Assembly (NCBI RefSeq): GCF_002797535.1
Contig: NZ_PGFD01000001.1
Span: 2,356,001 to 2,420,000 of the forward strand
Direction of reading: 5' to 3'
DNA: 64,000 bases
Origin: Chryseobacterium geocarposphaerae
GTDB lineage: Bacteria; Bacteroidota; Bacteroidia; Flavobacteriales; Weeksellaceae
Positions within the stretch are counted from its first letter, which is position 1. Every line of letters begins with the position of its first letter. The translations under genes and the position numbers were made by a program. Below are positions 1 to 64,000 of the stretch, one piece after another. A model generated the notes under the pieces. That model was not told where the DNA came from, ran no database searches, and saw only the letters and a list, made by a program, of their open reading frames with translations.

Positions 1-3000
1 AGACCTTGTAACTCGTGAAGTAATACGTTGAATGATTCCGGAATACCAGGTTCAGGCATCGACTCACCTTTTGCAATTGCTTCATAAGTTTTTGCTCTAC
101 CAATCACGTCATCTGACTTCACAGTTAAGATTTCTCTCAAGATGTTAGATGCTCCGAATGCTTCAAGGGCCCAAACCTCCATCTCTCCGAATCTCTGACC
201 TCCGAACTGAGCTTTACCTCCTAACGGCTGCTGAGTAATCAATGAGTAAGGACCGATAGAACGTGCGTGCATCTTATCATCTACCATGTGTCCTAGTTTC
301 AACATATAGATTACCCCTACTGTAGCCGGCTGTGTAAATCTTTCTCCGGTACCACCATCATAAAGATAGGTGTTACCAAATTTAGGAAGACCTGCTTTTT
401 CAGTGTATTCAGTGATTTGATCTAAGCTTGCTCCGTCAAAAATTGGTGTAGCGAACTTCAATCCTAATTTTTTACCAGCCCATCCAAGAACTGTTTCATA
501 AATCTGACCGATGTTCATACGAGAAGGTACCCCTAGTGGATTCAATACGATATCTACCGGTGTTCCGTCTTCAAGGAATGGCATATCTTCTTCACGAACG
601 ATTCTTGAAACGATACCTTTGTTACCGTGACGCCCTGCCATTTTATCCCCTACATTCAGTTTACGTTTTTTAGCAATATAAACTTTAGCCAACTTCATGA
701 TACCTGCAGGAAGCTCGTCTCCGATTGAAATTGCGAATTTCTCACGGTTTTTAACCCCTTGAATATCATTGTATTTGATTTTGTAATTATGAATTAATTG
801 CTTAATCAATTCATTTTTATCGTTATCTACAGTCCAGTCTGAACCGCTAACGTTTACATAATCTTCAACTGAAGTCAATAATTTATGAGTGAATTTCACA
901 CCTTTACCGATGATTTCTTCATCTAGGTCATTTTTAACCCCTTGAGAAGTTTTACCGCTTACCAGTGTATTTAATTTTTCAATTAAAGTATTTCTCAACT
1001 CATCAAACTTAGCCTTGTAAGTGTTTTCAATTTCTTCAAGTTTAAGTTTCTCTTCAGTTCTCTTCTTTTTATCTTTAATGTTTCTTGAGAACAACTTTTT
1101 GTTGATCACAACCCCTCTTAATGACGAGTCAGCCTTCAATGAAGCGTCCTTCACATCACCGGCTTTGTCACCGAAGATTGCTCTTAAAAGCTTTTCTTCA
1201 GGAGTCGGGTCAGATTCACCTTTTGGAGTGATTTTACCAATCATGATATCTCCAGGCTTCACTTCAGCACCGATTCTGATCATACCATTTTCATCAAGAT
1301 CTTTAGTTGCTTCTTCAGAAACGTTTGGAATATCTGCTGTTAATTCTTCCATACCTAATTTGGTATCACGAACCTCAAGAGAATATTCATCTACGTGGAT
1401 GGAAGTAAACCAGTCTTCACGTACAACTTTTTCGTTGATTACGATCGCATCCTCAAAGTTGTATCCTTTCCAAGGCATGAACGCAACCACTAAGTTTCTA
1501 CCAAGAGCTAATTCTCCGTCTTCAGTAGCATAACCGTCGCAAAGTACTTGTCCTTTCTCCACTACATCACCTACTCTTACGTTTGGTCTTAGCGTGATAG
1601 TTGTACTTTGGTTAGTTTTTCTAAACTTAGTTAAGTTATATGTTTTAGTAGCAGATTCAAATGATACTAAATCCTCATCCTCGCTTCTTTCATATTTAAT
1701 AACGATCTTGTCAGCATCTACGTACTCTACAGTACCAGTACCTTCAGCGTTAATTAAAATTCTTGAATCTTTCGCAACTTGCTGTTCCAGACCTGTACCT
1801 ACGATTGGAGCCTGTGGCTTCAACAAAGGAACTGCCTGACGCATCATGTTAGATCCCATCAAGGCACGGTTCGCATCATCATGCTCCAAGAATGGAATTA
1901 ATGATGCAGAAATACCCGAAATCTGGTTTGGCGCTACGTCGATAAGATTTACCTGACTTGGCTCCACTACTGGGTAGTCACCATCCAATCTTGCAATAAT
2001 TCTGTCTGTTAAGAACTCACCGTTATCGTTTAGTTCAACGTTCGCCTGAGCAATTACTTTATCTTCTTCGTCTTCTGCATTTAAGTAAATCGGATCAGCC
2101 GATAAATCGATCTTACCATCTTCTACTTTTCTATATGGAGTTTCGATGAAACCTAAGTTATTGATCTTAGCATAAATACCTAGAGATGAAATCAAACCGA
2201 TGTTTGGTCCTTCCGGAGTTTCAATCGGACAAATTCTTCCGTAGTGAGTATGGTGAACGTCTCGAACCTCGAAACCTGCTCTTTCTCTTGATAAACCTCC
2301 AGGCCCTAGTGCAGATAATCTTCTCTTGTGAGTGATCTCTGAAAGCGGGTTGGTCTGGTCCATAAACTGAGAAAGCTGGTTGGTACCAAAGAACGAGTTG
2401 ATTACAGATGTTAATGTTTTCGCATTAACAAGATCAAGCGGAGTAAAGATTTCGTTATCTCTAACGTTCATTCTTTCCTTGATTGTTCTTGCAATTCTTG
2501 AAAGACCTACACCGAATTGTCCAGCTAATTGCTCACCAACAGTTTTGATTCTTCTGTTTGATAAGTGGTCGATATCATCAACTTCTGCTTTAGAGTTAAC
2601 AAGCTCGATCAAGTGTCTTACAATAGCGATGATATCTTCTTTTGTAAGAACTTCAGTCGTAGTTGGGATATTAAGACCTAATTTTTTATTCAATCTGTAA
2701 CGTCCTACTTCACCTAGAGAATATCTTTGCTCAGAGAAGAATAATTTTTCAATGATTCCTCTTGCCGTTTCCTCATCTGGCGGATCTGCGTTTCTTAACT
2801 GACGATAGATATACTCTACTGCCTCTTTTTCAGAGTTGGTAGGGTCTTTTTGTAATGTATTCTGAATGATAGAGAATTCATTGCTGTTTTCTTTGTGAAT
2901 AAGGATTGATTTCACACCAGCATCAAGAATAAGATCCAAATGTTCTTTTTCAAGAATCGTTTCTCTATCCAAGATGATTTCGTTTCTTTCGATAGAAACT

Positions 3001-3794
3001 ACCTCACCCGTATCTTCATCTACGAAATCTTCGAACCAAGTGTTCAAAACTCTCGCAGCCAATGTTCTTCCTTCAACTTTTTTAAGGGCAGCTTTAGAAA
3101 CTTTCACTTCCTCAGCAAGGTCGAAGATCTGAAGGATATCCTTATCAGATTCGTAACCAATCGCTCTTAATAAAGTAGTTAGTGGTAATTTTTTCTTACG
3201 GTCGATATACGCGTACATAACGCTGTTGATATCGGTCGTAAATTCCATCCAAGACCCTTTGAAAGGGATAATTCTTGAATAATACAATTTTGTTCCATTT
3301 GCGTGGTACGTTTGTCCGAAGAATACACCAGGTGAACGGTGAAGCTGCGTAACGATAACTCTTTCTGCACCATTGATGATGAAAGACCCACTAGGCGTCA
3401 TATAAGGAACAGGGCCTAAATATACATCCTGAACTACAGTCTGGAAATCCTCGTGTTCAGGGTCTGTACAATACAATTTAAGTCTTGCTTTAAGAGGCAC
3501 TGAATACGTCAATCCTCTTTCCACACACTCATCAATTGAATAACGTGGAGAATCCACCAAATAATCCAAGAATTCCAATACGAATTGGTTTCTGGAATCG
3601 GTAATCGGGAAATTTTCCTGGAAGGTCTTATACAAACCTTCGTTTGTTCTGTCTTCCGGAAGGGTATCTAGCTGGAAAAACTCACTGAAAGACTCAATTT
3701 GGATATCCAAGAAGTCTGGAGTAATAATTTTTCCTTTCGCTGAAGAGAAGTTAACTCTCTTATCCCCCCTAGTTGTTGCTGTTGTTTTACTCAT
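1..3794 (-). CDS. rpoB: RNA polymerase beta subunit RpoB (3' end outside window)
   Basis: Encodes the beta subunit of DNA-dependent RNA polymerase. About 1264 residues are visible from the ATG at 3794-3792; the frame is still open at base 1, where the sequence reads close to the usual C-terminus (LLHELQGL), so only a few residues should be missing. The family is recognised throughout, for example [12 protein letters not shown] and the rifampicin-pocket segment [20 protein letters not shown] followed by LSALGPGGL (about 2300-2395). The residues equivalent to E. coli D516, H526 and S531 are D, H and S, so there is no sign of rifampicin resistance. rpoB lies downstream of rplL but has its own promoter-like sequence and a leader of about 320 bases. 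rpoC would be expected beyond base 1. Confidence 0.98.
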
Positions 3795-4115
3795 AAAACT
3801 TTTAAGAAAGGGTTAAAAAATATTTTGATTAAAAAATATCAGAAGTGAATCGTATTAAATCCCGAGAAAAGAATAAATAGAAAATTTTGGCGCAATCATC
3901 AAGTTTTATTCCTAATTCTCAACTATTTAAATCGTATTAAGCTTCTAACTGCAACACTGGTATATCTTTTCACAGTGTAATGCAAAATATTTTTATTACT
4001 TTTGAGGCAGAACCGCCGCAATGTCTATATACAACAAAGCCCTTTCATTTTCATGAAAGAGTTAATACTCAGTATTTTATAGATTTACAAACAATTTTTC
4101 GCGCCAAAAGAGGAG
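3795..4115 (-). other. rpoB 5' leader with a hairpin
   Basis: No coding region is supported here. If the promoter at 4116-4146 is used, this is a transcribed leader of about 310 bases. It contains a perfect 7-bp hairpin at 4042-4059 (CTTTCAT / ATGAAAG, four-base loop). Whether the leader regulates rpoB is unknown. Confidence 0.5.
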
Positions 4116-4146
4116 CAAAGATACAAAAAGTTATCCACATTCACAA
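4116..4146 (-). promoter_or_regulatory. Promoter of rpoB (Bacteroidota -33/-7 type)
   Basis: On the minus strand TTG (4146-4144) is followed after 20 bases by TATCTTTG (4123-4116), matching the Bacteroidota consensus TTG-N19-TAnnTTTG. It lies beyond the rplL terminator and points to rpoB. Confidence 0.7.
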
Positions 4147-4251
4147 TATTTCATTGCGAAATAAATTTTTGCATCATTTAAAATTAGTGTATTTTATTTA
4201 AACAGTGGTCTTTTTTAATAGCAAAAAGTCCAGAGCTCTAATTTTTACCCC

Positions 4252-4282
4252 ACAAAAAAAGCCCGAGTAAATACTCAGGCTT
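4252..4282 (-). terminator. Rho-independent terminator after rplL
   Basis: The stem AAGCC-C-GAGT / ACTC-A-GGCTT (4259-4282, one mismatch) is followed on the minus strand by a run of T (4253-4260). It lies 20 bases past the rplL stop and separates rplKAJL from rpoB. Confidence 0.8.
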
Positions 4283-4302
4283 ATTATTTATAATAAAATT
4301 GA

Positions 4303-4671
4303 TTATTTCAATTCTACTTCAGCACCAGCTTCTTCTAATTGCTTCTTAAGAGCTTCAGCTTCGTCTTTAGATACACCAGTTTTGATTGGAGCTGGAGCAC
4401 CGTCTACGATATCTTTAGCTTCTTTAAGACCAGCACCAGTTAAATCTTTTACTAATTTAACGATAGCTAATTTAGAAGCACCTGCAGACTTAAGAATTAC
4501 GTCGAATTCTGTTTTTTCTTCAGCAGCTTCACCTGCACCACCTGCAGCAACTACTACAGCAGCAGCAGCTGGCTCAATTCCGTACTCATCCTTAAGGATA
4601 GCAGCTAATTCGTTTACGTCTTTTACTGTTAAGTTTACTAGCGTTTCAGCTAAATTTTTTAAATCTGACAT
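4303..4671 (-). CDS. rplL: Ribosomal protein bL12 (L7/L12)
   Basis: A 122-residue stalk protein of the large ribosomal subunit that recruits translation factors. The N-terminal dimerisation helix ([20 protein letters not shown]), an Ala/Gly-rich hinge (about 35-52) and the C-terminal factor-binding domain with [20 protein letters not shown] and VDGAPAPIK are all present. The length is normal. It follows rplJ by 44 bases and ends at a strong terminator, so it is the last gene of the rplK-rplA-rplJ-rplL unit. Confidence 0.98.
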
Positions 4672-4715
4672 TGTTGTAATGTTTTTGTTGATTATTTATT
4701 ATTTTTTGAGTGTAA

Positions 4716-5309
4716 TTATTCAGCAGCTGGCGTTTCGTCAGTGCTTTCTGCAGCAGGAGCTTCCGGAGCCTCAGCAGCAGGAGTTTCTTCAACAGCAGGA
4801 GCAGCTTCTTCAGCTTTAGCTTCTACAGTTTCAGGTTTGTTTTGAAGAGCAGAAACAACTCTTTGAATTGGAGACTGAAGTAATCCGATGATTTCACCGA
4901 TCATTTCTTCTCTAGACTTGATGTTAGCCAACATGTCTAGGTTGTTGTCACCAACGTAGAAAGTTTCCTGAACAAAAGCAGACTTCAAAGCTGGCTTTTC
5001 TTCTTTCTTTCTGAACCCTTGGATTAATTTTGCAGGAGCGTTTGCAGTCTCAGAAATCATAATAGCTGAATTTCCTTTGAAAGACTGGAACATTTCAGAG
5101 TAATCCACTCCTTCCATTTGCTCCATTGCTTTTTGTAAAAGTGTATTTTTTACAACTTTTACTTTAATATTTTGCTTGAAAGCCTGTCTTCTGAAGTCAG
5201 AAGATTTTGCAGCGTTCAAACCTTCTAGATCTGCTACGTAAACTACTTTTGCATCCTGAAGCAAATCTTTGATCTCTTGTATTGCTACAACTTTTTGGTC
5301 TTTTGTCAT
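4716..5309 (-). CDS. rplJ: Ribosomal protein uL10
   Basis: L10 anchors the L7/L12 dimers to the large subunit. The 197-residue protein starts with the typical MTKDQKVVAIQEIKDLL and carries VVKNTLLQKAME in the RNA-binding part. Beyond about residue 165 there is a low-complexity Ala/Glu/Pro tail (AEEAAPAVEETPAAE and similar) that makes it longer than E. coli L10 (165 residues). The gene sits 18 bases after rplA and 44 before rplL. Confidence 0.97.
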   Translation of the reverse strand: MTKDQKVVAIQEIKDLLQDAKVVYVADLEGLNAAKSSDFRRQAFKQNIKVKVVKNTLLQKAMEQMEGVDYSEMFQSFKGNSAIMISETANAPAKLIQGFRKKEEKPALKSAFVQETFYVGDNNLDMLANIKSREEMIGEIIGLLQSPIQRVVSALQNKPETVEAKAEEAAPAVEETPAAEAPEAPAAESTDETPAAE

Positions 5310-5327
5310 TGTCTTAAGGATTTATTA

Positions 5328-6020
5328 TTAGTTAACAGATTTAGTATCAATTGCAATACCCGGACTCATTGTAGAAGACAAATAGATAGACTTCACATAA
5401 GTTCCTTTAGCAGCAGTTGGTTTCATTTTAATCAAAGTAGAGATCAATTCCTGAGCATTTTCCTTGATTTTAGCAGCATCGAAAGATACTTTACCAATAC
5501 CAGCGTGGATAATACCGTATTTATCAACTTTGAAGTCAATTTTACCTGCTTTTACTTCAGTTACTGCTTTACCAATTTCCATAGTTACAGTTCCTGATTT
5601 AGGGTTTGGCATTAAACCTCTTGGTCCTAATACTCTACCCAATGGTCCTAATTTACCCATTACAGCTGGCATCGTAACGATAACGTCAACATCCGTCCAA
5701 CCTTCTTTGATTTTTTGTAAATATTCATCAAGACCTACATAGTCAGCACCAGCTTCTTTAGCTTCTGCTTCTTTATCTGGAGTTACTAAAGCCAAAACTT
5801 TAACATCTTTACCAGTTCCGTGAGGAAGAGATACAACACCTCTTACCATTTGGTTAGCTTTTCTTGGATCTACCCCTAATCTTACAGCGATGTCTACAGA
5901 AGCATCAAACTTTGCAGTGTTTACTTCTTTTACAAGAGCTGAACCTTCTTCAAGGTTATAGATTCTTCCTTTTTCTACTTTGCTTAAAGCTTCCTTTTGC
6001 TTTTTTGTTAATTTTGCCAT
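5328..6020 (-). CDS. rplA: Ribosomal protein uL1
   Basis: L1 forms the L1 stalk near the E site and in many bacteria represses its own operon. The 230-residue protein has the normal length and the family signature around [20 protein letters not shown], followed by [20 protein letters not shown]. The gap to rplK is 14 bases and to rplJ 18 bases, so the genes are cotranscribed. L1 autoregulation would act on the leader between the promoter at 6580 and rplK, but I could not identify the binding site. Confidence 0.98.
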
Positions 6021-6034
6021 TTCTTCTTTAAGTA

Positions 6035-6481
6035 TTAAGCGTTAAAAGTTGGTTTAGTTCCTGTTACTCTTAATCCCATAGATCTTGCAGTACCTGCAAC
6101 CATAGAAACAGCTGAATCCATTGTAAAGCAGTTAAGGTCCGCCATTTTATCTTCAGCGATTTTTTTCACTTGATCCCAAGATACAGAACCTACTTTGTTT
6201 CTGTTTGGTTCTCCAGAACCACCCTTGATTTTAGCCGCATCCATTAACTGGATTGCTGCAGGAGGAGTTTTGATAACGAATTCAAAAGATTTGTCTTCGT
6301 ATACTGTAATTACTACAGGTAAAACTTGTCCTGGCTTATCTTGAGTTCTTCCGTTAAATTGCTTACAAAACTCCATGATGTTCACACCCGCAGAACCCAA
6401 TGCTGGACCTACTGGTGGAGAAGGGTTAGCTGCGCCACCTTTCACCTGAAGCTTTACCATTTTAAAGACTTTTTTAGCCAT
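6035..6481 (-). CDS. rplK: Ribosomal protein uL11
   Basis: L11 binds 23S rRNA at the GTPase-associated centre. The 148-residue protein carries the conserved [20 protein letters not shown] start, the motif [12 protein letters not shown] and the C-terminal RNA-binding part ending in SMGLRVTG. It is the first gene of the rplKAJL unit. In most bacteria nusG lies directly upstream. Here nusG is about 6.7 kb away, and rplK has its own promoter 100-130 bases upstream of its start. Confidence 0.98.
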
Positions 6482-6579
6482 TTTTTGTTTTTTAAGTTTG
6501 AATAATTAATGAGTTTGGAAGCATTTATTATTCAGCAGGTTATCTATTCTCACCTTAGACAATCCTACTTTTCGGACTG

Positions 6580-6609
6580 CAAAATTATAAAATATTTTTG
6601 AAATAGCAA
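6580..6609 (-). promoter_or_regulatory. Promoter of the rplKAJL operon
   Basis: The minus strand has TTG (6609-6607), a 19-base spacer and TAATTTTG (6587-6580), a full match to the Bacteroidota consensus. The start would lie near 6574, leaving a leader of about 90 bases. It shows that rplKAJL does not depend on read-through from nusG. Confidence 0.82.
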
Positions 6610-6648
6610 ACCGAATCAGCTGATTTTTAGAAAGTATTATATTTTTTT

Positions 6649-7911
6649 CTAAATACTAAGTCTATCTTTTGGATTGAACTTCTTATTTGATACAAAATAT
6701 TTATGAAATAAAAAAAGCGAGATTACAGAAGTTTCTATCCATTCAAAATCCAATTTAAAACGAATGTTCGCAGCATGTCCTATTAAATACGGAAATGTAA
6801 ATCCTACAAATAGAATACAGCAAAAAAGAAATATTTTTTTATTGTTCCTGAAAAAATAGATCATGCTTATTAATAATAATAAATTAATGAAAATAACGTA
6901 TAATTTACGCCCAATAAGAATAGACAGACTATTATTATCAAAATATGTTTTGGGAACAAACCATAAGCTAATAAAGTTATTGAATCCTTTTTTAATGAAA
7001 GCAAAACTGTCTTTTCTTACAATTTTCAAGACCTCTTCCTTATAAATTTTCTCATTGATAAATTCATTATGGGCTGCCGTTTTTTTAAAGACAGTCTTCT
7101 TTTCTTCTTGTGTTAGAAAATGATTATCCGGTAATATCTGATAGTCAGGAATGTAACCAAAAAAAACGTTTTGCCAAAAAGGAGACTTACTGATGATTAC
7201 CTTATCAAAAGTAGTATAGTTTCTAATTACCCAGGGAGAATACGCAAGTACAGCAATACAGGCAACAGTGAAAATATCTTTTAAAGAACGTTTTTTATAA
7301 TATATTAAAAATAAAGCCATCACTCCCATGATGGGAACAGCTACCACCTGCGTTAAAGCAACCAAAGCCGTGATCACAGAAAAAATTATGATCTTATTAA
7401 AGCTAATATAAGTCTGAGTCCAGCATATAGAATACCCATAAAGCCAAACAGCAAAAAGCAGAATAAATAGATTAGTAGCCTCTAAAACATTAGAATAATA
7501 AAAATAAGCGGGCGAAAAAATAAAAAAATATGCAGATAGAAAACCAACTGTCTTTAGATTAAAATTTTCGAATATTTTAATAATTATTACGGGAATAATA
7601 AAGTAAAAAATATGCTGAGCAATAATGATAAATTTAGCAGCATTCAGGAGTCCGAAACATTTCATAAAAAAACACAGAAACAAAGGATATAAGGGAAGTT
7701 TATAGGCCGAGCTTCCAAATTTGTAGTTCCATGAGTAGATTTCAAGAGTGGCTAAATTCCTGGCAATACTCCAATCTTCAAACCATTCTGCTTGAAAGTT
7801 ATTATATGCTGAAAAAACGATTTTAGCAACGAAAATAAGAATGTTAAAAACAAGAAAAGATTTCCAATTAAGAAAAAAATCTGTTATCCGTATTTTTGAA
7901 ATATTGAACAT
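6649..7911 (-). CDS. Multi-spanning membrane protein, glycosyltransferase family 39/ArnT-like
   Basis: A 420-residue protein with many hydrophobic segments. The N-terminal region has an extracytoplasmic-loop-like stretch EWFEDWSIARNL, followed by SSAYKLPLYPLFL. Acidic residues plus a PLYP motif after the first transmembrane segment are typical of GT-C glycosyltransferases that use lipid-linked sugars (GT39/GT83 type). The assignment rests on that pattern and the topology. Donor and acceptor cannot be inferred. It lies in the segment separating nusG from rplK, downstream of the terminator for the three small secreted genes. Its stop lies 40 bases before the rplK promoter. A promoter was not found. 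Confidence 0.6.
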   Translation of the reverse strand: MFNISKIRITDFFLNWKSFLVFNILIFVAKIVFSAYNNFQAEWFEDWSIARNLATLEIYSWNYKFGSSAYKLPLYPLFLCFFMKCFGLLNAAKFIIIAQHIFYFIIPVIIIKIFENFNLKTVGFLSAYFFIFSPAYFYYSNVLEATNLFILLFAVWLYGYSICWTQTYISFNKIIIFSVITALVALTQVVAVPIMGVMALFLIYYKKRSLKDIFTVACIAVLAYSPWVIRNYTTFDKVIISKSPFWQNVFFGYIPDYQILPDNHFLTQEEKKTVFKKTAAHNEFINEKIYKEEVLKIVRKDSFAFIKKGFNNFISLWFVPKTYFDNNSLSILIGRKLYVIFINLLLLISMIYFFRNNKKIFLFCCILFVGFTFPYLIGHAANIRFKLDFEWIETSVISLFLFHKYFVSNKKFNPKDRLSI

Positions 7912-7935
7912 GTAAAAATTTCTAGAAACAAAAAT

Positions 7936-7962
7936 AAAAAAAGCTATTTACTTCTAAATAGC
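7936..7962 (-). terminator. Terminator after the three-paralogue cluster
   Basis: The stem GCTATTT / AAATAGC (7943-7962, six-base loop) is followed on the minus strand by seven T (7942-7936). It lies just past the gene ending at 7991. Confidence 0.75.
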
Positions 7963-7990
7963 CTTTTATATATTTGACAGGAAAAATCTG

Positions 7991-8659
7991 TTAAAAACCT
8001 GATGGTTTATTTATCGTTTGCGTAGAACCATCATTTCCTCCAAGATCAGCATTGATATCACTGATGTTTTGCTTTTCAATCAATCTTTTATATGCCATCA
8101 GATACAGATCAACGGTAAAATTATTATAAGTTCTTGATGGAATGGGTGAATTCGTCGCAATAATTCTGCTGTCTGTAAATTGCGCTTTGATATGCCATGT
8201 TCCATTACTTTTGAATGCAACAACATCAGGAGATCCCTGCCTGTTATCATTGATACCGTTATCTCCGTAGTCAAGCATTACACTGGTAGTTCCGTCATTC
8301 AGCTTGAATGAGTAGTTATGAAGCACAACAAGAAAATTGTTGGCATCTATCTTTGTGTCATAATCTGCAATTCCTGTACCCGGAACTCCGGTAAGAGTAA
8401 GTTTAAGATAATTAAATAATCCACTACTTTCCAAAGCAGGGTCATACAACTGTAAAGCATTTTCTGAAGTTGCCAGAAAGCTACCTCCTGACATAGTAGG
8501 TTCTCCCGGGTTTCTCAGATATAAAGAATTGGTATATGTTTTACCATTAACATCAAGTGTTTCTGTAGGGTTTGTGGTATTTATCCCTACTTTTCCCTGC
8601 TGGGCATTCATAAGCAATCCCAGACACATGATTATCGTGATATAAATTTTTCTTTTCAT
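7991..8659 (-). CDS. Secreted protein with VGINTTNP-type N-terminus (paralogue 3)
   Basis: A 222-residue protein with a signal peptide (about 1-19, MKRKIYITIIMCLGLLMNAQ) and directly after it the motif GKVGINTTNPTETLDVNG. Secreted Bacteroidota proteins often start this way; in phage-tail-fibre-like and S74-peptidase proteins the same motif precedes the shaft. The rest is predicted beta-rich and I recognise no enzyme signature. It is the last of three tandem genes with the same layout (signal peptide, VGINT motif, about 170 residues of beta structure, a late hydrophobic segment such as NNFTVDLYLMAYKRLIEK). The function is unknown; a surface or matrix protein is likely. Confidence 0.7.
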   Translation of the reverse strand: MKRKIYITIIMCLGLLMNAQQGKVGINTTNPTETLDVNGKTYTNSLYLRNPGEPTMSGGSFLATSENALQLYDPALESSGLFNYLKLTLTGVPGTGIADYDTKIDANNFLVVLHNYSFKLNDGTTSVMLDYGDNGINDNRQGSPDVVAFKSNGTWHIKAQFTDSRIIATNSPIPSRTYNNFTVDLYLMAYKRLIEKQNISDINADLGGNDGSTQTINKPSGF

Positions 8660-8666
8660 AGTTTTC

Positions 8667-9314
8667 TTATTGAAGTCCTAGAGGTGTATTGGTTGAAACT
8701 CCTGAATAACCAGGTGAAGCTGATGCCGAAACAGAACCATTGAAAGTTCCCCAATCTTTAACTAATGACTTTTCAAAGACAGTTAAAGAAAGTGTCCAGG
8801 TTCCGTTTTGAGATGAAACAGTTCCTGCCCCTTTAAAAGCCAAATTAATGGCATGGTAGCTTTTCCCACCACTCGTTACCTGTGTAATTTCTGTGGAATA
8901 AGATCCAAATGATTTCGGATTTGTAGTCGTATTTGCCGCAGAAACCGCTCCTGTAAAAACAGCACCTGTAATAGCCACAACATATTTACTCGCATCTAAT
9001 CCTGTATTCAGATTCACAACTTCGTCCTGTTTCACATTTTTCAATACAACATTATACATATTTACAGGCGCTACATTACGAAGCGATATATCCAGCAGCT
9101 TAACTTTTCCTATCGGTGAACTGTCTTTTGAACGGGTAATAAGGAGATAATTCCCTCCCGCTTTCGTATTCTCAGTATCTATTAAATAAGACTCTACCAA
9201 CGTTTCCCCTTCTACATCAAGAGTTCCCTTTGGTGTTTTGGTATTAATTCCCACTTGGGCATGCACGCCTAAGGCAGCAAAACCCGTAAAGAGGATTGCA
9301 ATAATTTTTTTCAT
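8667..9314 (-). CDS. Secreted protein with VGINTKTP-type N-terminus (paralogue 2)
   Basis: A 215-residue protein with signal peptide MKKIIAILFTGFAALGVHA, then QVGINTKTPKGTLDVEG. The C-terminal half shares the pattern WTLSLTVFEKSLVKDW with WTLNLLVFDRSYAKDF of the upstream gene, which supports paralogy. It starts 17 bases after that gene and ends 7 bases before the next, so the three form one transcription unit. No catalytic motif is visible. Export is expected from the signal peptide, but there is no type IX sorting domain at the C-terminus. Confidence 0.7.
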   Translation of the reverse strand: MKKIIAILFTGFAALGVHAQVGINTKTPKGTLDVEGETLVESYLIDTENTKAGGNYLLITRSKDSSPIGKVKLLDISLRNVAPVNMYNVVLKNVKQDEVVNLNTGLDASKYVVAITGAVFTGAVSAANTTTNPKSFGSYSTEITQVTSGGKSYHAINLAFKGAGTVSSQNGTWTLSLTVFEKSLVKDWGTFNGSVSASASPGYSGVSTNTPLGLQ

Positions 9315-9331
9315 CGTTTTGTTTTATTTTT

Positions 9332-9952
9332 TTACTGAATTAATGGAGCAGAAGCAGCACCTGTTCCTAAAGAATTAAGGTTTTGTGTTGTATTGAAATC
9401 TTTGGCATATGATCTGTCAAACACCAACAGGTTCAGTGTCCAGATTCCCGTTGGAAGTGATGAATCCGGAGCGAATCCATGATAATCTGCTTTCAATTTC
9501 CATGTTCCTCCTGAAGAATAAGCAAAAATCTGGGGCACGGGAGTAAGCCAGTTAGCAGAAAACGTTCTTGTAGGCTGTGTAAAACCAAAAGAAGAGATTA
9601 CCACCAAAAACTTGCTGGAATTAATCTTTGTATCAAATTGGTTTACCCAATCCTTGTCTGCAGGATCACAGGTTATTTTAAACTGAATAAGGTTAATGGG
9701 TGCCGGTGAATTAGGCACGAAAGAATCATTATACGCAGTAATTTTGTTTTCCGGAGCCGGAGATTTGATAATGAAAGTGTAGTTCTCATCCGCTCCCAAT
9801 TTTTCCATAGGCTGTTTAAAAACAATTCCTGATGTCTTCATCGTACCATTCACGGTAAGTTCTTTTTCCGGCGTAGTAGTGTTGATTCCAACCTGCGCAC
9901 TCATAAGTACTGATGCACTCACCAGAGTGATCATAAAAATAATTTTTTTCAT
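9332..9952 (-). CDS. Secreted protein with VGINTTTP-type N-terminus (paralogue 1)
   Basis: A 206-residue protein: signal peptide (about 1-19, ending in SAQ), then VGINTTTPEKELTVNG and a beta-rich body with IWTLNLLVFDRSYAKDF near residue 180. It is the first gene of the three-paralogue unit. A convincing TAnnTTTG box was not found upstream. The function is unknown. Confidence 0.7.
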   Translation of the reverse strand: MKKIIFMITLVSASVLMSAQVGINTTTPEKELTVNGTMKTSGIVFKQPMEKLGADENYTFIIKSPAPENKITAYNDSFVPNSPAPINLIQFKITCDPADKDWVNQFDTKINSSKFLVVISSFGFTQPTRTFSANWLTPVPQIFAYSSGGTWKLKADYHGFAPDSSLPTGIWTLNLLVFDRSYAKDFNTTQNLNSLGTGAASAPLIQ

Positions 9953-10344
9953 TGAAATGTGTTTTTATAAGACTTGTGTTTTTTAACTATTCCGTATTTT
10001 ATATTTTAATTAAAACATATAGAAATTCTTCTATAACTGCAAATAGCGTATTAAAAAGAATATAAATTTGGGATTAGTTAATAACTTAATTACAAGAAGC
10101 ATGCCATTCAAGTTAAATTAAATTATTCAAAAAAAATCAGGACAGAGATAATACAAGCACTAACCGGTGATAAATTATTAATCAAAATATTATTTAGAAA
10201 CAGTAAACAGAGTTTCTCATATTGAAACATCAGTAGAATAAACTAAAAATTTTACCAACAGGGAAAAAATATGGAAATCCTATTTCAATATTCTATTAAG
10301 GATTAATAAACCTTTTAGTTTGCTGTCAAAATAGTCATATATCC
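9953..10344 (-). other. AT-rich non-coding region upstream of the three-paralogue unit
   Basis: No credible coding region, RNA gene or repeat was seen. It must hold the promoter of the three-gene unit. A partial -7-like sequence (CTATTTG, minus strand, near 10045) is present but does not fit the consensus spacing. Confidence 0.4.
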
Positions 10345-10370
10345 AAAAGACTGCTTAATAGCAGTCTTTT
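10345..10370 (-). terminator. Hairpin terminator after the FG-GAP protein gene
   Basis: A perfect 10-bp stem AAAAGACTGC / GCAGTCTTTT with a six-base loop, 68 bases past the stop at 10438. It is symmetrical and could act in both directions, but no gene reads into it from the left. Confidence 0.7.
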
Positions 10371-10437
10371 ATATTTTATCTATAAATTTAATCATACTTT
10401 TTTACTCATATAAAATTAATTGCAGAGTAATAGAACT

Positions 10438-13029
10438 TTATTTTTTGATAAATTTTTCATTAATAATTCCATTTTTGGTTTCAATTTTCAAATGATATAC
10501 GCCAGCTGGAATAGACTTAAGATTAATCGTTTTTACACCTTTTTCAATCTTTAAAACCTTTTGCCCCGAACTACTATAAATTGAAATTGATATGATGTCT
10601 TCGTCAGCTTTTATATTAATCACATCTCTAGCCGGATTGGGATAAACTTTAACTGTTTTTTTATCATTTATAGATACTCGTAATGGATTATCTTTTCTAG
10701 AAAGTATTGGGTCAAATGGATCAATTGGATGGGATGTTCTTGGAGTTAATCTAATCATTACTCCTTCCCCTGGAGTAAGCTCCGGAATAGTTATTGTCGT
10801 CGTATTCGACGATGCATTGTATTGTTGCGGTAATGTCGAAAAAAGATTATTCCCTGAAGTATATGTATCAATCCGTGGAGAAATATAAGCTCTGTAATTA
10901 TTTCCCTCTATGCTAAGTACAATTGAGGATGCAGTAGAGTTCAGGTCTTTATTCATTACCCAGACATAATATTCCATAGAGTTTATACCAACTTTAGAAA
11001 ATAGACCTAATAATACATTATTATTACTAACTGTTTTAATTATTCCTGTACTATTTGAGTCCACTAGCTCATCAATACCAAACGGGCGTCCCTGATTCAT
11101 GTAAGTATCACTTTTATGTAATGTGGTAATATAATCAGAAGTCATGATAATTGGTCCAACTATTTCTTTTAAATATTTATTAACTTTTTGAACAGACGAA
11201 TAGGTTGAAGAATATTCTTCTATTCCATTCATGTATGACCAATATAATAATCCTTTTGCCCCATATGCAATAGCACTCGAAGTAATAAATTTAAGTTTGG
11301 GTTCATAAGGAAGTGTCGTAAAATTCCCATATATTCCATTATGGGATTGGACAACAAACCAAAAAGGTCTTAAAGGCCCTATCTTATCCTTAAAAGCTTT
11401 CATATTGTAGAAAAAATCTGTTCTAAAAGGTTCGTCATTTTTCAAAGGATAGTGATCATAAGAAACAAAGTTGGTTTCATTATCATTGATATACATATTC
11501 AGATAATCTTCATATTCCGCGTCATTTTGTGGAGCGCCCCAATATCTAGGGAATAGATTATAATAAAGAGGTTTCTCCTGAAAATTTGATTTAAAGAAGG
11601 TTGTCCATTTATTAACATTATTATAGCTAGTAAAACCCGGTTCATCACCCAAGAAAAACCCCATAACAGCGGCATCTAATCCCGTAGGAAGATTATATTT
11701 AAAACGATTTAACAGTTCTTGCTTATAATCTGGCAGTCCATCAGGATCCTTATAACTAGCAATATTATGTCCTGTTAAAAGCACCTTAAGCGATTTTTGT
11801 TTAGCCAATTCTAAATAAGCATATATTTTGGCATAATTATTAGGGCTAAACATAATAGTTGGTGATACTAGAAAATCAATATAAGCATCTTTTACTTTTT
11901 GAAATTTGAGCAAATCACCATAATAATAGGGAAGAGTAGATCCCAGCAAATAATGATAATCTGTATGATCACCTAATATGGACTCACAATCCCACCCTCC
12001 AAAGCCTGAGGTGGATTTATCTATTAACCATCTCCCCGTCTCAGTTGACTTTATACTTAAATCACTTGCACCATCGCCGTCGTAATCAGCAGTAATCGGA
12101 TATGCGTCTGCATCACCATATTGATTATAAACATCTATAAAATCTCCAAATCCATTATTAGGAAGACTAAGGTTAGCATAATCAATATTCCATTTCTCAT
12201 CAACTTTTACAGCAATATCCGTTAAACCGTCACCATTATAATCTCCAGGAACGGGCACAGCATCAGCAAGCCATGTAGTTTGCACAACAGTTTCCCAACC
12301 TCCGAATCCGTTGTTTGGAGCATTGGGAACAGCATAATCTATAAGCCATCCTCCATTATCTGTCTTAACGGAAAGATCTGTTAAACCATCTCCGTTATAG
12401 TCCCCAGGAACAGGATGAGCATCTGGGCCGCCATATTGAGAGAATATCAAATCCCAAGAACCAAATCCATTATTTGTTGCAGTAGGATCTGCAAAATCAA
12501 TTTTCCAAAACCCATCATCTGTTTTAACAGCCATATCCATTATAGAATCGTTATTGTAATATCCTGGGACAGGATGAGAATCTGTACCTCCATAAATAGT
12601 ACTGTTAAGATTAAGATCCCAGCCTCCAAGTCCATTGTTAGCCAAATCAATAAGCCATAATCCAGAATCCGTTTTTACCGCAAGATCTGTTAAACCATCT
12701 CCATCATAATCACCAGGAACCGGTATTGCATCATCTCCTCCATACTCAGCATAAATTTTATCCCAAGAACCAAATCCGTTATTTGGTGTATTAGGATCCG
12801 CATAATCTATAAGCCAATACCCTCCTGAAGTCTTTACACTTATATCCGCATAATTATCATTATTGTAATCTGCAGGTACAGCTCTAAAATTTGCTTTCAT
12901 AATAGGAGGATCAAAAATTCCAATTTGAAAATCTACGTCCTGTAATTGACCAAAAGACTTATTTGATAAAATAATTAGTATGAAGAAGCCCCAAAAAGAA
13001 AGCTTGGAACAAGAGTATTTTGTTTTCAT
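10438..13029 (-). CDS. Secreted FG-GAP repeat / TIM-barrel protein with type IX sorting domain
   Basis: An 863-residue exported protein. Residues 1-27 form a signal peptide ending in SFG. Residues about 45-345 hold six FG-GAP/VCBS-like repeats with calcium-loop motifs (DYDGDGLTD, DYNGDGLTD, DYDGDGASD) and a recurring WLIDYA/NNGFGGW unit. Residues about 360-700 look like a glycoside-hydrolase TIM barrel: VMGFFLGDEPG (E463 could be the acid/base), YYNLFPRYWG, VSYDHYPL, AKGLLYWSYMNG. The last about 75 residues (VKVYPNPARDVINIK ... EKFIKK) are a type IX secretion sorting domain, so the protein should reach the cell surface or medium. Substrate is unknown. It lies in the segment separating nusG from rplK and is bounded by terminators on both sides. 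Confidence 0.75.
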   Translation of the reverse strand: MKTKYSCSKLSFWGFFILIILSNKSFGQLQDVDFQIGIFDPPIMKANFRAVPADYNNDNYADISVKTSGGYWLIDYADPNTPNNGFGSWDKIYAEYGGDDAIPVPGDYDGDGLTDLAVKTDSGLWLIDLANNGLGGWDLNLNSTIYGGTDSHPVPGYYNNDSIMDMAVKTDDGFWKIDFADPTATNNGFGSWDLIFSQYGGPDAHPVPGDYNGDGLTDLSVKTDNGGWLIDYAVPNAPNNGFGGWETVVQTTWLADAVPVPGDYNGDGLTDIAVKVDEKWNIDYANLSLPNNGFGDFIDVYNQYGDADAYPITADYDGDGASDLSIKSTETGRWLIDKSTSGFGGWDCESILGDHTDYHYLLGSTLPYYYGDLLKFQKVKDAYIDFLVSPTIMFSPNNYAKIYAYLELAKQKSLKVLLTGHNIASYKDPDGLPDYKQELLNRFKYNLPTGLDAAVMGFFLGDEPGFTSYNNVNKWTTFFKSNFQEKPLYYNLFPRYWGAPQNDAEYEDYLNMYINDNETNFVSYDHYPLKNDEPFRTDFFYNMKAFKDKIGPLRPFWFVVQSHNGIYGNFTTLPYEPKLKFITSSAIAYGAKGLLYWSYMNGIEEYSSTYSSVQKVNKYLKEIVGPIIMTSDYITTLHKSDTYMNQGRPFGIDELVDSNSTGIIKTVSNNNVLLGLFSKVGINSMEYYVWVMNKDLNSTASSIVLSIEGNNYRAYISPRIDTYTSGNNLFSTLPQQYNASSNTTTITIPELTPGEGVMIRLTPRTSHPIDPFDPILSRKDNPLRVSINDKKTVKVYPNPARDVINIKADEDIISISIYSSSGQKVLKIEKGVKTINLKSIPAGVYHLKIETKNGIINEKFIKK

Positions 13030-13090
13030 GGTATTATATTTTGTTTTTAAATATAATAAAATTAATAATCATTACATAGTATTAAAAATA

Positions 13091-13119
13091 AAAAACCGTT
13101 CAAATATTGAACGGTTTTT
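13091..13119 (-). terminator. Strong terminator after nusG
   Basis: A perfect 13-bp stem AAAAACCGTTCAA / TTGAACGGTTTTT with a three-base loop, 19 bases past the nusG stop. It ends the tuf-trpT-secE-nusG transcript before the inserted genes. Confidence 0.88.
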
Positions 13120-13137
13120 AAAATATGTATTTAAGTA

Positions 13138-13680
13138 TTAAACCTTTTCTACTTGCATATAGCTAAGTTCCATTGGAGTTTTTCTACCAAAGATAAGAAC
13201 GGAAACTTCAATTTTCTTTTTATCTTCAAGAATTTTCTCCACAGTTCCGTTGAATCCGTTGAATGGTCCGTCAATTACTTTAACGTTTTCACCCACTACA
13301 TAAGGAATTTCAACATCGCTAGCAAATTCTGACAATTCATCCATTCTTCCAAGCATTCTGTTAACTTCAGACTTTCTCATTGGAACAGGATCTCCTCCTT
13401 TTGTTAAGCTTAAGAAAGAAATAACTCCAGGAATGTTCTTAATAATGTGAGGAATCTCTCCCATCAGATCAGCTTCAATCATTAAGTATCCAGGATAATA
13501 AGGTCTTTCTTTAGGAACTTTTTTTCCGTTTCTAATTTGAATAACCTTTTCCATAGGAATAACCACTTGAGTTACATACTGCTCAAACCCTAAACGCTTG
13601 ATTTCTGTCTCAATATAGTTTTTCACTTTATTTTCCTGTCCGCTGATTGCTTTCAGCACATACCATTTCAATTCGCTCAT
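13138..13680 (-). CDS. nusG: Transcription termination/antitermination factor NusG
   Basis: NusG binds RNA polymerase and couples it to ribosomes or Rho. The 180-residue protein has the NGN domain (LKWYVLKAISGQENKVKNYI; PYYPGYLMIEADL; IPGVISFLS) and the C-terminal KOW domain (GENVKVIDGPFNGFNGTVEKI). The length and order are normal. It starts 21 bases after secE and is the last gene of its unit, since a strong terminator follows. Confidence 0.98.
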   Translation of the reverse strand: MSELKWYVLKAISGQENKVKNYIETEIKRLGFEQYVTQVVIPMEKVIQIRNGKKVPKERPYYPGYLMIEADLMGEIPHIIKNIPGVISFLSLTKGGDPVPMRKSEVNRMLGRMDELSEFASDVEIPYVVGENVKVIDGPFNGFNGTVEKILEDKKKIEVSVLIFGRKTPMELSYMQVEKV

Positions 13681-13701
13681 TGTGGGAAAATACTTTTATT
13701 A

Positions 13702-13908
13702 TTAATTGAACAAGTTGATTAGCATTCCTATTATGTTGCTGATTGCTTTAGAAAACAATTCATCAACCCCAAAGGTAAATAATGCCAAAATAACTGTCGC
13801 AATAGTTACTACTACTGTAGAGGATTGCAGATCAGCCCACTTTGGCCATTCAACTTTATGTCTGAATTCGTTATAAGAACCTTTTAAAAAATCGATAAAT
13901 GAACTCAT
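13702..13908 (-). CDS. secE: Preprotein translocase subunit SecE
   Basis: SecE is the small clamp subunit of the SecYEG channel. I place the start at 13908, giving 68 residues beginning MSSFIDFLKGSYNEFRHKVEWPKWADL. This contains the conserved cytosolic amphipathic helix with the (V)xWP motif and one transmembrane helix (about 30-50). An in-frame upstream ATG at 13977 is rejected because it would lie within the tRNA-Trp gene. The neighbours tuf, tRNA-Trp and nusG are the usual ones. Confidence 0.95.
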   Translation of the reverse strand: MSSFIDFLKGSYNEFRHKVEWPKWADLQSSTVVVTIATVILALFTFGVDELFSKAISNIIGMLINLFN

Positions 13909-13920
13909 AATTGTTATTTG

Positions 13921-13991
13921 CACGGGCACAAGGATTCGAACCCTGATCAACGGTTTTGGAGACCGGTATCCTACCATTGGACGATGCCCGT
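13921..13991 (-). tRNA. tRNA-Trp (CCA)
   Basis: A 71-base cloverleaf. The acceptor stem is ACGGGCA / TGCCCGT, the anticodon loop CTCCAAA gives CCA, and the T arm holds GGTTCGAATCC. The 3' CCA is not encoded. It sits between tuf and secE, as is common in Bacteroidota. Confidence 0.96.
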
Positions 13992-13994
13992 AGT

Positions 13995-14030
13995 TAAAAA
14001 AGCTTCCGATTGTTTCCTTTCGGAAGCTTT
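13995..14030 (-). terminator. Terminator-like hairpin between tuf and tRNA-Trp
   Basis: The stem AAAGCTTCCG / CGGAAGCTTT (13999-14030) is followed on the minus strand by six T, ending a few bases before the tRNA-Trp 5' end. It should terminate most tuf transcripts. tRNA-Trp, secE and nusG must then use read-through or a promoter I cannot see. Confidence 0.7.
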
Positions 14031-14044
14031 AATATTTTAGATAA

Positions 14045-15250
14045 TTATTCTAAGATTTCAGTAACCTGACCAGCACCAACTGTTCTACCTCCTTCTCTGA
14101 TCGCGAATCTAAGACCCTCGTTAAGAGCGATTGGTTGTAACAATTCTACAGTGATTGTTAAGTTATCACCAGGCATTACCATTTCTACACCTTCTGGTAA
14201 GAAGATTTCACCTGTAACGTCAGTAGTTCTTACATAGAACTGAGGACGGTATTTGTTGTGGAATGGAGTGTGACGTCCACCTTCTTCTTTAGAAAGGATA
14301 TAAACCTCAGCTTTGAATTTTTTGTGTGGTTTAACAGAATCTTTCTTAGCGATAACCATACCTCTCTTGATGTCAGTTTTTTCAATACCTCTCAACAATA
14401 GACCTACGTTATCACCAGCTTCACCTCTGTCTAGGATTTTTCTGAACATCTCAACCCCTGTAATTGTAGAAGTTAATTTTTCATCACCCATACCAACGAT
14501 ATCAACCGGATCACCAGTGTTGATAACACCAGACTCGATTCTACCAGTTGCTACAGTACCTCTACCTGTAATAGAGAATACGTCTTCGATTGGCATCAAG
14601 AATGGTTTATCCTGATCTCTTACCGGTTGCTCGATCCAAGTATCAACAGCATCCATTAATTCTTCTACAGTCTTGAACCACTTATCATCAGAGTTACCTT
14701 CAGTAGCTGCAGTAAGTGCACCAAGAGCAGAACCTTGGATTACTGGAGAGTTATCTCCATCATATTCGTAAGTAGATAAAAGATCTCTAAGTTCAAGCTC
14801 AACAAGCTCTAATAACTCAGCATCATCTACCATATCAACTTTGTTCATGAACACAACGATTCTAGGTACGTTTACCTGACGGCAAAGTAGGATGTGTTCT
14901 CTAGTTTGAGGCATTGGTCCATCAGTTGCAGCACATACTAAGATAGCTCCATCCATCTGAGCAGCACCAGTTACCATGTTCTTTACGTAATCCGCGTGAC
15001 CTGGACAGTCAACGTGAGCATAGTGTCTGTTAGCAGTTTCGTACTCGATGTGAGCAGTATTAATAGTGATACCTCTTTCTTTTTCTTCTGGAGCAGAGTC
15101 AATCGCAGAGAAGTCTTTTTTCTCAGCAAGACCTTTGCTAGCTAATACAGCAGAAATAGCAGCTGTAAGAGTAGTTTTACCATGGTCAACGTGACCAATA
15201 GTACCAATGTTCAAGTGTGGTTTGTTACGATTAAACGTTTCCTTTGCCAT
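14045..15250 (-). CDS. tuf: Elongation factor Tu
   Basis: EF-Tu delivers aminoacyl-tRNA to the ribosome. The 401-residue protein has the GTPase motifs [18 protein letters not shown] and NKVD, the effector-loop sequence [14 protein letters not shown], and domains 2 and 3 ([26 protein letters not shown]). It is full length. Its start is about 40 bases from a -7-like box at 15294. In the ancestral arrangement (E. coli thrU-tyrU-glyT-thrT-tufB) the Thr-Tyr-Gly-Thr tRNAs lie directly upstream. Here they are 10 kb away. Confidence 0.99.
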
Positions 15251-15293
15251 GATTTAAAATTATTTATTTATTGTTTTTCAAATTTTCGGTGTG

Positions 15294-15301
15294 CAAATAT
15301 A
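15294..15301 (-). promoter_or_regulatory. -7 box of the tuf promoter
   Basis: The minus strand reads TATATTTG, matching TAnnTTTG, 43-50 bases upstream of the tuf start. The nearest TTG is only 16 bases further upstream (15320-15318), shorter than usual. The rest of 15302-15563 shows no gene. It must also hold the promoter of the rightward DUF4394 gene, which I could not locate. Confidence 0.55.
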
Positions 15302-15563
15302 ATGAATTTTTACATACCAAAACCTTTTTATCAAAAAAAGTTTTAATATTTAAATCTCATGAACTACAAACCGTATATTTCGAAGTATTGAGACTGCAAA
15401 TTTACACATTTTTCTCAATTGAAAAAATTCGGAAAACTCTTTTATTAAAAATCTAAACTATCTCATTAATTATGAATGAAATAATTTAGAAATAATCATC
15501 TCGGTAAATCCAGGCTGATTCTTTTCTCGTAAATAAAAAAACAACCTATTAAAAATTAATATT

Positions 15564-17066
15564 ATGAGAAAATTACTACATTTATGTACCGTACTGTTCA
15601 GCGTTTCCATTTTATTTTCATGTAATGATTCTGAAAACATGATGTCTCCCATAGAAATGCCTGTACAAGGACCAGACCTTATGGCATACGGACTTACATC
15701 GAGTAACGAACTGGTGTCTTTTAATTCCAACAATCCCAAAGTGTTTATTTCCAAAACATCAGTAACCGGTGTAGCTTCAGGAGAAAAACTGATGAGTATC
15801 GATTTCAGACCTGCAACAGGAGAGCTTTACGCTTTATCCAGCGCAAGCAAACTATACATCATCAATACTTCTAATGCTTCTGCAAGAGCGGTAAGCACTA
15901 CTGTATTTTCACCCGCAGTTTCAGGTACCATTGCTTCTATCGATTTTAATCCTACTGTGGACAGAATTCGCTTAGTAAGCAATACCGGGCAAAATTTAAG
16001 ACTTCATCCCGAAACAGGAGCAGTTGCTGCTACCGACGTGAATATCAATGGAGGCGGAACCCCTTCCGTAGCAGGAATAGCTTATACTAACAGTAAATCC
16101 GGAGCTTCAAGCACTGTTTTGTATGATATTGATATGGCTTCAGGAAAATTATTTAAGCAAGATCCTCCCAATAATGGTACATTGGTAGAAGTAGGAAGCT
16201 TGGGAACTACTTTTACAGGACAGGCGGCTTTTGATATCAAATATGACAATAGTGTGGCCTTATTAGCTTTAAATAGTAATTTACATGTATTAGATCTGAA
16301 CACTGGTAAAGCCACCGCTGTCGGAATGTTGCAGCAGCCAATCATTGATCTTGCTATTCCTACAGAACCCGTTGCTTATGCAGTGGATAATTCGAATAAT
16401 CTGCAGATCTTCAATCCTAATAATCCGATGCCAGTTTCAAAAGCAATTTCAGGACTTCAAAGTGGTGAAAATATTCTGGGAATAGATTTCAGACCTGCCA
16501 ACGGACAGCTTTACGCTTTAGGAAGCTCAAGCAGACTATATACAATTAATTTAGGAACCGGAGCTGCAACAGCCGTGGGAACTTCGCCTTTTGCAACGTT
16601 ATTGGCAGGAACAGATTTCGGATTTGACTTCAATCCTACAGTGGATAAAATAAGAGTTGTCAGCAACACTGGGCAGAATTTACGCCTGGATCCCGTAACA
16701 GGCGGAATTACCGCAGTAGACAGCGTTCTTAACCCCGGAAGCCCTATGATCGGAGCAGCAGCCTACACCAACAATTTTGCAGGAGCTACTTCAACAACGT
16801 TGTTTGTAATTGATCATAATACCGATAAATTATATCAACAAAACCCACCCAATAACGGCACTTTGGTAGAAACAGGCTCTTTGGGCATCAATATTACCAA
16901 CGCCAATGGTTTCGACATCGGAAGCATGAGCCAAAAAGCTTATTTACTTGCAACAGCAGGAAGCACAACAAAAATTTACAGCATTAATACTTCAACGGGA
17001 GCAGCAACATCAGTTTCTGATTTTCCGAATGCCGTGAGAGGTTTCACAGTGGGATTAGGATTCTAA
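15564..17066 (+). CDS. DUF4394 lipoprotein with two repeated domains
   Basis: A 500-residue protein with a lipoprotein signal (lipobox LFSC, Cys at 20). Two homologous halves of about 230 residues follow, each with the DUF4394 pattern: YGLTSSNELVSFN, IDFRPATGELYALSS, DFNPTVDRIRLVSNTGQNLR and QDPPNNGTLVEVGSLG in the first half, and their counterparts in the second. This suggests a beta-propeller-like extracytoplasmic protein. The function of the family is unknown. It is the only rightward gene between tuf and the tRNA operon and ends at a strong terminator. A start context was chosen by the signal peptide. Confidence 0.85.
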   Translation: MRKLLHLCTVLFSVSILFSCNDSENMMSPIEMPVQGPDLMAYGLTSSNELVSFNSNNPKVFISKTSVTGVASGEKLMSIDFRPATGELYALSSASKLYIINTSNASARAVSTTVFSPAVSGTIASIDFNPTVDRIRLVSNTGQNLRLHPETGAVAATDVNINGGGTPSVAGIAYTNSKSGASSTVLYDIDMASGKLFKQDPPNNGTLVEVGSLGTTFTGQAAFDIKYDNSVALLALNSNLHVLDLNTGKATAVGMLQQPIIDLAIPTEPVAYAVDNSNNLQIFNPNNPMPVSKAISGLQSGENILGIDFRPANGQLYALGSSSRLYTINLGTGAATAVGTSPFATLLAGTDFGFDFNPTVDKIRVVSNTGQNLRLDPVTGGITAVDSVLNPGSPMIGAAAYTNNFAGATSTTLFVIDHNTDKLYQQNPPNNGTLVETGSLGINITNANGFDIGSMSQKAYLLATAGSTTKIYSINTSTGAATSVSDFPNAVRGFTVGLGF

Positions 17067-17092
17067 ACTCATAATATTTTATTTCAATAAGG

Positions 17093-17123
17093 AAGGGCGG
17101 AAAACAAAGTTTTCCGCCCTTTT
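17093..17123 (+). terminator. Terminator after the DUF4394 gene
   Basis: A 13-bp stem AAGGGCGGAAAAC / GTTTTCCGCCCTT with a three-base loop, followed by T residues on the plus strand. It lies 26 bases past the stop and also separates the convergent czcA. Confidence 0.87.
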
Positions 17124-17150
17124 GGTCAATATAATATAAATGAAAGAAAG

Positions 17151-20100
17151 TTAGATTTGCTGCGATTTTTTTGTTCTGTTGAAGATCCAGAAAATAATTG
17201 GGAAAATTAATAAGGTTAAAACCGTTGCTGTAATTAATCCGCCAATAATTACAATCGCCAATGGCTTCTGAGACTCTGAACCGATACCTGTTGACAATGC
17301 TGCAGGCATTAATCCGATTGATGCCATTAAAGCTGTCATGATTACGGGACGTGTCCTGGATTTTACTCCGTTCAATATAGATTCATCAAGACTCAGCCCA
17401 CTCTTAACATTATGGTGAAATTCCGTAATCAGAATCACTCCGTTTTGGATACAGATCCCGAGAAGAGCAATCATTCCTACTCCGGCAGAGATTCCAAAGT
17501 TAATTCCTGTTATATGGAGCGCGATAATCCCGCCAATTAAAGTAAATGGTACATTGGCCAATACCAAAAGGGAATCTTTCATATTTCCGAAAAGGATGAA
17601 TAGCAGGAAGAAAATTCCTAAAATACTGATCGGAACTACCTGTGTAAGACGTTTTGAAGCTCTCTGCTGATTTTCAAACTGCCCCGTCCATCCTATTGAA
17701 TAGCCATCCGGAAGCTCAATCTTAGCAACCTTTTTCTGGGCATCTGCAATTGTACTTCCCAAATCGCGGTCACGGATAGAGAATTTCACTCCAATATATC
17801 TCTTAATATCATCACGATAAATAAATGCTGCTCCGTTATCTTTAACAATGGTACTGATCTCTTTTAAAGGAATTTTGGTACCATCCTGCGTAGGAACCAT
17901 CAGTGCTGCAATATCATTTTCATCTTTTCTGTACTCCTGTGAGTAACGAAGACGGATGGGAAACTTTCTTTCTCCATCGAACATTTCTGAAGCCGTTTTT
18001 CCACCAAAAGCCATTTCCAAAACCGCCTGTGCATCTGCAGGCATTACTCCGTAAGCTGCCATTTTATCCCTATCAAGAACAACACTTACTTCCGGCTGAC
18101 CAATATTTTTAATGATTCCCGGATCTTTTACACCGTCTACATCTTTGATTTGTTTTAAAACTTCTTCCGCCAATCTGTCCAGTGTTTCCAAATTGTCACC
18201 ATAAATTTTAATCCCGTTTTCTGCTTTGAAACCTGCCACCGCTTCGGCAACGTTGTCGGAAATCGGCTGGGAATAGTTAAAAGTAATTCCCTGATAGTTT
18301 CTTAGCTTTTTATCGATTTCTTCAATTAATTCTTCATAAGTGATTTTTCTGTTCCACTCTTCTTTAGGCTTAAGATTTACTGCAAACTGTACGAATCCGA
18401 AACCATTCGGGTCAGTTCCGTCATTACTTCGTCCTGTTTGTGCCAAAACATCCGTCACCTCAGGAAAGCTCATGATATCCTTTTTAAGAAGATCTGCAGT
18501 TTTTAAAGACTCTTTTAAGGATGAACTCATCGGCATTTCTGCAGTAATCCAGAGCGAACCTTCATTTAACTGAGGTAAAAATTCCGTTCCTAAGAATTTA
18601 CCTGAGAATAAGGTTACTGCTAAAAATGAAATGGCTACAATCAAGCTCATTCTTTTATGTTTAAAAGTATAATTGAAGCCTTTTAAAACAATTCTGTCCC
18701 AGAAATTTACAAAAGGGTTATTCTTTTCTTTAACATTCTTATTTAAAAGGATATGCGAAAGAACCGGTACCAACGTTAGGGTGAAAATCAAAGCCCCCAT
18801 CAAAGCAAAACCTAAAGTAAAAGCCAATGGTGAGAACATTTTTCCTTCCACCTTCTGAAATGAGAAGATCGGAATTAAGGAAGTAATAATAATTAATTTC
18901 GAAAAGAAAATTGCTTTCCCCAATCCGGTTCCGGTTTGTTTGATCCAGCCTCCTTTGGCCAATTTATTGAAACGTTCTTCTCCGTATTTATGAGCTTTAT
19001 GATCGAGCATTACAAAGAGTCCTTCTACCATGACGACGGCTCCGTCAATGATGATCCCGAAATCTACCGCACCCAGCGAAAGTAAGTTTGCACTCATTCC
19101 CGCAAGCTTTAAACATAAAAATGCAAATAACAGAGATAACGGAATAATAATGGAAACAATTAAAGTTGTTCTCCAGTCAGCCATGAAGATCAAAACGATC
19201 ACGGTCACCAAAACAATTCCTTCAATAAGGTTGTGCATTACGGTATGCGTAGTGAAATCCATCAGATTATCACGGTCGTAGAAAGTGACCATTTTTACAT
19301 CTTTCGGAAGGATTTTTTCGTTGAGTTCTTTAATTTTAGCTTTTACTCCCACTAATACTTCGCGCGGATTCTCGCCTTTTCGCATCACCACAATTCCTTC
19401 AACGGTATCTTCGTGATTATTCAATCCTGCCTGTCCAACTCTAGGCATCGAGCTTTCGTGAACTTCGGCCACATTTTTTACCAGGACCGGGTTTCCGCTG
19501 TCGTTTTGTATCGTGATATTTCCGATATCAGCGACAGATTTCACCAGACCAATTCCCCGAACTACATAAGCCTGTCCGTTTTTTTCGATCACATCTCCAC
19601 CAACATTTAAATTGCTTTTTGTGACAGCATCATACACCTGAAGCGGCGTCAGATTGTATTTATCCAAAGCTCTCGGATCAATACTCAATTCAAAAACTTT
19701 ATCCTGGCCACCGAATACATTGATATCTGCAACTCCCGGAACACCCCGTAAAGCCCGGTCGATTACCCAGCTTTGCAAGGTTAATAATTCGCGGGAATCT
19801 TTCTTCTTGCTTTCCAAGGTATATCGGAAAATTTCTCCGGTTGGTCCGTAAGGAGGCTGAACTTCCGGATCTACCTCATCCGGAAGGCTTACCGTTCGTA
19901 ATTGATTGTTCACCTGATTTCGGGCAAAAGTATCATCTACACCATCGTCAAAAAGGATTTTAACAATGGAAAGTCCAAACATCGTGGTACTTCTCACACT
20001 CGTTTTCTTCTGAACGGGGCTCATCGCCAATTCGATGGGGGTCGTCACGAAACGCTCTACTTCCTCCGCACTTCGCCCATTCCATTGAGTAATGATAACA

Positions 20101-20249
20101 ATCTGGGTATTGGTAACGTCCGGAAAAGCTTCAATAGGCATATTTTTGAAACTTATAAATCCCGCAACCGCCAAAACCGCGACCCAAATAAAGGTAAACG
20201 CTTTATTCTTCAACGAAAAAGCAATTATATTTTTAATGAATTTATTCAT
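17151..20249 (-). CDS. czcA: Heavy-metal efflux RND transporter CzcA/CusA family
   Basis: Inner-membrane proton-driven pump of a tripartite heavy-metal exporter. I start at 20249 (MNKFIKNIIAFSLKNKAF), giving 1032 residues; an in-frame ATG at 20288 would add 13 residues without family resemblance. The HME-RND signatures are QWNGRSAEEVERFVTTPIE near the N-terminus and, in TM4, DFGIIIDGAVVMVE, with D396, D402 and E409 matching the proton-relay acids of CzcA. This motif is typical of divalent-cation pumps (Co/Zn/Cd) rather than of the Cu/Ag type. It is the last gene of the regulator-czcC-czcB-czcA series and follows czcB after a 255-base gap. Confidence 0.88.
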   Translation of the reverse strand: MNKFIKNIIAFSLKNKAFTFIWVAVLAVAGFISFKNMPIEAFPDVTNTQIVIITQWNGRSAEEVERFVTTPIELAMSPVQKKTSVRSTTMFGLSIVKILFDDGVDDTFARNQVNNQLRTVSLPDEVDPEVQPPYGPTGEIFRYTLESKKKDSRELLTLQSWVIDRALRGVPGVADINVFGGQDKVFELSIDPRALDKYNLTPLQVYDAVTKSNLNVGGDVIEKNGQAYVVRGIGLVKSVADIGNITIQNDSGNPVLVKNVAEVHESSMPRVGQAGLNNHEDTVEGIVVMRKGENPREVLVGVKAKIKELNEKILPKDVKMVTFYDRDNLMDFTTHTVMHNLIEGIVLVTVIVLIFMADWRTTLIVSIIIPLSLLFAFLCLKLAGMSANLLSLGAVDFGIIIDGAVVMVEGLFVMLDHKAHKYGEERFNKLAKGGWIKQTGTGLGKAIFFSKLIIITSLIPIFSFQKVEGKMFSPLAFTLGFALMGALIFTLTLVPVLSHILLNKNVKEKNNPFVNFWDRIVLKGFNYTFKHKRMSLIVAISFLAVTLFSGKFLGTEFLPQLNEGSLWITAEMPMSSSLKESLKTADLLKKDIMSFPEVTDVLAQTGRSNDGTDPNGFGFVQFAVNLKPKEEWNRKITYEELIEEIDKKLRNYQGITFNYSQPISDNVAEAVAGFKAENGIKIYGDNLETLDRLAEEVLKQIKDVDGVKDPGIIKNIGQPEVSVVLDRDKMAAYGVMPADAQAVLEMAFGGKTASEMFDGERKFPIRLRYSQEYRKDENDIAALMVPTQDGTKIPLKEISTIVKDNGAAFIYRDDIKRYIGVKFSIRDRDLGSTIADAQKKVAKIELPDGYSIGWTGQFENQQRASKRLTQVVPISILGIFFLLFILFGNMKDSLLVLANVPFTLIGGIIALHITGINFGISAGVGMIALLGICIQNGVILITEFHHNVKSGLSLDESILNGVKSRTRPVIMTALMASIGLMPAALSTGIGSESQKPLAIVIIGGLITATVLTLLIFPIIFWIFNRTKKSQQI

Positions 20250-20504
20250 GATGGATTTTTTGATGATGTTTTTTAACGCAAAGTCCACAAAGATTTTTTA
20301 TGATTATCTTCTGCGTATTTTTGTTTGCAAAGGCGTTTCACTCAGCAAAGAATTTTGCTTTTGAACCATTAAGAGAGTTTAAGGTATTAGAATTATTAAA
20401 TGATTTGCAAGCAAATTGATAAGGCTCAATGTTAAAAATATCTTTAGATATTTCTTAATTCAACTTAACTTCTTAATTAAAATCTTAATGGTTTAAAATA
20501 AAAC
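20250..20504 (-). other. Gap between czcB and czcA with degenerate repeats
   Basis: No gene is supported. The sequence has short related words such as AACGCAAAG, GCAAAG and AACCATTAAGAGAGTTTAAGG, which look like degenerate intergenic repeat remnants. No terminator hairpin with a T run on the minus strand was found, so cotranscription of czcB and czcA remains possible. Confidence 0.4.
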
Positions 20505-21590
20505 TCAACTATTCAAAGAGCGGTAAATCAACAGTTGATTGTTGGTGATTACCTGTTCTCCTTCAGACAGACCTTCAGAAATATAAGTAATATCTCCCAC
20601 CTGCTTCAGAACTTTTACTTCTTTAACCTTAACATCAGTTCTGGATTTATAGACCACTACAAAGCTTCTGTTATCATCAAAAATCACTGCTTTTGAAGGG
20701 ACAGTAAGCGCCATGCTGCTTTCTGAGCTTGTGACTTTTATTGTCGCCTTGCTTTCAGGAATCAATAATCCGTTTTGATTATCCAAAACTACTCTGGCCT
20801 GCATTGCATTGGTTTCAGGATCGATGATCTTGAAAATCTTATCAATTTTTCCGTCAAAAACTTTATCCGGATAAGATAATGTGGAAACCTGCGCTTTCAT
20901 TCCTAGGCTGATTTTATCAATATCCGATTCGTTAACGTTCATGATTGCCCAAACATTGGTGGTATTTGCCACATCGAAAATATTATCACTTCTGTCGCTT
21001 CGCAGCTGCATATCTTTGTTAATATTTTTCTGAACGATATATCCGCTGATCGGAGCAAGAACACTATAAATATTCCCTTTCTTCACATTATAAACCGTAC
21101 TTACTGCGCTTGCTCTCTGCAACTGGTCCTGTGCTTTTTGGAGCTGGCTTTTTGCTTCCAGCACATCTCTCTCGGTATTCAGTTTTCCTTCATACATTTC
21201 TTTAGCGACTCGAAGGTTATTCTGTGCCACTACCAAATCGGTTTTGGCATCGCTTACATCTTTCTGAACTTCTGCCAACTCTGTACTTCTGATCGTCGCC
21301 AGAACCTGGCCTTTCGTCACGTGATCTCCCAATTCAGCATTTACACTCAAAACATTTCCTCCAACCAAGGGATAAACATCGATATAGCTGTTTTTGTCTG
21401 CCGAGATTTTTCCGTAGAAATTATAGTCGTCTTCTATATATCTTTTTTCAACTTTAGCTAAAGAAATCGATTGAAGCATGGTATTGCTCAGTTCAAAACC
21501 TTTTTTCGCCTGTTGCTTTACCGTTTCCTCTTTTTTGGAGCAAGATAAAACTGATAAAGTTATCATTACCGGAATTATATAATTTTTCAT
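20505..21590 (-). CDS. czcB: RND efflux periplasmic adaptor (CzcB/CusB family)
   Basis: Membrane-fusion protein linking the RND pump to the outer-membrane channel. The 361-residue protein is a predicted lipoprotein (lipobox LSCS, Cys 17). It shows the lipoyl-like half motifs YPLVGGNVLSVNAELGDHV and VLAPISGYIVQKNI on either side of a helical hairpin (about 100-170, ELAEVQKDVSDAKTDLVVAQ), then beta-barrel and membrane-proximal domains. It ends 3 bases from the start region of its partner order (czcC stop 21594), so czcC and czcB are cotranscribed. Confidence 0.9.
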   Translation of the reverse strand: MKNYIIPVMITLSVLSCSKKEETVKQQAKKGFELSNTMLQSISLAKVEKRYIEDDYNFYGKISADKNSYIDVYPLVGGNVLSVNAELGDHVTKGQVLATIRSTELAEVQKDVSDAKTDLVVAQNNLRVAKEMYEGKLNTERDVLEAKSQLQKAQDQLQRASAVSTVYNVKKGNIYSVLAPISGYIVQKNINKDMQLRSDRSDNIFDVANTTNVWAIMNVNESDIDKISLGMKAQVSTLSYPDKVFDGKIDKIFKIIDPETNAMQARVVLDNQNGLLIPESKATIKVTSSESSMALTVPSKAVIFDDNRSFVVVYKSRTDVKVKEVKVLKQVGDITYISEGLSEGEQVITNNQLLIYRSLNS

Positions 21591-21593
21591 TGT

Positions 21594-22835
21594 TTAATAG
21601 AAGATTTTCGTTTGTACTAGTTGATTCAATTGTTCCACCGACTGCATGATCCCGTTTTTCATATCATAGATCTGAAGAGCCGTTTCTCTGTAGCTGTCCA
21701 TGAAATCAGTAAATTCGATAAGGCTCACATTCCCTTTTCTGAAATTGTTCAGCATTCCGTTGTATACCAGTTCCATATTATTAAGATCATCAGATTTAAT
21801 TTGCGCCAGCTGGTCATATTGTGATTTCCAGGTTTTGTAAGCCGCCTGAACTTTAGTCTCAAGATTTAATTTCTGGAAATCCGCATTTCTCTGGTTTTGC
21901 TGAATGGCAAAATTCGCTTTCTCAACATTTCCTTTATTGGATTTCCATAATGGTAAAGGAATCCCCACCAAAAGATTCACTTCATTTTTAAAAGTCCCTC
22001 CATTCTGATCCCATCCTGCACCAAGATTAAGATCCGGAACATTTAGTGATTTTTGCCATTGAGCATATAGCTTACCATTGTCTATTAATTTTAAATTATA
22101 TTGATAATCTGCATTGTTTTCCAGTGCTTTTTTCTGTAGTTCGGTTTCGTCACCAAAAGGCTGAGCCGCAAGAATATCTTTCGCTTCCGAATCTGAAAGC
22201 TCAGGCTCAATATCATCTGTAATGCCTGTCAGGATTTTTAAAATCTGCTCAAACTCAAGAATATTTTTATTAATACCCACTTTATCATTATTCAGCTGAA
22301 TCACGATACTCTGCAGCCTCACCTCATCTTTCAGAGAGACATTCCCTTTTGCAGACTGTACTTTATAAGCTGCCAACAGGTCGTTCATATAACCCAGCTG
22401 CCTATTGGTATTTTCCAATTTTAATTGCTCGTAATAAAGATCGAAATAAGTGGAACGAAGCTGAGATCTCAAATCTACCAGAAGTTGGGAAAACTGCAGC
22501 TGTGCTAATTCTTTGTTAGATTTGGCGAAAGCAATTTCGTTTTTTTTCTTGCCTCCCATGTAGATCAACTGCGTTACCTGCGCTCCTTTCGCGCGACCGA
22601 CATCAAAAACTTTTCGGTCTTCAGGATTGTATGCATTGATTTGTCCGCTCAATTGCGGAAGCTCCCAGATTTTGGCCTGCAAAATGTCTGCATCAGCCAT
22701 GTTAATGTTATACTGTTCCGCAAGCAGTTGTAAATTGTTCTCCTGAAAAGCTTTTTCGCAATCCTGAAGAGACATTTTCTGTTGTGCCGCCATGAATGAG
22801 GAAATGACGATGAACAGTCCTGCAAATTTGTTCAT
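21594..22835 (-). CDS. czcC: TolC-family outer-membrane channel (CzcC-like)
   Basis: Outer-membrane efflux protein of the metal exporter. The 413-residue protein has a signal peptide (MNKFAGLFIVISSFMAAQQ) and two long helical repeats typical of the family. The second ends in MLNNFRKGNVSLIEFTDFMDSY, a characteristic segment near the C-terminus. It is the first structural gene after the sensor kinase, with a 160-base gap that contains four regularly spaced repeats (22873-22911) that may be the response-regulator site. Confidence 0.88.
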   Translation of the reverse strand: MNKFAGLFIVISSFMAAQQKMSLQDCEKAFQENNLQLLAEQYNINMADADILQAKIWELPQLSGQINAYNPEDRKVFDVGRAKGAQVTQLIYMGGKKKNEIAFAKSNKELAQLQFSQLLVDLRSQLRSTYFDLYYEQLKLENTNRQLGYMNDLLAAYKVQSAKGNVSLKDEVRLQSIVIQLNNDKVGINKNILEFEQILKILTGITDDIEPELSDSEAKDILAAQPFGDETELQKKALENNADYQYNLKLIDNGKLYAQWQKSLNVPDLNLGAGWDQNGGTFKNEVNLLVGIPLPLWKSNKGNVEKANFAIQQNQRNADFQKLNLETKVQAAYKTWKSQYDQLAQIKSDDLNNMELVYNGMLNNFRKGNVSLIEFTDFMDSYRETALQIYDMKNGIMQSVEQLNQLVQTKIFY

Positions 22836-22872
22836 TTTATTGATTTTTATGATACAAAATTGCCTTTCTGCT

Positions 22873-22911
22873 ATTAAAAAGCTCTTAAAGAATCCTTAAA
22901 AAAAAATTAAA
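22873..22911 (-). promoter_or_regulatory. Four hexamer repeats with exact 11-bp period (putative response-regulator site)
   Basis: On the plus strand ATTAAA (22873), CTTAAA (22884), CTTAAA (22895) and ATTAAA (22906) start exactly 11 bases apart, 38-76 bases upstream of czcC. OmpR/PhoB-type regulators bind direct repeats of this period. The adjacent response regulator is the obvious candidate; binding is inferred. Confidence 0.5.
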
Positions 22912-22995
22912 ATCCCTGATTAATACTCATTTTTTGAATGATTACTATAAAAAAGAGTTTGATTTTTTGTCAAATAAAAAAAATTATTGTGAGGA

Positions 22996-24360
22996 TTATT
23001 TATGGAAAATAACACTGAACTTATTTAATAAATCTCCCGGAGATGTATAAACGATTTGAGCATTGTGATATTCCAGAATTCTCTTGACAATTCTTAAACC
23101 GAGTCCTGAACCTGAGATGTTCTGAGAGTTTTTCCCACGTTTGAAAGCTTCAAATAATTTTGACTGCTCCTCCGCAGGAATCGTATTTCCGTGGGAAATG
23201 ACATCGACAATAAGGTTCTCATTTGTTTCAGTAATCAGAACATCAACTTCCACATCATCGGAATAGACTGCCGCGTTTTTAAATAAATTAATAAATACAA
23301 TATCTAATAGGGATTGTACCCCTTTTATTGTCAAAAGGGCATCTTCGGAAGTGTCTTCGGAAATAAGGAAATCCATTTTAAGCTTGGGATAACTTTTCTC
23401 CACGGCTTCAAAAGATTCAAAAATTACTTCATCTATTCTTACTTCTTCATAAATACTCTGGATATTTTCTTTATCGAATTTTGTTAACAACAAAAGCGAA
23501 TTTGTTAAATCCGACAATTGATAAACATCGCGTTGAATTTGCTTTAGGGAGGATAAGGTTTCCGGAGAGTGCTTCTCAAATTTAATTAAATTCTCCAGCT
23601 GAAAAGCCATTCTTGTAATCGGCGTCCGGATTTCATGGGAAGCACTCGCTGTAAAATCTTTTTGTGACTGAAAAACATCATCCAGTCGTGTGATCATGGT
23701 GTTGAAAGACTGTGCCAGTACATTAATTTCATCATTAGATTCACGAACAGGGATTTGAGTCGTCAGCTTATGGGCGGTAACCTCCGAAATTTCTTTGTTC
23801 AGATCTTCTAAAGGCTTTAAGAACTGCCCCATAAAATAATAACTGAAAAAACCGATGAGCAGTGTACTCATTACATAAGCCGTAATCAAAAGGTACTTCA
23901 GGTACGCCAGTTTAGAATTTCCGTTGGTATCGAATGCGCTGGTAAGAATGTAGTAATTTTCGCCATTGATCGTTTTGAGAGCCGCATAGATTTCAGGAAC
24001 AGTTTTTTCGGAATAAATAATTTTCTTTTCATCAAGTTCTTTCAGCAAAGCATTATCCCAGGTAACATTTCGATCTTTGATGGTGCTGTAAATTAATTCC
24101 TTTTGGCCGTTAAAAATTAAAATGGTTTCATTTAAAAGAATATTATCCGAATTCTCATTAAAAAAAATAGGAGCTTCTTCTTCAAAATCTTTTGATTTGG
24201 CAATAAAATGTGAAGTAAACTCTAATCTCTGCCTGAATCTTTCTTTAAATTCATCTCTTCGGAAATCATTAAAAGACATATAAATTACTGCCATTACAAT
24301 ACCAAAAAGCAATGAAAAGGCAATACTGAGATTAAGTGCGATCTTCCTTTTTAAAGACAT
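22996..24360 (-). CDS. Sensor histidine kinase of the metal-efflux locus
   Basis: A 454-residue membrane kinase: TM1 (about 8-30), an extracytoplasmic sensor domain (about 30-155), TM2 (about 156-178), HAMP (YYFMGQFLKPLEDLNKEI), HisKA with the phospho-acceptor H242 in SASHEIRTPITRMAFQLENL, and an HATPase domain with the G box SGSGLGLRIVKRILEYHNA. It starts two bases after the response-regulator stop, so the two are one operon. By position it probably senses periplasmic metal and controls czcCBA. The ligand is not evident. Confidence 0.92.
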   Translation of the reverse strand: MSLKRKIALNLSIAFSLLFGIVMAVIYMSFNDFRRDEFKERFRQRLEFTSHFIAKSKDFEEEAPIFFNENSDNILLNETILIFNGQKELIYSTIKDRNVTWDNALLKELDEKKIIYSEKTVPEIYAALKTINGENYYILTSAFDTNGNSKLAYLKYLLITAYVMSTLLIGFFSYYFMGQFLKPLEDLNKEISEVTAHKLTTQIPVRESNDEINVLAQSFNTMITRLDDVFQSQKDFTASASHEIRTPITRMAFQLENLIKFEKHSPETLSSLKQIQRDVYQLSDLTNSLLLLTKFDKENIQSIYEEVRIDEVIFESFEAVEKSYPKLKMDFLISEDTSEDALLTIKGVQSLLDIVFINLFKNAAVYSDDVEVDVLITETNENLIVDVISHGNTIPAEEQSKLFEAFKRGKNSQNISGSGLGLRIVKRILEYHNAQIVYTSPGDLLNKFSVIFHK

Positions 24361-24361
24361 T

Positions 24362-25045
24362 TTATAATGGACTTAAATAGTATCCGAAACCGGAACGTGT
24401 ATGAATAAGCTTAATTTTAAAATCTTTATCGATCTTTTTTCTTAAAAAGTTGATGTAGACTTCTACTGTATTGGTATTCGTATTAAAGTTATGTTCCCAC
24501 ACATGCTCTGTAATCTGTTGTTTTGAAACTGTTCTCCCCTGCGCTTCTGCAAGATAAACCAACAATTGAAACTCTTTTAGGGTAAGGCCGATTTCATTTC
24601 CGCCACGATACACTTTTTGTTCGGTTTTATTAACAATTAAATCATCAATCCTGATAATATCCTGATCGGTAGTTTCAGAAGGAACTTTTCTTCTCAGTAA
24701 TGAATTAATCCTCAATAATAATTCCTCAAACTGGAAAGGTTTTACCAAATAATCATCCGCCAATCGGGTGAACGCATCTTTTTTATCTGACAGATCGCCA
24801 TATGCTGAAATGATGATAATCGGAGTATTTTTATCAAAAGAACGAATGGTTTGACAAACATCCAGCCCATTGATTTTCGGAACATTGATATCCAGCAAAT
24901 ACAGATCATAGGTATTATTCTTTATCTGACGGATAAAGGTTTCCCCATCATAGATTTTATCACATGTAAAATTATTCGATTCCAGGAATTTGCAAAGCTC
25001 TGCCGAAAGAATAAGATCGTCTTCCAATAAAAGAATATTCATCAA
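24362..25045 (-). CDS. OmpR-family response regulator of the metal-efflux locus
   Basis: A 227-residue regulator. The receiver domain has the acidic pair ED (8-9), the phospho-acceptor D52 in LLDINVPKING and K in YLVKPFQ. The C-terminal winged helix ends in TNTVEVYINFLRKKI and IHTRSGFGYYL, typical of OmpR/PhoB proteins. It is the first gene of the unit (regulator, kinase, czcC, czcB, czcA). The likely targets are the 11-bp repeats upstream of czcC and perhaps its own promoter. Confidence 0.94.
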   Translation of the reverse strand: MMNILLLEDDLILSAELCKFLESNNFTCDKIYDGETFIRQIKNNTYDLYLLDINVPKINGLDVCQTIRSFDKNTPIIIISAYGDLSDKKDAFTRLADDYLVKPFQFEELLLRINSLLRRKVPSETTDQDIIRIDDLIVNKTEQKVYRGGNEIGLTLKEFQLLVYLAEAQGRTVSKQQITEHVWEHNFNTNTNTVEVYINFLRKKIDKDFKIKLIHTRSGFGYYLSPL

Positions 25046-25290
25046 ACTATATTTTATACGAATGTAACAAAAATTTTTATGATAGTAATTGCAGTTGTAG
25101 GGATAAGCAGATACTTTAATTAAATTTTAAGGTGGAAACTTTTTATTAAAAAAATTAAATGAACATCAGAATGAATATTATGAAAAACAATTGAACTTTA
25201 GTATAGGTGTTTAACCATTATTCTAACTAGCGCTTAATTTTTTCTCTTTGGAATATTTATAATTTCAAAAAATATACAAAAATTCAGGCA
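25046..25290 (-). other. Upstream region of the response regulator
   Basis: No gene is seen. TTTAAT at 25115 and TTTAAG at 25126 are again 11 bases apart, in the opposite orientation to the four repeats upstream of czcC, and could be an autoregulatory site. The region is AT-rich, so chance is possible. No TAnnTTTG box was found. Confidence 0.35.
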
Positions 25291-25316
25291 AAAAAATATC
25301 CCGAAGAAATCGGGAT
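25291..25316 (-). terminator. Terminator of the tRNA operon
   Basis: The stem ATCCCGA / TCGGGAT (25298-25316, five-base loop) is followed on the minus strand by A and then a run of T. It lies 8 bases past the 3' end of tRNA-Thr(GGU). Confidence 0.85.
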
Positions 25317-25324
25317 TAAACGAG

Positions 25325-25396
25325 AGCCAACTACGGGACTTGAACCCGTGACCTCTTCCTTACCAAGGAAGCACTCTACCGCTGAGCTAAGTCGGC
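25325..25396 (-). tRNA. tRNA-Thr (GGU)
   Basis: A cloverleaf with acceptor GCCGACT / AGTTGGC, anticodon stem CTTCC / GGAAG with loop TTGGTAA (anticodon GGT), and T arm ACGGGTTCAAGTCCCGT. It is the last tRNA of the operon and the counterpart of E. coli thrT, which lies next to tufB. Confidence 0.96.
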
Positions 25397-25436
25397 ATTA
25401 ATTAAAAAAATCACACTGAATAGCGTGATTTTGTTG

Positions 25437-25509
25437 AGCGGAAGACGGGGGTCGAACCCGCGACATTCAGCTTGGAAGGCTGACGCTCTACCAACTGAGC
25501 TACTTCCGC
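25437..25509 (-). tRNA. tRNA-Gly (UCC), downstream copy
   Basis: Acceptor GCGGAAG / CTTCCGC, anticodon stem TCAGC / GCTGA with loop CTTCCAA (anticodon TCC), T arm GCGGGTTCGACCCCCGT. A promoter-like sequence lies directly upstream in the spacer to tRNA-Tyr. Confidence 0.96.
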
Positions 25510-25542
25510 AATTTTGTTTCCAAAACTATTGGTAACGCTGTG

Positions 25543-25573
25543 CAAACTTAGGAAAAATCCTTTAGGTATGCAA
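25543..25573 (-). promoter_or_regulatory. Promoter in the Tyr-Gly spacer, downstream copy
   Basis: The minus strand has TTG (25573-25571), a 20-base spacer and TAAGTTTG (25550-25543). It would start transcription just before tRNA-Gly. Confidence 0.65.
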
Positions 25574-25594
25574 CTTTTTTTCTAATATAAAATG

Positions 25595-25675
25595 TGGGGA
25601 GAGCAGGATTCGAACCTACGAAGCCGAAGCAACTGAGTTACAGTCAGTCCCATTTAGCCACTCTGGAATCTCCCC
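25595..25675 (-). tRNA. tRNA-Tyr (GUA), downstream copy
   Basis: An 81-base class II tRNA with a long variable arm. The acceptor is GGGGAGA / TCTCCCC, the anticodon stem ACTGA / TCAGT with loop CTGTAAC (anticodon GTA), and the T arm TAGGTTCGAATCCTG. Confidence 0.96.
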
Positions 25676-25695
25676 TCATGTTTATATTAAAATAG

Positions 25696-25769
25696 AGCTT
25701 CCAGAGGGATTCGAACCCACGACCCCGAGATTACAAATCACGTGCTCTGGCCAACTGAGCTATGGAAGC
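25696..25769 (-). tRNA. tRNA-Thr (UGU), downstream copy
   Basis: Acceptor GCTTCCA / TGGAAGC, anticodon loop TTTGTAA (anticodon TGT). Two stems contain a U-U mismatch: the anticodon stem CGTGA / TCTCG and the T stem GTGGG / CCCTC. Both copies have the same sequence, so these are not random damage to one copy. Confidence 0.92.
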
Positions 25770-25859
25770 ATTTTAATAAATGGACTGAACGTGTGAGAAA
25801 CTCTACTCTACATCATTTCAGTAGTAAAAAAAATCACGCTAATACAAGTGTGATATTTG

Positions 25860-25932
25860 AGCGGAAGACGGGGGTCGAACCCGCGACATTCAGCTTGGAA
25901 GGCTGACGCTCTACCAACTGAGCTACTTCCGC
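25860..25932 (-). tRNA. tRNA-Gly (UCC), upstream copy
   Basis: Same sequence as the copy at 25437-25509: acceptor GCGGAAG / CTTCCGC and anticodon TCC in loop CTTCCAA. Confidence 0.96.
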
Positions 25933-25965
25933 AATTTTGTTTCCAAAACTATTGGTAACGCTGTG

Positions 25966-25996
25966 CAAACTTAGGAAAAATCCTTTAGGTATGCAA
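25966..25996 (-). promoter_or_regulatory. Promoter in the Tyr-Gly spacer, upstream copy
   Basis: Identical to 25543-25573: TTG, 20 bases, TAAGTTTG on the minus strand. Confidence 0.65.
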
Positions 25997-26017
25997 CTTT
26001 TTTTCTAATATAAAATG

Positions 26018-26098
26018 TGGGGAGAGCAGGATTCGAACCTACGAAGCCGAAGCAACTGAGTTACAGTCAGTCCCATTTAGCCACTCTGGAATCTCCCC
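26018..26098 (-). tRNA. tRNA-Tyr (GUA), upstream copy
   Basis: Same sequence as 25595-25675; class II tRNA with anticodon GTA. Confidence 0.96.
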
Positions 26099-26118
26099 TC
26101 ATGTTTATATTAAAATAG

Positions 26119-26192
26119 AGCTTCCAGAGGGATTCGAACCCACGACCCCGAGATTACAAATCACGTGCTCTGGCCAACTGAGCTATGGAAGC
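26119..26192 (-). tRNA. tRNA-Thr (UGU), upstream copy
   Basis: First tRNA of the operon. Same sequence as 25696-25769, anticodon TGT, with the same U-U mismatches in the anticodon and T stems. Confidence 0.92.
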
Positions 26193-26241
26193 ATTTTAAT
26201 AAAAAAGAATTCAAAAGATCGCTGTTCCCTTTTTGCGAGTG

Positions 26242-26272
26242 CAAATATAGAACGGATTTTTTGAATTCTCAA
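26242..26272 (-). promoter_or_regulatory. Promoter of the tRNA operon
   Basis: The minus strand has TTG (26272-26270), a 20-base spacer and TATATTTG (26249-26242), about 45 bases upstream of the first tRNA. Confidence 0.78.
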
Positions 26273-26303
26273 ATTTTTTAATGACTTTTTTTTAACTTTT
26301 TTT

Positions 26304-26594
26304 CTATGCCATTTCTTTTTTCTTGATTAATAGCTTTTTAGCAGTATCAACGCACAGGTCTAAACTTTCTTCAAAAGTGGTAGTTGTCTTTTTTACTACA
26401 ATATCGTCTCCCGGAACCGCCAGAATAATCTCGGCAGTTTTATTAGCTTTATCAGCATTATTCTCTACTTTTAAGAATACTTTACATTCTTGAATTTTAT
26501 CATAAAATGTATCAAGTTTGCTTACTTTTTTGTCAATGTGTGATTCTAGTGGTTCGTGAGGAGTTAAACCAATTGATTGTACTGTGATCTTCAT
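26304..26594 (-). CDS. hpf: Short ribosome hibernation-promoting factor (HPF/RaiA family)
   Basis: A 96-residue protein of the HPF/YfiA family, which binds the 30S decoding region in stationary phase. The family pattern is seen in MKITVQSIGLTPHEPLESHI, then KVSKLDTFYDKI and FEESLDLCVDTAKKLLIKKK. It lacks the C-terminal dimerisation domain of long HPF. Its start overlaps the xerC stop by four bases (26591-26594), so they are translationally coupled. In flavobacteria the order rpsU-xerC-hpf-tRNA is conserved. Confidence 0.92.
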   Translation of the reverse strand: MKITVQSIGLTPHEPLESHIDKKVSKLDTFYDKIQECKVFLKVENNADKANKTAEIILAVPGDDIVVKKTTTTFEESLDLCVDTAKKLLIKKKEMA

Positions 26595-27478
26595 AATTCT
26601 TCTTTTTTTGATGCTCGAGGATGAGCCTGATTAAACACTTTTTTCAATTGTTCAATATTAGCATTCGTATAGACCTGAGTACTGGCAAGACTGGAATGAC
26701 CTAATATTTTTTTTACTTTGGAGATCTCCGCCCCATTGTCCAAAACGTGTGTAGCAAAGCTGTGACGAAGGATATGAGGACTTCTTTTTTCTTTTGTTGT
26801 TATAAAACTAAGGTACTTATTAACTACCACATAAACAAATTTTTCAGAGAGTTTTTTGCCTTTCTTATTGACAAAAAAATAGTGCTCATATTCAGTCAAT
26901 GGTTTACGGATATCTAAGTAACTTTTCAACAAATTTGATAACTCTCCGGAAATAGGAATTACCCTTTCTTTATTACCTTTTCCGATTATTTTCAATTCGT
27001 TTCCGTCTAAGTTAACATTTTCAAATACCATACCACAAAGCTCTGCTTTACGAATTCCTGTCTGATATAATACTTCCATAATACATTTTTCCAAAATATC
27101 ATTCATTTGATCAAATACATTATCACTAAGAATCTGCATTTCCTCTTTAGAGACGGGAATTTGCTTTTCTGCATAAAATTTGAGGGAAGAAACACTTTCC
27201 GTAGGAGAAACTTTAATTTCACCTATCTTAAGAAGAAAAAGATAGAAGCTACGCAATGAAGAGAGCTTTCTATTGATACTTCTCTTGGAAATACCATTTC
27301 CGCTTAGTTCTACGATAAAGTTTCTGATAATTTTTTTGTCTGCTTTGGAAATATTGTCGGAAGATTCTGTTTTAAGATAGAAATGAGAAAAGTCTTCCAG
27401 GTCTTTCTTATAGCTTGTAATCGTATGAGGAGAATACCTCTTTTCGAATTGTAAATAGTCTAAAAATTTATCCAGCAT
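26591..27478 (-). CDS. xerC: Tyrosine recombinase XerC-like
   Basis: Site-specific recombinase of the XerC/D family, presumably resolving chromosome dimers. I start at 27478 (MLDKFLDYLQFEKRYSPHTI), giving 295 residues; an ATG at 27505 adds nine residues that do not fit the family. The SAM-like N-terminal domain is followed by the catalytic residues R143 (GIRKAEL), K167 (GKGNKER), H235 and R238 (HILRH), H261 (LGHSS) and Y270 (TQVYTN). All are present. It lies between rpsU and hpf in one unit and is unrelated to the island integrase at 43603. Confidence 0.93.
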   Translation of the reverse strand: MLDKFLDYLQFEKRYSPHTITSYKKDLEDFSHFYLKTESSDNISKADKKIIRNFIVELSGNGISKRSINRKLSSLRSFYLFLLKIGEIKVSPTESVSSLKFYAEKQIPVSKEEMQILSDNVFDQMNDILEKCIMEVLYQTGIRKAELCGMVFENVNLDGNELKIIGKGNKERVIPISGELSNLLKSYLDIRKPLTEYEHYFFVNKKGKKLSEKFVYVVVNKYLSFITTKEKRSPHILRHSFATHVLDNGAEISKVKKILGHSSLASTQVYTNANIEQLKKVFNQAHPRASKKEEL

Positions 27479-27559
27479 CATTGAAGTATAAAAACAAAAA
27501 TTCACTCTTCAAATATACGTATTTAAAGAGTGAATTTAATATGTGTTTAAGAAAATATC

Positions 27560-27757
27560 TTAAGCCTGTTCTTCCTTGCTAAGATTTCTTTGCTTGTGAG
27601 CAGCTTTCAATCTAGCTTGTCTTAAAATTACAGAAGGCTTAATAAACTGTTGTCTAGCTCTTAGTTGACGAACTGTACCAGTTTTATCAAATTTTCTTTT
27701 ATATTTTTTTAATGCTCTGTCGATAGACTCTCCGTCTTTTACTGGAATTATTAACAT
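27560..27757 (-). CDS. rpsU: Ribosomal protein bS21
   Basis: A 65-residue small-subunit protein beginning MLIIPVKDGESIDRALKKYKRK, with the basic RQLRARQQFIKPS segment typical of the family. It is the first gene of the rpsU-xerC-hpf unit and has a consensus promoter ending 18 bases before its start. Confidence 0.97.
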   Translation of the reverse strand: MLIIPVKDGESIDRALKKYKRKFDKTGTVRQLRARQQFIKPSVILRQARLKAAHKQRNLSKEEQA

Positions 27758-27780
27758 ATATTACATCTCATTTTGGATTG

Positions 27781-27810
27781 CAAAAGTAGGAATTTTTTAT
27801 TTAATCACAA
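27781..27810 (-). promoter_or_regulatory. Promoter of rpsU-xerC-hpf
   Basis: The minus strand has TTG (27810-27808), a 19-base spacer and TACTTTTG (27788-27781), an exact match to the Bacteroidota consensus. Confidence 0.82.
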
Positions 27811-27876
27811 AATAATCACAATAAAATATTAAATTCTTAATTGTTAAATCCTAACTTTCAATGAAGGACGACCACC

Positions 27877-27968
27877 CTAGCCCCGATTGAAACGACATCC
27901 TTTTGGGTTGCGGGCGAAGCGAAGCGGAGCCCGTAACCCAAAAGATACAGTGGAAAGCGGGATAAAGC
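27877..27968. repeat. GC-rich palindromic intergenic element upstream of ssrA
   Basis: In an AT-rich gap lies a 15-bp stem (27901-27915 with 27929-27943, one G-U pair) with loop GAAGCGAAGCGGA. It is flanked by CCCCGATTGAAACGACATCC on the left and AAAAGATACAGTGGAAAGCG on the right. From memory, elements with these flanks and a variable central hairpin are common in Chryseobacterium and Flavobacterium intergenic regions. Only one copy is present here. Function is unknown. Confidence 0.6.
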
Positions 27969-27989
27969 TTCTAATAAAAATAAAAGTGT

Positions 27990-27997
27990 TATCTTTG
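27990..27997 (+). promoter_or_regulatory. -7 box of the ssrA promoter
   Basis: TATCTTTG matches TAnnTTTG and lies 17 bases upstream of the mature tmRNA 5' end. The -33 position reads CTT rather than TTG and lies at the edge of the palindromic element. Confidence 0.65.
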
Positions 27998-28013
27998 CAT
28001 TCACTTTATCAAC

Positions 28014-28412
28014 GGGGTTGACTGGTTTCGACAGCAAGGTCAATGGATAAGTAAGCATGCAGAGAACCGTAGCGCGATCTCTATAATCCCTTGCTACAAA
28101 ATTTTAACTGGCAACGAAGAGTTCGCTCTTGCAGCTTAATATCGAAGTATAGTAGATCAAGCGTTTCCCTGAAGACTTTAGTAAGGGAGCAAGATATTCC
28201 ACAAATGCTCTGTTCTGCGGCGTTTGATCCTGGGATATAGGAATGCGGAAATAAGGTTTTAGATGCTTCGGCTAAAACTCGAAAATCTCAGAAGATAAGC
28301 TGAAAGTTGGGTGTCTGCTCTCTGCTTTCAGTCGAAAACCAATAGTAGAATAAGCATGTAGAAAGCTTATGTATTGCTTGTTTGGACGAGGGTTCGAATC
28401 CCTCCAACTCCA
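28014..28412 (+). ncRNA. ssrA: Transfer-messenger RNA (tmRNA)
   Basis: tmRNA rescues stalled ribosomes by trans-translation. The 5' end GGGGTTGACTGGTTTCGACAG pairs through GGGGTTG with the 3' acceptor CAACTCC at 28405-28411, with discriminator A at 28412. The T arm is GAGGGTTCGAATCCCTC. The tag reading frame at 28110-28139 encodes GNEEFALAA followed by TAA. The last 59 bases coincide with attL of the island, so the gene end is supplied by the integration site and is intact. Confidence 0.97.
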
Positions 28413-28413
28413 C
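28354..28413 (+). repeat. attL: 60-bp direct repeat, 3' end of ssrA
   Basis: The 60 bases starting GCATGTAGAAAGC and ending CAACTCCAC recur without change at 44982-45041. They cover the T arm and acceptor strand of tmRNA, a classical integrase target. Confidence 0.95.
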
Positions 28414-28423
28414 TTTCTAAACT

Positions 28424-28475
28424 AAAGAGAATTTGTAAATTATTGAATTTTAAATAATTACATTTTCTCTTTTTT
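28424..28475 (+). terminator. Element-borne terminator for ssrA
   Basis: A long imperfect hairpin: AAAGAGAA...TGTAA...TTATT on the left (from 28424) pairs with AATAAT-TACA...TTCTCTTT on the right (to 28472), followed by a T run. It lies 12 bases past the tmRNA 3' end inside the element and replaces the chromosomal terminator now at 45042. Confidence 0.7.
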
Positions 28476-28489
28476 GTTTTTGTGTCCGA

Positions 28490-28502
28490 AATTGTTCCCA
28501 AA
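28490..28502 (+). repeat. Shared 13-base word near the left end (possible integrase arm site)
   Basis: AATTGTTCCCAAA here recurs at 44913-44925 near the right end of the element. TCCGAA lies next to it at both ends. Arm-type integrase sites are the likely explanation, by inference from position. Confidence 0.4.
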
Positions 28503-28758
28503 TTATTTTTAGCTTTTTTAATCTATCTTAAAGAACAAATACTTTATTATGTAAAGATAATACTATTTTTGTTCAAAAATAGAATTGTAGTATTGCTTAT
28601 AGGTTTAATATTATTTAAAAATTAATATTTATCAAAAATGCGTCAAGATTTGACGTTAGCAAGTAATAGATTTGTTAAATTATTATTTATAACTATTCTA
28701 AATTACAATCTAATGATTAAATCGTTAACTTTCAAATTTTTAAAAGTCTTTTTTTGTA

Positions 28759-28766
28759 TAAATTTG
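28759..28766 (+). promoter_or_regulatory. -7 box of the Panacea operon
   Basis: TAAATTTG lies 18 bases upstream of the ATG at 28785; the -33 element is weak. It supports 28785 as the start. Further upstream an inverted repeat CGTCAA-GAT-TTGACG (28641-28655) could be an operator. The rest of 28476-28758 shows no gene. Confidence 0.55.
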
Positions 28767-28784
28767 CAAAAAGAATTACGTAAT

Positions 28785-29264
28785 ATGGCAAAAGTACAAA
28801 ATATTTTAGATGTTTCCGATTACATCATCTTTCGTACGAAGTCTGAAGGTGAAGGGTTCTTGAGTTTCTTAAAATTACAAAAATTACTATATTATACCCA
28901 AGCGTGGTATCTCGCTTTTAATAACGATAAACTCTTTGATTCTAATTTTCAAGCTTGGATTCATGGTCCAGTTAATAGATTATTATTTGACACCTATAAA
29001 CAATATAAATTCATGTATAGTGATATGTTAATAAGCGATATACAAGGAGATGGTTACAAAGAGCTTAGTGATGATATAAAACTCCATATTGATAATGTTT
29101 TGGATGCTTATGCTGGTTTCTCTTCTTCCGAACTAGAGCGTATGACTCACGAAGAAGACCCATGGATTGATGCTAGAAAGGGATTTTCTGATTACGAAAG
29201 ATGTGAAGTTATTATTAGTGATGATATAATGAAAAACTATTATGCCGCCAGAATTAAAAAATAG
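28785..29264 (+). CDS. Panacea-domain antitoxin (formerly DUF4065)
   Basis: A 159-residue protein. The Panacea core is clear: FLSFLKLQKLLYYTQAWYLA, then FQAWIHGPVNRLLFDTYKQY. Panacea proteins act as antitoxins paired with many unrelated toxins (the related SocA is a proteolytic adaptor). The start at 28785 was chosen because a -7 box lies just before it; the upstream in-frame ATG at 28638 would add a 49-residue extension without family resemblance. The gene overlaps the next one by 23 bases, the usual arrangement of a toxin-antitoxin pair. It is the first cargo gene after attL. Confidence 0.85.
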   Translation: MAKVQNILDVSDYIIFRTKSEGEGFLSFLKLQKLLYYTQAWYLAFNNDKLFDSNFQAWIHGPVNRLLFDTYKQYKFMYSDMLISDIQGDGYKELSDDIKLHIDNVLDAYAGFSSSELERMTHEEDPWIDARKGFSDYERCEVIISDDIMKNYYAARIKK

Positions 29265-29967
29265 AATTGTAGTTAATGAAAACAGCTACAATAGTAAAAA
29301 ACCAGTTGTTACAAAATCAAGACCAGAACAAAAGTACTGGTCTTTCTCTTTTAAATACTTTAGAGAAATTGAATATTTCGGTGTTGGTGATAAAAACGCA
29401 AGTTGGTTCATATCGGTTTTGGATAAACTTAAGGATATGTGCAATTATGACATAGATAGCTTTCTCGCAAACGCTACTATTAAACAAGCTAGTAGATATC
29501 ATAAAATAAATTGGGAACAAAAAAATATACCATTAGCAAGAGAAGATTTTAATTGGATTGATAAATCTATAATTCAAAATGATGATGAGTTTCCTTTTGT
29601 GCAATTTCAGATATCTAAATCGCTAGGTAGAGTTGTTGGCTTTTGGTATGAATCAATATTTTACATTGTTATACTAGATCCAATGCACAACATACAACCT
29701 GCAAAATCTTATAATTATGCAGTAGATAAAACTAAAATCGCTGACAATGATTATACTTCACTATTAATGGACATCGATAAAATAAGAAGAATTTCTTGTA
29801 ATCATGATTGTAATATATATAAAGAATTATGTTTAATCCCAACCAAGATGAACACTTCTAACTTTTACTACTTCTCATTAGAAGATGATTATTATGCTGA
29901 ATTTACAGAAAAAATTAAAGATAAATCAATTACGGAATTGATTGAATTGGGAATTGCAAGCCTTTAG
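29242..29967 (+). CDS. Partner of the Panacea antitoxin, putative toxin, family not recognised
   Basis: A 241-residue protein overlapping the antitoxin gene by 23 bases. I do not recognise a named toxin family. Visible features are KYFREIEYFGVGDKNASWF (about 38-56) and a central stretch SLGRVVGFWYESIFYIVILD followed by PMHNIQP, a beta-hairpin pattern ending in a DPxHN-like motif. Two Cys/His-containing segments (RRISCNHDCNIYKELC) near residue 195 could bind a metal. There is no signal peptide or membrane segment. The toxin role is inferred only from the overlap with a Panacea gene. Confidence 0.6.
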   Translation: MPPELKNRIVVNENSYNSKKPVVTKSRPEQKYWSFSFKYFREIEYFGVGDKNASWFISVLDKLKDMCNYDIDSFLANATIKQASRYHKINWEQKNIPLAREDFNWIDKSIIQNDDEFPFVQFQISKSLGRVVGFWYESIFYIVILDPMHNIQPAKSYNYAVDKTKIADNDYTSLLMDIDKIRRISCNHDCNIYKELCLIPTKMNTSNFYYFSLEDDYYAEFTEKIKDKSITELIELGIASL

Positions 29968-30036
29968 TAAAAAAAGGTTGTTTCAGAGCCATATTTACTA
30001 ATAACTTATTAACCTTTATTTAAGAGAACGTAAATA

Positions 30037-33000
30037 TTATGACAGTTCCATATTTTTATAAATAATGACATTTTCTCTATAAAAATATGCTTCTGAAGAA
30101 CCCAAGTCAATCATATTATTTAATATAAAAATATAATCTTCAATTAATTTTTTGTTTGATTTAATTTTTGAGATATGATTTAAGAAAAGTCGTTTTATTA
30201 ATCTCTCCGATGATTCGTAGGTTAATATAAATTTAAGGTTATTATCAATTTTAATTGCTTCCACAATAATTTTAATACCTTCTGGAAGTAAGGATTTATC
30301 TCCTATTGTGCTAAGCACTTTTATTATTGAAGGTAAGGCAATTGTTTTAAAGTCATTCATCATATTTTTATAAAAGTCTCTTTTAGCTTCCAAAACAATC
30401 CAATTTTTTGACTCATGTTTCCAATCAATACCTAAAAGTAAATAGTTTATTAAAAGTTTAGAATTCGAAACTTTTGCCTGGTTATAAAAAATCCCCCATA
30501 ACTGCCAAAATCTATTTGTATAATAATTTTTCAACACTATGTCTTCAGTATTTGCAACAAGTGCATCAATCTGTAAAATAAAATATTTCAAAAGGTCTTC
30601 TATAAATTTAAATTTATATTTTTTATAGTTATCCTTTTCATCGTTGTAAATCTGTTTTAATGTGCCAATAAATAATTCTCTATAGAGATTATCTTTATTA
30701 TGGATAAATGTATCTCTCAAATAGATACAAAAATCTAATAAACAACGATAATCTAATTCATTACTTTGTCTGAGGTACTGGTAATCCTCTTTATTTAAAA
30801 TACTAAAAATATATTCAAATATTTCTTTTTTATAATCAGTAAAATTATTATTCTCTGTATTGAAAGGAGTTATCAATATGGTTATAATTAAATTTTCCAT
30901 GATGAAATCCTTTAAATTTATTTCTCCAAAACTTATTTTAGAAGGAAGTATAATTTCGCTTTGTTTCTTTAAAAAATCATATTCTTCTTCAGCCAATCCT
31001 TGAACATGCTGTCTATCATAGTATTTATGCCTTGAAATAAACTCTTTTTTAAATTTAGAAAAGTTTAAAAACCCATACCATATTCTATTATGAATCATGG
31101 GGTATTTTAAACTTACACAATCTCTCGTATATTTATATATTTGATTTTTCTCGTTGTCAGAAAAATGGGCAGAAAGCATATATAAATATAAAACTATTAA
31201 TTCTGATAACTTTTCTTGGTTATCTAAATCCATTTCAAATAATAAATGAAATGATTCTAAAGCAAGATTCTTTTCAACTATATTATATTCTAATTCTATA
31301 TTAAAAGAATGTGATAAGTTAATTTTAATAATAGAGACAATTGTATTTTGAATTTTTGTTTTACACCAATTAATTTGTTCAGAATTTAATAAGTATCTAA
31401 ATTCGTTTAAGCCTATTACAGCTAAATGAACAGGTTTGTCAAAAAGACGGTCAAAATAAGCCTTATTTAAAAAGTAATTATAGCACTCATTCCAAACTTC
31501 AATAGTAATTGAAGAAGGTTCATTATAAGCGTTTGTTATTATATTTGAATACTTATATGTATTATTTTGTGAATTTTCTACTTCCTTATTAGCTTCTTGA
31601 AATTTTATTACAGAATCACTGTAGGAAGGCATTAACATATACCCATTATATTCTTCATGCTTTTCTTTTTTCCAATTTTTAAAATCCATTTCATCTAATT
31701 TTTTTTGCCAGAGTACATCTGACTCCTTGCATTCAGAAATCATCTTAGCAATAATATTCTGAATATTTTCATTAAATGTTTCGATTCTATATTGATATTC
31801 GATTACGAAATCTTCTAATCCTCTAAAATATTTCGTTCTATGTTCAAGCTTACCAAATGCTATTCTATTTTCAAACTCAGAATATAAAAGCTGTTCAGAG
31901 TGAGTATTTGTTTGCTCATTTAAAGCTCTATTACTATCCCAGCTATAAAATTCTTTCACAGTTAATAAAGGTAGGAACTTATCTCCAATCTCTTCGGGAT
32001 AAGCCATAGTAATACTCGCTAAAACTCCCATAGCAAAAACGTTATTGCTTTTCGTTATTATACTGTTAAAAATAGCTTGTATATGTTTTCTACTAGTTTC
32101 AGTTTTTAATTTAGCTAACTCCATTAGATAATATTCGGTAGACATTAGAATGCATTCTATTCCATAATGCGTAACACTCATACCTCTAAAGGCAATCCAC
32201 ATTTCAGGACTTCCAATTTGCTTTATTTTTTTACCATTACTTAACGTCAGCTCAATCTCTTTTAGTTCATTTTTATGTCTACACTTACTTTCTAAGTAGA
32301 ATTTTGAAGAATAATTTAAAAATTCAATTATGAAAGAAATACCTTCTTCAGTATTATATTTAAGTAAATAATAAATCGGAGTTCTAAATACTCCTGATGG
32401 GAAAAAAGCACTTTTATCTTTAATTCCCCAACATTTATCACCTTCTAATTCATCATTATTTTCCAGTAATTGACTGAGTGGAAATGAAATATCAGACTCT
32501 TTTACAATTTTTGCTTTCTTTTTTTCTAATTCTAATTTCCACTCCTTCCACATGGTATCTATAAGAAGTTCTGGAAGGTATTTTGAAAGAATTATTGCTC
32601 CTCTATCATTTAATGCAATATTAATAACTTTCTTATAAAAGCCATTTAATTTATAATCTCTTTCGTATCTATCAATGCTTAAAGATTCATAAATTAAATC
32701 ATGAATTTCCAATTTAGAAATTTTAGCTAATTGAAATAAAATGATTATTAAATCTTCAGTTTTATCGAAAATTGCAACTTCCTTATGCCAGAAATCATCT
32801 TTATTTTTTACCTGCTCTAAAAAATATAAAACAACTCTTTTAACTGAATTAAGCTCATCAAAAGAAATCTCTTTTTGGTTATACCATATTTTGTCATTCC
32901 AATTGGTAATAAAATGTAATATGCTAGTTCTTATATCTATTAAATCGATTATATTTTGTGAAATAAAAAAGATTGTTTCTTTCCAGCCTGAACCTATAGG

Positions 33001-35100
33001 GTTTAATATGGAACTACCATCTGTGAGAAAAATATACTCTCGACATGCTGTTTTAAGTAAATGCATAATTCTTGTTAGCAATCTTGTTTTAGTTTCTAAC
33101 AAATAATCTTTAAAAAAAATAAAGAAATTATTACTATTACTGGATTTCAAAACAGCAATTAAGGCTTCATCAGCCCAATAAGATTCAAACGAATTATCGG
33201 ATATTATATTTAATATCAATTCATTTAGTTTTGAGAAATCTTCAATCAAATTTTCTTCAATCCATAACCTAAACGCCCTTCTTATAGCAGGTTCATTACC
33301 TATTTGATTGAAAAATTCTTTTGTTGTGCTGGAAGCATCATAACACCTTGCAACATACTTGACTAAAGCCCAATCTTCTAAAATATCATGACTTGGACTG
33401 TAAGCCATGTCATTTACATCTTGAAAAATAATATTATCCTTTTCTAGCTCAAGAACAGCTTCCTCGTCAATATCTGATTTTGGTATTGTAAAAAGTCTCA
33501 TTTCTTTAGCTCTGTTCACAGCAATAGATATAAATGCCTTATCTCTTTTGATAGGCATTCCAGACGTTTTATTATGAACATTTATGACTAACTGATTCCA
33601 TAATATTTTTTTAAGTTCTATAATTGATACATTATCCAAATCTCCACTGTTAGTCTCTAGTGCTTTTAGTGAAAAATCTAAATACTTTGGGACTTGAATA
33701 AGGCTTTTTATCTGATTATTTTTAATTAAAGGAGATAATATTGGATAATTTTTTTGAATTTGTTCAAGTTCATTTTTATCTAAATATGGAACCGAGATAT
33801 ACCCTAATTTATCTTTATTTATTCCAAATTTTTGGACTATTAAATCTACTGAATATGTTCTTGAAGTTGCAACAATTTTAATATCATTATATTTCTCTTG
33901 TAAGGAAACTAATTGTTTAAATGAACAATCTGGGTCTGCTTCCAAAAGCCTTTCTAAACTATCTATAAAAATTATTTTAGATTTTGATAACGCAATAATC
34001 GAAAATATACCTTCTACCGAAATATTATTACCTATTTTTGAAAAAAGCTCAGAGAGGTTGGATATATTAAACTGGTCTGCTTTAAAAATAAAAGCTTCTG
34101 ATAGGATATTTTCTTTAGTAAGCAATTCTTTAACCAATGCAGACTTTCCAACACCTGCATTTCCCGTAACAATTGTAATACTATTATTTTGTACCTTTTG
34201 TATTAAGTTTTCAAGTATTTCTAAACGAGTTAAATGAAAATCTCCTATTTTATTTTTAATTGGTTCTAAAGTTAATAATCCATCTTGTCTAAATCTTTCA
34301 AGACAATCATAATACGGAACAATCTTAGCGGTATCAAAGTAAAAAAACACCTCTTCATCCCTGACACTTTTAGTAGTTACGCTTCCTCCGTCTTTATTTA
34401 ACTTGGAAACAACTGATAATATATTGCTCCAAATCTCAGTTTCAGTGATAGGATTTGTTTTGTTCTTGGAGACACTTATTAGGTTTTTAATATAACTTTC
34501 ATCCAAACTATTTTGATTTCCAAAATCATAATCAAATACTTCAAAACATTTTAAAAACTGCCATAAATCTTCATCTGTAATCTGATTATCATCATTTGCC
34601 TTTATTAAAACCTCTCTGAAAATGTTTAATTTTTCTTTTTTTATTGCTATTCTTTCTACTTCACTAATAAAATCGTCAGCATAGGCATGTGTTTTAGCCC
34701 AATTAAGTATAACTTTTATATGATTTCTTTCGTCATTTGTTAAACCATTAAGCACTAAAATTAAATAGTCATTTTTTTTATTAAACTTTTCAGAATTATA
34801 ATCCTTCCAAAAATCATTAATTACATCTATAAAAATAGAGTTGTTTACAGTAAAAGATAATTGTGTTTTTATTTGAAATAAGAGTTGGTGAGTTCCTTGA
34901 TTACTTTCTGTAATTACAAGCAAATCATCCGTATTAAAGCCTCTGTTTGTTGTTTGAAAAGCAATTTCAACTATTTTATTAGAAATATTAATTGGTGCGG
35001 AACCGTTAATTAACAGCATTGCCAGATAGGCAGATTGAACTGCTTGTTCAAAATTTGTACCTCCGCCACCCTTTTGGTAAACACTTCCTTTTTCTGCCAT
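30037..35100 (-). CDS. Nuclease-STAND NTPase, Avs-like antiphage protein
   Basis: A 1687-residue protein. Residues about 11-130 resemble a Cap4/DUF4297-type PD-(D/E)xK nuclease: GGGGTNFEQAVQSAYLAMLL, TDDLLV (D58/D59) and LLFQIKTQ (Q76, K78). A STAND-type NTPase follows: Walker A GNAGVGKS (313-320), Walker B KIIFIDSLERLL (D380), ATSRT (411-415), and a winged-helix-like SPSHDILEDWALVKYV (about 568-583). The remaining about 1100 residues are mostly helical and would be the sensor, as in Avs proteins, where a repeat domain recognises phage proteins and the N-terminal effector degrades DNA. Start at 35100 follows the family start near the nuclease. No HerA-like partner is present. Confidence 0.72.
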   Translation of the reverse strand: MAEKGSVYQKGGGGTNFEQAVQSAYLAMLLINGSAPINISNKIVEIAFQTTNRGFNTDDLLVITESNQGTHQLLFQIKTQLSFTVNNSIFIDVINDFWKDYNSEKFNKKNDYLILVLNGLTNDERNHIKVILNWAKTHAYADDFISEVERIAIKKEKLNIFREVLIKANDDNQITDEDLWQFLKCFEVFDYDFGNQNSLDESYIKNLISVSKNKTNPITETEIWSNILSVVSKLNKDGGSVTTKSVRDEEVFFYFDTAKIVPYYDCLERFRQDGLLTLEPIKNKIGDFHLTRLEILENLIQKVQNNSITIVTGNAGVGKSALVKELLTKENILSEAFIFKADQFNISNLSELFSKIGNNISVEGIFSIIALSKSKIIFIDSLERLLEADPDCSFKQLVSLQEKYNDIKIVATSRTYSVDLIVQKFGINKDKLGYISVPYLDKNELEQIQKNYPILSPLIKNNQIKSLIQVPKYLDFSLKALETNSGDLDNVSIIELKKILWNQLVINVHNKTSGMPIKRDKAFISIAVNRAKEMRLFTIPKSDIDEEAVLELEKDNIIFQDVNDMAYSPSHDILEDWALVKYVARCYDASSTTKEFFNQIGNEPAIRRAFRLWIEENLIEDFSKLNELILNIISDNSFESYWADEALIAVLKSSNSNNFFIFFKDYLLETKTRLLTRIMHLLKTACREYIFLTDGSSILNPIGSGWKETIFFISQNIIDLIDIRTSILHFITNWNDKIWYNQKEISFDELNSVKRVVLYFLEQVKNKDDFWHKEVAIFDKTEDLIIILFQLAKISKLEIHDLIYESLSIDRYERDYKLNGFYKKVINIALNDRGAIILSKYLPELLIDTMWKEWKLELEKKKAKIVKESDISFPLSQLLENNDELEGDKCWGIKDKSAFFPSGVFRTPIYYLLKYNTEEGISFIIEFLNYSSKFYLESKCRHKNELKEIELTLSNGKKIKQIGSPEMWIAFRGMSVTHYGIECILMSTEYYLMELAKLKTETSRKHIQAIFNSIITKSNNVFAMGVLASITMAYPEEIGDKFLPLLTVKEFYSWDSNRALNEQTNTHSEQLLYSEFENRIAFGKLEHRTKYFRGLEDFVIEYQYRIETFNENIQNIIAKMISECKESDVLWQKKLDEMDFKNWKKEKHEEYNGYMLMPSYSDSVIKFQEANKEVENSQNNTYKYSNIITNAYNEPSSITIEVWNECYNYFLNKAYFDRLFDKPVHLAVIGLNEFRYLLNSEQINWCKTKIQNTIVSIIKINLSHSFNIELEYNIVEKNLALESFHLLFEMDLDNQEKLSELIVLYLYMLSAHFSDNEKNQIYKYTRDCVSLKYPMIHNRIWYGFLNFSKFKKEFISRHKYYDRQHVQGLAEEEYDFLKKQSEIILPSKISFGEINLKDFIMENLIITILITPFNTENNNFTDYKKEIFEYIFSILNKEDYQYLRQSNELDYRCLLDFCIYLRDTFIHNKDNLYRELFIGTLKQIYNDEKDNYKKYKFKFIEDLLKYFILQIDALVANTEDIVLKNYYTNRFWQLWGIFYNQAKVSNSKLLINYLLLGIDWKHESKNWIVLEAKRDFYKNMMNDFKTIALPSIIKVLSTIGDKSLLPEGIKIIVEAIKIDNNLKFILTYESSERLIKRLFLNHISKIKSNKKLIEDYIFILNNMIDLGSSEAYFYRENVIIYKNMELS

Positions 35101-35500
35101 TTTAATAAATTTGTTTGTGAAATTTCTAATATAAAAATTATATATAGAATAACCAACAATACACTCAACAAGCCCCCCCTATCATCATAAACTTTTGATA
35201 CCCCCCTTGATTTTTTTTAAAAAAACTTACATGAAATTTCTTAAATTCAATATTTAAGAAAAATCTCATTTTTTTCTAAAGTTAATAAGACTAAAGACGT
35301 TTTAAAGATTTTTAAATGAATATTTAAAGTTTTATTTAATGAGTGGTATACTTTTTGGTACCTTATCGATCAACTACATAATGAATCAATAGAAGTGCTT
35401 TAGTTTTATAAAGTAACAGCAACCGACTTTTAAGCACGGTGCCACACGGAGTTAATCCAGATTCGGAGTATTTAATTAATATTCAAAATTTCTAAAGATT
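35101..35500. promoter_or_regulatory. Structured divergent intergenic region, possible origin or leader
   Basis: No coding region. In order: two C runs (C7 at 35173-35179 and C6 at 35201-35206) around the inverted repeat TATCA...TGATA; an 8-9 bp inverted repeat TTCTTAAA / TTTAAGAA (35238-35260); five phased words related to TTTAAAG at about 35290, 35301, 35311, 35323 and 35334; and a GC-richer stretch at 35412-35470 with GTGCTT (35395) complementary to AAGCAC (35432) and CCGA (35423) to TCGG (35463). Such a mixture can mark an origin, an operator region or a structured RNA; the sequence does not decide. Confidence 0.4.
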
Positions 35501-35528
35501 CATTGTTTTAAAACTATATAAAACAATG
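35501..35528 (+). promoter_or_regulatory. Perfect inverted repeat containing the start codon of the polymerase-like gene
   Basis: CATTGTTTTA (35501-35510) and TAAAACAATG (35519-35528) are perfect complements with an eight-base loop. The ATG of the downstream gene is the last three bases. In RNA the start codon would be paired; in DNA this could be an operator. Confidence 0.65.
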
Positions 35529-37427
35529 CAGACATCATTACAACCTACTTCTTTAACAAGATTCGAAAAACTACTCTTAATCCCGTCATCTATTAATATT
35601 GAAGAATTAAAAGAATCTGCTAATTCTTATGACAATAGAATAGATTACTACAAATTAGTTTCTCTAATAAGCTTGATAACAAGCAAAACTGTTAGTTATA
35701 ACATCGAGAAAGACCGATATTATTCATATAAAAAAATAAAAATTCATAGTAATCAACTAAAAAAGTGTTGTGGGAATAATTATAAAATCTACTACAACTT
35801 TTTATCTGAAATAAATATATTTTCTAAAAGAAGTCCTTATTCAAGAGACGAAAAAGGGGAAACATTTGGATATGGTTTCGCTAGTAATCACTTATACAAA
35901 AGATTAAAGTTTATTAAAATTAATACCTCAGAGCCGACTACTGATGATGTAAGCTTTAATAGTTCTTACACAAAGAAATATGAAAGAATTCTATACAAAC
36001 AATTTGATAGAACTAGATTTAGCATAGACTTTAATCTGGCAGAAGAAAGATTATCTACAAAATATTTAGGAAATATAAATTACCTAAATAAATCAGATAG
36101 TGCGAGAAACTGGGAAAAATATTCTTCTTATCATGGAGCTTTAAAACAATTGTTTAAGTTTCTTAATGGCGATTATAAATTTACTAGAAAATGTAAGCGA
36201 TATGAAAGAAAGCCATCTGGAAGATTTTATTCACCTTTAACTAGTTTAAATAAAATTATACGAAACTTACTTTATTACGATGGAAAAAAATTACAGCAAT
36301 TAGATGTAAAAAATATGTTTCCTTATTTATTGTCAAATTACCTACCCGAAATAGCCATCTTAAATTCAAAAAGAATAGATAGATTACGAAAATGCACAGC
36401 ATTCAATGCTAAGTATAACGTAAATAAAAAATTAAAAACAAAAGATTATCTACAAAACAACTGGGCAGAAGAGTCTACAAATAAAATTTATACGCATTTT
36501 TCATCTGTCAAATCCAAAAAAAGTTATTCTTCTAATAGTCTTATTAAAAAAAATGTTAGCCATTACCTCTTTTCAGCGAAAACTAAAAGCTTGTTTCAGT
36601 ATAGGGATAGCCACTTTCAAGAGTCTAGCAAAAATTTTTATTCTTTATTCAAATATGATTTATATAATGAAAAACAAAATAAAGGGCACTATTTACCACC
36701 AAAAAGTAATTTTAACCTGCTAAGTCAGAAGAGAACTAAAAGTAATATTTTTCCAAAAGGTTACACTAATCCCGAAGATTTATATATAAAAAACCATTTA
36801 GCTACACTTTATACTGGAACATTAAAAAGTCTGAAAATTTGTAATAGTTCTGACTTTCTTCAAAAGATTTGCTCTTCTTTAGATGAGTACTCTTACTATA
36901 TCTCGACTAAAACTCTCGAAACCCTTATGAATAAAGAGATTAAAAAGTTCAATACTCTCTCTGCGGAAGGAGTTATTTACGACCATTTTATTGAAGCTTT
37001 CATGAATCAAATCCCACTTATAGAATGGGCTAAAAATTATGAAAAATTGTTTAATGAAAATTACAATTATACTTATGGGCAAGACAGAGCTTTAACAAAA
37101 AAACTTTTTATTTCAATGCTTTACGCTCGAAACAATCATTATATAAGAGAACAGCAAATATTTAAATCAGAATTTCCAATTATATATGATTTAATACGAG
37201 AAAAGAAAAAAGATAACTACAAAACTATAACTCATCAACTATTTGATTTAGAATCTGAAATAATTGTTGATAGTGTTGCTCGTAGCTTAATTAAACAGGG
37301 AATTTCAACCTTTACTATACATGATTGCATTGCTGTGCCCGAGCAAGAAATTGAAGCTTCAAAATTGACATTAAATAATGCCTTTATTACAAAATTTGGA
37401 AATTGTCCAAGAATCGAATTAGAATAA
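35526..37427 (+). CDS. Putative family A-like polymerase (divergent)
   Basis: A 633-residue protein without a named family that I recognise. Four segments occur in the order expected of family A polymerases / T7-type RNA polymerases: SGRFYSPLTSLNKIIRNLL (231-249, compare TGRLSS...PNLQNI), motif A LQQLDVKNMFPYLL (D260), motif B R521-xxx-K525-x7-Y533 in DRALTKKLFISMLYA, and motif C TIHDCIAVPE (H599, D600). The R/K/Y spacing equals that of Pol I motif B. Between A and B lies an unusual insert of about 240 residues rich in Lys, Ser and Tyr. There is no 3'-5' exonuclease domain and no YxDD of reverse transcriptases. Possible roles are replication of the element or a defence polymerase. Activity is inferred. 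Confidence 0.5.
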   Translation: MQTSLQPTSLTRFEKLLLIPSSINIEELKESANSYDNRIDYYKLVSLISLITSKTVSYNIEKDRYYSYKKIKIHSNQLKKCCGNNYKIYYNFLSEINIFSKRSPYSRDEKGETFGYGFASNHLYKRLKFIKINTSEPTTDDVSFNSSYTKKYERILYKQFDRTRFSIDFNLAEERLSTKYLGNINYLNKSDSARNWEKYSSYHGALKQLFKFLNGDYKFTRKCKRYERKPSGRFYSPLTSLNKIIRNLLYYDGKKLQQLDVKNMFPYLLSNYLPEIAILNSKRIDRLRKCTAFNAKYNVNKKLKTKDYLQNNWAEESTNKIYTHFSSVKSKKSYSSNSLIKKNVSHYLFSAKTKSLFQYRDSHFQESSKNFYSLFKYDLYNEKQNKGHYLPPKSNFNLLSQKRTKSNIFPKGYTNPEDLYIKNHLATLYTGTLKSLKICNSSDFLQKICSSLDEYSYYISTKTLETLMNKEIKKFNTLSAEGVIYDHFIEAFMNQIPLIEWAKNYEKLFNENYNYTYGQDRALTKKLFISMLYARNNHYIREQQIFKSEFPIIYDLIREKKKDNYKTITHQLFDLESEIIVDSVARSLIKQGISTFTIHDCIAVPEQEIEASKLTLNNAFITKFGNCPRIELE

Positions 37428-37486
37428 AATATACAATGAGAAATGATTTACATTGAATTATCAAATCTATTTTACAAGAAATTGAA

Positions 37487-37517
37487 TTGAAAGATTCATT
37501 TTGAATTAATATCTTTG
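37487..37517 (+). promoter_or_regulatory. Promoter of the four-gene operon at 37.7-39.6 kb
   Basis: TTG (37487-37489), 20 bases, TATCTTTG (37510-37517). Transcription would start near 37523 and produce a leader of about 215 bases that contains the inverted repeat at 37556-37671. Confidence 0.75.
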
Positions 37518-37555
37518 CTGCTTACTTCAACGAAAAAGAGAAAACTTTTGCAATT

Positions 37556-37671
37556 GTAATACGAATCGGCAAAATTCAAATTTGACACAAAATGCAAACA
37601 GTTTAGCTCCTTGCCATATAATGGTGAGGGCTTTCCTGTTATGTGTCAAAGCTTTGCCGAGCTTGTATTAC
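37556..37671 (+). repeat. Long nested inverted repeat (hairpin leader or miniature element)
   Basis: From outside inwards, four pairs of arms match: GTAATAC / GTATTAC, CGGCAAA / TTTGCCG, TTTGACACA / TGTGTCAAA and AACAG / CTGTT. The centre CCTTGCCAT-ATA-ATGGTGAGG pairs over 9 bp with two G-U pairs. Unequal internal loops separate the arms. It lies between the promoter at 37487 and the lipoprotein gene. Confidence 0.7.
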
Positions 37672-37738
37672 TAACATGGATAAGTACCTCACTTTTTTGT
37701 TGTTCATAATAACATTATTAACAATAAAATTCAATTAT

Positions 37739-38143
37739 ATGAAACAATTATTTCTTACAGCTGCTGTAGCTACCTTTGTAGTAAACTGTTCTAATAGCGA
37801 TGATATCTCATCAACATCACAGCAAAATAATCCTGTAACAACCCAATACTTTCATCCTCCAACATGGATTCAAGGCTCATGGAAAGTTGGCAACACATCT
37901 TATTACAAATTCACAAATGATGATTTTATCTATGTAATGAATGGAACAAGTTACAAAGCAATTCTGACGCAAACTGCAAGTAATGGACAGACTGCAAAAG
38001 TTGATGAAACAATTACTGATACCGATTACAACTTCACTATCACTGCTGGTGCATCAAGTGGAACTTATAAATTTAAAAAGATAAGTACCAGTCAAATTCA
38101 ATGGCTAAATGGAGTTAATAATAACATTTTAGATAAAGAATAA
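37739..38143 (+). CDS. Small lipoprotein of unknown function
   Basis: I start at 37739 (MKQLFLTAAVATFVVNCSNSDD), giving 134 residues with a typical lipobox (VVNC, Cys 17). Upstream in-frame starts at 37643 and 37676 would put a hydrophobic extension in front of a complete lipoprotein signal, and the former would begin inside the inverted repeat. The mature part has TWIQGSWKVGNTSYYKFTND, a lipocalin-like start (WxGxW-type) seen in many small Bacteroidota lipoproteins. It ends with a stop before a canonical C-terminus is evident. First gene of a four-gene unit; function unknown. Confidence 0.65.
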   Translation: MKQLFLTAAVATFVVNCSNSDDISSTSQQNNPVTTQYFHPPTWIQGSWKVGNTSYYKFTNDDFIYVMNGTSYKAILTQTASNGQTAKVDETITDTDYNFTITAGASSGTYKFKKISTSQIQWLNGVNNNILDKE

Positions 38144-38152
38144 ATTAGAAAC

Positions 38153-38626
38153 ATGAAAAAGATTTTATTCTTAAAAATATTTTTTCTTTCATGTTCATTC
38201 CTATACTGTCAAGGATTTGATGTGAAAAAAGATGGAAGTTCAGTAACAGCCTTTAATGGTTATAAATTATCGTATGTTCAATACAAATTAGATGCTGATA
38301 CAAAAGAAATTTACGATAGAATTGATAACAATAGGATAAAAGTACTTATTAGTTTTAATATTGATTGGGATTGTGTTACATGTGTATTAAACTATATTGG
38401 AACAGGAAGCATATCTGTCTTTGAAGGAAATTACAGAACTGATTACACAATTTCAACAGGTTACTATAGTAGAAATGGGGATATAGAAAGTTACAAGTTC
38501 TACTACAATAACAAAGAGGTTGGAACTATATTAGGTACAAAAGGTTCTGCAGTATCAATTGTGCTCAATAATCATGAAGGCAGATATTTTAAATACTACA
38601 CTGGGATTACAAATTTTGCACAATAG
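38153..38626 (+). CDS. Small secreted protein of unknown function
   Basis: A 157-residue protein with signal peptide MKKILFLKIFFLSCSFLYCQ and a beta-rich mature part. Two Cys (DWDCVTC, about 73-76) form a CxxC-like pair. I recognise no family. It starts 9 bases after the lipoprotein gene and ends 6 bases before the next, so it is cotranscribed. With the lipoprotein it makes the envelope part of the operon. Confidence 0.6.
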   Translation: MKKILFLKIFFLSCSFLYCQGFDVKKDGSSVTAFNGYKLSYVQYKLDADTKEIYDRIDNNRIKVLISFNIDWDCVTCVLNYIGTGSISVFEGNYRTDYTISTGYYSRNGDIESYKFYYNNKEVGTILGTKGSAVSIVLNNHEGRYFKYYTGITNFAQ

Positions 38627-38632
38627 AATTAT

Positions 38633-38818
38633 ATGTATAAGATGCTACTTTATAAAATAAATAAAATTCGCATGTGGTTATTTTCCTCAATACCAGATGA
38701 AGAAATGGATATTATAACAATTCCACCTTACGATTATTCTCAATTTTTTGATGAGAATGTAATAAAGAGGCTGGAGTATTTTGAATTCTTGTTTAATGAT
38801 GAATCTAAAAAAGTTTGA
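38633..38818 (+). CDS. Small protein of unknown function (61 residues)
   Basis: A 61-residue protein with a basic, hydrophobic N-terminus (MYKMLLYKINKIRMWLFSSI) and an acidic second half (DEEMDIITIPPYDYSQFFDE). No family is recognised. Its 3' end overlaps the start of the next gene by about 23 bases, which suggests coupling and supports it being real. It could be a regulator, immunity or membrane-peptide component. Confidence 0.5.
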   Translation: MYKMLLYKINKIRMWLFSSIPDEEMDIITIPPYDYSQFFDENVIKRLEYFEFLFNDESKKV

Positions 38819-39554
38819 TATACCTTCTTTATTCCCCATAGACCATCCTCCATTTGTTAGGGTGATACTATATTATCTAAAACAACATGGAATTACTGAA
38901 TTTGGAGGTGTAAGCTATTTTTCACAGATAAATTATGAAGACATTGAAACATCGTTATTCGAGGCTGGATTTAAGGGAAAAGGCTACATAGACAAATTAA
39001 TTATAGATGAATGGGATAAAGCTGACAAAACATATTTTTTATTTAACTTAACGAGGTTTGCTTATAATTTTCAAACAAATTATAGAAATTGGAATATTGA
39101 AAAATACACATACATAGAGGTTCAAAATAGGAATCAAAAGTTAAAGAACAAATATTATGAGCTTGTGAGTGTAATAGACCGTTTACAAGGTTATTTAGAA
39201 TCTTTTGAGCTACGATTACGAATAGATAGCAACTATATAGACAGGGAAACAATTTACCAGTGTTTAACACCTTTTTGCATAATATCAGTAAAGTGTGATG
39301 AACTTGGTAATTTCAGTATCAAGTATGCTTTAGCTCCCGATTTAAGAACTATAATAACAGACCTTTTAGCCAGTATTTTGGAAAAGAGAATTTTAGATAC
39401 TCAAATGACCGACTTAAAAGATTATGTCAAACAAACAATATTTGAAAGTGATTTCAAAGATAGATTTACTGCCAGATTGAAAGAAAATTCACTTTTATAT
39501 AAAGGATTTAAAAAGGATTTTCCAATATATGTTTTGAGAAACAAGCATAAGTAA
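38796..39554 (+). CDS. Protein of unknown function (252 residues)
   Basis: I start at the ATG at 38796 (MMNLKKFDIPSLFPIDHPPF); an alternative ATG follows at 38799. The protein has no signal peptide or membrane segment. Its middle, about residues 110-150 (EVQNRNQKLKNKYYELVSVI), looks helical with coiled-coil character. Its C-terminal third contains TDLLASILEKRILDTQMTDL. No family is recognised. It is the last gene of the operon and is followed by a strong terminator. Confidence 0.6.
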   Translation: MMNLKKFDIPSLFPIDHPPFVRVILYYLKQHGITEFGGVSYFSQINYEDIETSLFEAGFKGKGYIDKLIIDEWDKADKTYFLFNLTRFAYNFQTNYRNWNIEKYTYIEVQNRNQKLKNKYYELVSVIDRLQGYLESFELRLRIDSNYIDRETIYQCLTPFCIISVKCDELGNFSIKYALAPDLRTIITDLLASILEKRILDTQMTDLKDYVKQTIFESDFKDRFTARLKENSLLYKGFKKDFPIYVLRNKHK

Positions 39555-39578
39555 ATAACTAATCTTTAGTTCAAAATA

Positions 39579-39608
39579 AAATCTCTCATTCTCACATGAG
39601 AGATTTTT
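39579..39608 (+). terminator. Terminator of the four-gene operon
   Basis: The 11-bp stem AAATCTCTCAT / ATGAGAGATTT with a six-base loop, followed by T residues, 25 bases past the stop at 39554. Confidence 0.85.
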
Positions 39609-39707
39609 TAAATTTATATAACGTGGTAACATAACTGTCCTGAAACCACCATTAAAAAACTGATTACCAGTAATAAACAAATTACAAATAGCAGATTGTA
39701 TGTTTTA

Positions 39708-42700
39708 TTAATCGTTATAACTAGCTGTTAATATAGAATTATTATTTTTCATGTAAATTCTTTTGATAAATCCAAGCTCTCGAAGATTTTCTAAGAAAAC
39801 TTTATTTTCATCCGAATTGTCAATTTCTATTTTTTCTTTTTGAAGTATTAAAGAAAATGGCTTACCCAATTGTTCAATATACTTTCTAAACTGTAAAGTA
39901 TCAATACTATCTTTCTCAAAATTCAAAAGAAAAATCTTGTCACTAATTATTAATTGTGACTCCATTACTGAATCAACAAAAAATTCTGAATATTGATGAA
40001 ATTTATTCTCTTTGAAAATATTTATTAAAACCTCTAAAAAGGAAGTATCCTCACTATTGTACATTTCATTATCAGTTAAAAAATCAAAAATTAGCAACTT
40101 TAATTCTGGATTAATATTTGCCATAAATATCGCTTTCCAACTATCAATTGGAAGCTCCAAATTGGAATAGGTTTCATTTAGTTCAACTTCTTTTTTTTCA
40201 CATATTGCTATAATTTCAATTTCGGATAAAGATGATAGATTTTCAGAATTTAAAATAATATTTCCATTACTAATTAATTTTGGAATTCTTTCTGTTTTTT
40301 CAATAACTGATGTTTCATCAAAATTAACAGTTAAAGAATCAATTAATTCATCAAATGCATCATTCGAAATCTCACTGTTTATCAACGAGATATTAAAATT
40401 TGTAATCAATTCATCTGTTAAGTGATTTTCATTTTCATCAATAGAATCATTTATGCAGATTAATTTCAATCGGTTGTAGTTCTCTTCTTTATTGAGGAAT
40501 TCCTCTATTACAAAATCAATTTCCTTATTATTATAATTGTAGTAAGATAGAATATTTATCCAATGTGGTAAAATTCTATTATTAATGAAAAGAGGAACCC
40601 ATAGCTCAGTATCTATATTGGTAATTTTTTGTACTGTAAAATCTATTTTTCTTATTAAGGCAGTTCTATTACTTATAGTAATTTCATCATTATTCAGTAA
40701 TGTCTCAACCACTTCAATTTCTTCCTCATTATTATTATCTAATTTTAATAATACATTTTCTACATAATAATTTATATTATCGCTAACATTTTCTTTAAGC
40801 GCAATGCAATCCGAGTTTAGAAGAGCTGTGTAATTATTAGTACTATATGAGTATTGGATGTAATCTGGATTGGAATATTTTGCAAGGAAAAGATTAATAT
40901 TATTGATGTCAATAACATATAAATTATTATTCATTACTTGCAGAATCCAATCATGTAGAGAAGCCTCATATTTGATTTCCTTGAATTTAATTCCTAACGA
41001 TTTTAATTTATTAAAAATTTCTTCTTTTCTGTTCTCATTATAATTATTTAATAAAAAATCATCGTAATCTTCCAAAAATTCTTTTATCTTATTTTCTTTA
41101 TTAAGACTTTTTATTTCATCAATATTGTTTACCCTAAACAAAATATCAATAATTTTCTTTTTCTTTTTTAAACTAAATATATCCTCGTTATGCACTAAAT
41201 ACCAAAAGTCCTCCCAAGAAGATATTTTTAATATAAAAGTGTGGGTATAGCCTGAAATTTCGGAGTATTCTATATACTTATCAATAAAATCAACAGACTT
41301 ATCGTTTGTATTTGATATTGTGTTGAGAAATTCTTCTAATTTATGTGTCAACACCTCATTATTTTTAAAATTTCCTAACAGATAGTCTAAAATATAAAAA
41401 TTTAAAATAGATTCCTTTTTAAAATTAGCAATACTCAATTCTGAAATCAAATTTTTAGGCTTATTTATAACATCATTAAAGGCAGTTTCCCCATCTTCAA
41501 TAATTTTCAATTTGAGATTATAATCATTTTCACTGATAGATTCTGGATAGAAAAGAGATATATAATTAGAATAGTTTTCATCGAGATAATTATTAGTAAT
41601 TATAACTTTAAGCAAACTATATTTTCGGTGTTCATTCGCAATGTTATTTTCAATACTTAATCCATCACCAAGTTCAATTTTATCATTTGCATCTACAAAG
41701 GCTTTAGTAAAATATTCTTCTATATGTTTTCTGTCAGCCTTTTGAAATAGCTGGTTTAAAGACGAATTTTTTAACTTGTTAATTCTTTTTCTTAGTTTTC
41801 GAATTTCAAAATTATTAGATTGTTTTTTATTATTCAATTTATCTTCTATTCTTTTTTTCCTGTCAATATAACCAGCATCAGGATTTACCTTCGTTTCAAT
41901 ATTAGCAAATGACAAAAATGTAGTTCTTCCCCCTAAGGTATATGACAGAGTTCCCTTATTTACAAATTGTTCAAACTTTTCTTCTTTTATTAAATCTTGT
42001 ACTTGTAAGGAATCCTCATCTATATTATATCTTATAGCACCAAATGAATCCAAAAGTAGTTGAGAAAGATAAATCATTTGTAATTCTATGAGGCTAGATT
42101 GTCTTTCTAACTCAATATTTGAATTGTCTTCTTCTAGTAATTCTATATCCTTCTTGATTTGCTTTACTATATCAGAATAAAAAATACTTTTTAACTCAAA
42201 TATTTTATAAATAATCCCTTCTTTATTTTGTAAACTTTTAAATTCAATAGGATACATGTTTTTAATAACAATTAAAGAAAACAGCTTATTTCCATTTAAC
42301 GCTTGATTTTCCTTACTCTTTATTTTATAATAAGTTTTAAATTCATTAATGATATTAATGAGACTTCTCATATCATTTACATAAGGTGAAATATCGTTTA
42401 TAATATCCTCAGAAATAATATCCTCATTAATAAAATCGTCCTTTAATCTTTTAATAAATTGTGTATTAGAATTACTATAGTCCACAACTGGAATCACAGG
42501 AATGATTAAATCAAAAAATTTAGTTTTTTCATTATTTTTACTAAACAACTCATCTTTTACAGCGTAAATAAAAGTCACTTTTTGAACTATATCTTTCGAA
42601 TTATTTATTATAATGTTGAGTTCTCGAAGCTTAATAAATACCTCTACAGCATCCTCAAACCTATCAATATCTTCAATGAAGACAATTTGTGTTCGAGTCT

Positions 42701-43484
42701 TTTCAAAGAAATATATTAGCTCATCAACATGTTTATTAATTATAGAAATATCATTATCTTTTGGAACAAATTCAGCATCACTAAAACTTACTTTATTTAC
42801 TTTTAACTTAAAGAGCTGTTTAAATATTTTTTTTAAAATAAAGAAAACTCCTAATAAAAAAGAAAACTTCATAAGATAAACATAATAAAAAGACTCCTCT
42901 CTATTAATAAGATACAATTTCTGGTATATTTTGTCGAAGAAAAGATAAAGTATTGATAAAGCCCAAATAATAAAAAAAACTACTTTAATAAAAATGAATC
43001 TATCAAAAGTAATTCTTTCAAATCTCGAATCTTTTAAGTTTTTCTTTTTCTCATAATAAAGAATTTGCTGAACAATACTTGTTTCAATGTCAACTTCTGT
43101 TTGTTTATTCTTTTCTTCAAATTTCCCTAAGTTAATATCTAAGATTTTAAACTCAGGATTATTCTTTTTAAACAAATTTAGAATTGTACTTTTACCAGTA
43201 CCAAAAGAACCAGAAATTGCAATATTTCGAACATTATTATTTAATACTCCCCATTTTAAGGAATTCAAATATGTTTGGAGATTATAGTTGCTTTCTTCAT
43301 CTTTTAAAATATATGGAGTAAGGTCTTCTAAGTTGTTTGGATTGTCATTATTCTTTACCAAAAGTTTCATTTTTTTTCTACCCAAAAAAAGTATTGCTCC
43401 TGATAAAAGATTTAAATAAAACTCAGTTGATAATATTTTAAACTCTAAATACCTTTCTCTTATCTCGTTTAATAGTTTCTTCAT
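39708..43484 (-). CDS. YobI/KAP-type membrane-anchored P-loop NTPase
   Basis: I start at 43484 (MKKLLNEIRERYLEFK), giving 1258 residues; an ATG at 43517 adds 11. The N-terminal part matches YobI-like NTPases: EDLTPYILKDEESNYNLQTY, then Walker A in ISGSFGTGKSTILNLF. Two transmembrane segments lie between Walker A and Walker B (about 161-183 and 200-219), the hallmark of KAP NTPases, and an extra hydrophobic segment precedes residue 40. Walker B is IVFIEDIDRF. The long C-terminal part is helical and acidic. KAP NTPases occur in defence loci such as QatABCD. The function of YobI proteins is unknown. Here it is a solitary gene on the minus strand next to the integrase. Confidence 0.72.
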   Translation of the reverse strand: MKKLLNEIRERYLEFKILSTEFYLNLLSGAILFLGRKKMKLLVKNNDNPNNLEDLTPYILKDEESNYNLQTYLNSLKWGVLNNNVRNIAISGSFGTGKSTILNLFKKNNPEFKILDINLGKFEEKNKQTEVDIETSIVQQILYYEKKKNLKDSRFERITFDRFIFIKVVFFIIWALSILYLFFDKIYQKLYLINREESFYYVYLMKFSFLLGVFFILKKIFKQLFKLKVNKVSFSDAEFVPKDNDISIINKHVDELIYFFEKTRTQIVFIEDIDRFEDAVEVFIKLRELNIIINNSKDIVQKVTFIYAVKDELFSKNNEKTKFFDLIIPVIPVVDYSNSNTQFIKRLKDDFINEDIISEDIINDISPYVNDMRSLINIINEFKTYYKIKSKENQALNGNKLFSLIVIKNMYPIEFKSLQNKEGIIYKIFELKSIFYSDIVKQIKKDIELLEEDNSNIELERQSSLIELQMIYLSQLLLDSFGAIRYNIDEDSLQVQDLIKEEKFEQFVNKGTLSYTLGGRTTFLSFANIETKVNPDAGYIDRKKRIEDKLNNKKQSNNFEIRKLRKRINKLKNSSLNQLFQKADRKHIEEYFTKAFVDANDKIELGDGLSIENNIANEHRKYSLLKVIITNNYLDENYSNYISLFYPESISENDYNLKLKIIEDGETAFNDVINKPKNLISELSIANFKKESILNFYILDYLLGNFKNNEVLTHKLEEFLNTISNTNDKSVDFIDKYIEYSEISGYTHTFILKISSWEDFWYLVHNEDIFSLKKKKKIIDILFRVNNIDEIKSLNKENKIKEFLEDYDDFLLNNYNENRKEEIFNKLKSLGIKFKEIKYEASLHDWILQVMNNNLYVIDINNINLFLAKYSNPDYIQYSYSTNNYTALLNSDCIALKENVSDNINYYVENVLLKLDNNNEEEIEVVETLLNNDEITISNRTALIRKIDFTVQKITNIDTELWVPLFINNRILPHWINILSYYNYNNKEIDFVIEEFLNKEENYNRLKLICINDSIDENENHLTDELITNFNISLINSEISNDAFDELIDSLTVNFDETSVIEKTERIPKLISNGNIILNSENLSSLSEIEIIAICEKKEVELNETYSNLELPIDSWKAIFMANINPELKLLIFDFLTDNEMYNSEDTSFLEVLINIFKENKFHQYSEFFVDSVMESQLIISDKIFLLNFEKDSIDTLQFRKYIEQLGKPFSLILQKEKIEIDNSDENKVFLENLRELGFIKRIYMKNNNSILTASYND

Positions 43485-43602
43485 TGTTTTAGTTTGATGC
43501 CAAATTACAATTTTCAAACTAAAATTAAAAGCTTATGAATATTTTGAAGATGTTAACAAGTAGTTAATTCACTAAAGGTCTTTTTAATAAATTATAAAAA
43601 AA

Positions 43603-44898
43603 TTAAAAACCTAAGCTTTTAAATATTTTTGCTGTTGATTTCGCTTTTTCTACATCGGTTTTACTTATATAAGCTAATAATTGCCTCTCTGTTTTATGTC
43701 CAGTAAAATTTAATAAGTAAGTAATAGGAATTTTTTCATAAAAATTTGTGGCAAAACTTTTGCGTCCAATGTGAGAGGTCACTAGTTCATATTTGGGATA
43801 ATCACCAAAAACTTTTCTTGTAATTTTAGACAAATCCTCTCTCTCGATTGTCATAGTTTTTCCATTATATAAAACCTCATCAATATCTGCGAACTTACAA
43901 ACGTCTTTAATATATAGATTAAGATTTACATCTGAAATCTTGCGTGGGAATTCACCTCCTCTTTTGAGTAAAATATTTTGCACCTTGTGTAGTAGTGGAA
44001 TTTGCATCTTAGTTCCTGTTTTGATTTGATTAAACTCTATGTAAGATTGATTTTCATCATCCTGTATAATCATACTGGAATTAAACCTCAAATAATCACT
44101 AACTCTCTGTCCTGTATAGCAAGCTATCAATAACCAGTCTCTTGCGTTATCCAAGTGCTCATTTGGCATTTCTGCTTTTTCTATTTTGTCTAATTCTTCG
44201 AAAGTAAGATAAATAGATTTTGGGATATTTTTAGATGCTTTCTCTATATCAAACTTCCATAAAAAAGTATGTTTGTGTACTACCAAATCAAGAGACTCAG
44301 CAACCTTACAAATCATTTTTAAAAATTTAAGATTTCGATAAGTTGTAGATATTTTATAATTCTCTCGAAGGCAATATTTTTCAAAATCCACCCTAAAAGA
44401 GTTGTCTAAATCAGAGAACTTTAAATGCTTAAATGTCTTCTTTCGAGCTCTAAGGTCATCACAGTAACGTTTTAATAACTGTTTAACAACATTTGCTTTT
44501 TTAATTGTTGAGTCACTTACAACATCTTTTTTCAAACTAATATAGTCATCAATAAATAAAAGAATATTATCTGACTGTTGTTTGATATTTTCTGAAACAA
44601 CTTTTTCAGGTGAAATAATTAAATCTAGCCACTCCTTTAAATCGAGTTCAGGTTTATAATTTGAATACTCTGAAATAATTTTTGTCTCAAGCTTGATAAG
44701 CTTAATATTTATTTCAGCTTTTTCAATATTAGAATTTCTTGATGTTACTATACATTTACCATTTTTCCAATCTTTTGGTTTACATTTTAAGTATGGTATA
44801 GGTGTCTTCACATCTATATTTTTATCCCTTAATCGTACCCATATTGTACTCTCTTTATTTTCAACTTTACCTCTGTTAAAAAAACTAATTGATGCCAT
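43603..44898 (-). CDS. Tyrosine integrase of the ssrA island
   Basis: A 431-residue integrase with an arm-binding N-terminal part, a SAM-like core-binding domain (about 105-205) and a catalytic domain containing all expected residues: R265 (YTGQR), K293 (IKTGTK), H376 and R379 (SHIGRK), H401 (TGHKTE) and Y410 (LLAYIS). This is the arrangement of Bacteroidota phage/ICE integrases. It begins 84 bases from attR and reads into the element. It most likely recombines the 60-bp sites at 28354 and 44982. Confidence 0.93.
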   Translation of the reverse strand: MASISFFNRGKVENKESTIWVRLRDKNIDVKTPIPYLKCKPKDWKNGKCIVTSRNSNIEKAEINIKLIKLETKIISEYSNYKPELDLKEWLDLIISPEKVVSENIKQQSDNILLFIDDYISLKKDVVSDSTIKKANVVKQLLKRYCDDLRARKKTFKHLKFSDLDNSFRVDFEKYCLRENYKISTTYRNLKFLKMICKVAESLDLVVHKHTFLWKFDIEKASKNIPKSIYLTFEELDKIEKAEMPNEHLDNARDWLLIACYTGQRVSDYLRFNSSMIIQDDENQSYIEFNQIKTGTKMQIPLLHKVQNILLKRGGEFPRKISDVNLNLYIKDVCKFADIDEVLYNGKTMTIEREDLSKITRKVFGDYPKYELVTSHIGRKSFATNFYEKIPITYLLNFTGHKTERQLLAYISKTDVEKAKSTAKIFKSLGF

Positions 44899-44912
44899 AA
44901 TTCTTGATTCAA

Positions 44913-44925
44913 AATTGTTCCCAAA
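44913..44925 (+). repeat. Shared 13-base word near the right end (possible integrase arm site)
   Basis: AATTGTTCCCAAA, identical to 28490-28502, between the integrase start and attR, with TCCGAA nearby at 44932. Confidence 0.4.
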
Positions 44926-44981
44926 ATTGTATCCGAATTCTAAAAGATAAGCTTAAAGCAATAGGTCTGCAATGTCTTCGG

Positions 44982-45041
44982 GCATGTAGAAAGCTTATGT
45001 ATTGCTTGTTTGGACGAGGGTTCGAATCCCTCCAACTCCAC
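44982..45041 (+). repeat. attR: 60-bp direct repeat of the ssrA 3' end
   Basis: Identical to 28354-28413. It is an isolated copy of the tmRNA T arm and acceptor strand, followed by the chromosomal terminator that once ended ssrA. Confidence 0.95.
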
Positions 45042-45075
45042 AAAAAGAGGTTTTGTAATTACAAAACCTCTTTTT
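45042..45075. terminator. Displaced chromosomal terminator of ssrA, shared with the convergent nuclease gene
   Basis: A perfect 17-bp palindrome, AAAAAGAGGTTTTGTAA and its complement, followed by T on the plus strand. It directly follows attR, so before integration it lay directly after ssrA. It overlaps the end of the leftward gene at 45059 and can terminate both strands. Confidence 0.85.
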
Positions 45076-45544
45076 TCTTTTTCTTATTCTTCCGGAAGTC
45101 CCATGGGGAAATCGCGTTACTGTCTTTCCACAATCCAGCTTTTGAACTTCTAGCTTCTAATTCATAGTTCTTTAATTCTATATTTTTTGATGCTTTAAAA
45201 TACCACCATCCCCAACCTGATTTTATAATCTCAGCAGACAAATATTTATCTTTATCATAGAATATTTTAGCAACCGTTCGTTTGTACCGGTCTTTTCCTG
45301 TTCTGTAAAACATTACTTTTTTACCAAAAACCTGAGAACTGGTAAACTGTTTTGCATTTTTACCAAAAGCCTGGCCGTTTTCAGGACAATCCACTTCTGC
45401 CAGACGCAATGTTTCCTGCTGATTATTTCCTAAGAGAACAACTATAGTATCGCCATCTTTCACTTTAATGACTTTACCTTTCGATTGAGAAAACAGTAAA
45501 AGGCCACTTAACAACAGAATTACATAGACAAATTTCAACTTCAT
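45059..45544 (-). CDS. Secreted thermonuclease-like protein (SNase fold)
   Basis: A 161-residue protein with a signal peptide (about 1-19, ending in LFSQ) and an OB-fold staphylococcal-nuclease domain: GKVIKVKDGDTIVVLL, then RLAEVDCPENGQAFGKNAK, and KDRYKRTVAKIFYDKDKYLS. The catalytic R and E (R-L-A-E-V-D pattern) and the second R (DRYKR) are present, so it should be an active exported nuclease. The C-terminus is Lys-rich (KNKKKKKEVL) and encoded within the shared terminator palindrome. This is the first chromosomal gene right of the island. Confidence 0.85.
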   Translation of the reverse strand: MKLKFVYVILLLSGLLLFSQSKGKVIKVKDGDTIVVLLGNNQQETLRLAEVDCPENGQAFGKNAKQFTSSQVFGKKVMFYRTGKDRYKRTVAKIFYDKDKYLSAEIIKSGWGWWYFKASKNIELKNYELEARSSKAGLWKDSNAISPWDFRKNKKKKKEVL

Positions 45545-45558
45545 GATATATAAGGTAC

Positions 45559-46362
45559 CTATATTATTTTACTGGGTGACGAGCCATAATGTTTTTTAAA
45601 AGCAAATGAAAAATGAGAAAGATCTTCAAAACCGAGGTCCAGATATATCTCAGAAGCCATTTTCCCTTTTTCTAAAATCAGATAATGAGCCTCCTGCAAT
45701 CTTTTCTGAATCAACCATTTTCCGGGAGTAATTCCGAAAATCTTTTCAAAGTCCCGTTTAAAAGTCGCCAAGCTTCGGCCGGTAAGATATGCAAAGCGGT
45801 CTAAGTTAACATTAAAATGGAAGTTTTTATTCATAAAGGCTTCAATGTCTATTTTACCGGGTTCATTGAAATCAAATAAAATATTTTTTAATTCGGGCAC
45901 TTCTTCAAGTAATAAAATTAGCGCTTCTTTTATTTTTAAATCTACCAGTCTTGCATCAGAAAGCTTCCCTGAATCATAATAAAACAACAGTGAGTTCATA
46001 TAATTTTGAAATTGTACACTGTCATTAAGCAGACATAATGGTTTATTATACTCCTTCTTTTCCGATACTAAATTATATTCAATACTAAAATCTTTAAGAA
46101 TTTGTTGGTTTAAATAAATGGATAAGGACTTAAATTCTCCATCGGGAGGCGGTTGCTTAGTAAATTTCAACAGCTGATTTCTTCTCAGAAAACGAATTGA
46201 ACCATCTTTAGCGGAATAATCATGCAATCCGTCATTTAAAATCAAGTCGCCTGAGATCTGATAGCTCAATACATGATCAGACACAAAATGTTCTCCCTGC
46301 CGACTCAACTGAGTATAACAAGAAAACACAATACTCCCAAAATCTTCTCTTTTAGATTTCAT
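45559..46362 (-). CDS. AraC-family transcriptional regulator
   Basis: I start at 46362, giving 267 residues (MKSKREDFGSIVFSCYTQLS). An ATG at 46392 is unlikely because a TATCTTTG -7 box (46376-46369) would lie inside that extension. The N-terminal half is a ligand-binding domain (AraC_binding-like). The C-terminal half carries two helix-turn-helix motifs: NLDRFAYLTGRSLATFKRDF and EIYLDLGFEDLSHFSFAFKK, ending in the typical GSSPSKI. It neighbours the short-chain dehydrogenase, whose upstream region has two 16-bp direct repeats that are good candidate binding sites. Confidence 0.9.
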   Translation of the reverse strand: MKSKREDFGSIVFSCYTQLSRQGEHFVSDHVLSYQISGDLILNDGLHDYSAKDGSIRFLRRNQLLKFTKQPPPDGEFKSLSIYLNQQILKDFSIEYNLVSEKKEYNKPLCLLNDSVQFQNYMNSLLFYYDSGKLSDARLVDLKIKEALILLLEEVPELKNILFDFNEPGKIDIEAFMNKNFHFNVNLDRFAYLTGRSLATFKRDFEKIFGITPGKWLIQKRLQEAHYLILEKGKMASEIYLDLGFEDLSHFSFAFKKHYGSSPSKII

Positions 46363-46380
46363 GATATACAAAGATATGAA

Positions 46381-46405
46381 ATGAGACTGCAAAACACAGT
46401 CTCAT
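46381..46405 (-). terminator. Hairpin after the short-chain dehydrogenase gene
   Basis: A perfect 9-bp stem ATGAGACTG / CAGTCTCAT just past the stop at 46409. The T run on the minus strand is short, so termination may be incomplete. Confidence 0.55.
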
Positions 46406-46408
46406 TTG

Positions 46409-47305
46409 TTATTCCAGACTAATTCCTTTGTGAGCCAAATATTGTTTCCCATATTCTGTGTCAAAAATATTAACTGCGTCATCAGAATCGGTAGATATTG
46501 TCACACTCATCCATTTTTCGAATTCTTCTTTTCTTTTTTCGTCAGTTGCTCTTAAAATAGCTGCAGCTTCACTTCCCAACACCAAATGCAATGGAGGATT
46601 TTCATTTTCTACAACATCAATCATCACTTTCGCAGCCTTTGCAGGATCTCCCATTGGCAGAAACTTACCCGAAGTTAAATGTTGTTTCACCCCTCCTACT
46701 GTTGCTTCATACCCTTCAATATCTTTTGCAAAACTCATTGAGGGACCTGCCCATTCTGTACGGAAACCACCAGGCTGAATACAGGTTACTTTTATTCCCA
46801 AAGGAGCAACTTCTTTACTTAAAGATTCAGAAAACCCAACCAAACCAAATTTAGCCGCCTGATAAATTGAAAGTCCCGCATTCCCTACTCTACCTCCAAT
46901 AGAACTGATCTGCAGAATATTTCCCGCACGTTGTTTTCTCATATAAGGCAAAACAGCTCTCGTTACTTCAATTGGTGCATATAAATTAACTTCCAATTGA
47001 TTTCTTACCTGTTCATTCGTAAAAGCTTCTGCCGCTCCCGTAATTCCGAAACCTGCATTATTTACCAGAACATCTATTTTACCAAAATGACTTACTGCTT
47101 CTTCAACTGTAGCATAAATCTGTTCTTTATTCTGAACATCCAACTCCAGTGGTAACAACTGCTCAGGATATTGTTCAGTCAGTTCTTTTAACTGTTGGGG
47201 ATTTCTGGCTGTAGCCACAACATAGTCACCTTTTAATAATACCGCTTTAACAAGATTTTTCCCTAAACCTTTTGAGCTTCCTGTGATAAACCAAACTTTT
47301 TTCAT
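46409..47305 (-). CDS. Short-chain dehydrogenase/reductase (classical SDR)
   Basis: NAD(P)-dependent oxidoreductase of unknown substrate. I start at 47305 (MKKVWFITGSSKGLGKNLVK), giving 298 residues. Cofactor motif TGSSKGLG, NNAG in DVLVNNAGFGI, the catalytic S in ILQISSIGG, and YxxxK in YQAAKFGLVGFSE are all present. The Arg-rich region ATARN after beta-2 suggests NADP(H). An AraC regulator gene lies directly downstream on the same strand, and AraC-like direct repeats lie 55-93 bases upstream. This AraC-SDR pairing is common in Bacteroidota. Confidence 0.9.
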   Translation of the reverse strand: MKKVWFITGSSKGLGKNLVKAVLLKGDYVVATARNPQQLKELTEQYPEQLLPLELDVQNKEQIYATVEEAVSHFGKIDVLVNNAGFGITGAAEAFTNEQVRNQLEVNLYAPIEVTRAVLPYMRKQRAGNILQISSIGGRVGNAGLSIYQAAKFGLVGFSESLSKEVAPLGIKVTCIQPGGFRTEWAGPSMSFAKDIEGYEATVGGVKQHLTSGKFLPMGDPAKAAKVMIDVVENENPPLHLVLGSEAAAILRATDEKRKEEFEKWMSVTISTDSDDAVNIFDTEYGKQYLAHKGISLE

Positions 47306-47359
47306 TGTATTACTGATTTTTATTTGATACAAATTTCCGCCAATAATGACTGTACAAGG

Positions 47360-47398
47360 TTTGTTAAAAAGCTCAAATTCACTTTGTTAAAAAACTCA
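47360..47398 (-). promoter_or_regulatory. Two 16-bp direct repeats upstream of the SDR gene (putative AraC sites)
   Basis: TTTGTTAAAAAGCTCA (47360-47375) and TTTGTTAAAAAACTCA (47383-47398) differ at one base and start 23 bases apart, about two helical turns. AraC-type activators bind such tandem direct repeats upstream of the promoter. No other gene or RNA was seen in the remaining 47306-47594. Confidence 0.55.
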
Positions 47399-47594
47399 TT
47401 TTATTTCAACTCAGATCATTAATATATAGGATATATGAAGACTTCAAAATTTATTTTAATGAAACCCCAAGCAGCATATAAAATGTTAAAAATATAAACT
47501 CCTGAAAACTAAAACACTAAACTACCCAACGATAAAATAAGCACCTGCAAGCCACAAAAAAGACTAAAAAAATGTTTTATCGTAAAGAATTTTA

Positions 47595-47602
47595 TATATT
47601 TG
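47595..47602 (+). promoter_or_regulatory. -7 box of the acpP promoter
   Basis: TATATTTG matches TAnnTTTG and lies 33 bases upstream of the acpP start. The -33 position (near 47573) reads ATG instead of TTG. Confidence 0.6.
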
Positions 47603-47634
47603 CACCATCTAACAATTAAAAAAAATAATTTACT

Positions 47635-47874
47635 ATGTCAGACATTGCATCAAGAGTAAAAGCTATCATCGCTGATAAGCTTGACGTTGAAGAAACAGAA
47701 GTAACTCCTGAAGCTAGCTTCACTAACGATTTAGGAGCTGATTCATTGGATACAGTTGAACTAATCATGGAATTTGAAAAAGAATTCAACATTCAAATCC
47801 CTGATGATCAAGCTGAAAAAATTACTACTGTAGGACACGCTATCGCTTATATCGAAGAAGTAGTAAATAAATAA
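47635..47874 (+). CDS. acpP: Acyl carrier protein
   Basis: A 79-residue acidic carrier of fatty-acid intermediates. Serine 37 in [18 protein letters not shown] is the phosphopantetheine site. Length and sequence are typical. It is the first gene of acpP-fabF-rnc-IPExxxVDY-pyk, a conserved flavobacterial order. Confidence 0.98.
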
Positions 47875-47907
47875 TATTCTTCAACAAAAAAGAAATTAAC
47901 AAAGTTT

Positions 47908-49152
47908 ATGGAATTAAAAAGAGTAGTTGTAACCGGGTTTGGAGCAATAACACCGATTGGAAATAATGCAAAAGAATACTGGGAAAATCTTGTAAAAGGT
48001 GAGAGCGGTGCCGCTCCGATTACTCTTTTTGATGCCACAAACTTTAAAACAAAATTCGCTTGCGAAGTAAAAAATTTCAATCCATTAGACCATTTCGACA
48101 AGAAAGAAGCTAAAAAAATGGATAGAAATACACAACTTGGGCTGGTTGCTGCTAAAGAAGCTGTTGAGCACTCAAGAATTATTGAAGACAATGTAGACAA
48201 AAACAGAGTCGGTGTAATCTGGGGTTCAGGAATCGGAGGCTTAGAAACTTTCGAAACTGAAGTTCTGGGATGGGCAAACACGGAAATTCCGAGATTCAAC
48301 CCTTTCTTTATCCCTAAAATGATTGCAGATATTACTCCTGGGCATATTTCTATTGAATATGGATTCCACGGACCTAACTATACTACTGTTTCTGCTTGCG
48401 CGTCTTCAGCAAATGCTTTAATTGATTCCAAAATGCTGATCCAGCTGGGAAAAGCAGATGTAATTGTGTGCGGAGGCTCTGAAGCTGCCGTTACAGCAAG
48501 TGGTGTAGGTGGATTCAACGCAATGATGGCACTTTCTACAAGAAATGATGATCCCAAAACAGCTTCAAGACCTTTTGACAAAGACAGAGACGGATTTGTG
48601 TTAGGAGAAGGAGCAGGATGTATCATTCTTGAAGAATATGAGCACGCCGTAAAACGTGGTGCCACAATTTATGCAGAATTAAAAGGAGGAGGTCTTAGTG
48701 CGGATGCACATCACATGACAGCGCCTCATCCTGAAGGTTTAGGAGCTTATCTGGTAATGAAAAATTGCTTGGAAGATGCAGGATTAACTGCTGATGAAGT
48801 AGATCACATCAATATGCATGGTACCTCTACTCCATTAGGAGATATTGCAGAATCTAACGCAATTTCAAAATTATTAGGAGAGCACGCTTTCGACATTCAG
48901 ATTAATTCTACAAAATCAATGACAGGCCACTTATTGGGTGCAGCCGGAGTTATTGAAGCTATCGCTGCGTTAGGAACTATTATTCATGGTATTGTTCCTC
49001 CTACCATCAACCATTTTACTGATGATGAAAATATCGACAGCAGACTGAACTTTACGTTCAATGAAGCTGTGAAGAAAGATGTAAAAGTAGCCATGAGTAA
49101 TACTTTTGGGTTTGGTGGGCATAACGCTTGCGTTCTATTTAAGAAAATCTAA
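47908..49152 (+). CDS. fabF: 3-oxoacyl-ACP synthase II (KAS II)
   Basis: Condensing enzyme of fatty-acid elongation. The 414-residue protein begins LKRVVVTGFGAITPIGN. The active-site Cys 164 lies in VSACASSANALID, and the two His lie in NMHGTSTPLGD and TGHLLGAAGVIEA. The C-terminal FGFGGHNACVLF is typical. It follows acpP by 33 bases and precedes rnc by 9. Confidence 0.98.
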   Translation: MELKRVVVTGFGAITPIGNNAKEYWENLVKGESGAAPITLFDATNFKTKFACEVKNFNPLDHFDKKEAKKMDRNTQLGLVAAKEAVEHSRIIEDNVDKNRVGVIWGSGIGGLETFETEVLGWANTEIPRFNPFFIPKMIADITPGHISIEYGFHGPNYTTVSACASSANALIDSKMLIQLGKADVIVCGGSEAAVTASGVGGFNAMMALSTRNDDPKTASRPFDKDRDGFVLGEGAGCIILEEYEHAVKRGATIYAELKGGGLSADAHHMTAPHPEGLGAYLVMKNCLEDAGLTADEVDHINMHGTSTPLGDIAESNAISKLLGEHAFDIQINSTKSMTGHLLGAAGVIEAIAALGTIIHGIVPPTINHFTDDENIDSRLNFTFNEAVKKDVKVAMSNTFGFGGHNACVLFKKI

Positions 49153-49161
49153 TTTTACTGA

Positions 49162-49926
49162 ATGGAGTTACAGAAATACTTTTCTAAATTCCTTCTCAAA
49201 CAAAGAAAAAGAAAATTAACGGAGAGAGATTATTTCCTCAGTACTGAACTTAATAAAATGTTGGGTACCGAGGTGCAAAATGTTGCGCTCTACCGTGAAG
49301 CTTTCTCTTTAAAAAGCTCTTCTAAAAATCAAGACAACACTAATTACGAAAGACTTGAATTTTTGGGAGATTCTGTTTTGGGTACAATTATCTCCTGTCA
49401 TTTGTTTCAGACCTATCCTAAGGCTAATGAAGGATATTTGACCCAAATGAAATCTAAGATTGTCAACAGGAAAAACCTTAATAAGCTTGGGGAAGATTTA
49501 AAACTGACGGATCTTCTGCAAAAGCAAAATTCGGTGGCTTTAGGGGAAAATATCTCCGGAAATTTATTTGAAGCCTTAATAGGTGCCGTTTATCTGGATT
49601 TTCAATATGATACCTGTAAGAAAATCATTTTGGAAAGACTTTTAACACCATCTGAGATCAATAAGCTTGAGAATAAAATTGTAAGCTATAAAGGTCTTTT
49701 GCTGGAATGGAGCCAGAAGAAAAAAGTTAATATAAAATATGAGACCTGCGAAGAAATCCAGGTCAATAAAGCTGTCGTTTTTCGTTGTCATGTCTGGTTG
49801 GGAGAAGAAAAAATAGCCAACGCTACAGAAACCTCCAAAAAGAAAGCAGAAGAAAAAGCAGCACAGAGAGCATTTTATATTTTAAACAAAAAAGAAAATA
49901 TACTTGGAAATCCAAAAACTTTATGA
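49162..49926 (+). CDS. rnc: Ribonuclease III
   Basis: Double-strand-specific endonuclease for rRNA and mRNA processing. The 254-residue protein has the signature ERLEFLGDSVLG (63-74), the second catalytic segment NLFEALIGAVYLDF, and a C-terminal double-stranded RNA-binding domain (YKGLLLEWSQKKKVNIKYET ... AEEKAAQRAFYIL). Its stop overlaps the next gene by 23 bases, indicating coupling. Confidence 0.96.
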   Translation: MELQKYFSKFLLKQRKRKLTERDYFLSTELNKMLGTEVQNVALYREAFSLKSSSKNQDNTNYERLEFLGDSVLGTIISCHLFQTYPKANEGYLTQMKSKIVNRKNLNKLGEDLKLTDLLQKQNSVALGENISGNLFEALIGAVYLDFQYDTCKKIILERLLTPSEINKLENKIVSYKGLLLEWSQKKKVNIKYETCEEIQVNKAVVFRCHVWLGEEKIANATETSKKKAEEKAAQRAFYILNKKENILGNPKTL

Positions 49927-50377
49927 TCTAGACGATATAGAATTTGAAGATATTGCCATAGGATTGGTAAGATTAGCAAAAAATATACCTGCTCATGAGT
50001 TTTTTTACAAAATAAATCAAAATAACAATTTAACATTCTCCAGAAAGCAAGATATGGTCTTTCACGGTGATTATTATGATTATTATTTTCCAAGATTTGA
50101 AGCTTATCACAAGTTTACAAAGACATGTTTTACTTTCATTTCGAATAAATCTTCAGAAAGTAAGCAAAAAAAAATACAGACAGAACTCTTCTCAGAAGAA
50201 GAAAACATTAAATTTTTATTAAATAATCAGGTAGATGTAGAATATATTCTGCATAGTTCGGAACAGTTTCCTGATTTTTCCGTAATTTTGCTCCCTGAAA
50301 ATCTTGTATTTCCAATTCAAGATTACACATTGAGTTCTGAGGAAGAACTATATCAAATTATCCAGTATTATGAATAA
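49904..50377 (+). CDS. IPExxxVDY family protein
   Basis: A 157-residue flavobacterial protein of unknown function, named after a conserved motif near its N-terminus; here that stretch reads IPAHEFFYKINQ, so the motif is degenerate. It is identified mainly by its size and its fixed position between rnc and pyk. Acidic, no signal peptide or membrane segment. It overlaps rnc by 23 bases and pyk by 8, so it is translationally coupled with both. Confidence 0.75.
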   Translation: MEIQKLYDLDDIEFEDIAIGLVRLAKNIPAHEFFYKINQNNNLTFSRKQDMVFHGDYYDYYFPRFEAYHKFTKTCFTFISNKSSESKQKKIQTELFSEEENIKFLLNNQVDVEYILHSSEQFPDFSVILLPENLVFPIQDYTLSSEEELYQIIQYYE

Positions 50378-51815
50378 GTATTTAAAGAAGACCAAAATTA
50401 TCGCAACACTTGGACCGGCTTCATCGTCGAAGGAAGTAATGTTAGGATTAATGAAAGCGGGAGTTGATATTTTTAGAATCAATTTTTCACACGCAGACTA
50501 CGATCTAGTTAAAGCAAACATCAAAATAATTAGAGAACTTAATAAAGAATATGGGTACTCTGTAGGTATTTTGGGAGATTTGCAAGGTCCAAAATTGAGA
50601 GTAGGTGTAGTAAAAGAGGGTTCTTATCTAAATCCTGGAGACATTCTTACTTTCACTAATGAAAAAATTGAAGGAGATTCTACAAAAGTATATATGACTT
50701 ACCAACAGTTTCCACAAGATGTAAAGGTTGGTGAAAGAATTCTGATCGATGATGGTAAACTGGTTTTGGAAGTTACTGAAACCAACCTGACTGATACGGT
50801 AAAAGCAAAAACGATTCAAGGGGGGCCCTTAAGCTCTAAGAAAGGGGTAAACCTTCCGAATACCAATGTTTCTCTTCCTGCTTTAACGGAAAAAGATATT
50901 CAGGACGCTAATTTCATGCTTGATCAGGAAGTAGACTGGGTTGCTCTTTCTTTCGTGCGTCATGCACAGGATATTATCGATCTAAAAGAATTAATCGATA
51001 AACACCCTAAAGGTAAATTCAAAACTCCTATTATTGCGAAAATTGAAAAGCCTGAAGGAGTAAAAAATATTGATGAAATCCTGTTGGAATGCGACGGATT
51101 AATGGTTGCCCGAGGTGACTTAGGGGTAGAAGTTCCGATGGAAGAAGTTCCTGCTATTCAGAAAACATTGGTGGAGAAAGCAAGATTCTATTCCAAGCCG
51201 GTAATTATTGCTACTCAGATGATGGAAACAATGATTAACAGCCTAACTCCAACAAGAGCAGAGGTAAATGACGTTGCCAACTCTGTATTGGATGGAGCTG
51301 ATGCGGTAATGCTTTCTGGAGAAACTTCTGTGGGGAGATACCCTGTTCAGGTGGTTGAAAATATGGCTAAAATTGTGAAGAACATTGAGATGACTCACTT
51401 TTACCAACACAAAAACGAACCGATTGAAAAAGATTATAACTGCATCGATGAAAGGTTCATTACTAACAGGGTTTGTCTTGCAGCCGTAAGAATTGCGAAA
51501 ACGACTAATGTTTCTGCTATTGTTACACTGACGCATTCAGGATATACAGCATTCCAGCTTGCAGCACACAGACCGAATTCACATATTATCGTTTACAGTG
51601 GAAATAAGAGAGTCATTACCATGCTGAACCTGCTTTGGGGAGTTCATGCTTACTATTATGACATGAAGAAGCCTACGGATGAAACGATTATCCAGGTAAA
51701 TATGTTGACACACAATCACGGTTATATTGAAACCGGAGATTTTGTAATCAACATCAATGCTACTCCATCATATGAAGGAGGAAAAACGAATACATTAAGA
51801 TTAACAACAGTTTAA
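50370..51815 (+). CDS. pyk: Pyruvate kinase
   Basis: Converts phosphoenolpyruvate and ADP to pyruvate and ATP. The 481-residue protein has KTKIIATLGPASSS at the N-terminus, FRINFSHADYD, the catalytic-site signature IIAKIEKPEGV, VARGDLGVEVP, and KPVIIATQMMETMI. The C-terminal domain is complete. It is the last gene of the acpP-pyk series and ends at a strong bidirectional terminator. Confidence 0.97.
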   Translation: MNKYLKKTKIIATLGPASSSKEVMLGLMKAGVDIFRINFSHADYDLVKANIKIIRELNKEYGYSVGILGDLQGPKLRVGVVKEGSYLNPGDILTFTNEKIEGDSTKVYMTYQQFPQDVKVGERILIDDGKLVLEVTETNLTDTVKAKTIQGGPLSSKKGVNLPNTNVSLPALTEKDIQDANFMLDQEVDWVALSFVRHAQDIIDLKELIDKHPKGKFKTPIIAKIEKPEGVKNIDEILLECDGLMVARGDLGVEVPMEEVPAIQKTLVEKARFYSKPVIIATQMMETMINSLTPTRAEVNDVANSVLDGADAVMLSGETSVGRYPVQVVENMAKIVKNIEMTHFYQHKNEPIEKDYNCIDERFITNRVCLAAVRIAKTTNVSAIVTLTHSGYTAFQLAAHRPNSHIIVYSGNKRVITMLNLLWGVHAYYYDMKKPTDETIIQVNMLTHNHGYIETGDFVININATPSYEGGKTNTLRLTTV

Positions 51816-51832
51816 TCAAAATATAATAAAAC

Positions 51833-51864
51833 AAAACAACTCCCAAAATAATGGGAGTTGTTTT
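51833..51864. terminator. Bidirectional terminator between pyk and the aldehyde dehydrogenase gene
   Basis: A 13-bp stem AAAACAACTCCCA / TGGGAGTTGTTTT with a six-base loop. It lies 18 bases past the pyk stop and 24 bases past the stop of the convergent gene. Confidence 0.87.
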
Positions 51865-51887
51865 ATTTTAAGTAAAATTGTATATAA

Positions 51888-53180
51888 TTAATTTCCAACA
51901 ATCGTCTTAGCCGTCACAAACTCTTTTAAAGCCAGTAAAGAAAGCTCTGTTCCATAACCTGACGCCTTTGTTCCTCCAAAAGGAAAACGGGGATCAGAAC
52001 TTGTCATTCTGTTAATATTTACCGTTCCGGATTCCAGATTTTCAATAAAAAATAATTGTCGGTCTTTATCAGACGTCCAGACAGAGTTTGAAAGCCCGAA
52101 AGGAATATCATTGGCCATCTGTAAAGCTTCCTCATCGTTTTTAGCAATCATTACCATTCCAAGCGGTCCGAAAAGTTCTTCCTGTAAGATGGGATTACCT
52201 TCCTTTACACGGATTAACCCCGGATTAAACTCAATATCGGAAATTCTTTCCAACGGAATAATAATTTCCGCTCCGTTCTCTAAAGCTTTTTGAAACTGCT
52301 TTTCAAGATCATCTGCTAAATCAGGTCTAGCCATACCGGAAATTTTTGTTTCTTTATCCATCGGATCTGCCGGAACGAATTTTTTATATTCTTCGATGAA
52401 CTTCGGAAGAAATGCATCTTCTATCTTCTCATCAATAATAAACCTTTTCGCAGCAACACACGTTTGGCCACAGTTTTGAAGTCTTGCCTGAGCACCTACT
52501 TCAGCAGCTTTTTCCAAATCGGCGTCATCCAATACAATAAAAGCATCACTACCGCCCAGCTCAAGTAAAGATTTTTTGATATTGAGTCCCGCAATTGAGG
52601 CTACTTCTCCGCCCGCTCTTCCACTTCCCGTTAAACTTACCCCTTTTACAGCATCATGTTCTAGAATTTCTCTTACTTCCTTATGTCCTACTTCCAGATT
52701 TTGAAAAATACCTTTTGGAAAGCCCGTTTCTAAAAACATATCTTCAATTGCATTTCCGCTTCCGAAACAAATGGATGCGTGTTTAAGAACAACTGTATTT
52801 CCCGCCAAAATTGCAGGAATAGCAAACCTTAACACCTGCCAGAAAGGAAAATTCCAAGGCATTACTCCTAAGATTACTCCTTTCGGAACGTAATGAATTT
52901 CAGAGTATTTATATTCGGAATCTACTTTTTCCGGTTTTAAAATATTTTCAGCATCCGCATAATAATTCATCATTAAAGCAGATTTCTCAACTTCTGCAAT
53001 CGACTGTGAAATTGGCTTATTCATCTCCGTGGTAATGATTTTACCAAATCTTTCAGCATTGTTTTTTAAAATTTCTGCAGCTTTTGCAATGAGCTTTTGT
53101 CTGTCTTCGAATGGTACTTTTTTCCATTCAGAAAATGCCTTATCTGCTGTAATAAGTTTATTTTCAATTAATTGTTCCAT
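51888..53180 (-). CDS. NAD(P)-dependent aldehyde dehydrogenase, succinate-semialdehyde type
   Basis: A 430-residue aldehyde dehydrogenase. The catalytic Cys lies in NCGQTCVAAKRF, the Glu in LLELGGSDAFIVLDDADL, and the cofactor region in VMPWNFPFWQVLRFAIPAIL. It is shorter than typical members (455-490 residues), mainly at the N-terminus, and resembles the Sad/YneI type acting on succinate semialdehyde; substrate is inferred from overall resemblance. It is monocistronic, and the 139 bases upstream (53181-53319) show nothing recognisable. Confidence 0.85.
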   Translation of the reverse strand: MEQLIENKLITADKAFSEWKKVPFEDRQKLIAKAAEILKNNAERFGKIITTEMNKPISQSIAEVEKSALMMNYYADAENILKPEKVDSEYKYSEIHYVPKGVILGVMPWNFPFWQVLRFAIPAILAGNTVVLKHASICFGSGNAIEDMFLETGFPKGIFQNLEVGHKEVREILEHDAVKGVSLTGSGRAGGEVASIAGLNIKKSLLELGGSDAFIVLDDADLEKAAEVGAQARLQNCGQTCVAAKRFIIDEKIEDAFLPKFIEEYKKFVPADPMDKETKISGMARPDLADDLEKQFQKALENGAEIIIPLERISDIEFNPGLIRVKEGNPILQEELFGPLGMVMIAKNDEEALQMANDIPFGLSNSVWTSDKDRQLFFIENLESGTVNINRMTSSDPRFPFGGTKASGYGTELSLLALKEFVTAKTIVGN

Positions 53181-53319
53181 ACTTTAATTTCTGTTTTTAA
53201 ATTCAACTGAATGAATTTATTAGCGCTCTTTCTCAAAGCACCATGAAAGCAACAAATTTTGTTCCTTAGGGATAAATAAAATAGAGATTTTCTCTATCGG
53301 AAAAATATGATTTTACCGT

Positions 53320-54240
53320 TTATATCATAAACCATTCATTCATAAGACATGCCGCCAGTCTTGCCGTTCTTTCCTGAATATCAAATAACGGATTAACTTC
53401 TGCCACGTCCAATGCCAAGAGTTTTTTACTTTTCAAAATGTGTCTGTAAAAATGCATAAATGTAGCGTCTGCAAAAATTCCATTATAAGCTGAAGCCGAA
53501 ACTCCCGGAGCAATGGAAGCATTAAAAACATCCATACATATCGTTAGATAAACATAATCTACACTTTCCAAAAGCTCATCTATTCTCTGATAAATGGATG
53601 GTAAGTTTTCAAAAAACAGCTCATCTGCCAGAATGTATTTCATTCCGTACTGGTGTGCCGTATCGAATAATTTTAAGGTATTGGAATTTCTTTGAATACC
53701 GATATGCAGGGAATGAATTTCTCCTTCCTGAGCAATTTGCCAAAATCCCGTCCCTGAGCTTGCTCCTACTCCATTTTCCGGCTGTCTGTTATCAAAATGG
53801 GCATCAATATTAATGATCCCGACTTTTTGTTCAGGAAAAGCTGTTTTAACACCTAAGTAATGGGCATAAGTAACTTCATGACCACCTCCTAATACCATTG
53901 ACTTTCCTCCTTTCAACAAAACTTTGGAAACGTTTTTGGCAAGGTTATTTTGAGCGTTTTCTAATTTTCCATCTTCACAGGTAACATTTCCAAAATCCAG
54001 TAACGAAAAATCAGGAAGAATCACCGGAAAGTTGGACATATTTTTTCTTATAATGCATGGAGCATCTTTTGCACCCTGCCTTCCTTTATTCCTTCGAACC
54101 CCTTCATCTACAGCAAATCCGTGTAAAACGAAATCATTCGTTGAAATCATATCGTAATTCGTTTCTTCTTTTACTCTTTGAAATAGTCTGTGATAAAGAA
54201 GCTCTTCACCGTCTAATCTACCCTGCCAGATTTTGTTCAT
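53320..54240 (-). CDS. hutG: Formimidoylglutamase (arginase family)
   Basis: Hydrolyses N-formimidoyl-glutamate to glutamate and formamide, the last step of one histidine-degradation route. The 306-residue protein shows the arginase-fold metal ligands: GGGHEVTYAHY, NIDAHFDNRQ and CMDVFNASIAPGVSA, and ends in NEWFMI. Linkage to hutI (24 bases upstream) supports this role rather than arginase or agmatinase. Confidence 0.88.
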   Translation of the reverse strand: MNKIWQGRLDGEELLYHRLFQRVKEETNYDMISTNDFVLHGFAVDEGVRRNKGRQGAKDAPCIIRKNMSNFPVILPDFSLLDFGNVTCEDGKLENAQNNLAKNVSKVLLKGGKSMVLGGGHEVTYAHYLGVKTAFPEQKVGIINIDAHFDNRQPENGVGASSGTGFWQIAQEGEIHSLHIGIQRNSNTLKLFDTAHQYGMKYILADELFFENLPSIYQRIDELLESVDYVYLTICMDVFNASIAPGVSASAYNGIFADATFMHFYRHILKSKKLLALDVAEVNPLFDIQERTARLAACLMNEWFMI

Positions 54241-54264
54241 TACCTTGATAATTTTGTATTTAAT

Positions 54265-55488
54265 CTAAACTTTTTGTCCGTCAATGTAAACACTTTCAAC
54301 TTTTAAGCTTCCCTGATTATAAAGGACATTTTGAAAATTATTGGTTTTAAAAGTTACAAAATCTGCTTTCAAACCTTCAGCTAATTTACCTCTGTCTTCC
54401 AAACCAAGTGCAAATGCCGAACGGAACGTCATTCCGGCTAACACTTCTGCTGTCGTTAGTTTTTCGAATGTAGCTAAAATGGAAGCCTGTGTAATCAGGT
54501 TTCCCATCGGTGCAGAGCCAGGATTCCAGTCGCTTGCGATGGCTACAATCGCTCCTGCATCCAATAATTTTCTTGCCGGAGTAAATTTTTCTCCCAATCC
54601 TAAACTTGCTCCCGGTAAAGCCGTTGCCACAGTTTCTGATTGTGCTAAAAATTCAATATCTTCATCAATCGTTGCTTCCAAGTGATCTGCAGATTTTGCC
54701 CCCACTTCCACCGCAATTCTTGAACTTCCAGGTGTGAACTGATCCGCATGAACAGTAATTTCAAAACCTAAGTCTTTCGTTTTAAGTAAAAAACTTTTAC
54801 TTTCTTCAGGCTGAAATGCCGATTTCTCAATAAAAATATCCACACGTTTTGCCAGATTTTCTTCTTTTACCTTAGGTAAAATCTCAGTTAAGATATATTG
54901 TAAATATTCTTCATTATTTCCATCAAAATCTCTTGGCTTTAAATGTGCAGAAAGACAGGTAGGAACTAAAGTTGCTTTAGTTTTTCCCTGAGCTTTTTTA
55001 ATGATTCGAAGCATTTTCAATTCATTTTCTACGTCTAAACCATAACCACTTTTTACTTCAATAGTTGTGATTCCTAGCGAAATCAGAAAATCAATTCTTT
55101 CCAGTAAAGTTTTTAATAATTCTTCTTCTGAAGCATTTCTTGTATGCTGAACAGAGCTCCAGATTCCACCTCCACTTTCTGCAATCTCAAGATATGTCTT
55201 TCCTGCATTACGCATTGCAAAATCATTCGCACGGTTTCCACCAAAGCAAATATGAGTGTGAGAATCTACAAAAGCGGGAAGAACGATCTGTTCACCCTCT
55301 ACAGTTTCAATCTCTATATTTTGATTTTCAGATTTTAATGTTTCAAAATTTCCAAGTTGCCGGATTTTGTCATTATTGACTAAAATACCTCCATCAGTAA
55401 TAATTTCAAGTTGCTCATCAGAAAGCTTTCCTCTTAAAGGAAGATTCGCAAGTGTTATAACCTGCTTAAAAGGACCAATAAGTTTCAT
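54265..55488 (-). CDS. hutI: Imidazolonepropionase
   Basis: Opens the imidazolone ring in histidine degradation. The 407-residue amidohydrolase has the metal motif DSHTHICFGGNRANDFAMR, TIEVKSGYGLD, HADQFTPGSSRIAVEVGAKS and ASDWNPGSAPMGNL. It is full length and is followed by hutG after 24 bases. hutU and hutH are not in the window. It has its own promoter-like sequence in the gap shared with ruvB. Confidence 0.95.
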   Translation of the reverse strand: MKLIGPFKQVITLANLPLRGKLSDEQLEIITDGGILVNNDKIRQLGNFETLKSENQNIEIETVEGEQIVLPAFVDSHTHICFGGNRANDFAMRNAGKTYLEIAESGGGIWSSVQHTRNASEEELLKTLLERIDFLISLGITTIEVKSGYGLDVENELKMLRIIKKAQGKTKATLVPTCLSAHLKPRDFDGNNEEYLQYILTEILPKVKEENLAKRVDIFIEKSAFQPEESKSFLLKTKDLGFEITVHADQFTPGSSRIAVEVGAKSADHLEATIDEDIEFLAQSETVATALPGASLGLGEKFTPARKLLDAGAIVAIASDWNPGSAPMGNLITQASILATFEKLTTAEVLAGMTFRSAFALGLEDRGKLAEGLKADFVTFKTNNFQNVLYNQGSLKVESVYIDGQKV

Positions 55489-55635
55489 TTATTTAGTTTA
55501 ATGCTAAAATTTAGATAAAAATACTTTTAAACTTACTTTACTACACACTTTAAGTATGATAAAACGAATATAAGGTCTATCATTCATCAAGGATCGCAGA
55601 AAGAATAAGCAAAAGAGTTATCTTATTTTCTCTCT

Positions 55636-55666
55636 CAAAAATACTCAAAATATCTCTTCTGCTCAA
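55636..55666 (-). promoter_or_regulatory. Promoter of hutI-hutG
   Basis: The minus strand has TTG (55666-55664), a 20-base spacer and TATTTTTG (55643-55636), implying a leader of about 140 bases. For the divergent ruvB only a near match TATCTTTA (about 55717) is seen. Confidence 0.6.
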
Positions 55667-55742
55667 ATCTTAATTTTTCGCCTGTTCCTGTCTTCATCTT
55701 AACCTCAATTTTCCTATCTTTACGGTAAATGAAATTGAATTA

Positions 55743-56765
55743 ATGCCCGATTTTTTACATCCAGACAAAGACAACTACTCCCGTGAAGAGCTGATGCAGG
55801 AAGAACAGATTCGTCCTCAAAGCTTTAAAGATTTTGCGGGACAGAGGAAAACTTTGGAAAATCTTGAAGTCTTCGTGACTGCCGCCAAGAAGCGTGGTGG
55901 CGCTCTTGACCATGTTTTATTGCATGGTCCTCCCGGTTTGGGTAAAACCACTTTAGCGAATATTATTGCCAACGAATTGGGTGTAAATTGTAAAATTACA
56001 TCCGGACCAGTTCTGGATAAGCCGGGAAGTTTAGCCGGACTTTTGACAAACCTAGAGGAAAACGACGTTCTTTTCATTGATGAAATTCATCGCCTGTCTC
56101 CTGTCGTAGAAGAATACTTATACTCCGCGATGGAAGATTATAAAATAGATATTATGCTGGAAACCGGTCCGAACGCGAGAAGTGTTCAGATTGGCCTGAA
56201 TCCTTTTACTTTAGTTGGTGCAACGACCAGAAGCGGAATGCTGACAAAACCGATGCTTGCCAGATTCGGGATTCAAAGCAGGCTTGAATATTACACCATC
56301 GAACTTTTATCAATGATTATCATCAGGAGTGCAAGAGTTTTGGGTGTAAAGATCTATGAAGATGCAGCCATTGAAATTGCAAGAAGAAGCCGCGGAACCC
56401 CGAGAATTGCCAATGCTCTATTGAGAAGAGTCCGGGATTTTGCAGAGATAAAAGGTAATGGTGAAATTGAAATTAACATCACCAAATATGCTCTTGATTC
56501 ATTAAATGTAGATGAATTCGGATTGGATGAAATGGATAATAAGATCATGCGTGTGATGATTGAGAATTTCAAAGGAAAACCTGTGGGTATTTCCGCACTC
56601 GCTACCTCAATAGCCGAAAACCCTGAAACACTGGAAGAGGTTTATGAACCGTTTTTAATTCAGGAGGGATTTATCATTAGAACTCCGAGAGGCCGCGAAG
56701 TGACTGAGAAAGCATATAAACATTTAAATATTGCAAGACCTAAAAATCCCGGGAAATTATTTTAG
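55743..56765 (+). CDS. ruvB: Holliday junction branch-migration helicase RuvB
   Basis: AAA+ motor of the RuvABC resolvasome. The 340-residue protein has Walker [13 protein letters not shown], Walker [36 protein letters not shown] (sensor 1 region) and the C-terminal winged helix ending in [14 protein letters not shown]. It is complete. The next gene starts 3 bases after its stop. Confidence 0.98.
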
Positions 56766-56768
56766 ATA

Positions 56769-57389
56769 ATGTTTATACCTAAATTATACAAAAGCGAAGA
56801 TTACAATCTGATGAAAGAAATTATCCGAGAGCATTCTTTTGCTTTATTAATTTCTTCCGTAGATAAGATTCGTGCCACCCATTCGATGATGTTGCTGAAT
56901 GAAGATGACACAGAAAATATTTTTATTGAAACCCATATTTCGAAAGCCAATCCACAGGCAAAAGCATTAAAAAACGGAGATGAAGTTCTTTGTGATTTTT
57001 TAGGAGCCCATGCGTATATTTCTAGCAGCTGGTACGATCATGTGAATGTTTCTACCTGGAATTATGAGGCGGTGCAAATCTATGGAAAAGTGGAACTGAT
57101 GAATCCTGAAGAGTTGTATCATCATCTGGATAAACTGACTTCCAAATATGAGAAGTTTCAGCAGTGTCCGATGATGGTAGAAAATATGGGAAAGGAATTT
57201 GTTGAGAAAGAGATGAAAGGAGCTTTCGGATTAAAAATTATTCCTACTGAAATTTTCATTAAACAGAAACTTTCTCAAAACAGAAAAGAGAACGATTTTA
57301 AAAATATCATTTCAAATCTTGAAAACAGCGATGAAAATGGAAAAAAGATTGCTGAGAAAATGAAACTGTTAAAAAATAATACATTATAA
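56769..57389 (+). CDS. FMN-binding negative transcriptional regulator (PaiB-like)
   Basis: A 206-residue protein of the FMN_bind_2/PaiB family. Its start MFIPKLYKSEDYNLMKEII and the segment AHAYISSSWYDHVNVSTWNY match the family, whose members bind flavin in a split-barrel fold. The B. subtilis PaiB protein is linked to repression of sporulation and protease genes; the role here is unknown. It starts 3 bases after ruvB and ends 13 bases before the next gene, so it is cotranscribed. Confidence 0.85.
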   Translation: MFIPKLYKSEDYNLMKEIIREHSFALLISSVDKIRATHSMMLLNEDDTENIFIETHISKANPQAKALKNGDEVLCDFLGAHAYISSSWYDHVNVSTWNYEAVQIYGKVELMNPEELYHHLDKLTSKYEKFQQCPMMVENMGKEFVEKEMKGAFGLKIIPTEIFIKQKLSQNRKENDFKNIISNLENSDENGKKIAEKMKLLKNNTL

Positions 57390-57402
57390 AACTTAATATT
57401 AT

Positions 57403-58269
57403 ATGAAACTATATCCAATACAGTGTGGAAAATTTAAATTGGATGGCGGTGCCATGTTTGGAGTCGTCCCAAAGAGTTTGTGGGAAAAGACTAATCCTGG
57501 AGACGAAAAAAACCTGATCGAGCTTGGAACACGCTCACTTCTTGTGGAAGACGGAAAGAAATTAATTTTAATTGATTGCGGTCTTGGAAATAAACAAGAC
57601 GATAAATTCTTTGGACATTATTCTCTTTGGGGAGATGATAATTTAGATAAAAATTTAAAGAAATATGGTTTCGTAAGAGAAGATATTACTGATGTTTTCT
57701 TAACGCACCTTCATTTCGACCATTGTGGTGGAGCTATTGAATGGAACGATGACAGAACGGGCTACAGACCGGCTTTCAAAAACGCACAGTTCTGGACCAA
57801 CGAAAACCACTGGCAATGGGCAACAGAGCCTAACGCGAGAGAAAAAGCAAGTTTTCTAAAAGAAAATATCATCCCAATGCAGGAAAGCGGACAATTAAAC
57901 TTCTTACCGCTTCCAACGACCGGAAATTATGGCTTCGCACCCGATTTGAAAATGGATGTTATATTTGTTGATGGGCACACAGAGAAACAAATGTTACCTG
58001 TCATTCAATACCAGGATAAAACAATAGTTTTTGCTGCTGACTTGATTCCTACAGTAGGACATATCAATCAGGTATATGTGATGGGATATGATACAAGACC
58101 TCTTTTGACATTAGAAGAAAAAGGAAAATTCCTGAAGCAATGTGTGGATAATGAATACCTGTTGTTCTTTGAACATGATGCACACAATGAATTAGCCAGT
58201 CTTAAAATGACTGAAAAAGGAGTAAGATTGGATGAGACGTTTAGTTTTAATGATGTTTTCGGATATTAA
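57403..58269 (+). CDS. MBL-fold metallo-hydrolase
   Basis: A 288-residue metallo-beta-lactamase-fold enzyme with the zinc motif HLHFDHCGG, then FVDGHTEKQMLPVI and FFEHDAHN. The layout resembles lactonase/alkylsulfatase-like MBL hydrolases such as quorum-quenching lactonases, but the substrate cannot be read from the sequence. No signal peptide. It lies between the PaiB-like gene and coaE in one rightward unit. Confidence 0.88.
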   Translation: MKLYPIQCGKFKLDGGAMFGVVPKSLWEKTNPGDEKNLIELGTRSLLVEDGKKLILIDCGLGNKQDDKFFGHYSLWGDDNLDKNLKKYGFVREDITDVFLTHLHFDHCGGAIEWNDDRTGYRPAFKNAQFWTNENHWQWATEPNAREKASFLKENIIPMQESGQLNFLPLPTTGNYGFAPDLKMDVIFVDGHTEKQMLPVIQYQDKTIVFAADLIPTVGHINQVYVMGYDTRPLLTLEEKGKFLKQCVDNEYLLFFEHDAHNELASLKMTEKGVRLDETFSFNDVFGY

Positions 58270-58278
58270 TTTTTAAGT

Positions 58279-58911
58279 ATGGAAGAATTACAATCAGAAA
58301 CTCAGAAAGCAGAGCCAGAACCGTTATCTGCCCCAAAAATAATTGGTTTAACAGGCGGAATAGGCTCCGGAAAAACTACGGTTGCAAAATTTATTGAAGA
58401 ATTTGGATTTCCTGTATATTACTCGGATGACAGAGCAAAAGATATCGTAAATGACAATGATGCACTGAAAGGTAAAATCATCGAACTTTTAGGTAATGAA
58501 GCTTATGAAAATGGTGTCTATAACAGAAAGTTTGTTGCTGAAAAAGTTTTTAATAATAAAGATTTGCTTCAAAGCTTAAATGAAATTATTCATCCTGCGG
58601 TCCGGATTGATTTTGAAGAATGGGTAAAGAGACAAACCAAATATTTGGTTTTTAAGGAAACTGCTTTATTATTTGAATTACAACTCAATAGGCAATGTTA
58701 CCAATCTGTTTTAGTAACTGCCGAAGATAATATCAGGGCGAAAAGGGTTATGGATAGAGACCGTAAAACCTACCGGGAAGTAGAAGCCGTTATGGAAAAG
58801 CAGATGCCTGAAAAAGATAAAATAAAATTGGCAGATTATGTCATCTATAACAATACAAATTTGGAGGATCTAAAAGAACAAACCGAAAAAATCATTTTTA
58901 GTATTGAATAA
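58279..58911 (+). CDS. coaE: Dephospho-CoA kinase
   Basis: Phosphorylates dephospho-CoA in the last step of CoA synthesis. The 210-residue protein has an N-terminal extension of about 19 residues (MEELQSETQKAEPEPLSAP) before the P loop GLTGGIGSGKTTVAKF. The family motifs YYSDDRAKDIV and LLFELQLNRQC are present. It is the last gene of the ruvB unit and has a terminator 7 bases downstream. Confidence 0.95.
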   Translation: MEELQSETQKAEPEPLSAPKIIGLTGGIGSGKTTVAKFIEEFGFPVYYSDDRAKDIVNDNDALKGKIIELLGNEAYENGVYNRKFVAEKVFNNKDLLQSLNEIIHPAVRIDFEEWVKRQTKYLVFKETALLFELQLNRQCYQSVLVTAEDNIRAKRVMDRDRKTYREVEAVMEKQMPEKDKIKLADYVIYNNTNLEDLKEQTEKIIFSIE

Positions 58912-58917
58912 AATACA

Positions 58918-58947
58918 GCTCGTTGGAATTTTCAGCGAGCATTTTAT
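58918..58947 (+). terminator. Terminator after coaE
   Basis: The stem GCTCGTTG / CAGCGAGC (58918-58940, one G-U pair) is followed by T-rich sequence. Confidence 0.75.
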
Positions 58948-58970
58948 TTCTTTTATAATAATATTAAAAA

Positions 58971-58998
58971 AATCAGCTCTCATTTCTGAGAGCTGATT
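58971..58998 (-). terminator. Terminator after the large type IX-secreted protein gene
   Basis: A perfect 12-bp stem AATCAGCTCTCA / TGAGAGCTGATT with a four-base loop and a T run on the minus strand, 31 bases past the stop at 59029. A very similar hairpin follows the paralogue at 63443. Confidence 0.87.
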
Positions 58999-59028
58999 CT
59001 ATTTTAAAAAGTAATCGTTGTATGATTT

Positions 59029-62000
59029 TTATTCCTTAATGAATTTCTTCTGTACCGAAGTTGAACCATCCTGAATATCGATCATATAAACTCCATTAAT
59101 CAATGTATGAACATCTACCTTGTTGTTTAAGATAATTCCACTCGCGATTAACTGGCCTGCTGCACTATAAATCTTATAGTTAGCTCTCTTGCTGATATTC
59201 TTAACATTCAATACTGTACTTACAGGGTTAGGATAAATTAAGATATCATTCTGATTCAGTAAGTTAGTAGCTGGTTTCTTAGAGATTCTCACTGTGTAAT
59301 CTTCCACTTCTCCACTGTCGAAGTTGGTACAGTTTACCGGAATTCCTCCCTTCATTAACGCTACTCTCATCACTACATACATATAGTCTGCATTGCTTAC
59401 AAAAGCATCGGACGGTACACTGAATGTGGTCGTTGCTGTTGCTGCAGTACTTGGATTAGATACCAAAATTCTTTCATTGATGTCAAATTCTCCGTTTCTG
59501 TCGAAATCAATCCATGCTACAACGCCTGCATCTGCACTTACTACTTTATCAATCGTTAGCTGGTTGTTCACTGAACCCTGGATCAATTCAATCTGAGCAA
59601 GAGGATCAGTAGTATAATCGGTATATGTTGAGCCTGCAGAAGCTTTTATCATCTGTGGCTTTCCATTAGGAACCACTGTCACTTTAGAGATATATTCTCC
59701 TGAAGGATTCAACGCTCCCATTTGGCAATAGATTACTGTTGGAGTCGTAAAGTAATACGGTAAAGTAAAATTACCTGGTGTACCGCTACAAATATTAGCT
59801 ACCTCCATTTCATACTTAGTAAGTTCTGTTAAACCAGTAAGAGTATAGATGTTGTTGGATACCTGAATATTAGTCCATCCTGGGATTCCTACTTTTCTGT
59901 ATCTTAAGATATACTTACCTGTTGCATCCGGACCTACATAAGGATCCCACTGAACCTTAGCACTTGTTGGTTTTAACTCAAGAATGGTTAATCCCGGAGG
60001 TGCAATATCACATGTTCTCTCCGTAGTAAATCTTGCCAAGCTTGACCATGGGTTAGGTGTTGTTGAACCTACACATGTACTTCTTACCTGAACCTCATAT
60101 TGTGTATAAGGACTTAATCCTGAAAGTAAATAATTATTAGTTGGTGGATTAGGTAAATTGATCGTAGCTGACCATCCTATATCTCCAACTTTTCTCCATT
60201 GCATCTGGTATGTTGCACTTGCCACTAACGGAGACCAATTTATAACTGCTGAAGTAGATGTAATATTGGTAAACGTTACATTCGGTGGAGTAGGGTCACA
60301 TTTAGTGGTAAACACATTATGTGAATATGTTCCTACATTTACGGTATTACAAACAGCCGCTACTTCTACTTCATAATCCGTTGCCGGAGTTAATGGATAA
60401 GTTGGTGGATTTAATGTAAATGTTTGCGTTGTTCCTGTTATAGCAGCTACATCAATAGGACCTGCTGTTGGCAGCCATTGGGTAGAACCTACCGGTCTGT
60501 ATCTTACTTTGTAAGAAGCACCTCCGATATCCTGCGGCCAGGTAATTGTCGCTGAATTATGCGTAATAGAAGTTGGAACTACCGTGACAACAGGAGTAGC
60601 ATTACTACACACTCTCAATACAATATTATCAACGGCTGCCGGTGGTTGTGTTCCTCCGGAAGTATCATTATACCATTCAAATACCACACGCATTATACCT
60701 CCTGCATAGCTGGTTAAATTTAAATTAGCATTGGAATAAGTACTCCATGTTGTCCCGTTCAAATTGTACTGTCCAATCTGAACTCTTCCTGTTCCTGCCA
60801 CGATTCGGGTTCCCGGTGTAGGCATAAAGTTGGATGGTACCAACCATACTCTTAAATAGTCAAACGAAGAACTCTCACCCTGTGCTTTCCAGTCAAATGA
60901 GAAAGTTGCAAGGCTGGTTCCTGTCGGAATCTCTATATCTCTGTAGGCCTGTACTACACTTCCGGCTGTAATGTTATAAGCATTTGTTACCCCGTTATCA
61001 TTTGTAATATAGATAGATTTTCCGGTATTTCCGGTTGCAGAACCATAGAACCATTTATTGGTTTGAGTTCCATTGATCAATCCTAAATCATTCGCCGTTT
61101 CAAAATTCTGAATATAAGGAAGTGTTGCAGGTATCTGTGTCGTCATAACAGAAACAACATCTGATAAATCACTTTGATCTGTAGAACTACACAATGCTTT
61201 TACCCATATATAATAGGTAGTACTCTGTGCAAGTCCTGGAATTGTATATCCTGTACTTCCGCTTGGAATTCCTGTAATATTAGGTGTTGCAGGTGGCGTA
61301 GTTGTAGTACTGTAATATATCTGATATCCTCCTGCAGGTGCAGTAGTAGGAGGTGTCCAAGAAATTGTCGCAGTAGAAGATGTTGAGCCAACTACTGTTA
61401 CTCCTAATGGTTCAATACATGTAGGCGCTACTCTCAATTTAAAATCGTCAAGTCCTAAATACCAAGGAGAACCATTTGCAGATACATTTGCAGCAAAATA
61501 ATATGTTCCGGATGTAGCTGGAGTATAATATACTTTATACTTAACATACCCCGATGTATCCTGAGTAGCCGTTATAAATGTTCCTAAATTGGTTGCTCCC
61601 GTCATTGAAGTGGCAGAATTTACCAATACATTACCTGTAAACCCTTGGTAAGAAGAGCCTTGCCCTCCTGTATTATAATAGAATGAAAACTCATAGGCTG
61701 TACCGGCTGTTAATGCAAAGCCAGGTGTCCATAACTGACTTGCCGTAGTATTACCATATTGAATCCTCATATAATTCGGAGTAGATCTAGGCACATTATA
61801 TGTCGTAGAAGCTGTATTCGAAGAGTTCCATGAATAAGTACCTGCAATTTGTTTCCAGCAAGAAGGAACAATTCCTGAACCAATACTTGACATAGAATCA
61901 AAATTTTCAGTCCATGGTAAAGCTGTGATCGCTGTACATGGCGTGGTAAAAGATGTTGAAGTCCAAGCACTTTGATCCGTCCCACTACATTTAGACCTTA

Positions 62001-62988
62001 CCCACACATAGTATGTTGTATTGGGAGTTAAAGGCGAAATGGTTGCAGAAGTTCCTGTTGGTACTGTCTGTGATGGTACCGTTGCAGATGTTGGTGCTGT
62101 TGTAGAAGTGGTATAATAAATGTCATATCCACTCCCCGGAGCCAATGAAGGAGCTGTCCAGCTAACTGATCCACTTGTAGCTGTTATTGCTGATGATGTT
62201 AAATTCGTAGGTGCAAAACAGGTTGGCGGAGTCCAGGTATAGGTCAATCCGGCAGTTGGCATCCCTGGTGTAGCAGCAGTCGTATTATATGCCTGAGTAT
62301 TACTATTTGCAGTACCGGCAGTAGAGTTTGTAAAAAGAACTGAGGTTGAATTAGTTCTGTTATTAAAATCAGCATTGGTTGTACCTCTTAAACCAATTTG
62401 TCTGGTTCCACTAATAGATGTACTTCCAACAAGATAAGACCCGTTCTTATAAACAACAGCAATTGTATTCGTAGTTTCTCTTAATCGTATTTGAAAAGAA
62501 AAAGAATAAGCATTTGTAGTAGAAAGTGTATAAGAAGGTCTGAAATCAGCCCATTGTACCACTATCTCTCTGTTTGGAGCCGTCCCCACAACTCCCCAGC
62601 TGATGTTACCTGTAGTACCACCAAGATTGAACACTGAATTAAGATCTCCACCAAATGCAGAAACGGCACCAGAATAGGCCCCTGTATTGGAAATGGGTGA
62701 ATATTCAGATGTTGACGGAGCCGTTGTTCCAAAAGTTAAAAAACCGTTTGTTGAAACATTTAATGATGAATAATTAACACCATTAAATGAAAAATTAAAT
62801 GGAATTGTTACCGGATAGACATTGTTATCCAACGAACCTGCAAGTGTATTTGCTGTTGCCGTTTCTAAAGTCGTCGCCCCTGTTAAGGCCGTGTAAGTTC
62901 CAGATGACTTCACAAAACTGTAAGAACTCACCTGTGCATTGGTTATCAATGCAATTACAAATGAAAAAAGTAGTAAAATCTTCTTCAT
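59029..62988 (-). CDS. Large secreted fibronectin type III / GEVED protein with type IX sorting domain
   Basis: A 1319-residue exported protein. A signal peptide (1-18, MKKILLLFSFVIALITNA) is followed by a beta domain (about 20-250), several fibronectin type III domains separated by a jelly-roll-like domain (repeats marked by Y-Y-V/I-W-V-x-x-x-C-S and SxxxxI-x-W), a GEVED domain (CTNFDSGEVEDYTVRI) and a C-terminal type IX sorting domain (ILIYPNPVSTVLNVKN ... KKFIKE). It is probably an adhesin or a cell-surface structural protein. The last about 170 residues are nearly identical to the next gene at 63500. Confidence 0.85.
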   Translation of the reverse strand: MKKILLLFSFVIALITNAQVSSYSFVKSSGTYTALTGATTLETATANTLAGSLDNNVYPVTIPFNFSFNGVNYSSLNVSTNGFLTFGTTAPSTSEYSPISNTGAYSGAVSAFGGDLNSVFNLGGTTGNISWGVVGTAPNREIVVQWADFRPSYTLSTTNAYSFSFQIRLRETTNTIAVVYKNGSYLVGSTSISGTRQIGLRGTTNADFNNRTNSTSVLFTNSTAGTANSNTQAYNTTAATPGMPTAGLTYTWTPPTCFAPTNLTSSAITATSGSVSWTAPSLAPGSGYDIYYTTSTTAPTSATVPSQTVPTGTSATISPLTPNTTYYVWVRSKCSGTDQSAWTSTSFTTPCTAITALPWTENFDSMSSIGSGIVPSCWKQIAGTYSWNSSNTASTTYNVPRSTPNYMRIQYGNTTASQLWTPGFALTAGTAYEFSFYYNTGGQGSSYQGFTGNVLVNSATSMTGATNLGTFITATQDTSGYVKYKVYYTPATSGTYYFAANVSANGSPWYLGLDDFKLRVAPTCIEPLGVTVVGSTSSTATISWTPPTTAPAGGYQIYYSTTTTPPATPNITGIPSGSTGYTIPGLAQSTTYYIWVKALCSSTDQSDLSDVVSVMTTQIPATLPYIQNFETANDLGLINGTQTNKWFYGSATGNTGKSIYITNDNGVTNAYNITAGSVVQAYRDIEIPTGTSLATFSFDWKAQGESSSFDYLRVWLVPSNFMPTPGTRIVAGTGRVQIGQYNLNGTTWSTYSNANLNLTSYAGGIMRVVFEWYNDTSGGTQPPAAVDNIVLRVCSNATPVVTVVPTSITHNSATITWPQDIGGASYKVRYRPVGSTQWLPTAGPIDVAAITGTTQTFTLNPPTYPLTPATDYEVEVAAVCNTVNVGTYSHNVFTTKCDPTPPNVTFTNITSTSAVINWSPLVASATYQMQWRKVGDIGWSATINLPNPPTNNYLLSGLSPYTQYEVQVRSTCVGSTTPNPWSSLARFTTERTCDIAPPGLTILELKPTSAKVQWDPYVGPDATGKYILRYRKVGIPGWTNIQVSNNIYTLTGLTELTKYEMEVANICSGTPGNFTLPYYFTTPTVIYCQMGALNPSGEYISKVTVVPNGKPQMIKASAGSTYTDYTTDPLAQIELIQGSVNNQLTIDKVVSADAGVVAWIDFDRNGEFDINERILVSNPSTAATATTTFSVPSDAFVSNADYMYVVMRVALMKGGIPVNCTNFDSGEVEDYTVRISKKPATNLLNQNDILIYPNPVSTVLNVKNISKRANYKIYSAAGQLIASGIILNNKVDVHTLINGVYMIDIQDGSTSVQKKFIKE

Positions 62989-63442
62989 ATCATCAAAATA
63001 TTAAATCCATTATTAGGATTTTGAGAATTATACATAAATTAAATTAGAATTAAATGGATGGTCCTAAAAATATCTTTAACGTTTAAAACCATTAGTTATT
63101 ATAGAAAATAGTAAAATGTAAAAATTTTTATCATAGGCTGTATTATTTTAAATTGGTTGCAAAACTAATACTTTTATCTCACAAATACCTTACACTTATT
63201 TATTTTAAATAAATAACACAAATTCTCATTTTTTATTGGAAATAAATAAAAACCAAAAAAAAGATTTAAATTTTAAAAACAACAACCTTTAACTATCAAA
63301 TATCTATTAAATCGGTCATATGGAAACAAAAAAAATAATTCTTCTCGAAAACTTCATTTTTACCTCTATCAAATTTTAATATCATCAAGCATAAAATATT
63401 CATTCTTAAATATTACAACCGCTTATATATTTATAATAAAAA
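62989..63442 (-). other. Intergenic region between the two type IX-secreted paralogues
   Basis: No gene or RNA is supported; the region is very AT-rich. A -7-like box TAGTTTTG lies on the minus strand at 63167-63160, about 170 bases upstream of the gene at 62988; the matching TTG is only 14 bases further, so this promoter call is weak. Confidence 0.4.
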
Positions 63443-63470
63443 AATAAGCTCCCATTTCTGAGAGCTTATT
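63443..63470 (-). terminator. Terminator after the second type IX-secreted gene
   Basis: The stem AATAAGCTC-C-CA / TG-A-GAGCTTATT (one mismatch) is followed by a T run on the minus strand, 30 bases past the stop at 63500. Confidence 0.78.
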
Positions 63471-63499
63471 CTATTTAAAAAGTAATCAATTAGTAATTC

Positions 63500-64000
63500 T
63501 TATTCCTTGATAAACTTCTTCTGTACCGAAGTTGAACCATCCTGAATATCGATCATATAAACTCCATTAATCAACGTATGAACATCTACTTTGTTGTTTA
63601 AGATGATTCCACTCGTGATTAGTTGACCTGCAGAACTATAAATCTTATAGTTAGCTCTCTTGCTGATATTCTTAACATTCAATACTGTACTTACAGGGTT
63701 CGGATAAATTAAGATATCATCTTGATTCAATAAACTATTTGCAGGTTTCTTAGAAATTCTTATTGAGTAATCTTCCACTTCTCCACTGTCGAAGTTAGTA
63801 CAGTTTACCGGAATTCCTCCTTTCATTAAGGCTACTCTCATCACTACATACATATAGTCTGCATTGCTTACAAAAGCATCGGATGGTACACTGAATGTCG
63901 TAGTTGCTGTTGCTGCAGTACTTGGATTAGATACCAAGATTCTTTCATTGATATCAAATTCTCCGTTTCTGTCGAAATCGATCCATGCTACAACGCCTGC
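63500..64000 (-). CDS. Type IX-secreted GEVED protein, C-terminal part (5' end outside window)
   Basis: The frame is open through base 64000, so only the last about 166 residues are visible: AWIDFDRNGEFDINERILVS, a GEVED domain (CTNFDSGEVEDYSIRISKK) and a type IX sorting domain (ILIYPNPVSTVLNVKN ... KKFIKE). Protein and DNA are nearly identical to the end of the gene at 59029, differing at scattered codons only, so the two are recent paralogues or kept alike by gene conversion. Confidence 0.9.
   Translation of the reverse strand, partial: AGVVAWIDFDRNGEFDINERILVSNPSTAATATTTFSVPSDAFVSNADYMYVVMRVALMKGGIPVNCTNFDSGEVEDYSIRISKKPANSLLNQDDILIYPNPVSTVLNVKNISKRANYKIYSSAGQLITSGIILNNKVDVHTLINGVYMIDIQDGSTSVQKKFIKE

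Follow-up and report, generated by a model that had tools for sequence, protein, structure and literature searches.

The gene at 35526-37427 of the window, by which we mean the whole 64,000-nucleotide stretch of Chryseobacterium geocarposphaerae DNA analysed here, probably encodes a family A DNA polymerase or primase-polymerase without an exonuclease, which belongs to a 16.6-kb integrative element and likely copies the DNA of that element (probability roughly 0.6). This reading is built on the sequence motifs, the fold of a close relative, the ends of the element, its integrase, empty sites in other genomes and a link between relatives and recombinases. An earlier note on this DNA had proposed a defence module and named an element replicase as the alternative. 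Our results favour the replicase, whereas the defence reading found no support, since the gene sits in an integrative element and its relatives accompany recombinases.

An integrative element at the tmRNA gene

The element spans 28414-45041 (16.6 kb) between exact 60-bp repeats of the tmRNA 3′ end, the right copy of which sits just past a tyrosine integrase gene. Its features, including the parts of the polymerase gene, are as follows.

28014-28413, + strand: tmRNA gene (ARAGORN), whose 3′ end is the attachment site
28354-28413, + strand: left att copy, the last 60 bases of the tmRNA gene (exact 60-bp direct repeat)
28638-29264, + strand: SocA/Panacea antitoxin-like protein, putative cargo (PF13274, E 1.4e-19)
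29242-29967, + strand: possible partner of the Panacea gene, which it overlaps (sub-threshold matches only)
30037-35100, − strand: Avs4-type STAND NTPase, putative cargo (PADLOC Avs4, E 1.5e-128)
35300-35525, + strand: AT-rich, weakly structured region upstream of the polymerase
35526-37427, + strand: likely family A polymerase gene without exonuclease, 633 aa (motifs, profile comparison and models; compact relative P0027)
35565-35924, + strand: probable winged-helix domain at the N-terminus (about aa 14-133)
36222-36224, + strand: R233 of SGRFY, the template-side Arg of family A (conserved in 24/24)
36303-36305, + strand: D260, predicted motif A catalytic Asp (24/24), where strand 254-260 of the model ends
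36429-36896, + strand: disordered Lys/Ser/Tyr-rich insert, aa 302-457 (pLDDT under 50), missing from relatives of 471-488 aa
37086-37124, + strand: motif B, R521-K525-Y533, within helix 517-533 (model, conservation)
37314-37328, + strand: motif C, TIHDC, with D600 (24/24)
37643-38143, + strand: putative lipoprotein (N-terminus by eye, no confident Pfam match), with its cluster in 8 of 23 loci compared, window included
38153-38626, + strand: putative secreted protein, 157 aa (signal-like N-terminus by eye, no Pfam match)
38781-39554, + strand: protein of unknown function (no Pfam match), whose homologues follow the polymerase at five further loci
39708-43517, − strand: YobI-type NTPase or Tmn-like gene, putative cargo (PF20693, E 8.6e-91; PADLOC Tmn, E 9e-77)
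43603-44898, − strand: tyrosine integrase of the element (PF00589, E 9.8e-8; PF13102, E 7.7e-8)
44982-45041, + strand: right att copy (exact 60-bp direct repeat; the empty site is contiguous in other genomes)

With the joined outer flanks of the element as query, a contiguous empty site was found in at least five of 148 genomes of the genus, at 93% over 498 of 500 bases in G028, 88% in G069 and G094, 76% in G088 and 75% in G026; the other genomes among the matches listed mostly match in the tmRNA part alone. In G184, about 17 kb separates the two flanks and contains the genome's own integrase-HTH-polymerase set (L054, G184:C7:184200-204199). At two loci, L059 and L060, an integrase lies at most 250 bp from a copy of the tmRNA tail. 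The sequence AAATTGTTCCCAAA occurs at both ends of the window element (28489-28502 and 44912-44925) and is perhaps an integrase arm site.

The element also holds two 61-aa open reading frames. As the earlier note had stated, it contains neither an exonuclease nor another replication gene: scans of its nine larger proteins gave no exonuclease match, and Pfam and PADLOC found no helicase, primase, relaxase or virion gene among them. No origin of replication was found for the element. The HTH model found no excisionase-like HTH gene beside the window polymerase, and the integrase lies 6 kb away from it; both points count against our reading.

A family A polymerase with a disordered insert

The open reading frame is free of stops over its 633 residues. 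The four ordered segments of a family A polymerase that had been noted in it, S231-G-R-F-Y235, D260, R521/K525/Y533 and T597-I-H-D600-C601, are all present. Among 25 close proteins aligned, G232, R233, F234, D260, R521 and K525 are invariant and D600 occurs in 24, the exception (P0023) being a cut-short sequence. Among 24 diverse family members, R233, D260, Y485 and D600 are conserved in all, K525 and E576 in 23, H599 in 22 and R521 in 20. Because the named residues are conserved in both sets, the motif match is not a matter of chance. Judged by motifs A, B and C with their two predicted catalytic Asp residues, the protein is a member of superfamily A. D520, which may be the counterpart of the conserved fingers Asp of TV-Pol (see below), is invariant in the close group and present in only 5 of the 24 diverse members.

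The Cys in place of Glu in motif C, singled out before as a peculiarity, is indeed there, but it is not odd within the family, because the third residue of the motif is Ser in 16 and Cys in 6 of the 24 diverse members. Such an HDS/HDC motif resembles that of T7-type RNA polymerases, which speaks against our reading. Pol I-type DNA polymerases have a Glu at the fifth residue after the motif A Asp. That Glu is missing at the fifth residue after D260, a further point against a DNA polymerase; Gln stands there in 16 of 24 diverse members and Phe in the window protein. With HDS/HDC and this Gln, the nucleotides used may be dNTPs or NTPs.

Motifs A and B are separated by a Lys/Ser/Tyr-rich insert, as had been described; it takes up about 160 (roughly 297-460) of the 261 residues from D260 to R521, not the 240 or so estimated previously. 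Most family members have about 430-560 aa, and the window protein reaches 633 aa because of the insert. No nuclease match was found in the window protein or the other members scanned.

Profiles and predicted folds point to DNA polymerases

The profile-profile check proposed in the earlier note pointed to Pol I. The family profile (66 rows, with the window protein in it twice) matched an alignment of Pol I at 78.5% (P 1.7e-5, 191 columns), and the match runs through all motifs; two control alignments score 0.2%. For P0027, a compact close relative with a confident model, all 50 structural neighbours listed are DNA polymerases, and the identity to bacterial Pol I in the structural alignments shown is 8-15%. 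As seen in the model of this close relative, the predicted right-hand fold matches that of Pol I from thumb to palm. However, the Foldseek TM-scores of P0027 are low (0.18-0.36 of the query, with an rmsd of about 10-23, in the alignments shown), and the model of the window protein itself has no PDB match at E ≤ 0.001, both of which weaken our reading. In the models, the N-terminal domain is made of mixed helices and strands and resembles a winged helix, which it probably is.

Single-sequence searches gave little. PF00476 (Pol I) did not match the window protein (P0001) at E ≤ 0.1, or any of 11 further family members at the limits used, and look-ups of P0001 in Pfam, PHROGs, PADLOC and NCBIfam returned nothing confident. 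In the PDB, a sequence search found no match to P0001, and alignment A2 drew a single weak match that is unrelated. Among phage protein families, PHROG 4756 (unknown function) matches the proteins of L161 (8.5e-32) and L052 (5.6e-4), and PHROG 15971 (DNA polymerase I) matches that of L062 (0.002); structural matches in BFVD include Rheinheimera Barba and Aeromonas phage proteins with weak E values (0.035 and above). Besides Pol I, the host has a second gene above the DNA_pol_A cut-off (G000:C3:33526-34431, L169).

A T7/mitochondrial-type RNA polymerase or primase, which would transcribe the element or make primers only, would suit the HDS/HDC motif. Yet the family profile reached only 4.7% over 36 columns against six phage RNA polymerases, far from the Pol I match, and the neighbours listed for the confident model are exclusively DNA polymerases, although such a list carries no weight against polymerases missing from it. 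We consider such an enzyme unlikely.

Relatives travel with site-specific recombinases

Twenty-four other proteins match the window protein at E ≤ 0.01, and the close homologues that are named come from Chryseobacterium. Within the genus, 43 of 173 genomes match, five of them (the window's own included) with the full-length long form; the shorter relatives have about 471-488 residues and lack the insert. Evenly drawn samples gave 31 matching genomes of 395 in the order and 16 of 395 in the phylum.

The neighbourhoods of homologues, whose survey had also been recommended, were compared at 60 loci, namely the window and 59 of 60 regions chosen for fetching from the matches. L051 is absent from the count because no piece of its polymerase reaches 380 aa; the gene there is split into two frames with stops between (9287-10039 and 10199-10717), which suggests decay. 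A site-specific recombinase lies within 10 kb of the polymerase at 48 of the 60 loci, which are not fully independent (L056/L057 and L142/L143 look near-identical). Tyrosine integrases account for 38 loci (at 29 the gene is upstream and co-directional, at 9 downstream and convergent) and serine recombinases for 14. An HTH_17-type gene is found at 30 loci, at 24 of which it precedes the polymerase on its strand by less than 700 bp. The chance expectation for an integrase neighbour is about 4%, from the integrase density in 34 such genomes, a rough and somewhat low figure because the background counts PF00589 matches only. Spot checks of the integrase and HTH sets by Pfam showed that 2 of 7 sampled integrases match only the N-terminal or core-binding domain and not PF00589. 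The 12 loci without a recombinase within 10 kb count against our reading; they include L147, whose integrase was found later, so that at least one genuine integrase escaped the integrase model. The viral loci L061-L067 stand outside this count, and adding five of them gives 41 loci with an integrase and 51 with either recombinase, of 65.

Several relatives lie in elements of their own, with delimiting repeats that overlap a tRNA gene or border on it: tRNA-Met in L147 (about 5.4 kb), tRNA-Arg in L134 (10.8 kb), tRNA-Leu in L161 (about 13 kb), tRNA-Lys in L160 (16.3 kb) and tRNA-Asn in L155 (17 kb). A 22-bp repeat close to tRNA-Val delimits about 6.8 kb in L142, and most loci have no delimiting repeat within the 20 kb fetched. 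The L147 element consists of the polymerase, the integrase and four small or secreted-looking open reading frames, so that the polymerase is its sole evident replication gene.

Two gene arrangements recur near the polymerase. The close relatives L041-L044 have the order ArdA, serine recombinase, polymerase, with the serine recombinase gene ending 0-7 bp before the polymerase; unlike in the window element, no tyrosine integrase was found in their fetched stretch. A cassette of a lipoprotein-like, a small secreted-looking and an unknown-function gene follows the polymerase in six loci (37643-39554 in the window, L041-L044 and L058), in L058 behind a distant polymerase of 431 aa.

Outside bacterial genomes, family members of 397-424 aa are encoded by L061 and L062 (LR756501 and LR756504), which are uncultured huge phages of 636-735 kb. 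A scan of IMG/VR with alignment A3 gave five loci, and scans with A1 and the single proteins of L008, L007 and L052 confirmed nothing. By tblastn against phage records, P0001 matched three huge-phage records, the L161 protein 39, mostly from Vibrio and Aeromonas phages, and the L008 protein five uncultured phages. Plasmid relatives are nearly absent, with no record for P0001 and one for the L008 protein, which is a point against an element replicase.

Another possibility is that an active polymerase serves repair or fill-in at excision or integration, and not replication. Most integrase-borne elements work without a polymerase of their own, and the host already has Pol I and the second family A gene, so this role appears very unlikely to us, even though frequent pairing with integrases would fit it and the available text of the divPolA2 report suggests a repair role for that polymerase (PMC11348598).

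Defence genes are best read as cargo

By analogy with retrons and defence-associated reverse transcriptases, the earlier note had suggested that the polymerase and a structured RNA or DNA could be a defence module. Such an enzyme would make nucleic acid that triggers or mediates immunity, perhaps in concert with the structure upstream or with the genes behind it. The Avs-like neighbour is real, the polymerase does lie between Avs4 and the Tmn-like gene, and the cassette behind it recurs in five other loci. The sequence upstream of the gene forms a somewhat more stable fold than expected by chance (z −2.46, 2 of 200 shuffles), although it is only weakly structured and such a fold has no room in the four close relatives in which the polymerase abuts the recombinase gene. 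The same spacing leaves these four without a linked upstream non-coding RNA of the retron/DRT type. PADLOC did not match the polymerase, and it matched one of ten large neighbouring proteins of other loci, some of which are perhaps outside the elements. Small elements without an evident defence gene (open reading frames read, some scanned) still keep the polymerase, and we saw no sign that a defence gene accompanies this polymerase across the loci. Avs4 and the Tmn-like gene are thus best read as cargo, passengers and not partners. With relatives pairing with recombinases at 48 of 60 loci, a defence enzyme is the least probable of the readings.

In eight sister loci (L045-L051 and L132), a conserved, well-formed hairpin is located after the HTH gene and within 150 bp upstream of the polymerase. 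Its stem, GATTTCAAGCA/TGCTTGAAGTC, is preceded by a conserved CCTAAAAATTTTATTG-like stretch, and 5 of its 27 predicted pairs are changed on both sides. It is possibly a leader, an attenuator or an origin. The hairpin may belong to the integrase/HTH module, because it also occurs in L132, where the 260-aa HTH gene is the same but the polymerase that follows is longer (499 aa). An exact-pattern search did not find it in the window locus (L001), a weak test because the pattern missed L047 too.

Discussion

Together, our results place the window polymerase among the polymerases of mobile elements. Iyer, Abhiman and Aravind (2008, PMC2579912) described TV-Pol (transposon-virus polymerase) as exonuclease-less family A polymerases of bacterial mobile elements, Bacteroidetes included, and proposed primase-polymerase activity for them; their neighbours are a lambda-type integrase or a gamma-delta resolvase, at integration hot spots with restriction-modification genes. 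The likeness extends to an exonuclease-less core of 400-600 aa, the template-side Arg before motif A (R233 here), the two catalytic Asp, the RxxxK (R521 and K525 here) and the neighbouring integrase or resolvase. In contrast, TV-Pol has an all-helical N-terminal domain (in a subset) where we find a probable winged helix, the disordered insert is undescribed in that paper, and the window element has no helicase. The phage Ma-LMM01, named there as a carrier, gave no family-profile match at E ≤ 10 over its whole record, and 12 proteins of one 50-kb stretch, perhaps without the TV-Pol itself, reached at most 0.7% by hhalign. The family is the same kind of polymerase as TV-Pol, likened to it by published description rather than by sequence match; it may belong to TV-Pol proper, although its N-terminal domain is of another type and the published carrier compared yielded no match.

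Among other polymerases, bacterial Pol I shares the palm, fingers and thumb fold and the order of motifs, but the family has no nuclease domains, has HDS/HDC instead of HDE and is only distantly similar in sequence. Pipolins have tyrosine recombinases, occupy tRNA or tmRNA sites and carry defence genes. They resemble the window element as integrative elements with their own DNA polymerase, which is of family B according to the available text (PMC7385651) and has a family A fold here. The divPolA2 of Caudoviricetes likewise combines an exonuclease-less family A palm with an N-terminal globular domain and may be a phage cousin of the family; as far as the available text goes, it differs as a barbavirus gene in a variable neighbourhood beside a separate PolB, with an N-terminal domain reported to have no known relative (PMC11348598). 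CcPol of the staphylococcal cassette elements is also a family A polymerase of mobile elements (PMC10061031, PMC7581432). In the accessible parts of these reports, CcPol starts DNA strands only with its partner MP, the pair being credited with primer-independent synthesis (PMC10061031); this separate SSB-like partner and a helicase accompany it, and the window element holds no evident pair of this kind. A 2026 survey of bacterial DNA polymerases distinguishes PolA1, PolA2, PolA3 and a PolA1-like group, none of which is described as this family in the text available (PMC12926913). Apart from the TV-Pol paper, our literature search, which left most subscription journals outside, found no title or opening of an abstract describing this family of Bacteroidota elements.

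As the replicase of the element, the polymerase would most likely act after the integrase has cut the element out in circular form, and the predicted winged-helix-like domain would bring it to an origin. The putative polymerase would then copy the circle, perhaps starting strands unaided, as proposed for TV-Pol. Such copying would keep the element from loss and support its transfer, and Avs4, the Tmn-like gene and the Panacea pair would be cargo that favours carriers of the element. It is tempting, if tentative, to see here a family A counterpart of pipolins: widespread Bacteroidota integrative elements in which an integrase and one protein that recognises an origin by its winged helix, and starts and extends DNA, would move exchangeable anti-phage cargo.

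This kind of polymerase is already known from TV-Pol, and the probable winged helix and the insert depart from that description. A gene without a confident match in Pfam, NCBIfam, PHROGs or PADLOC thus becomes the likely replication enzyme of a family of mobile elements that occupy tRNA and tmRNA sites and in some cases bring anti-phage genes with them. If one protein both recognises the origin and primes DNA, the element would hold a minimal replication system and, if this is true, offer a model, open to testing, for the beginnings of family A polymerases. The arrival of the Avs4 and Tmn-like genes at the tmRNA site would be accounted for as well.
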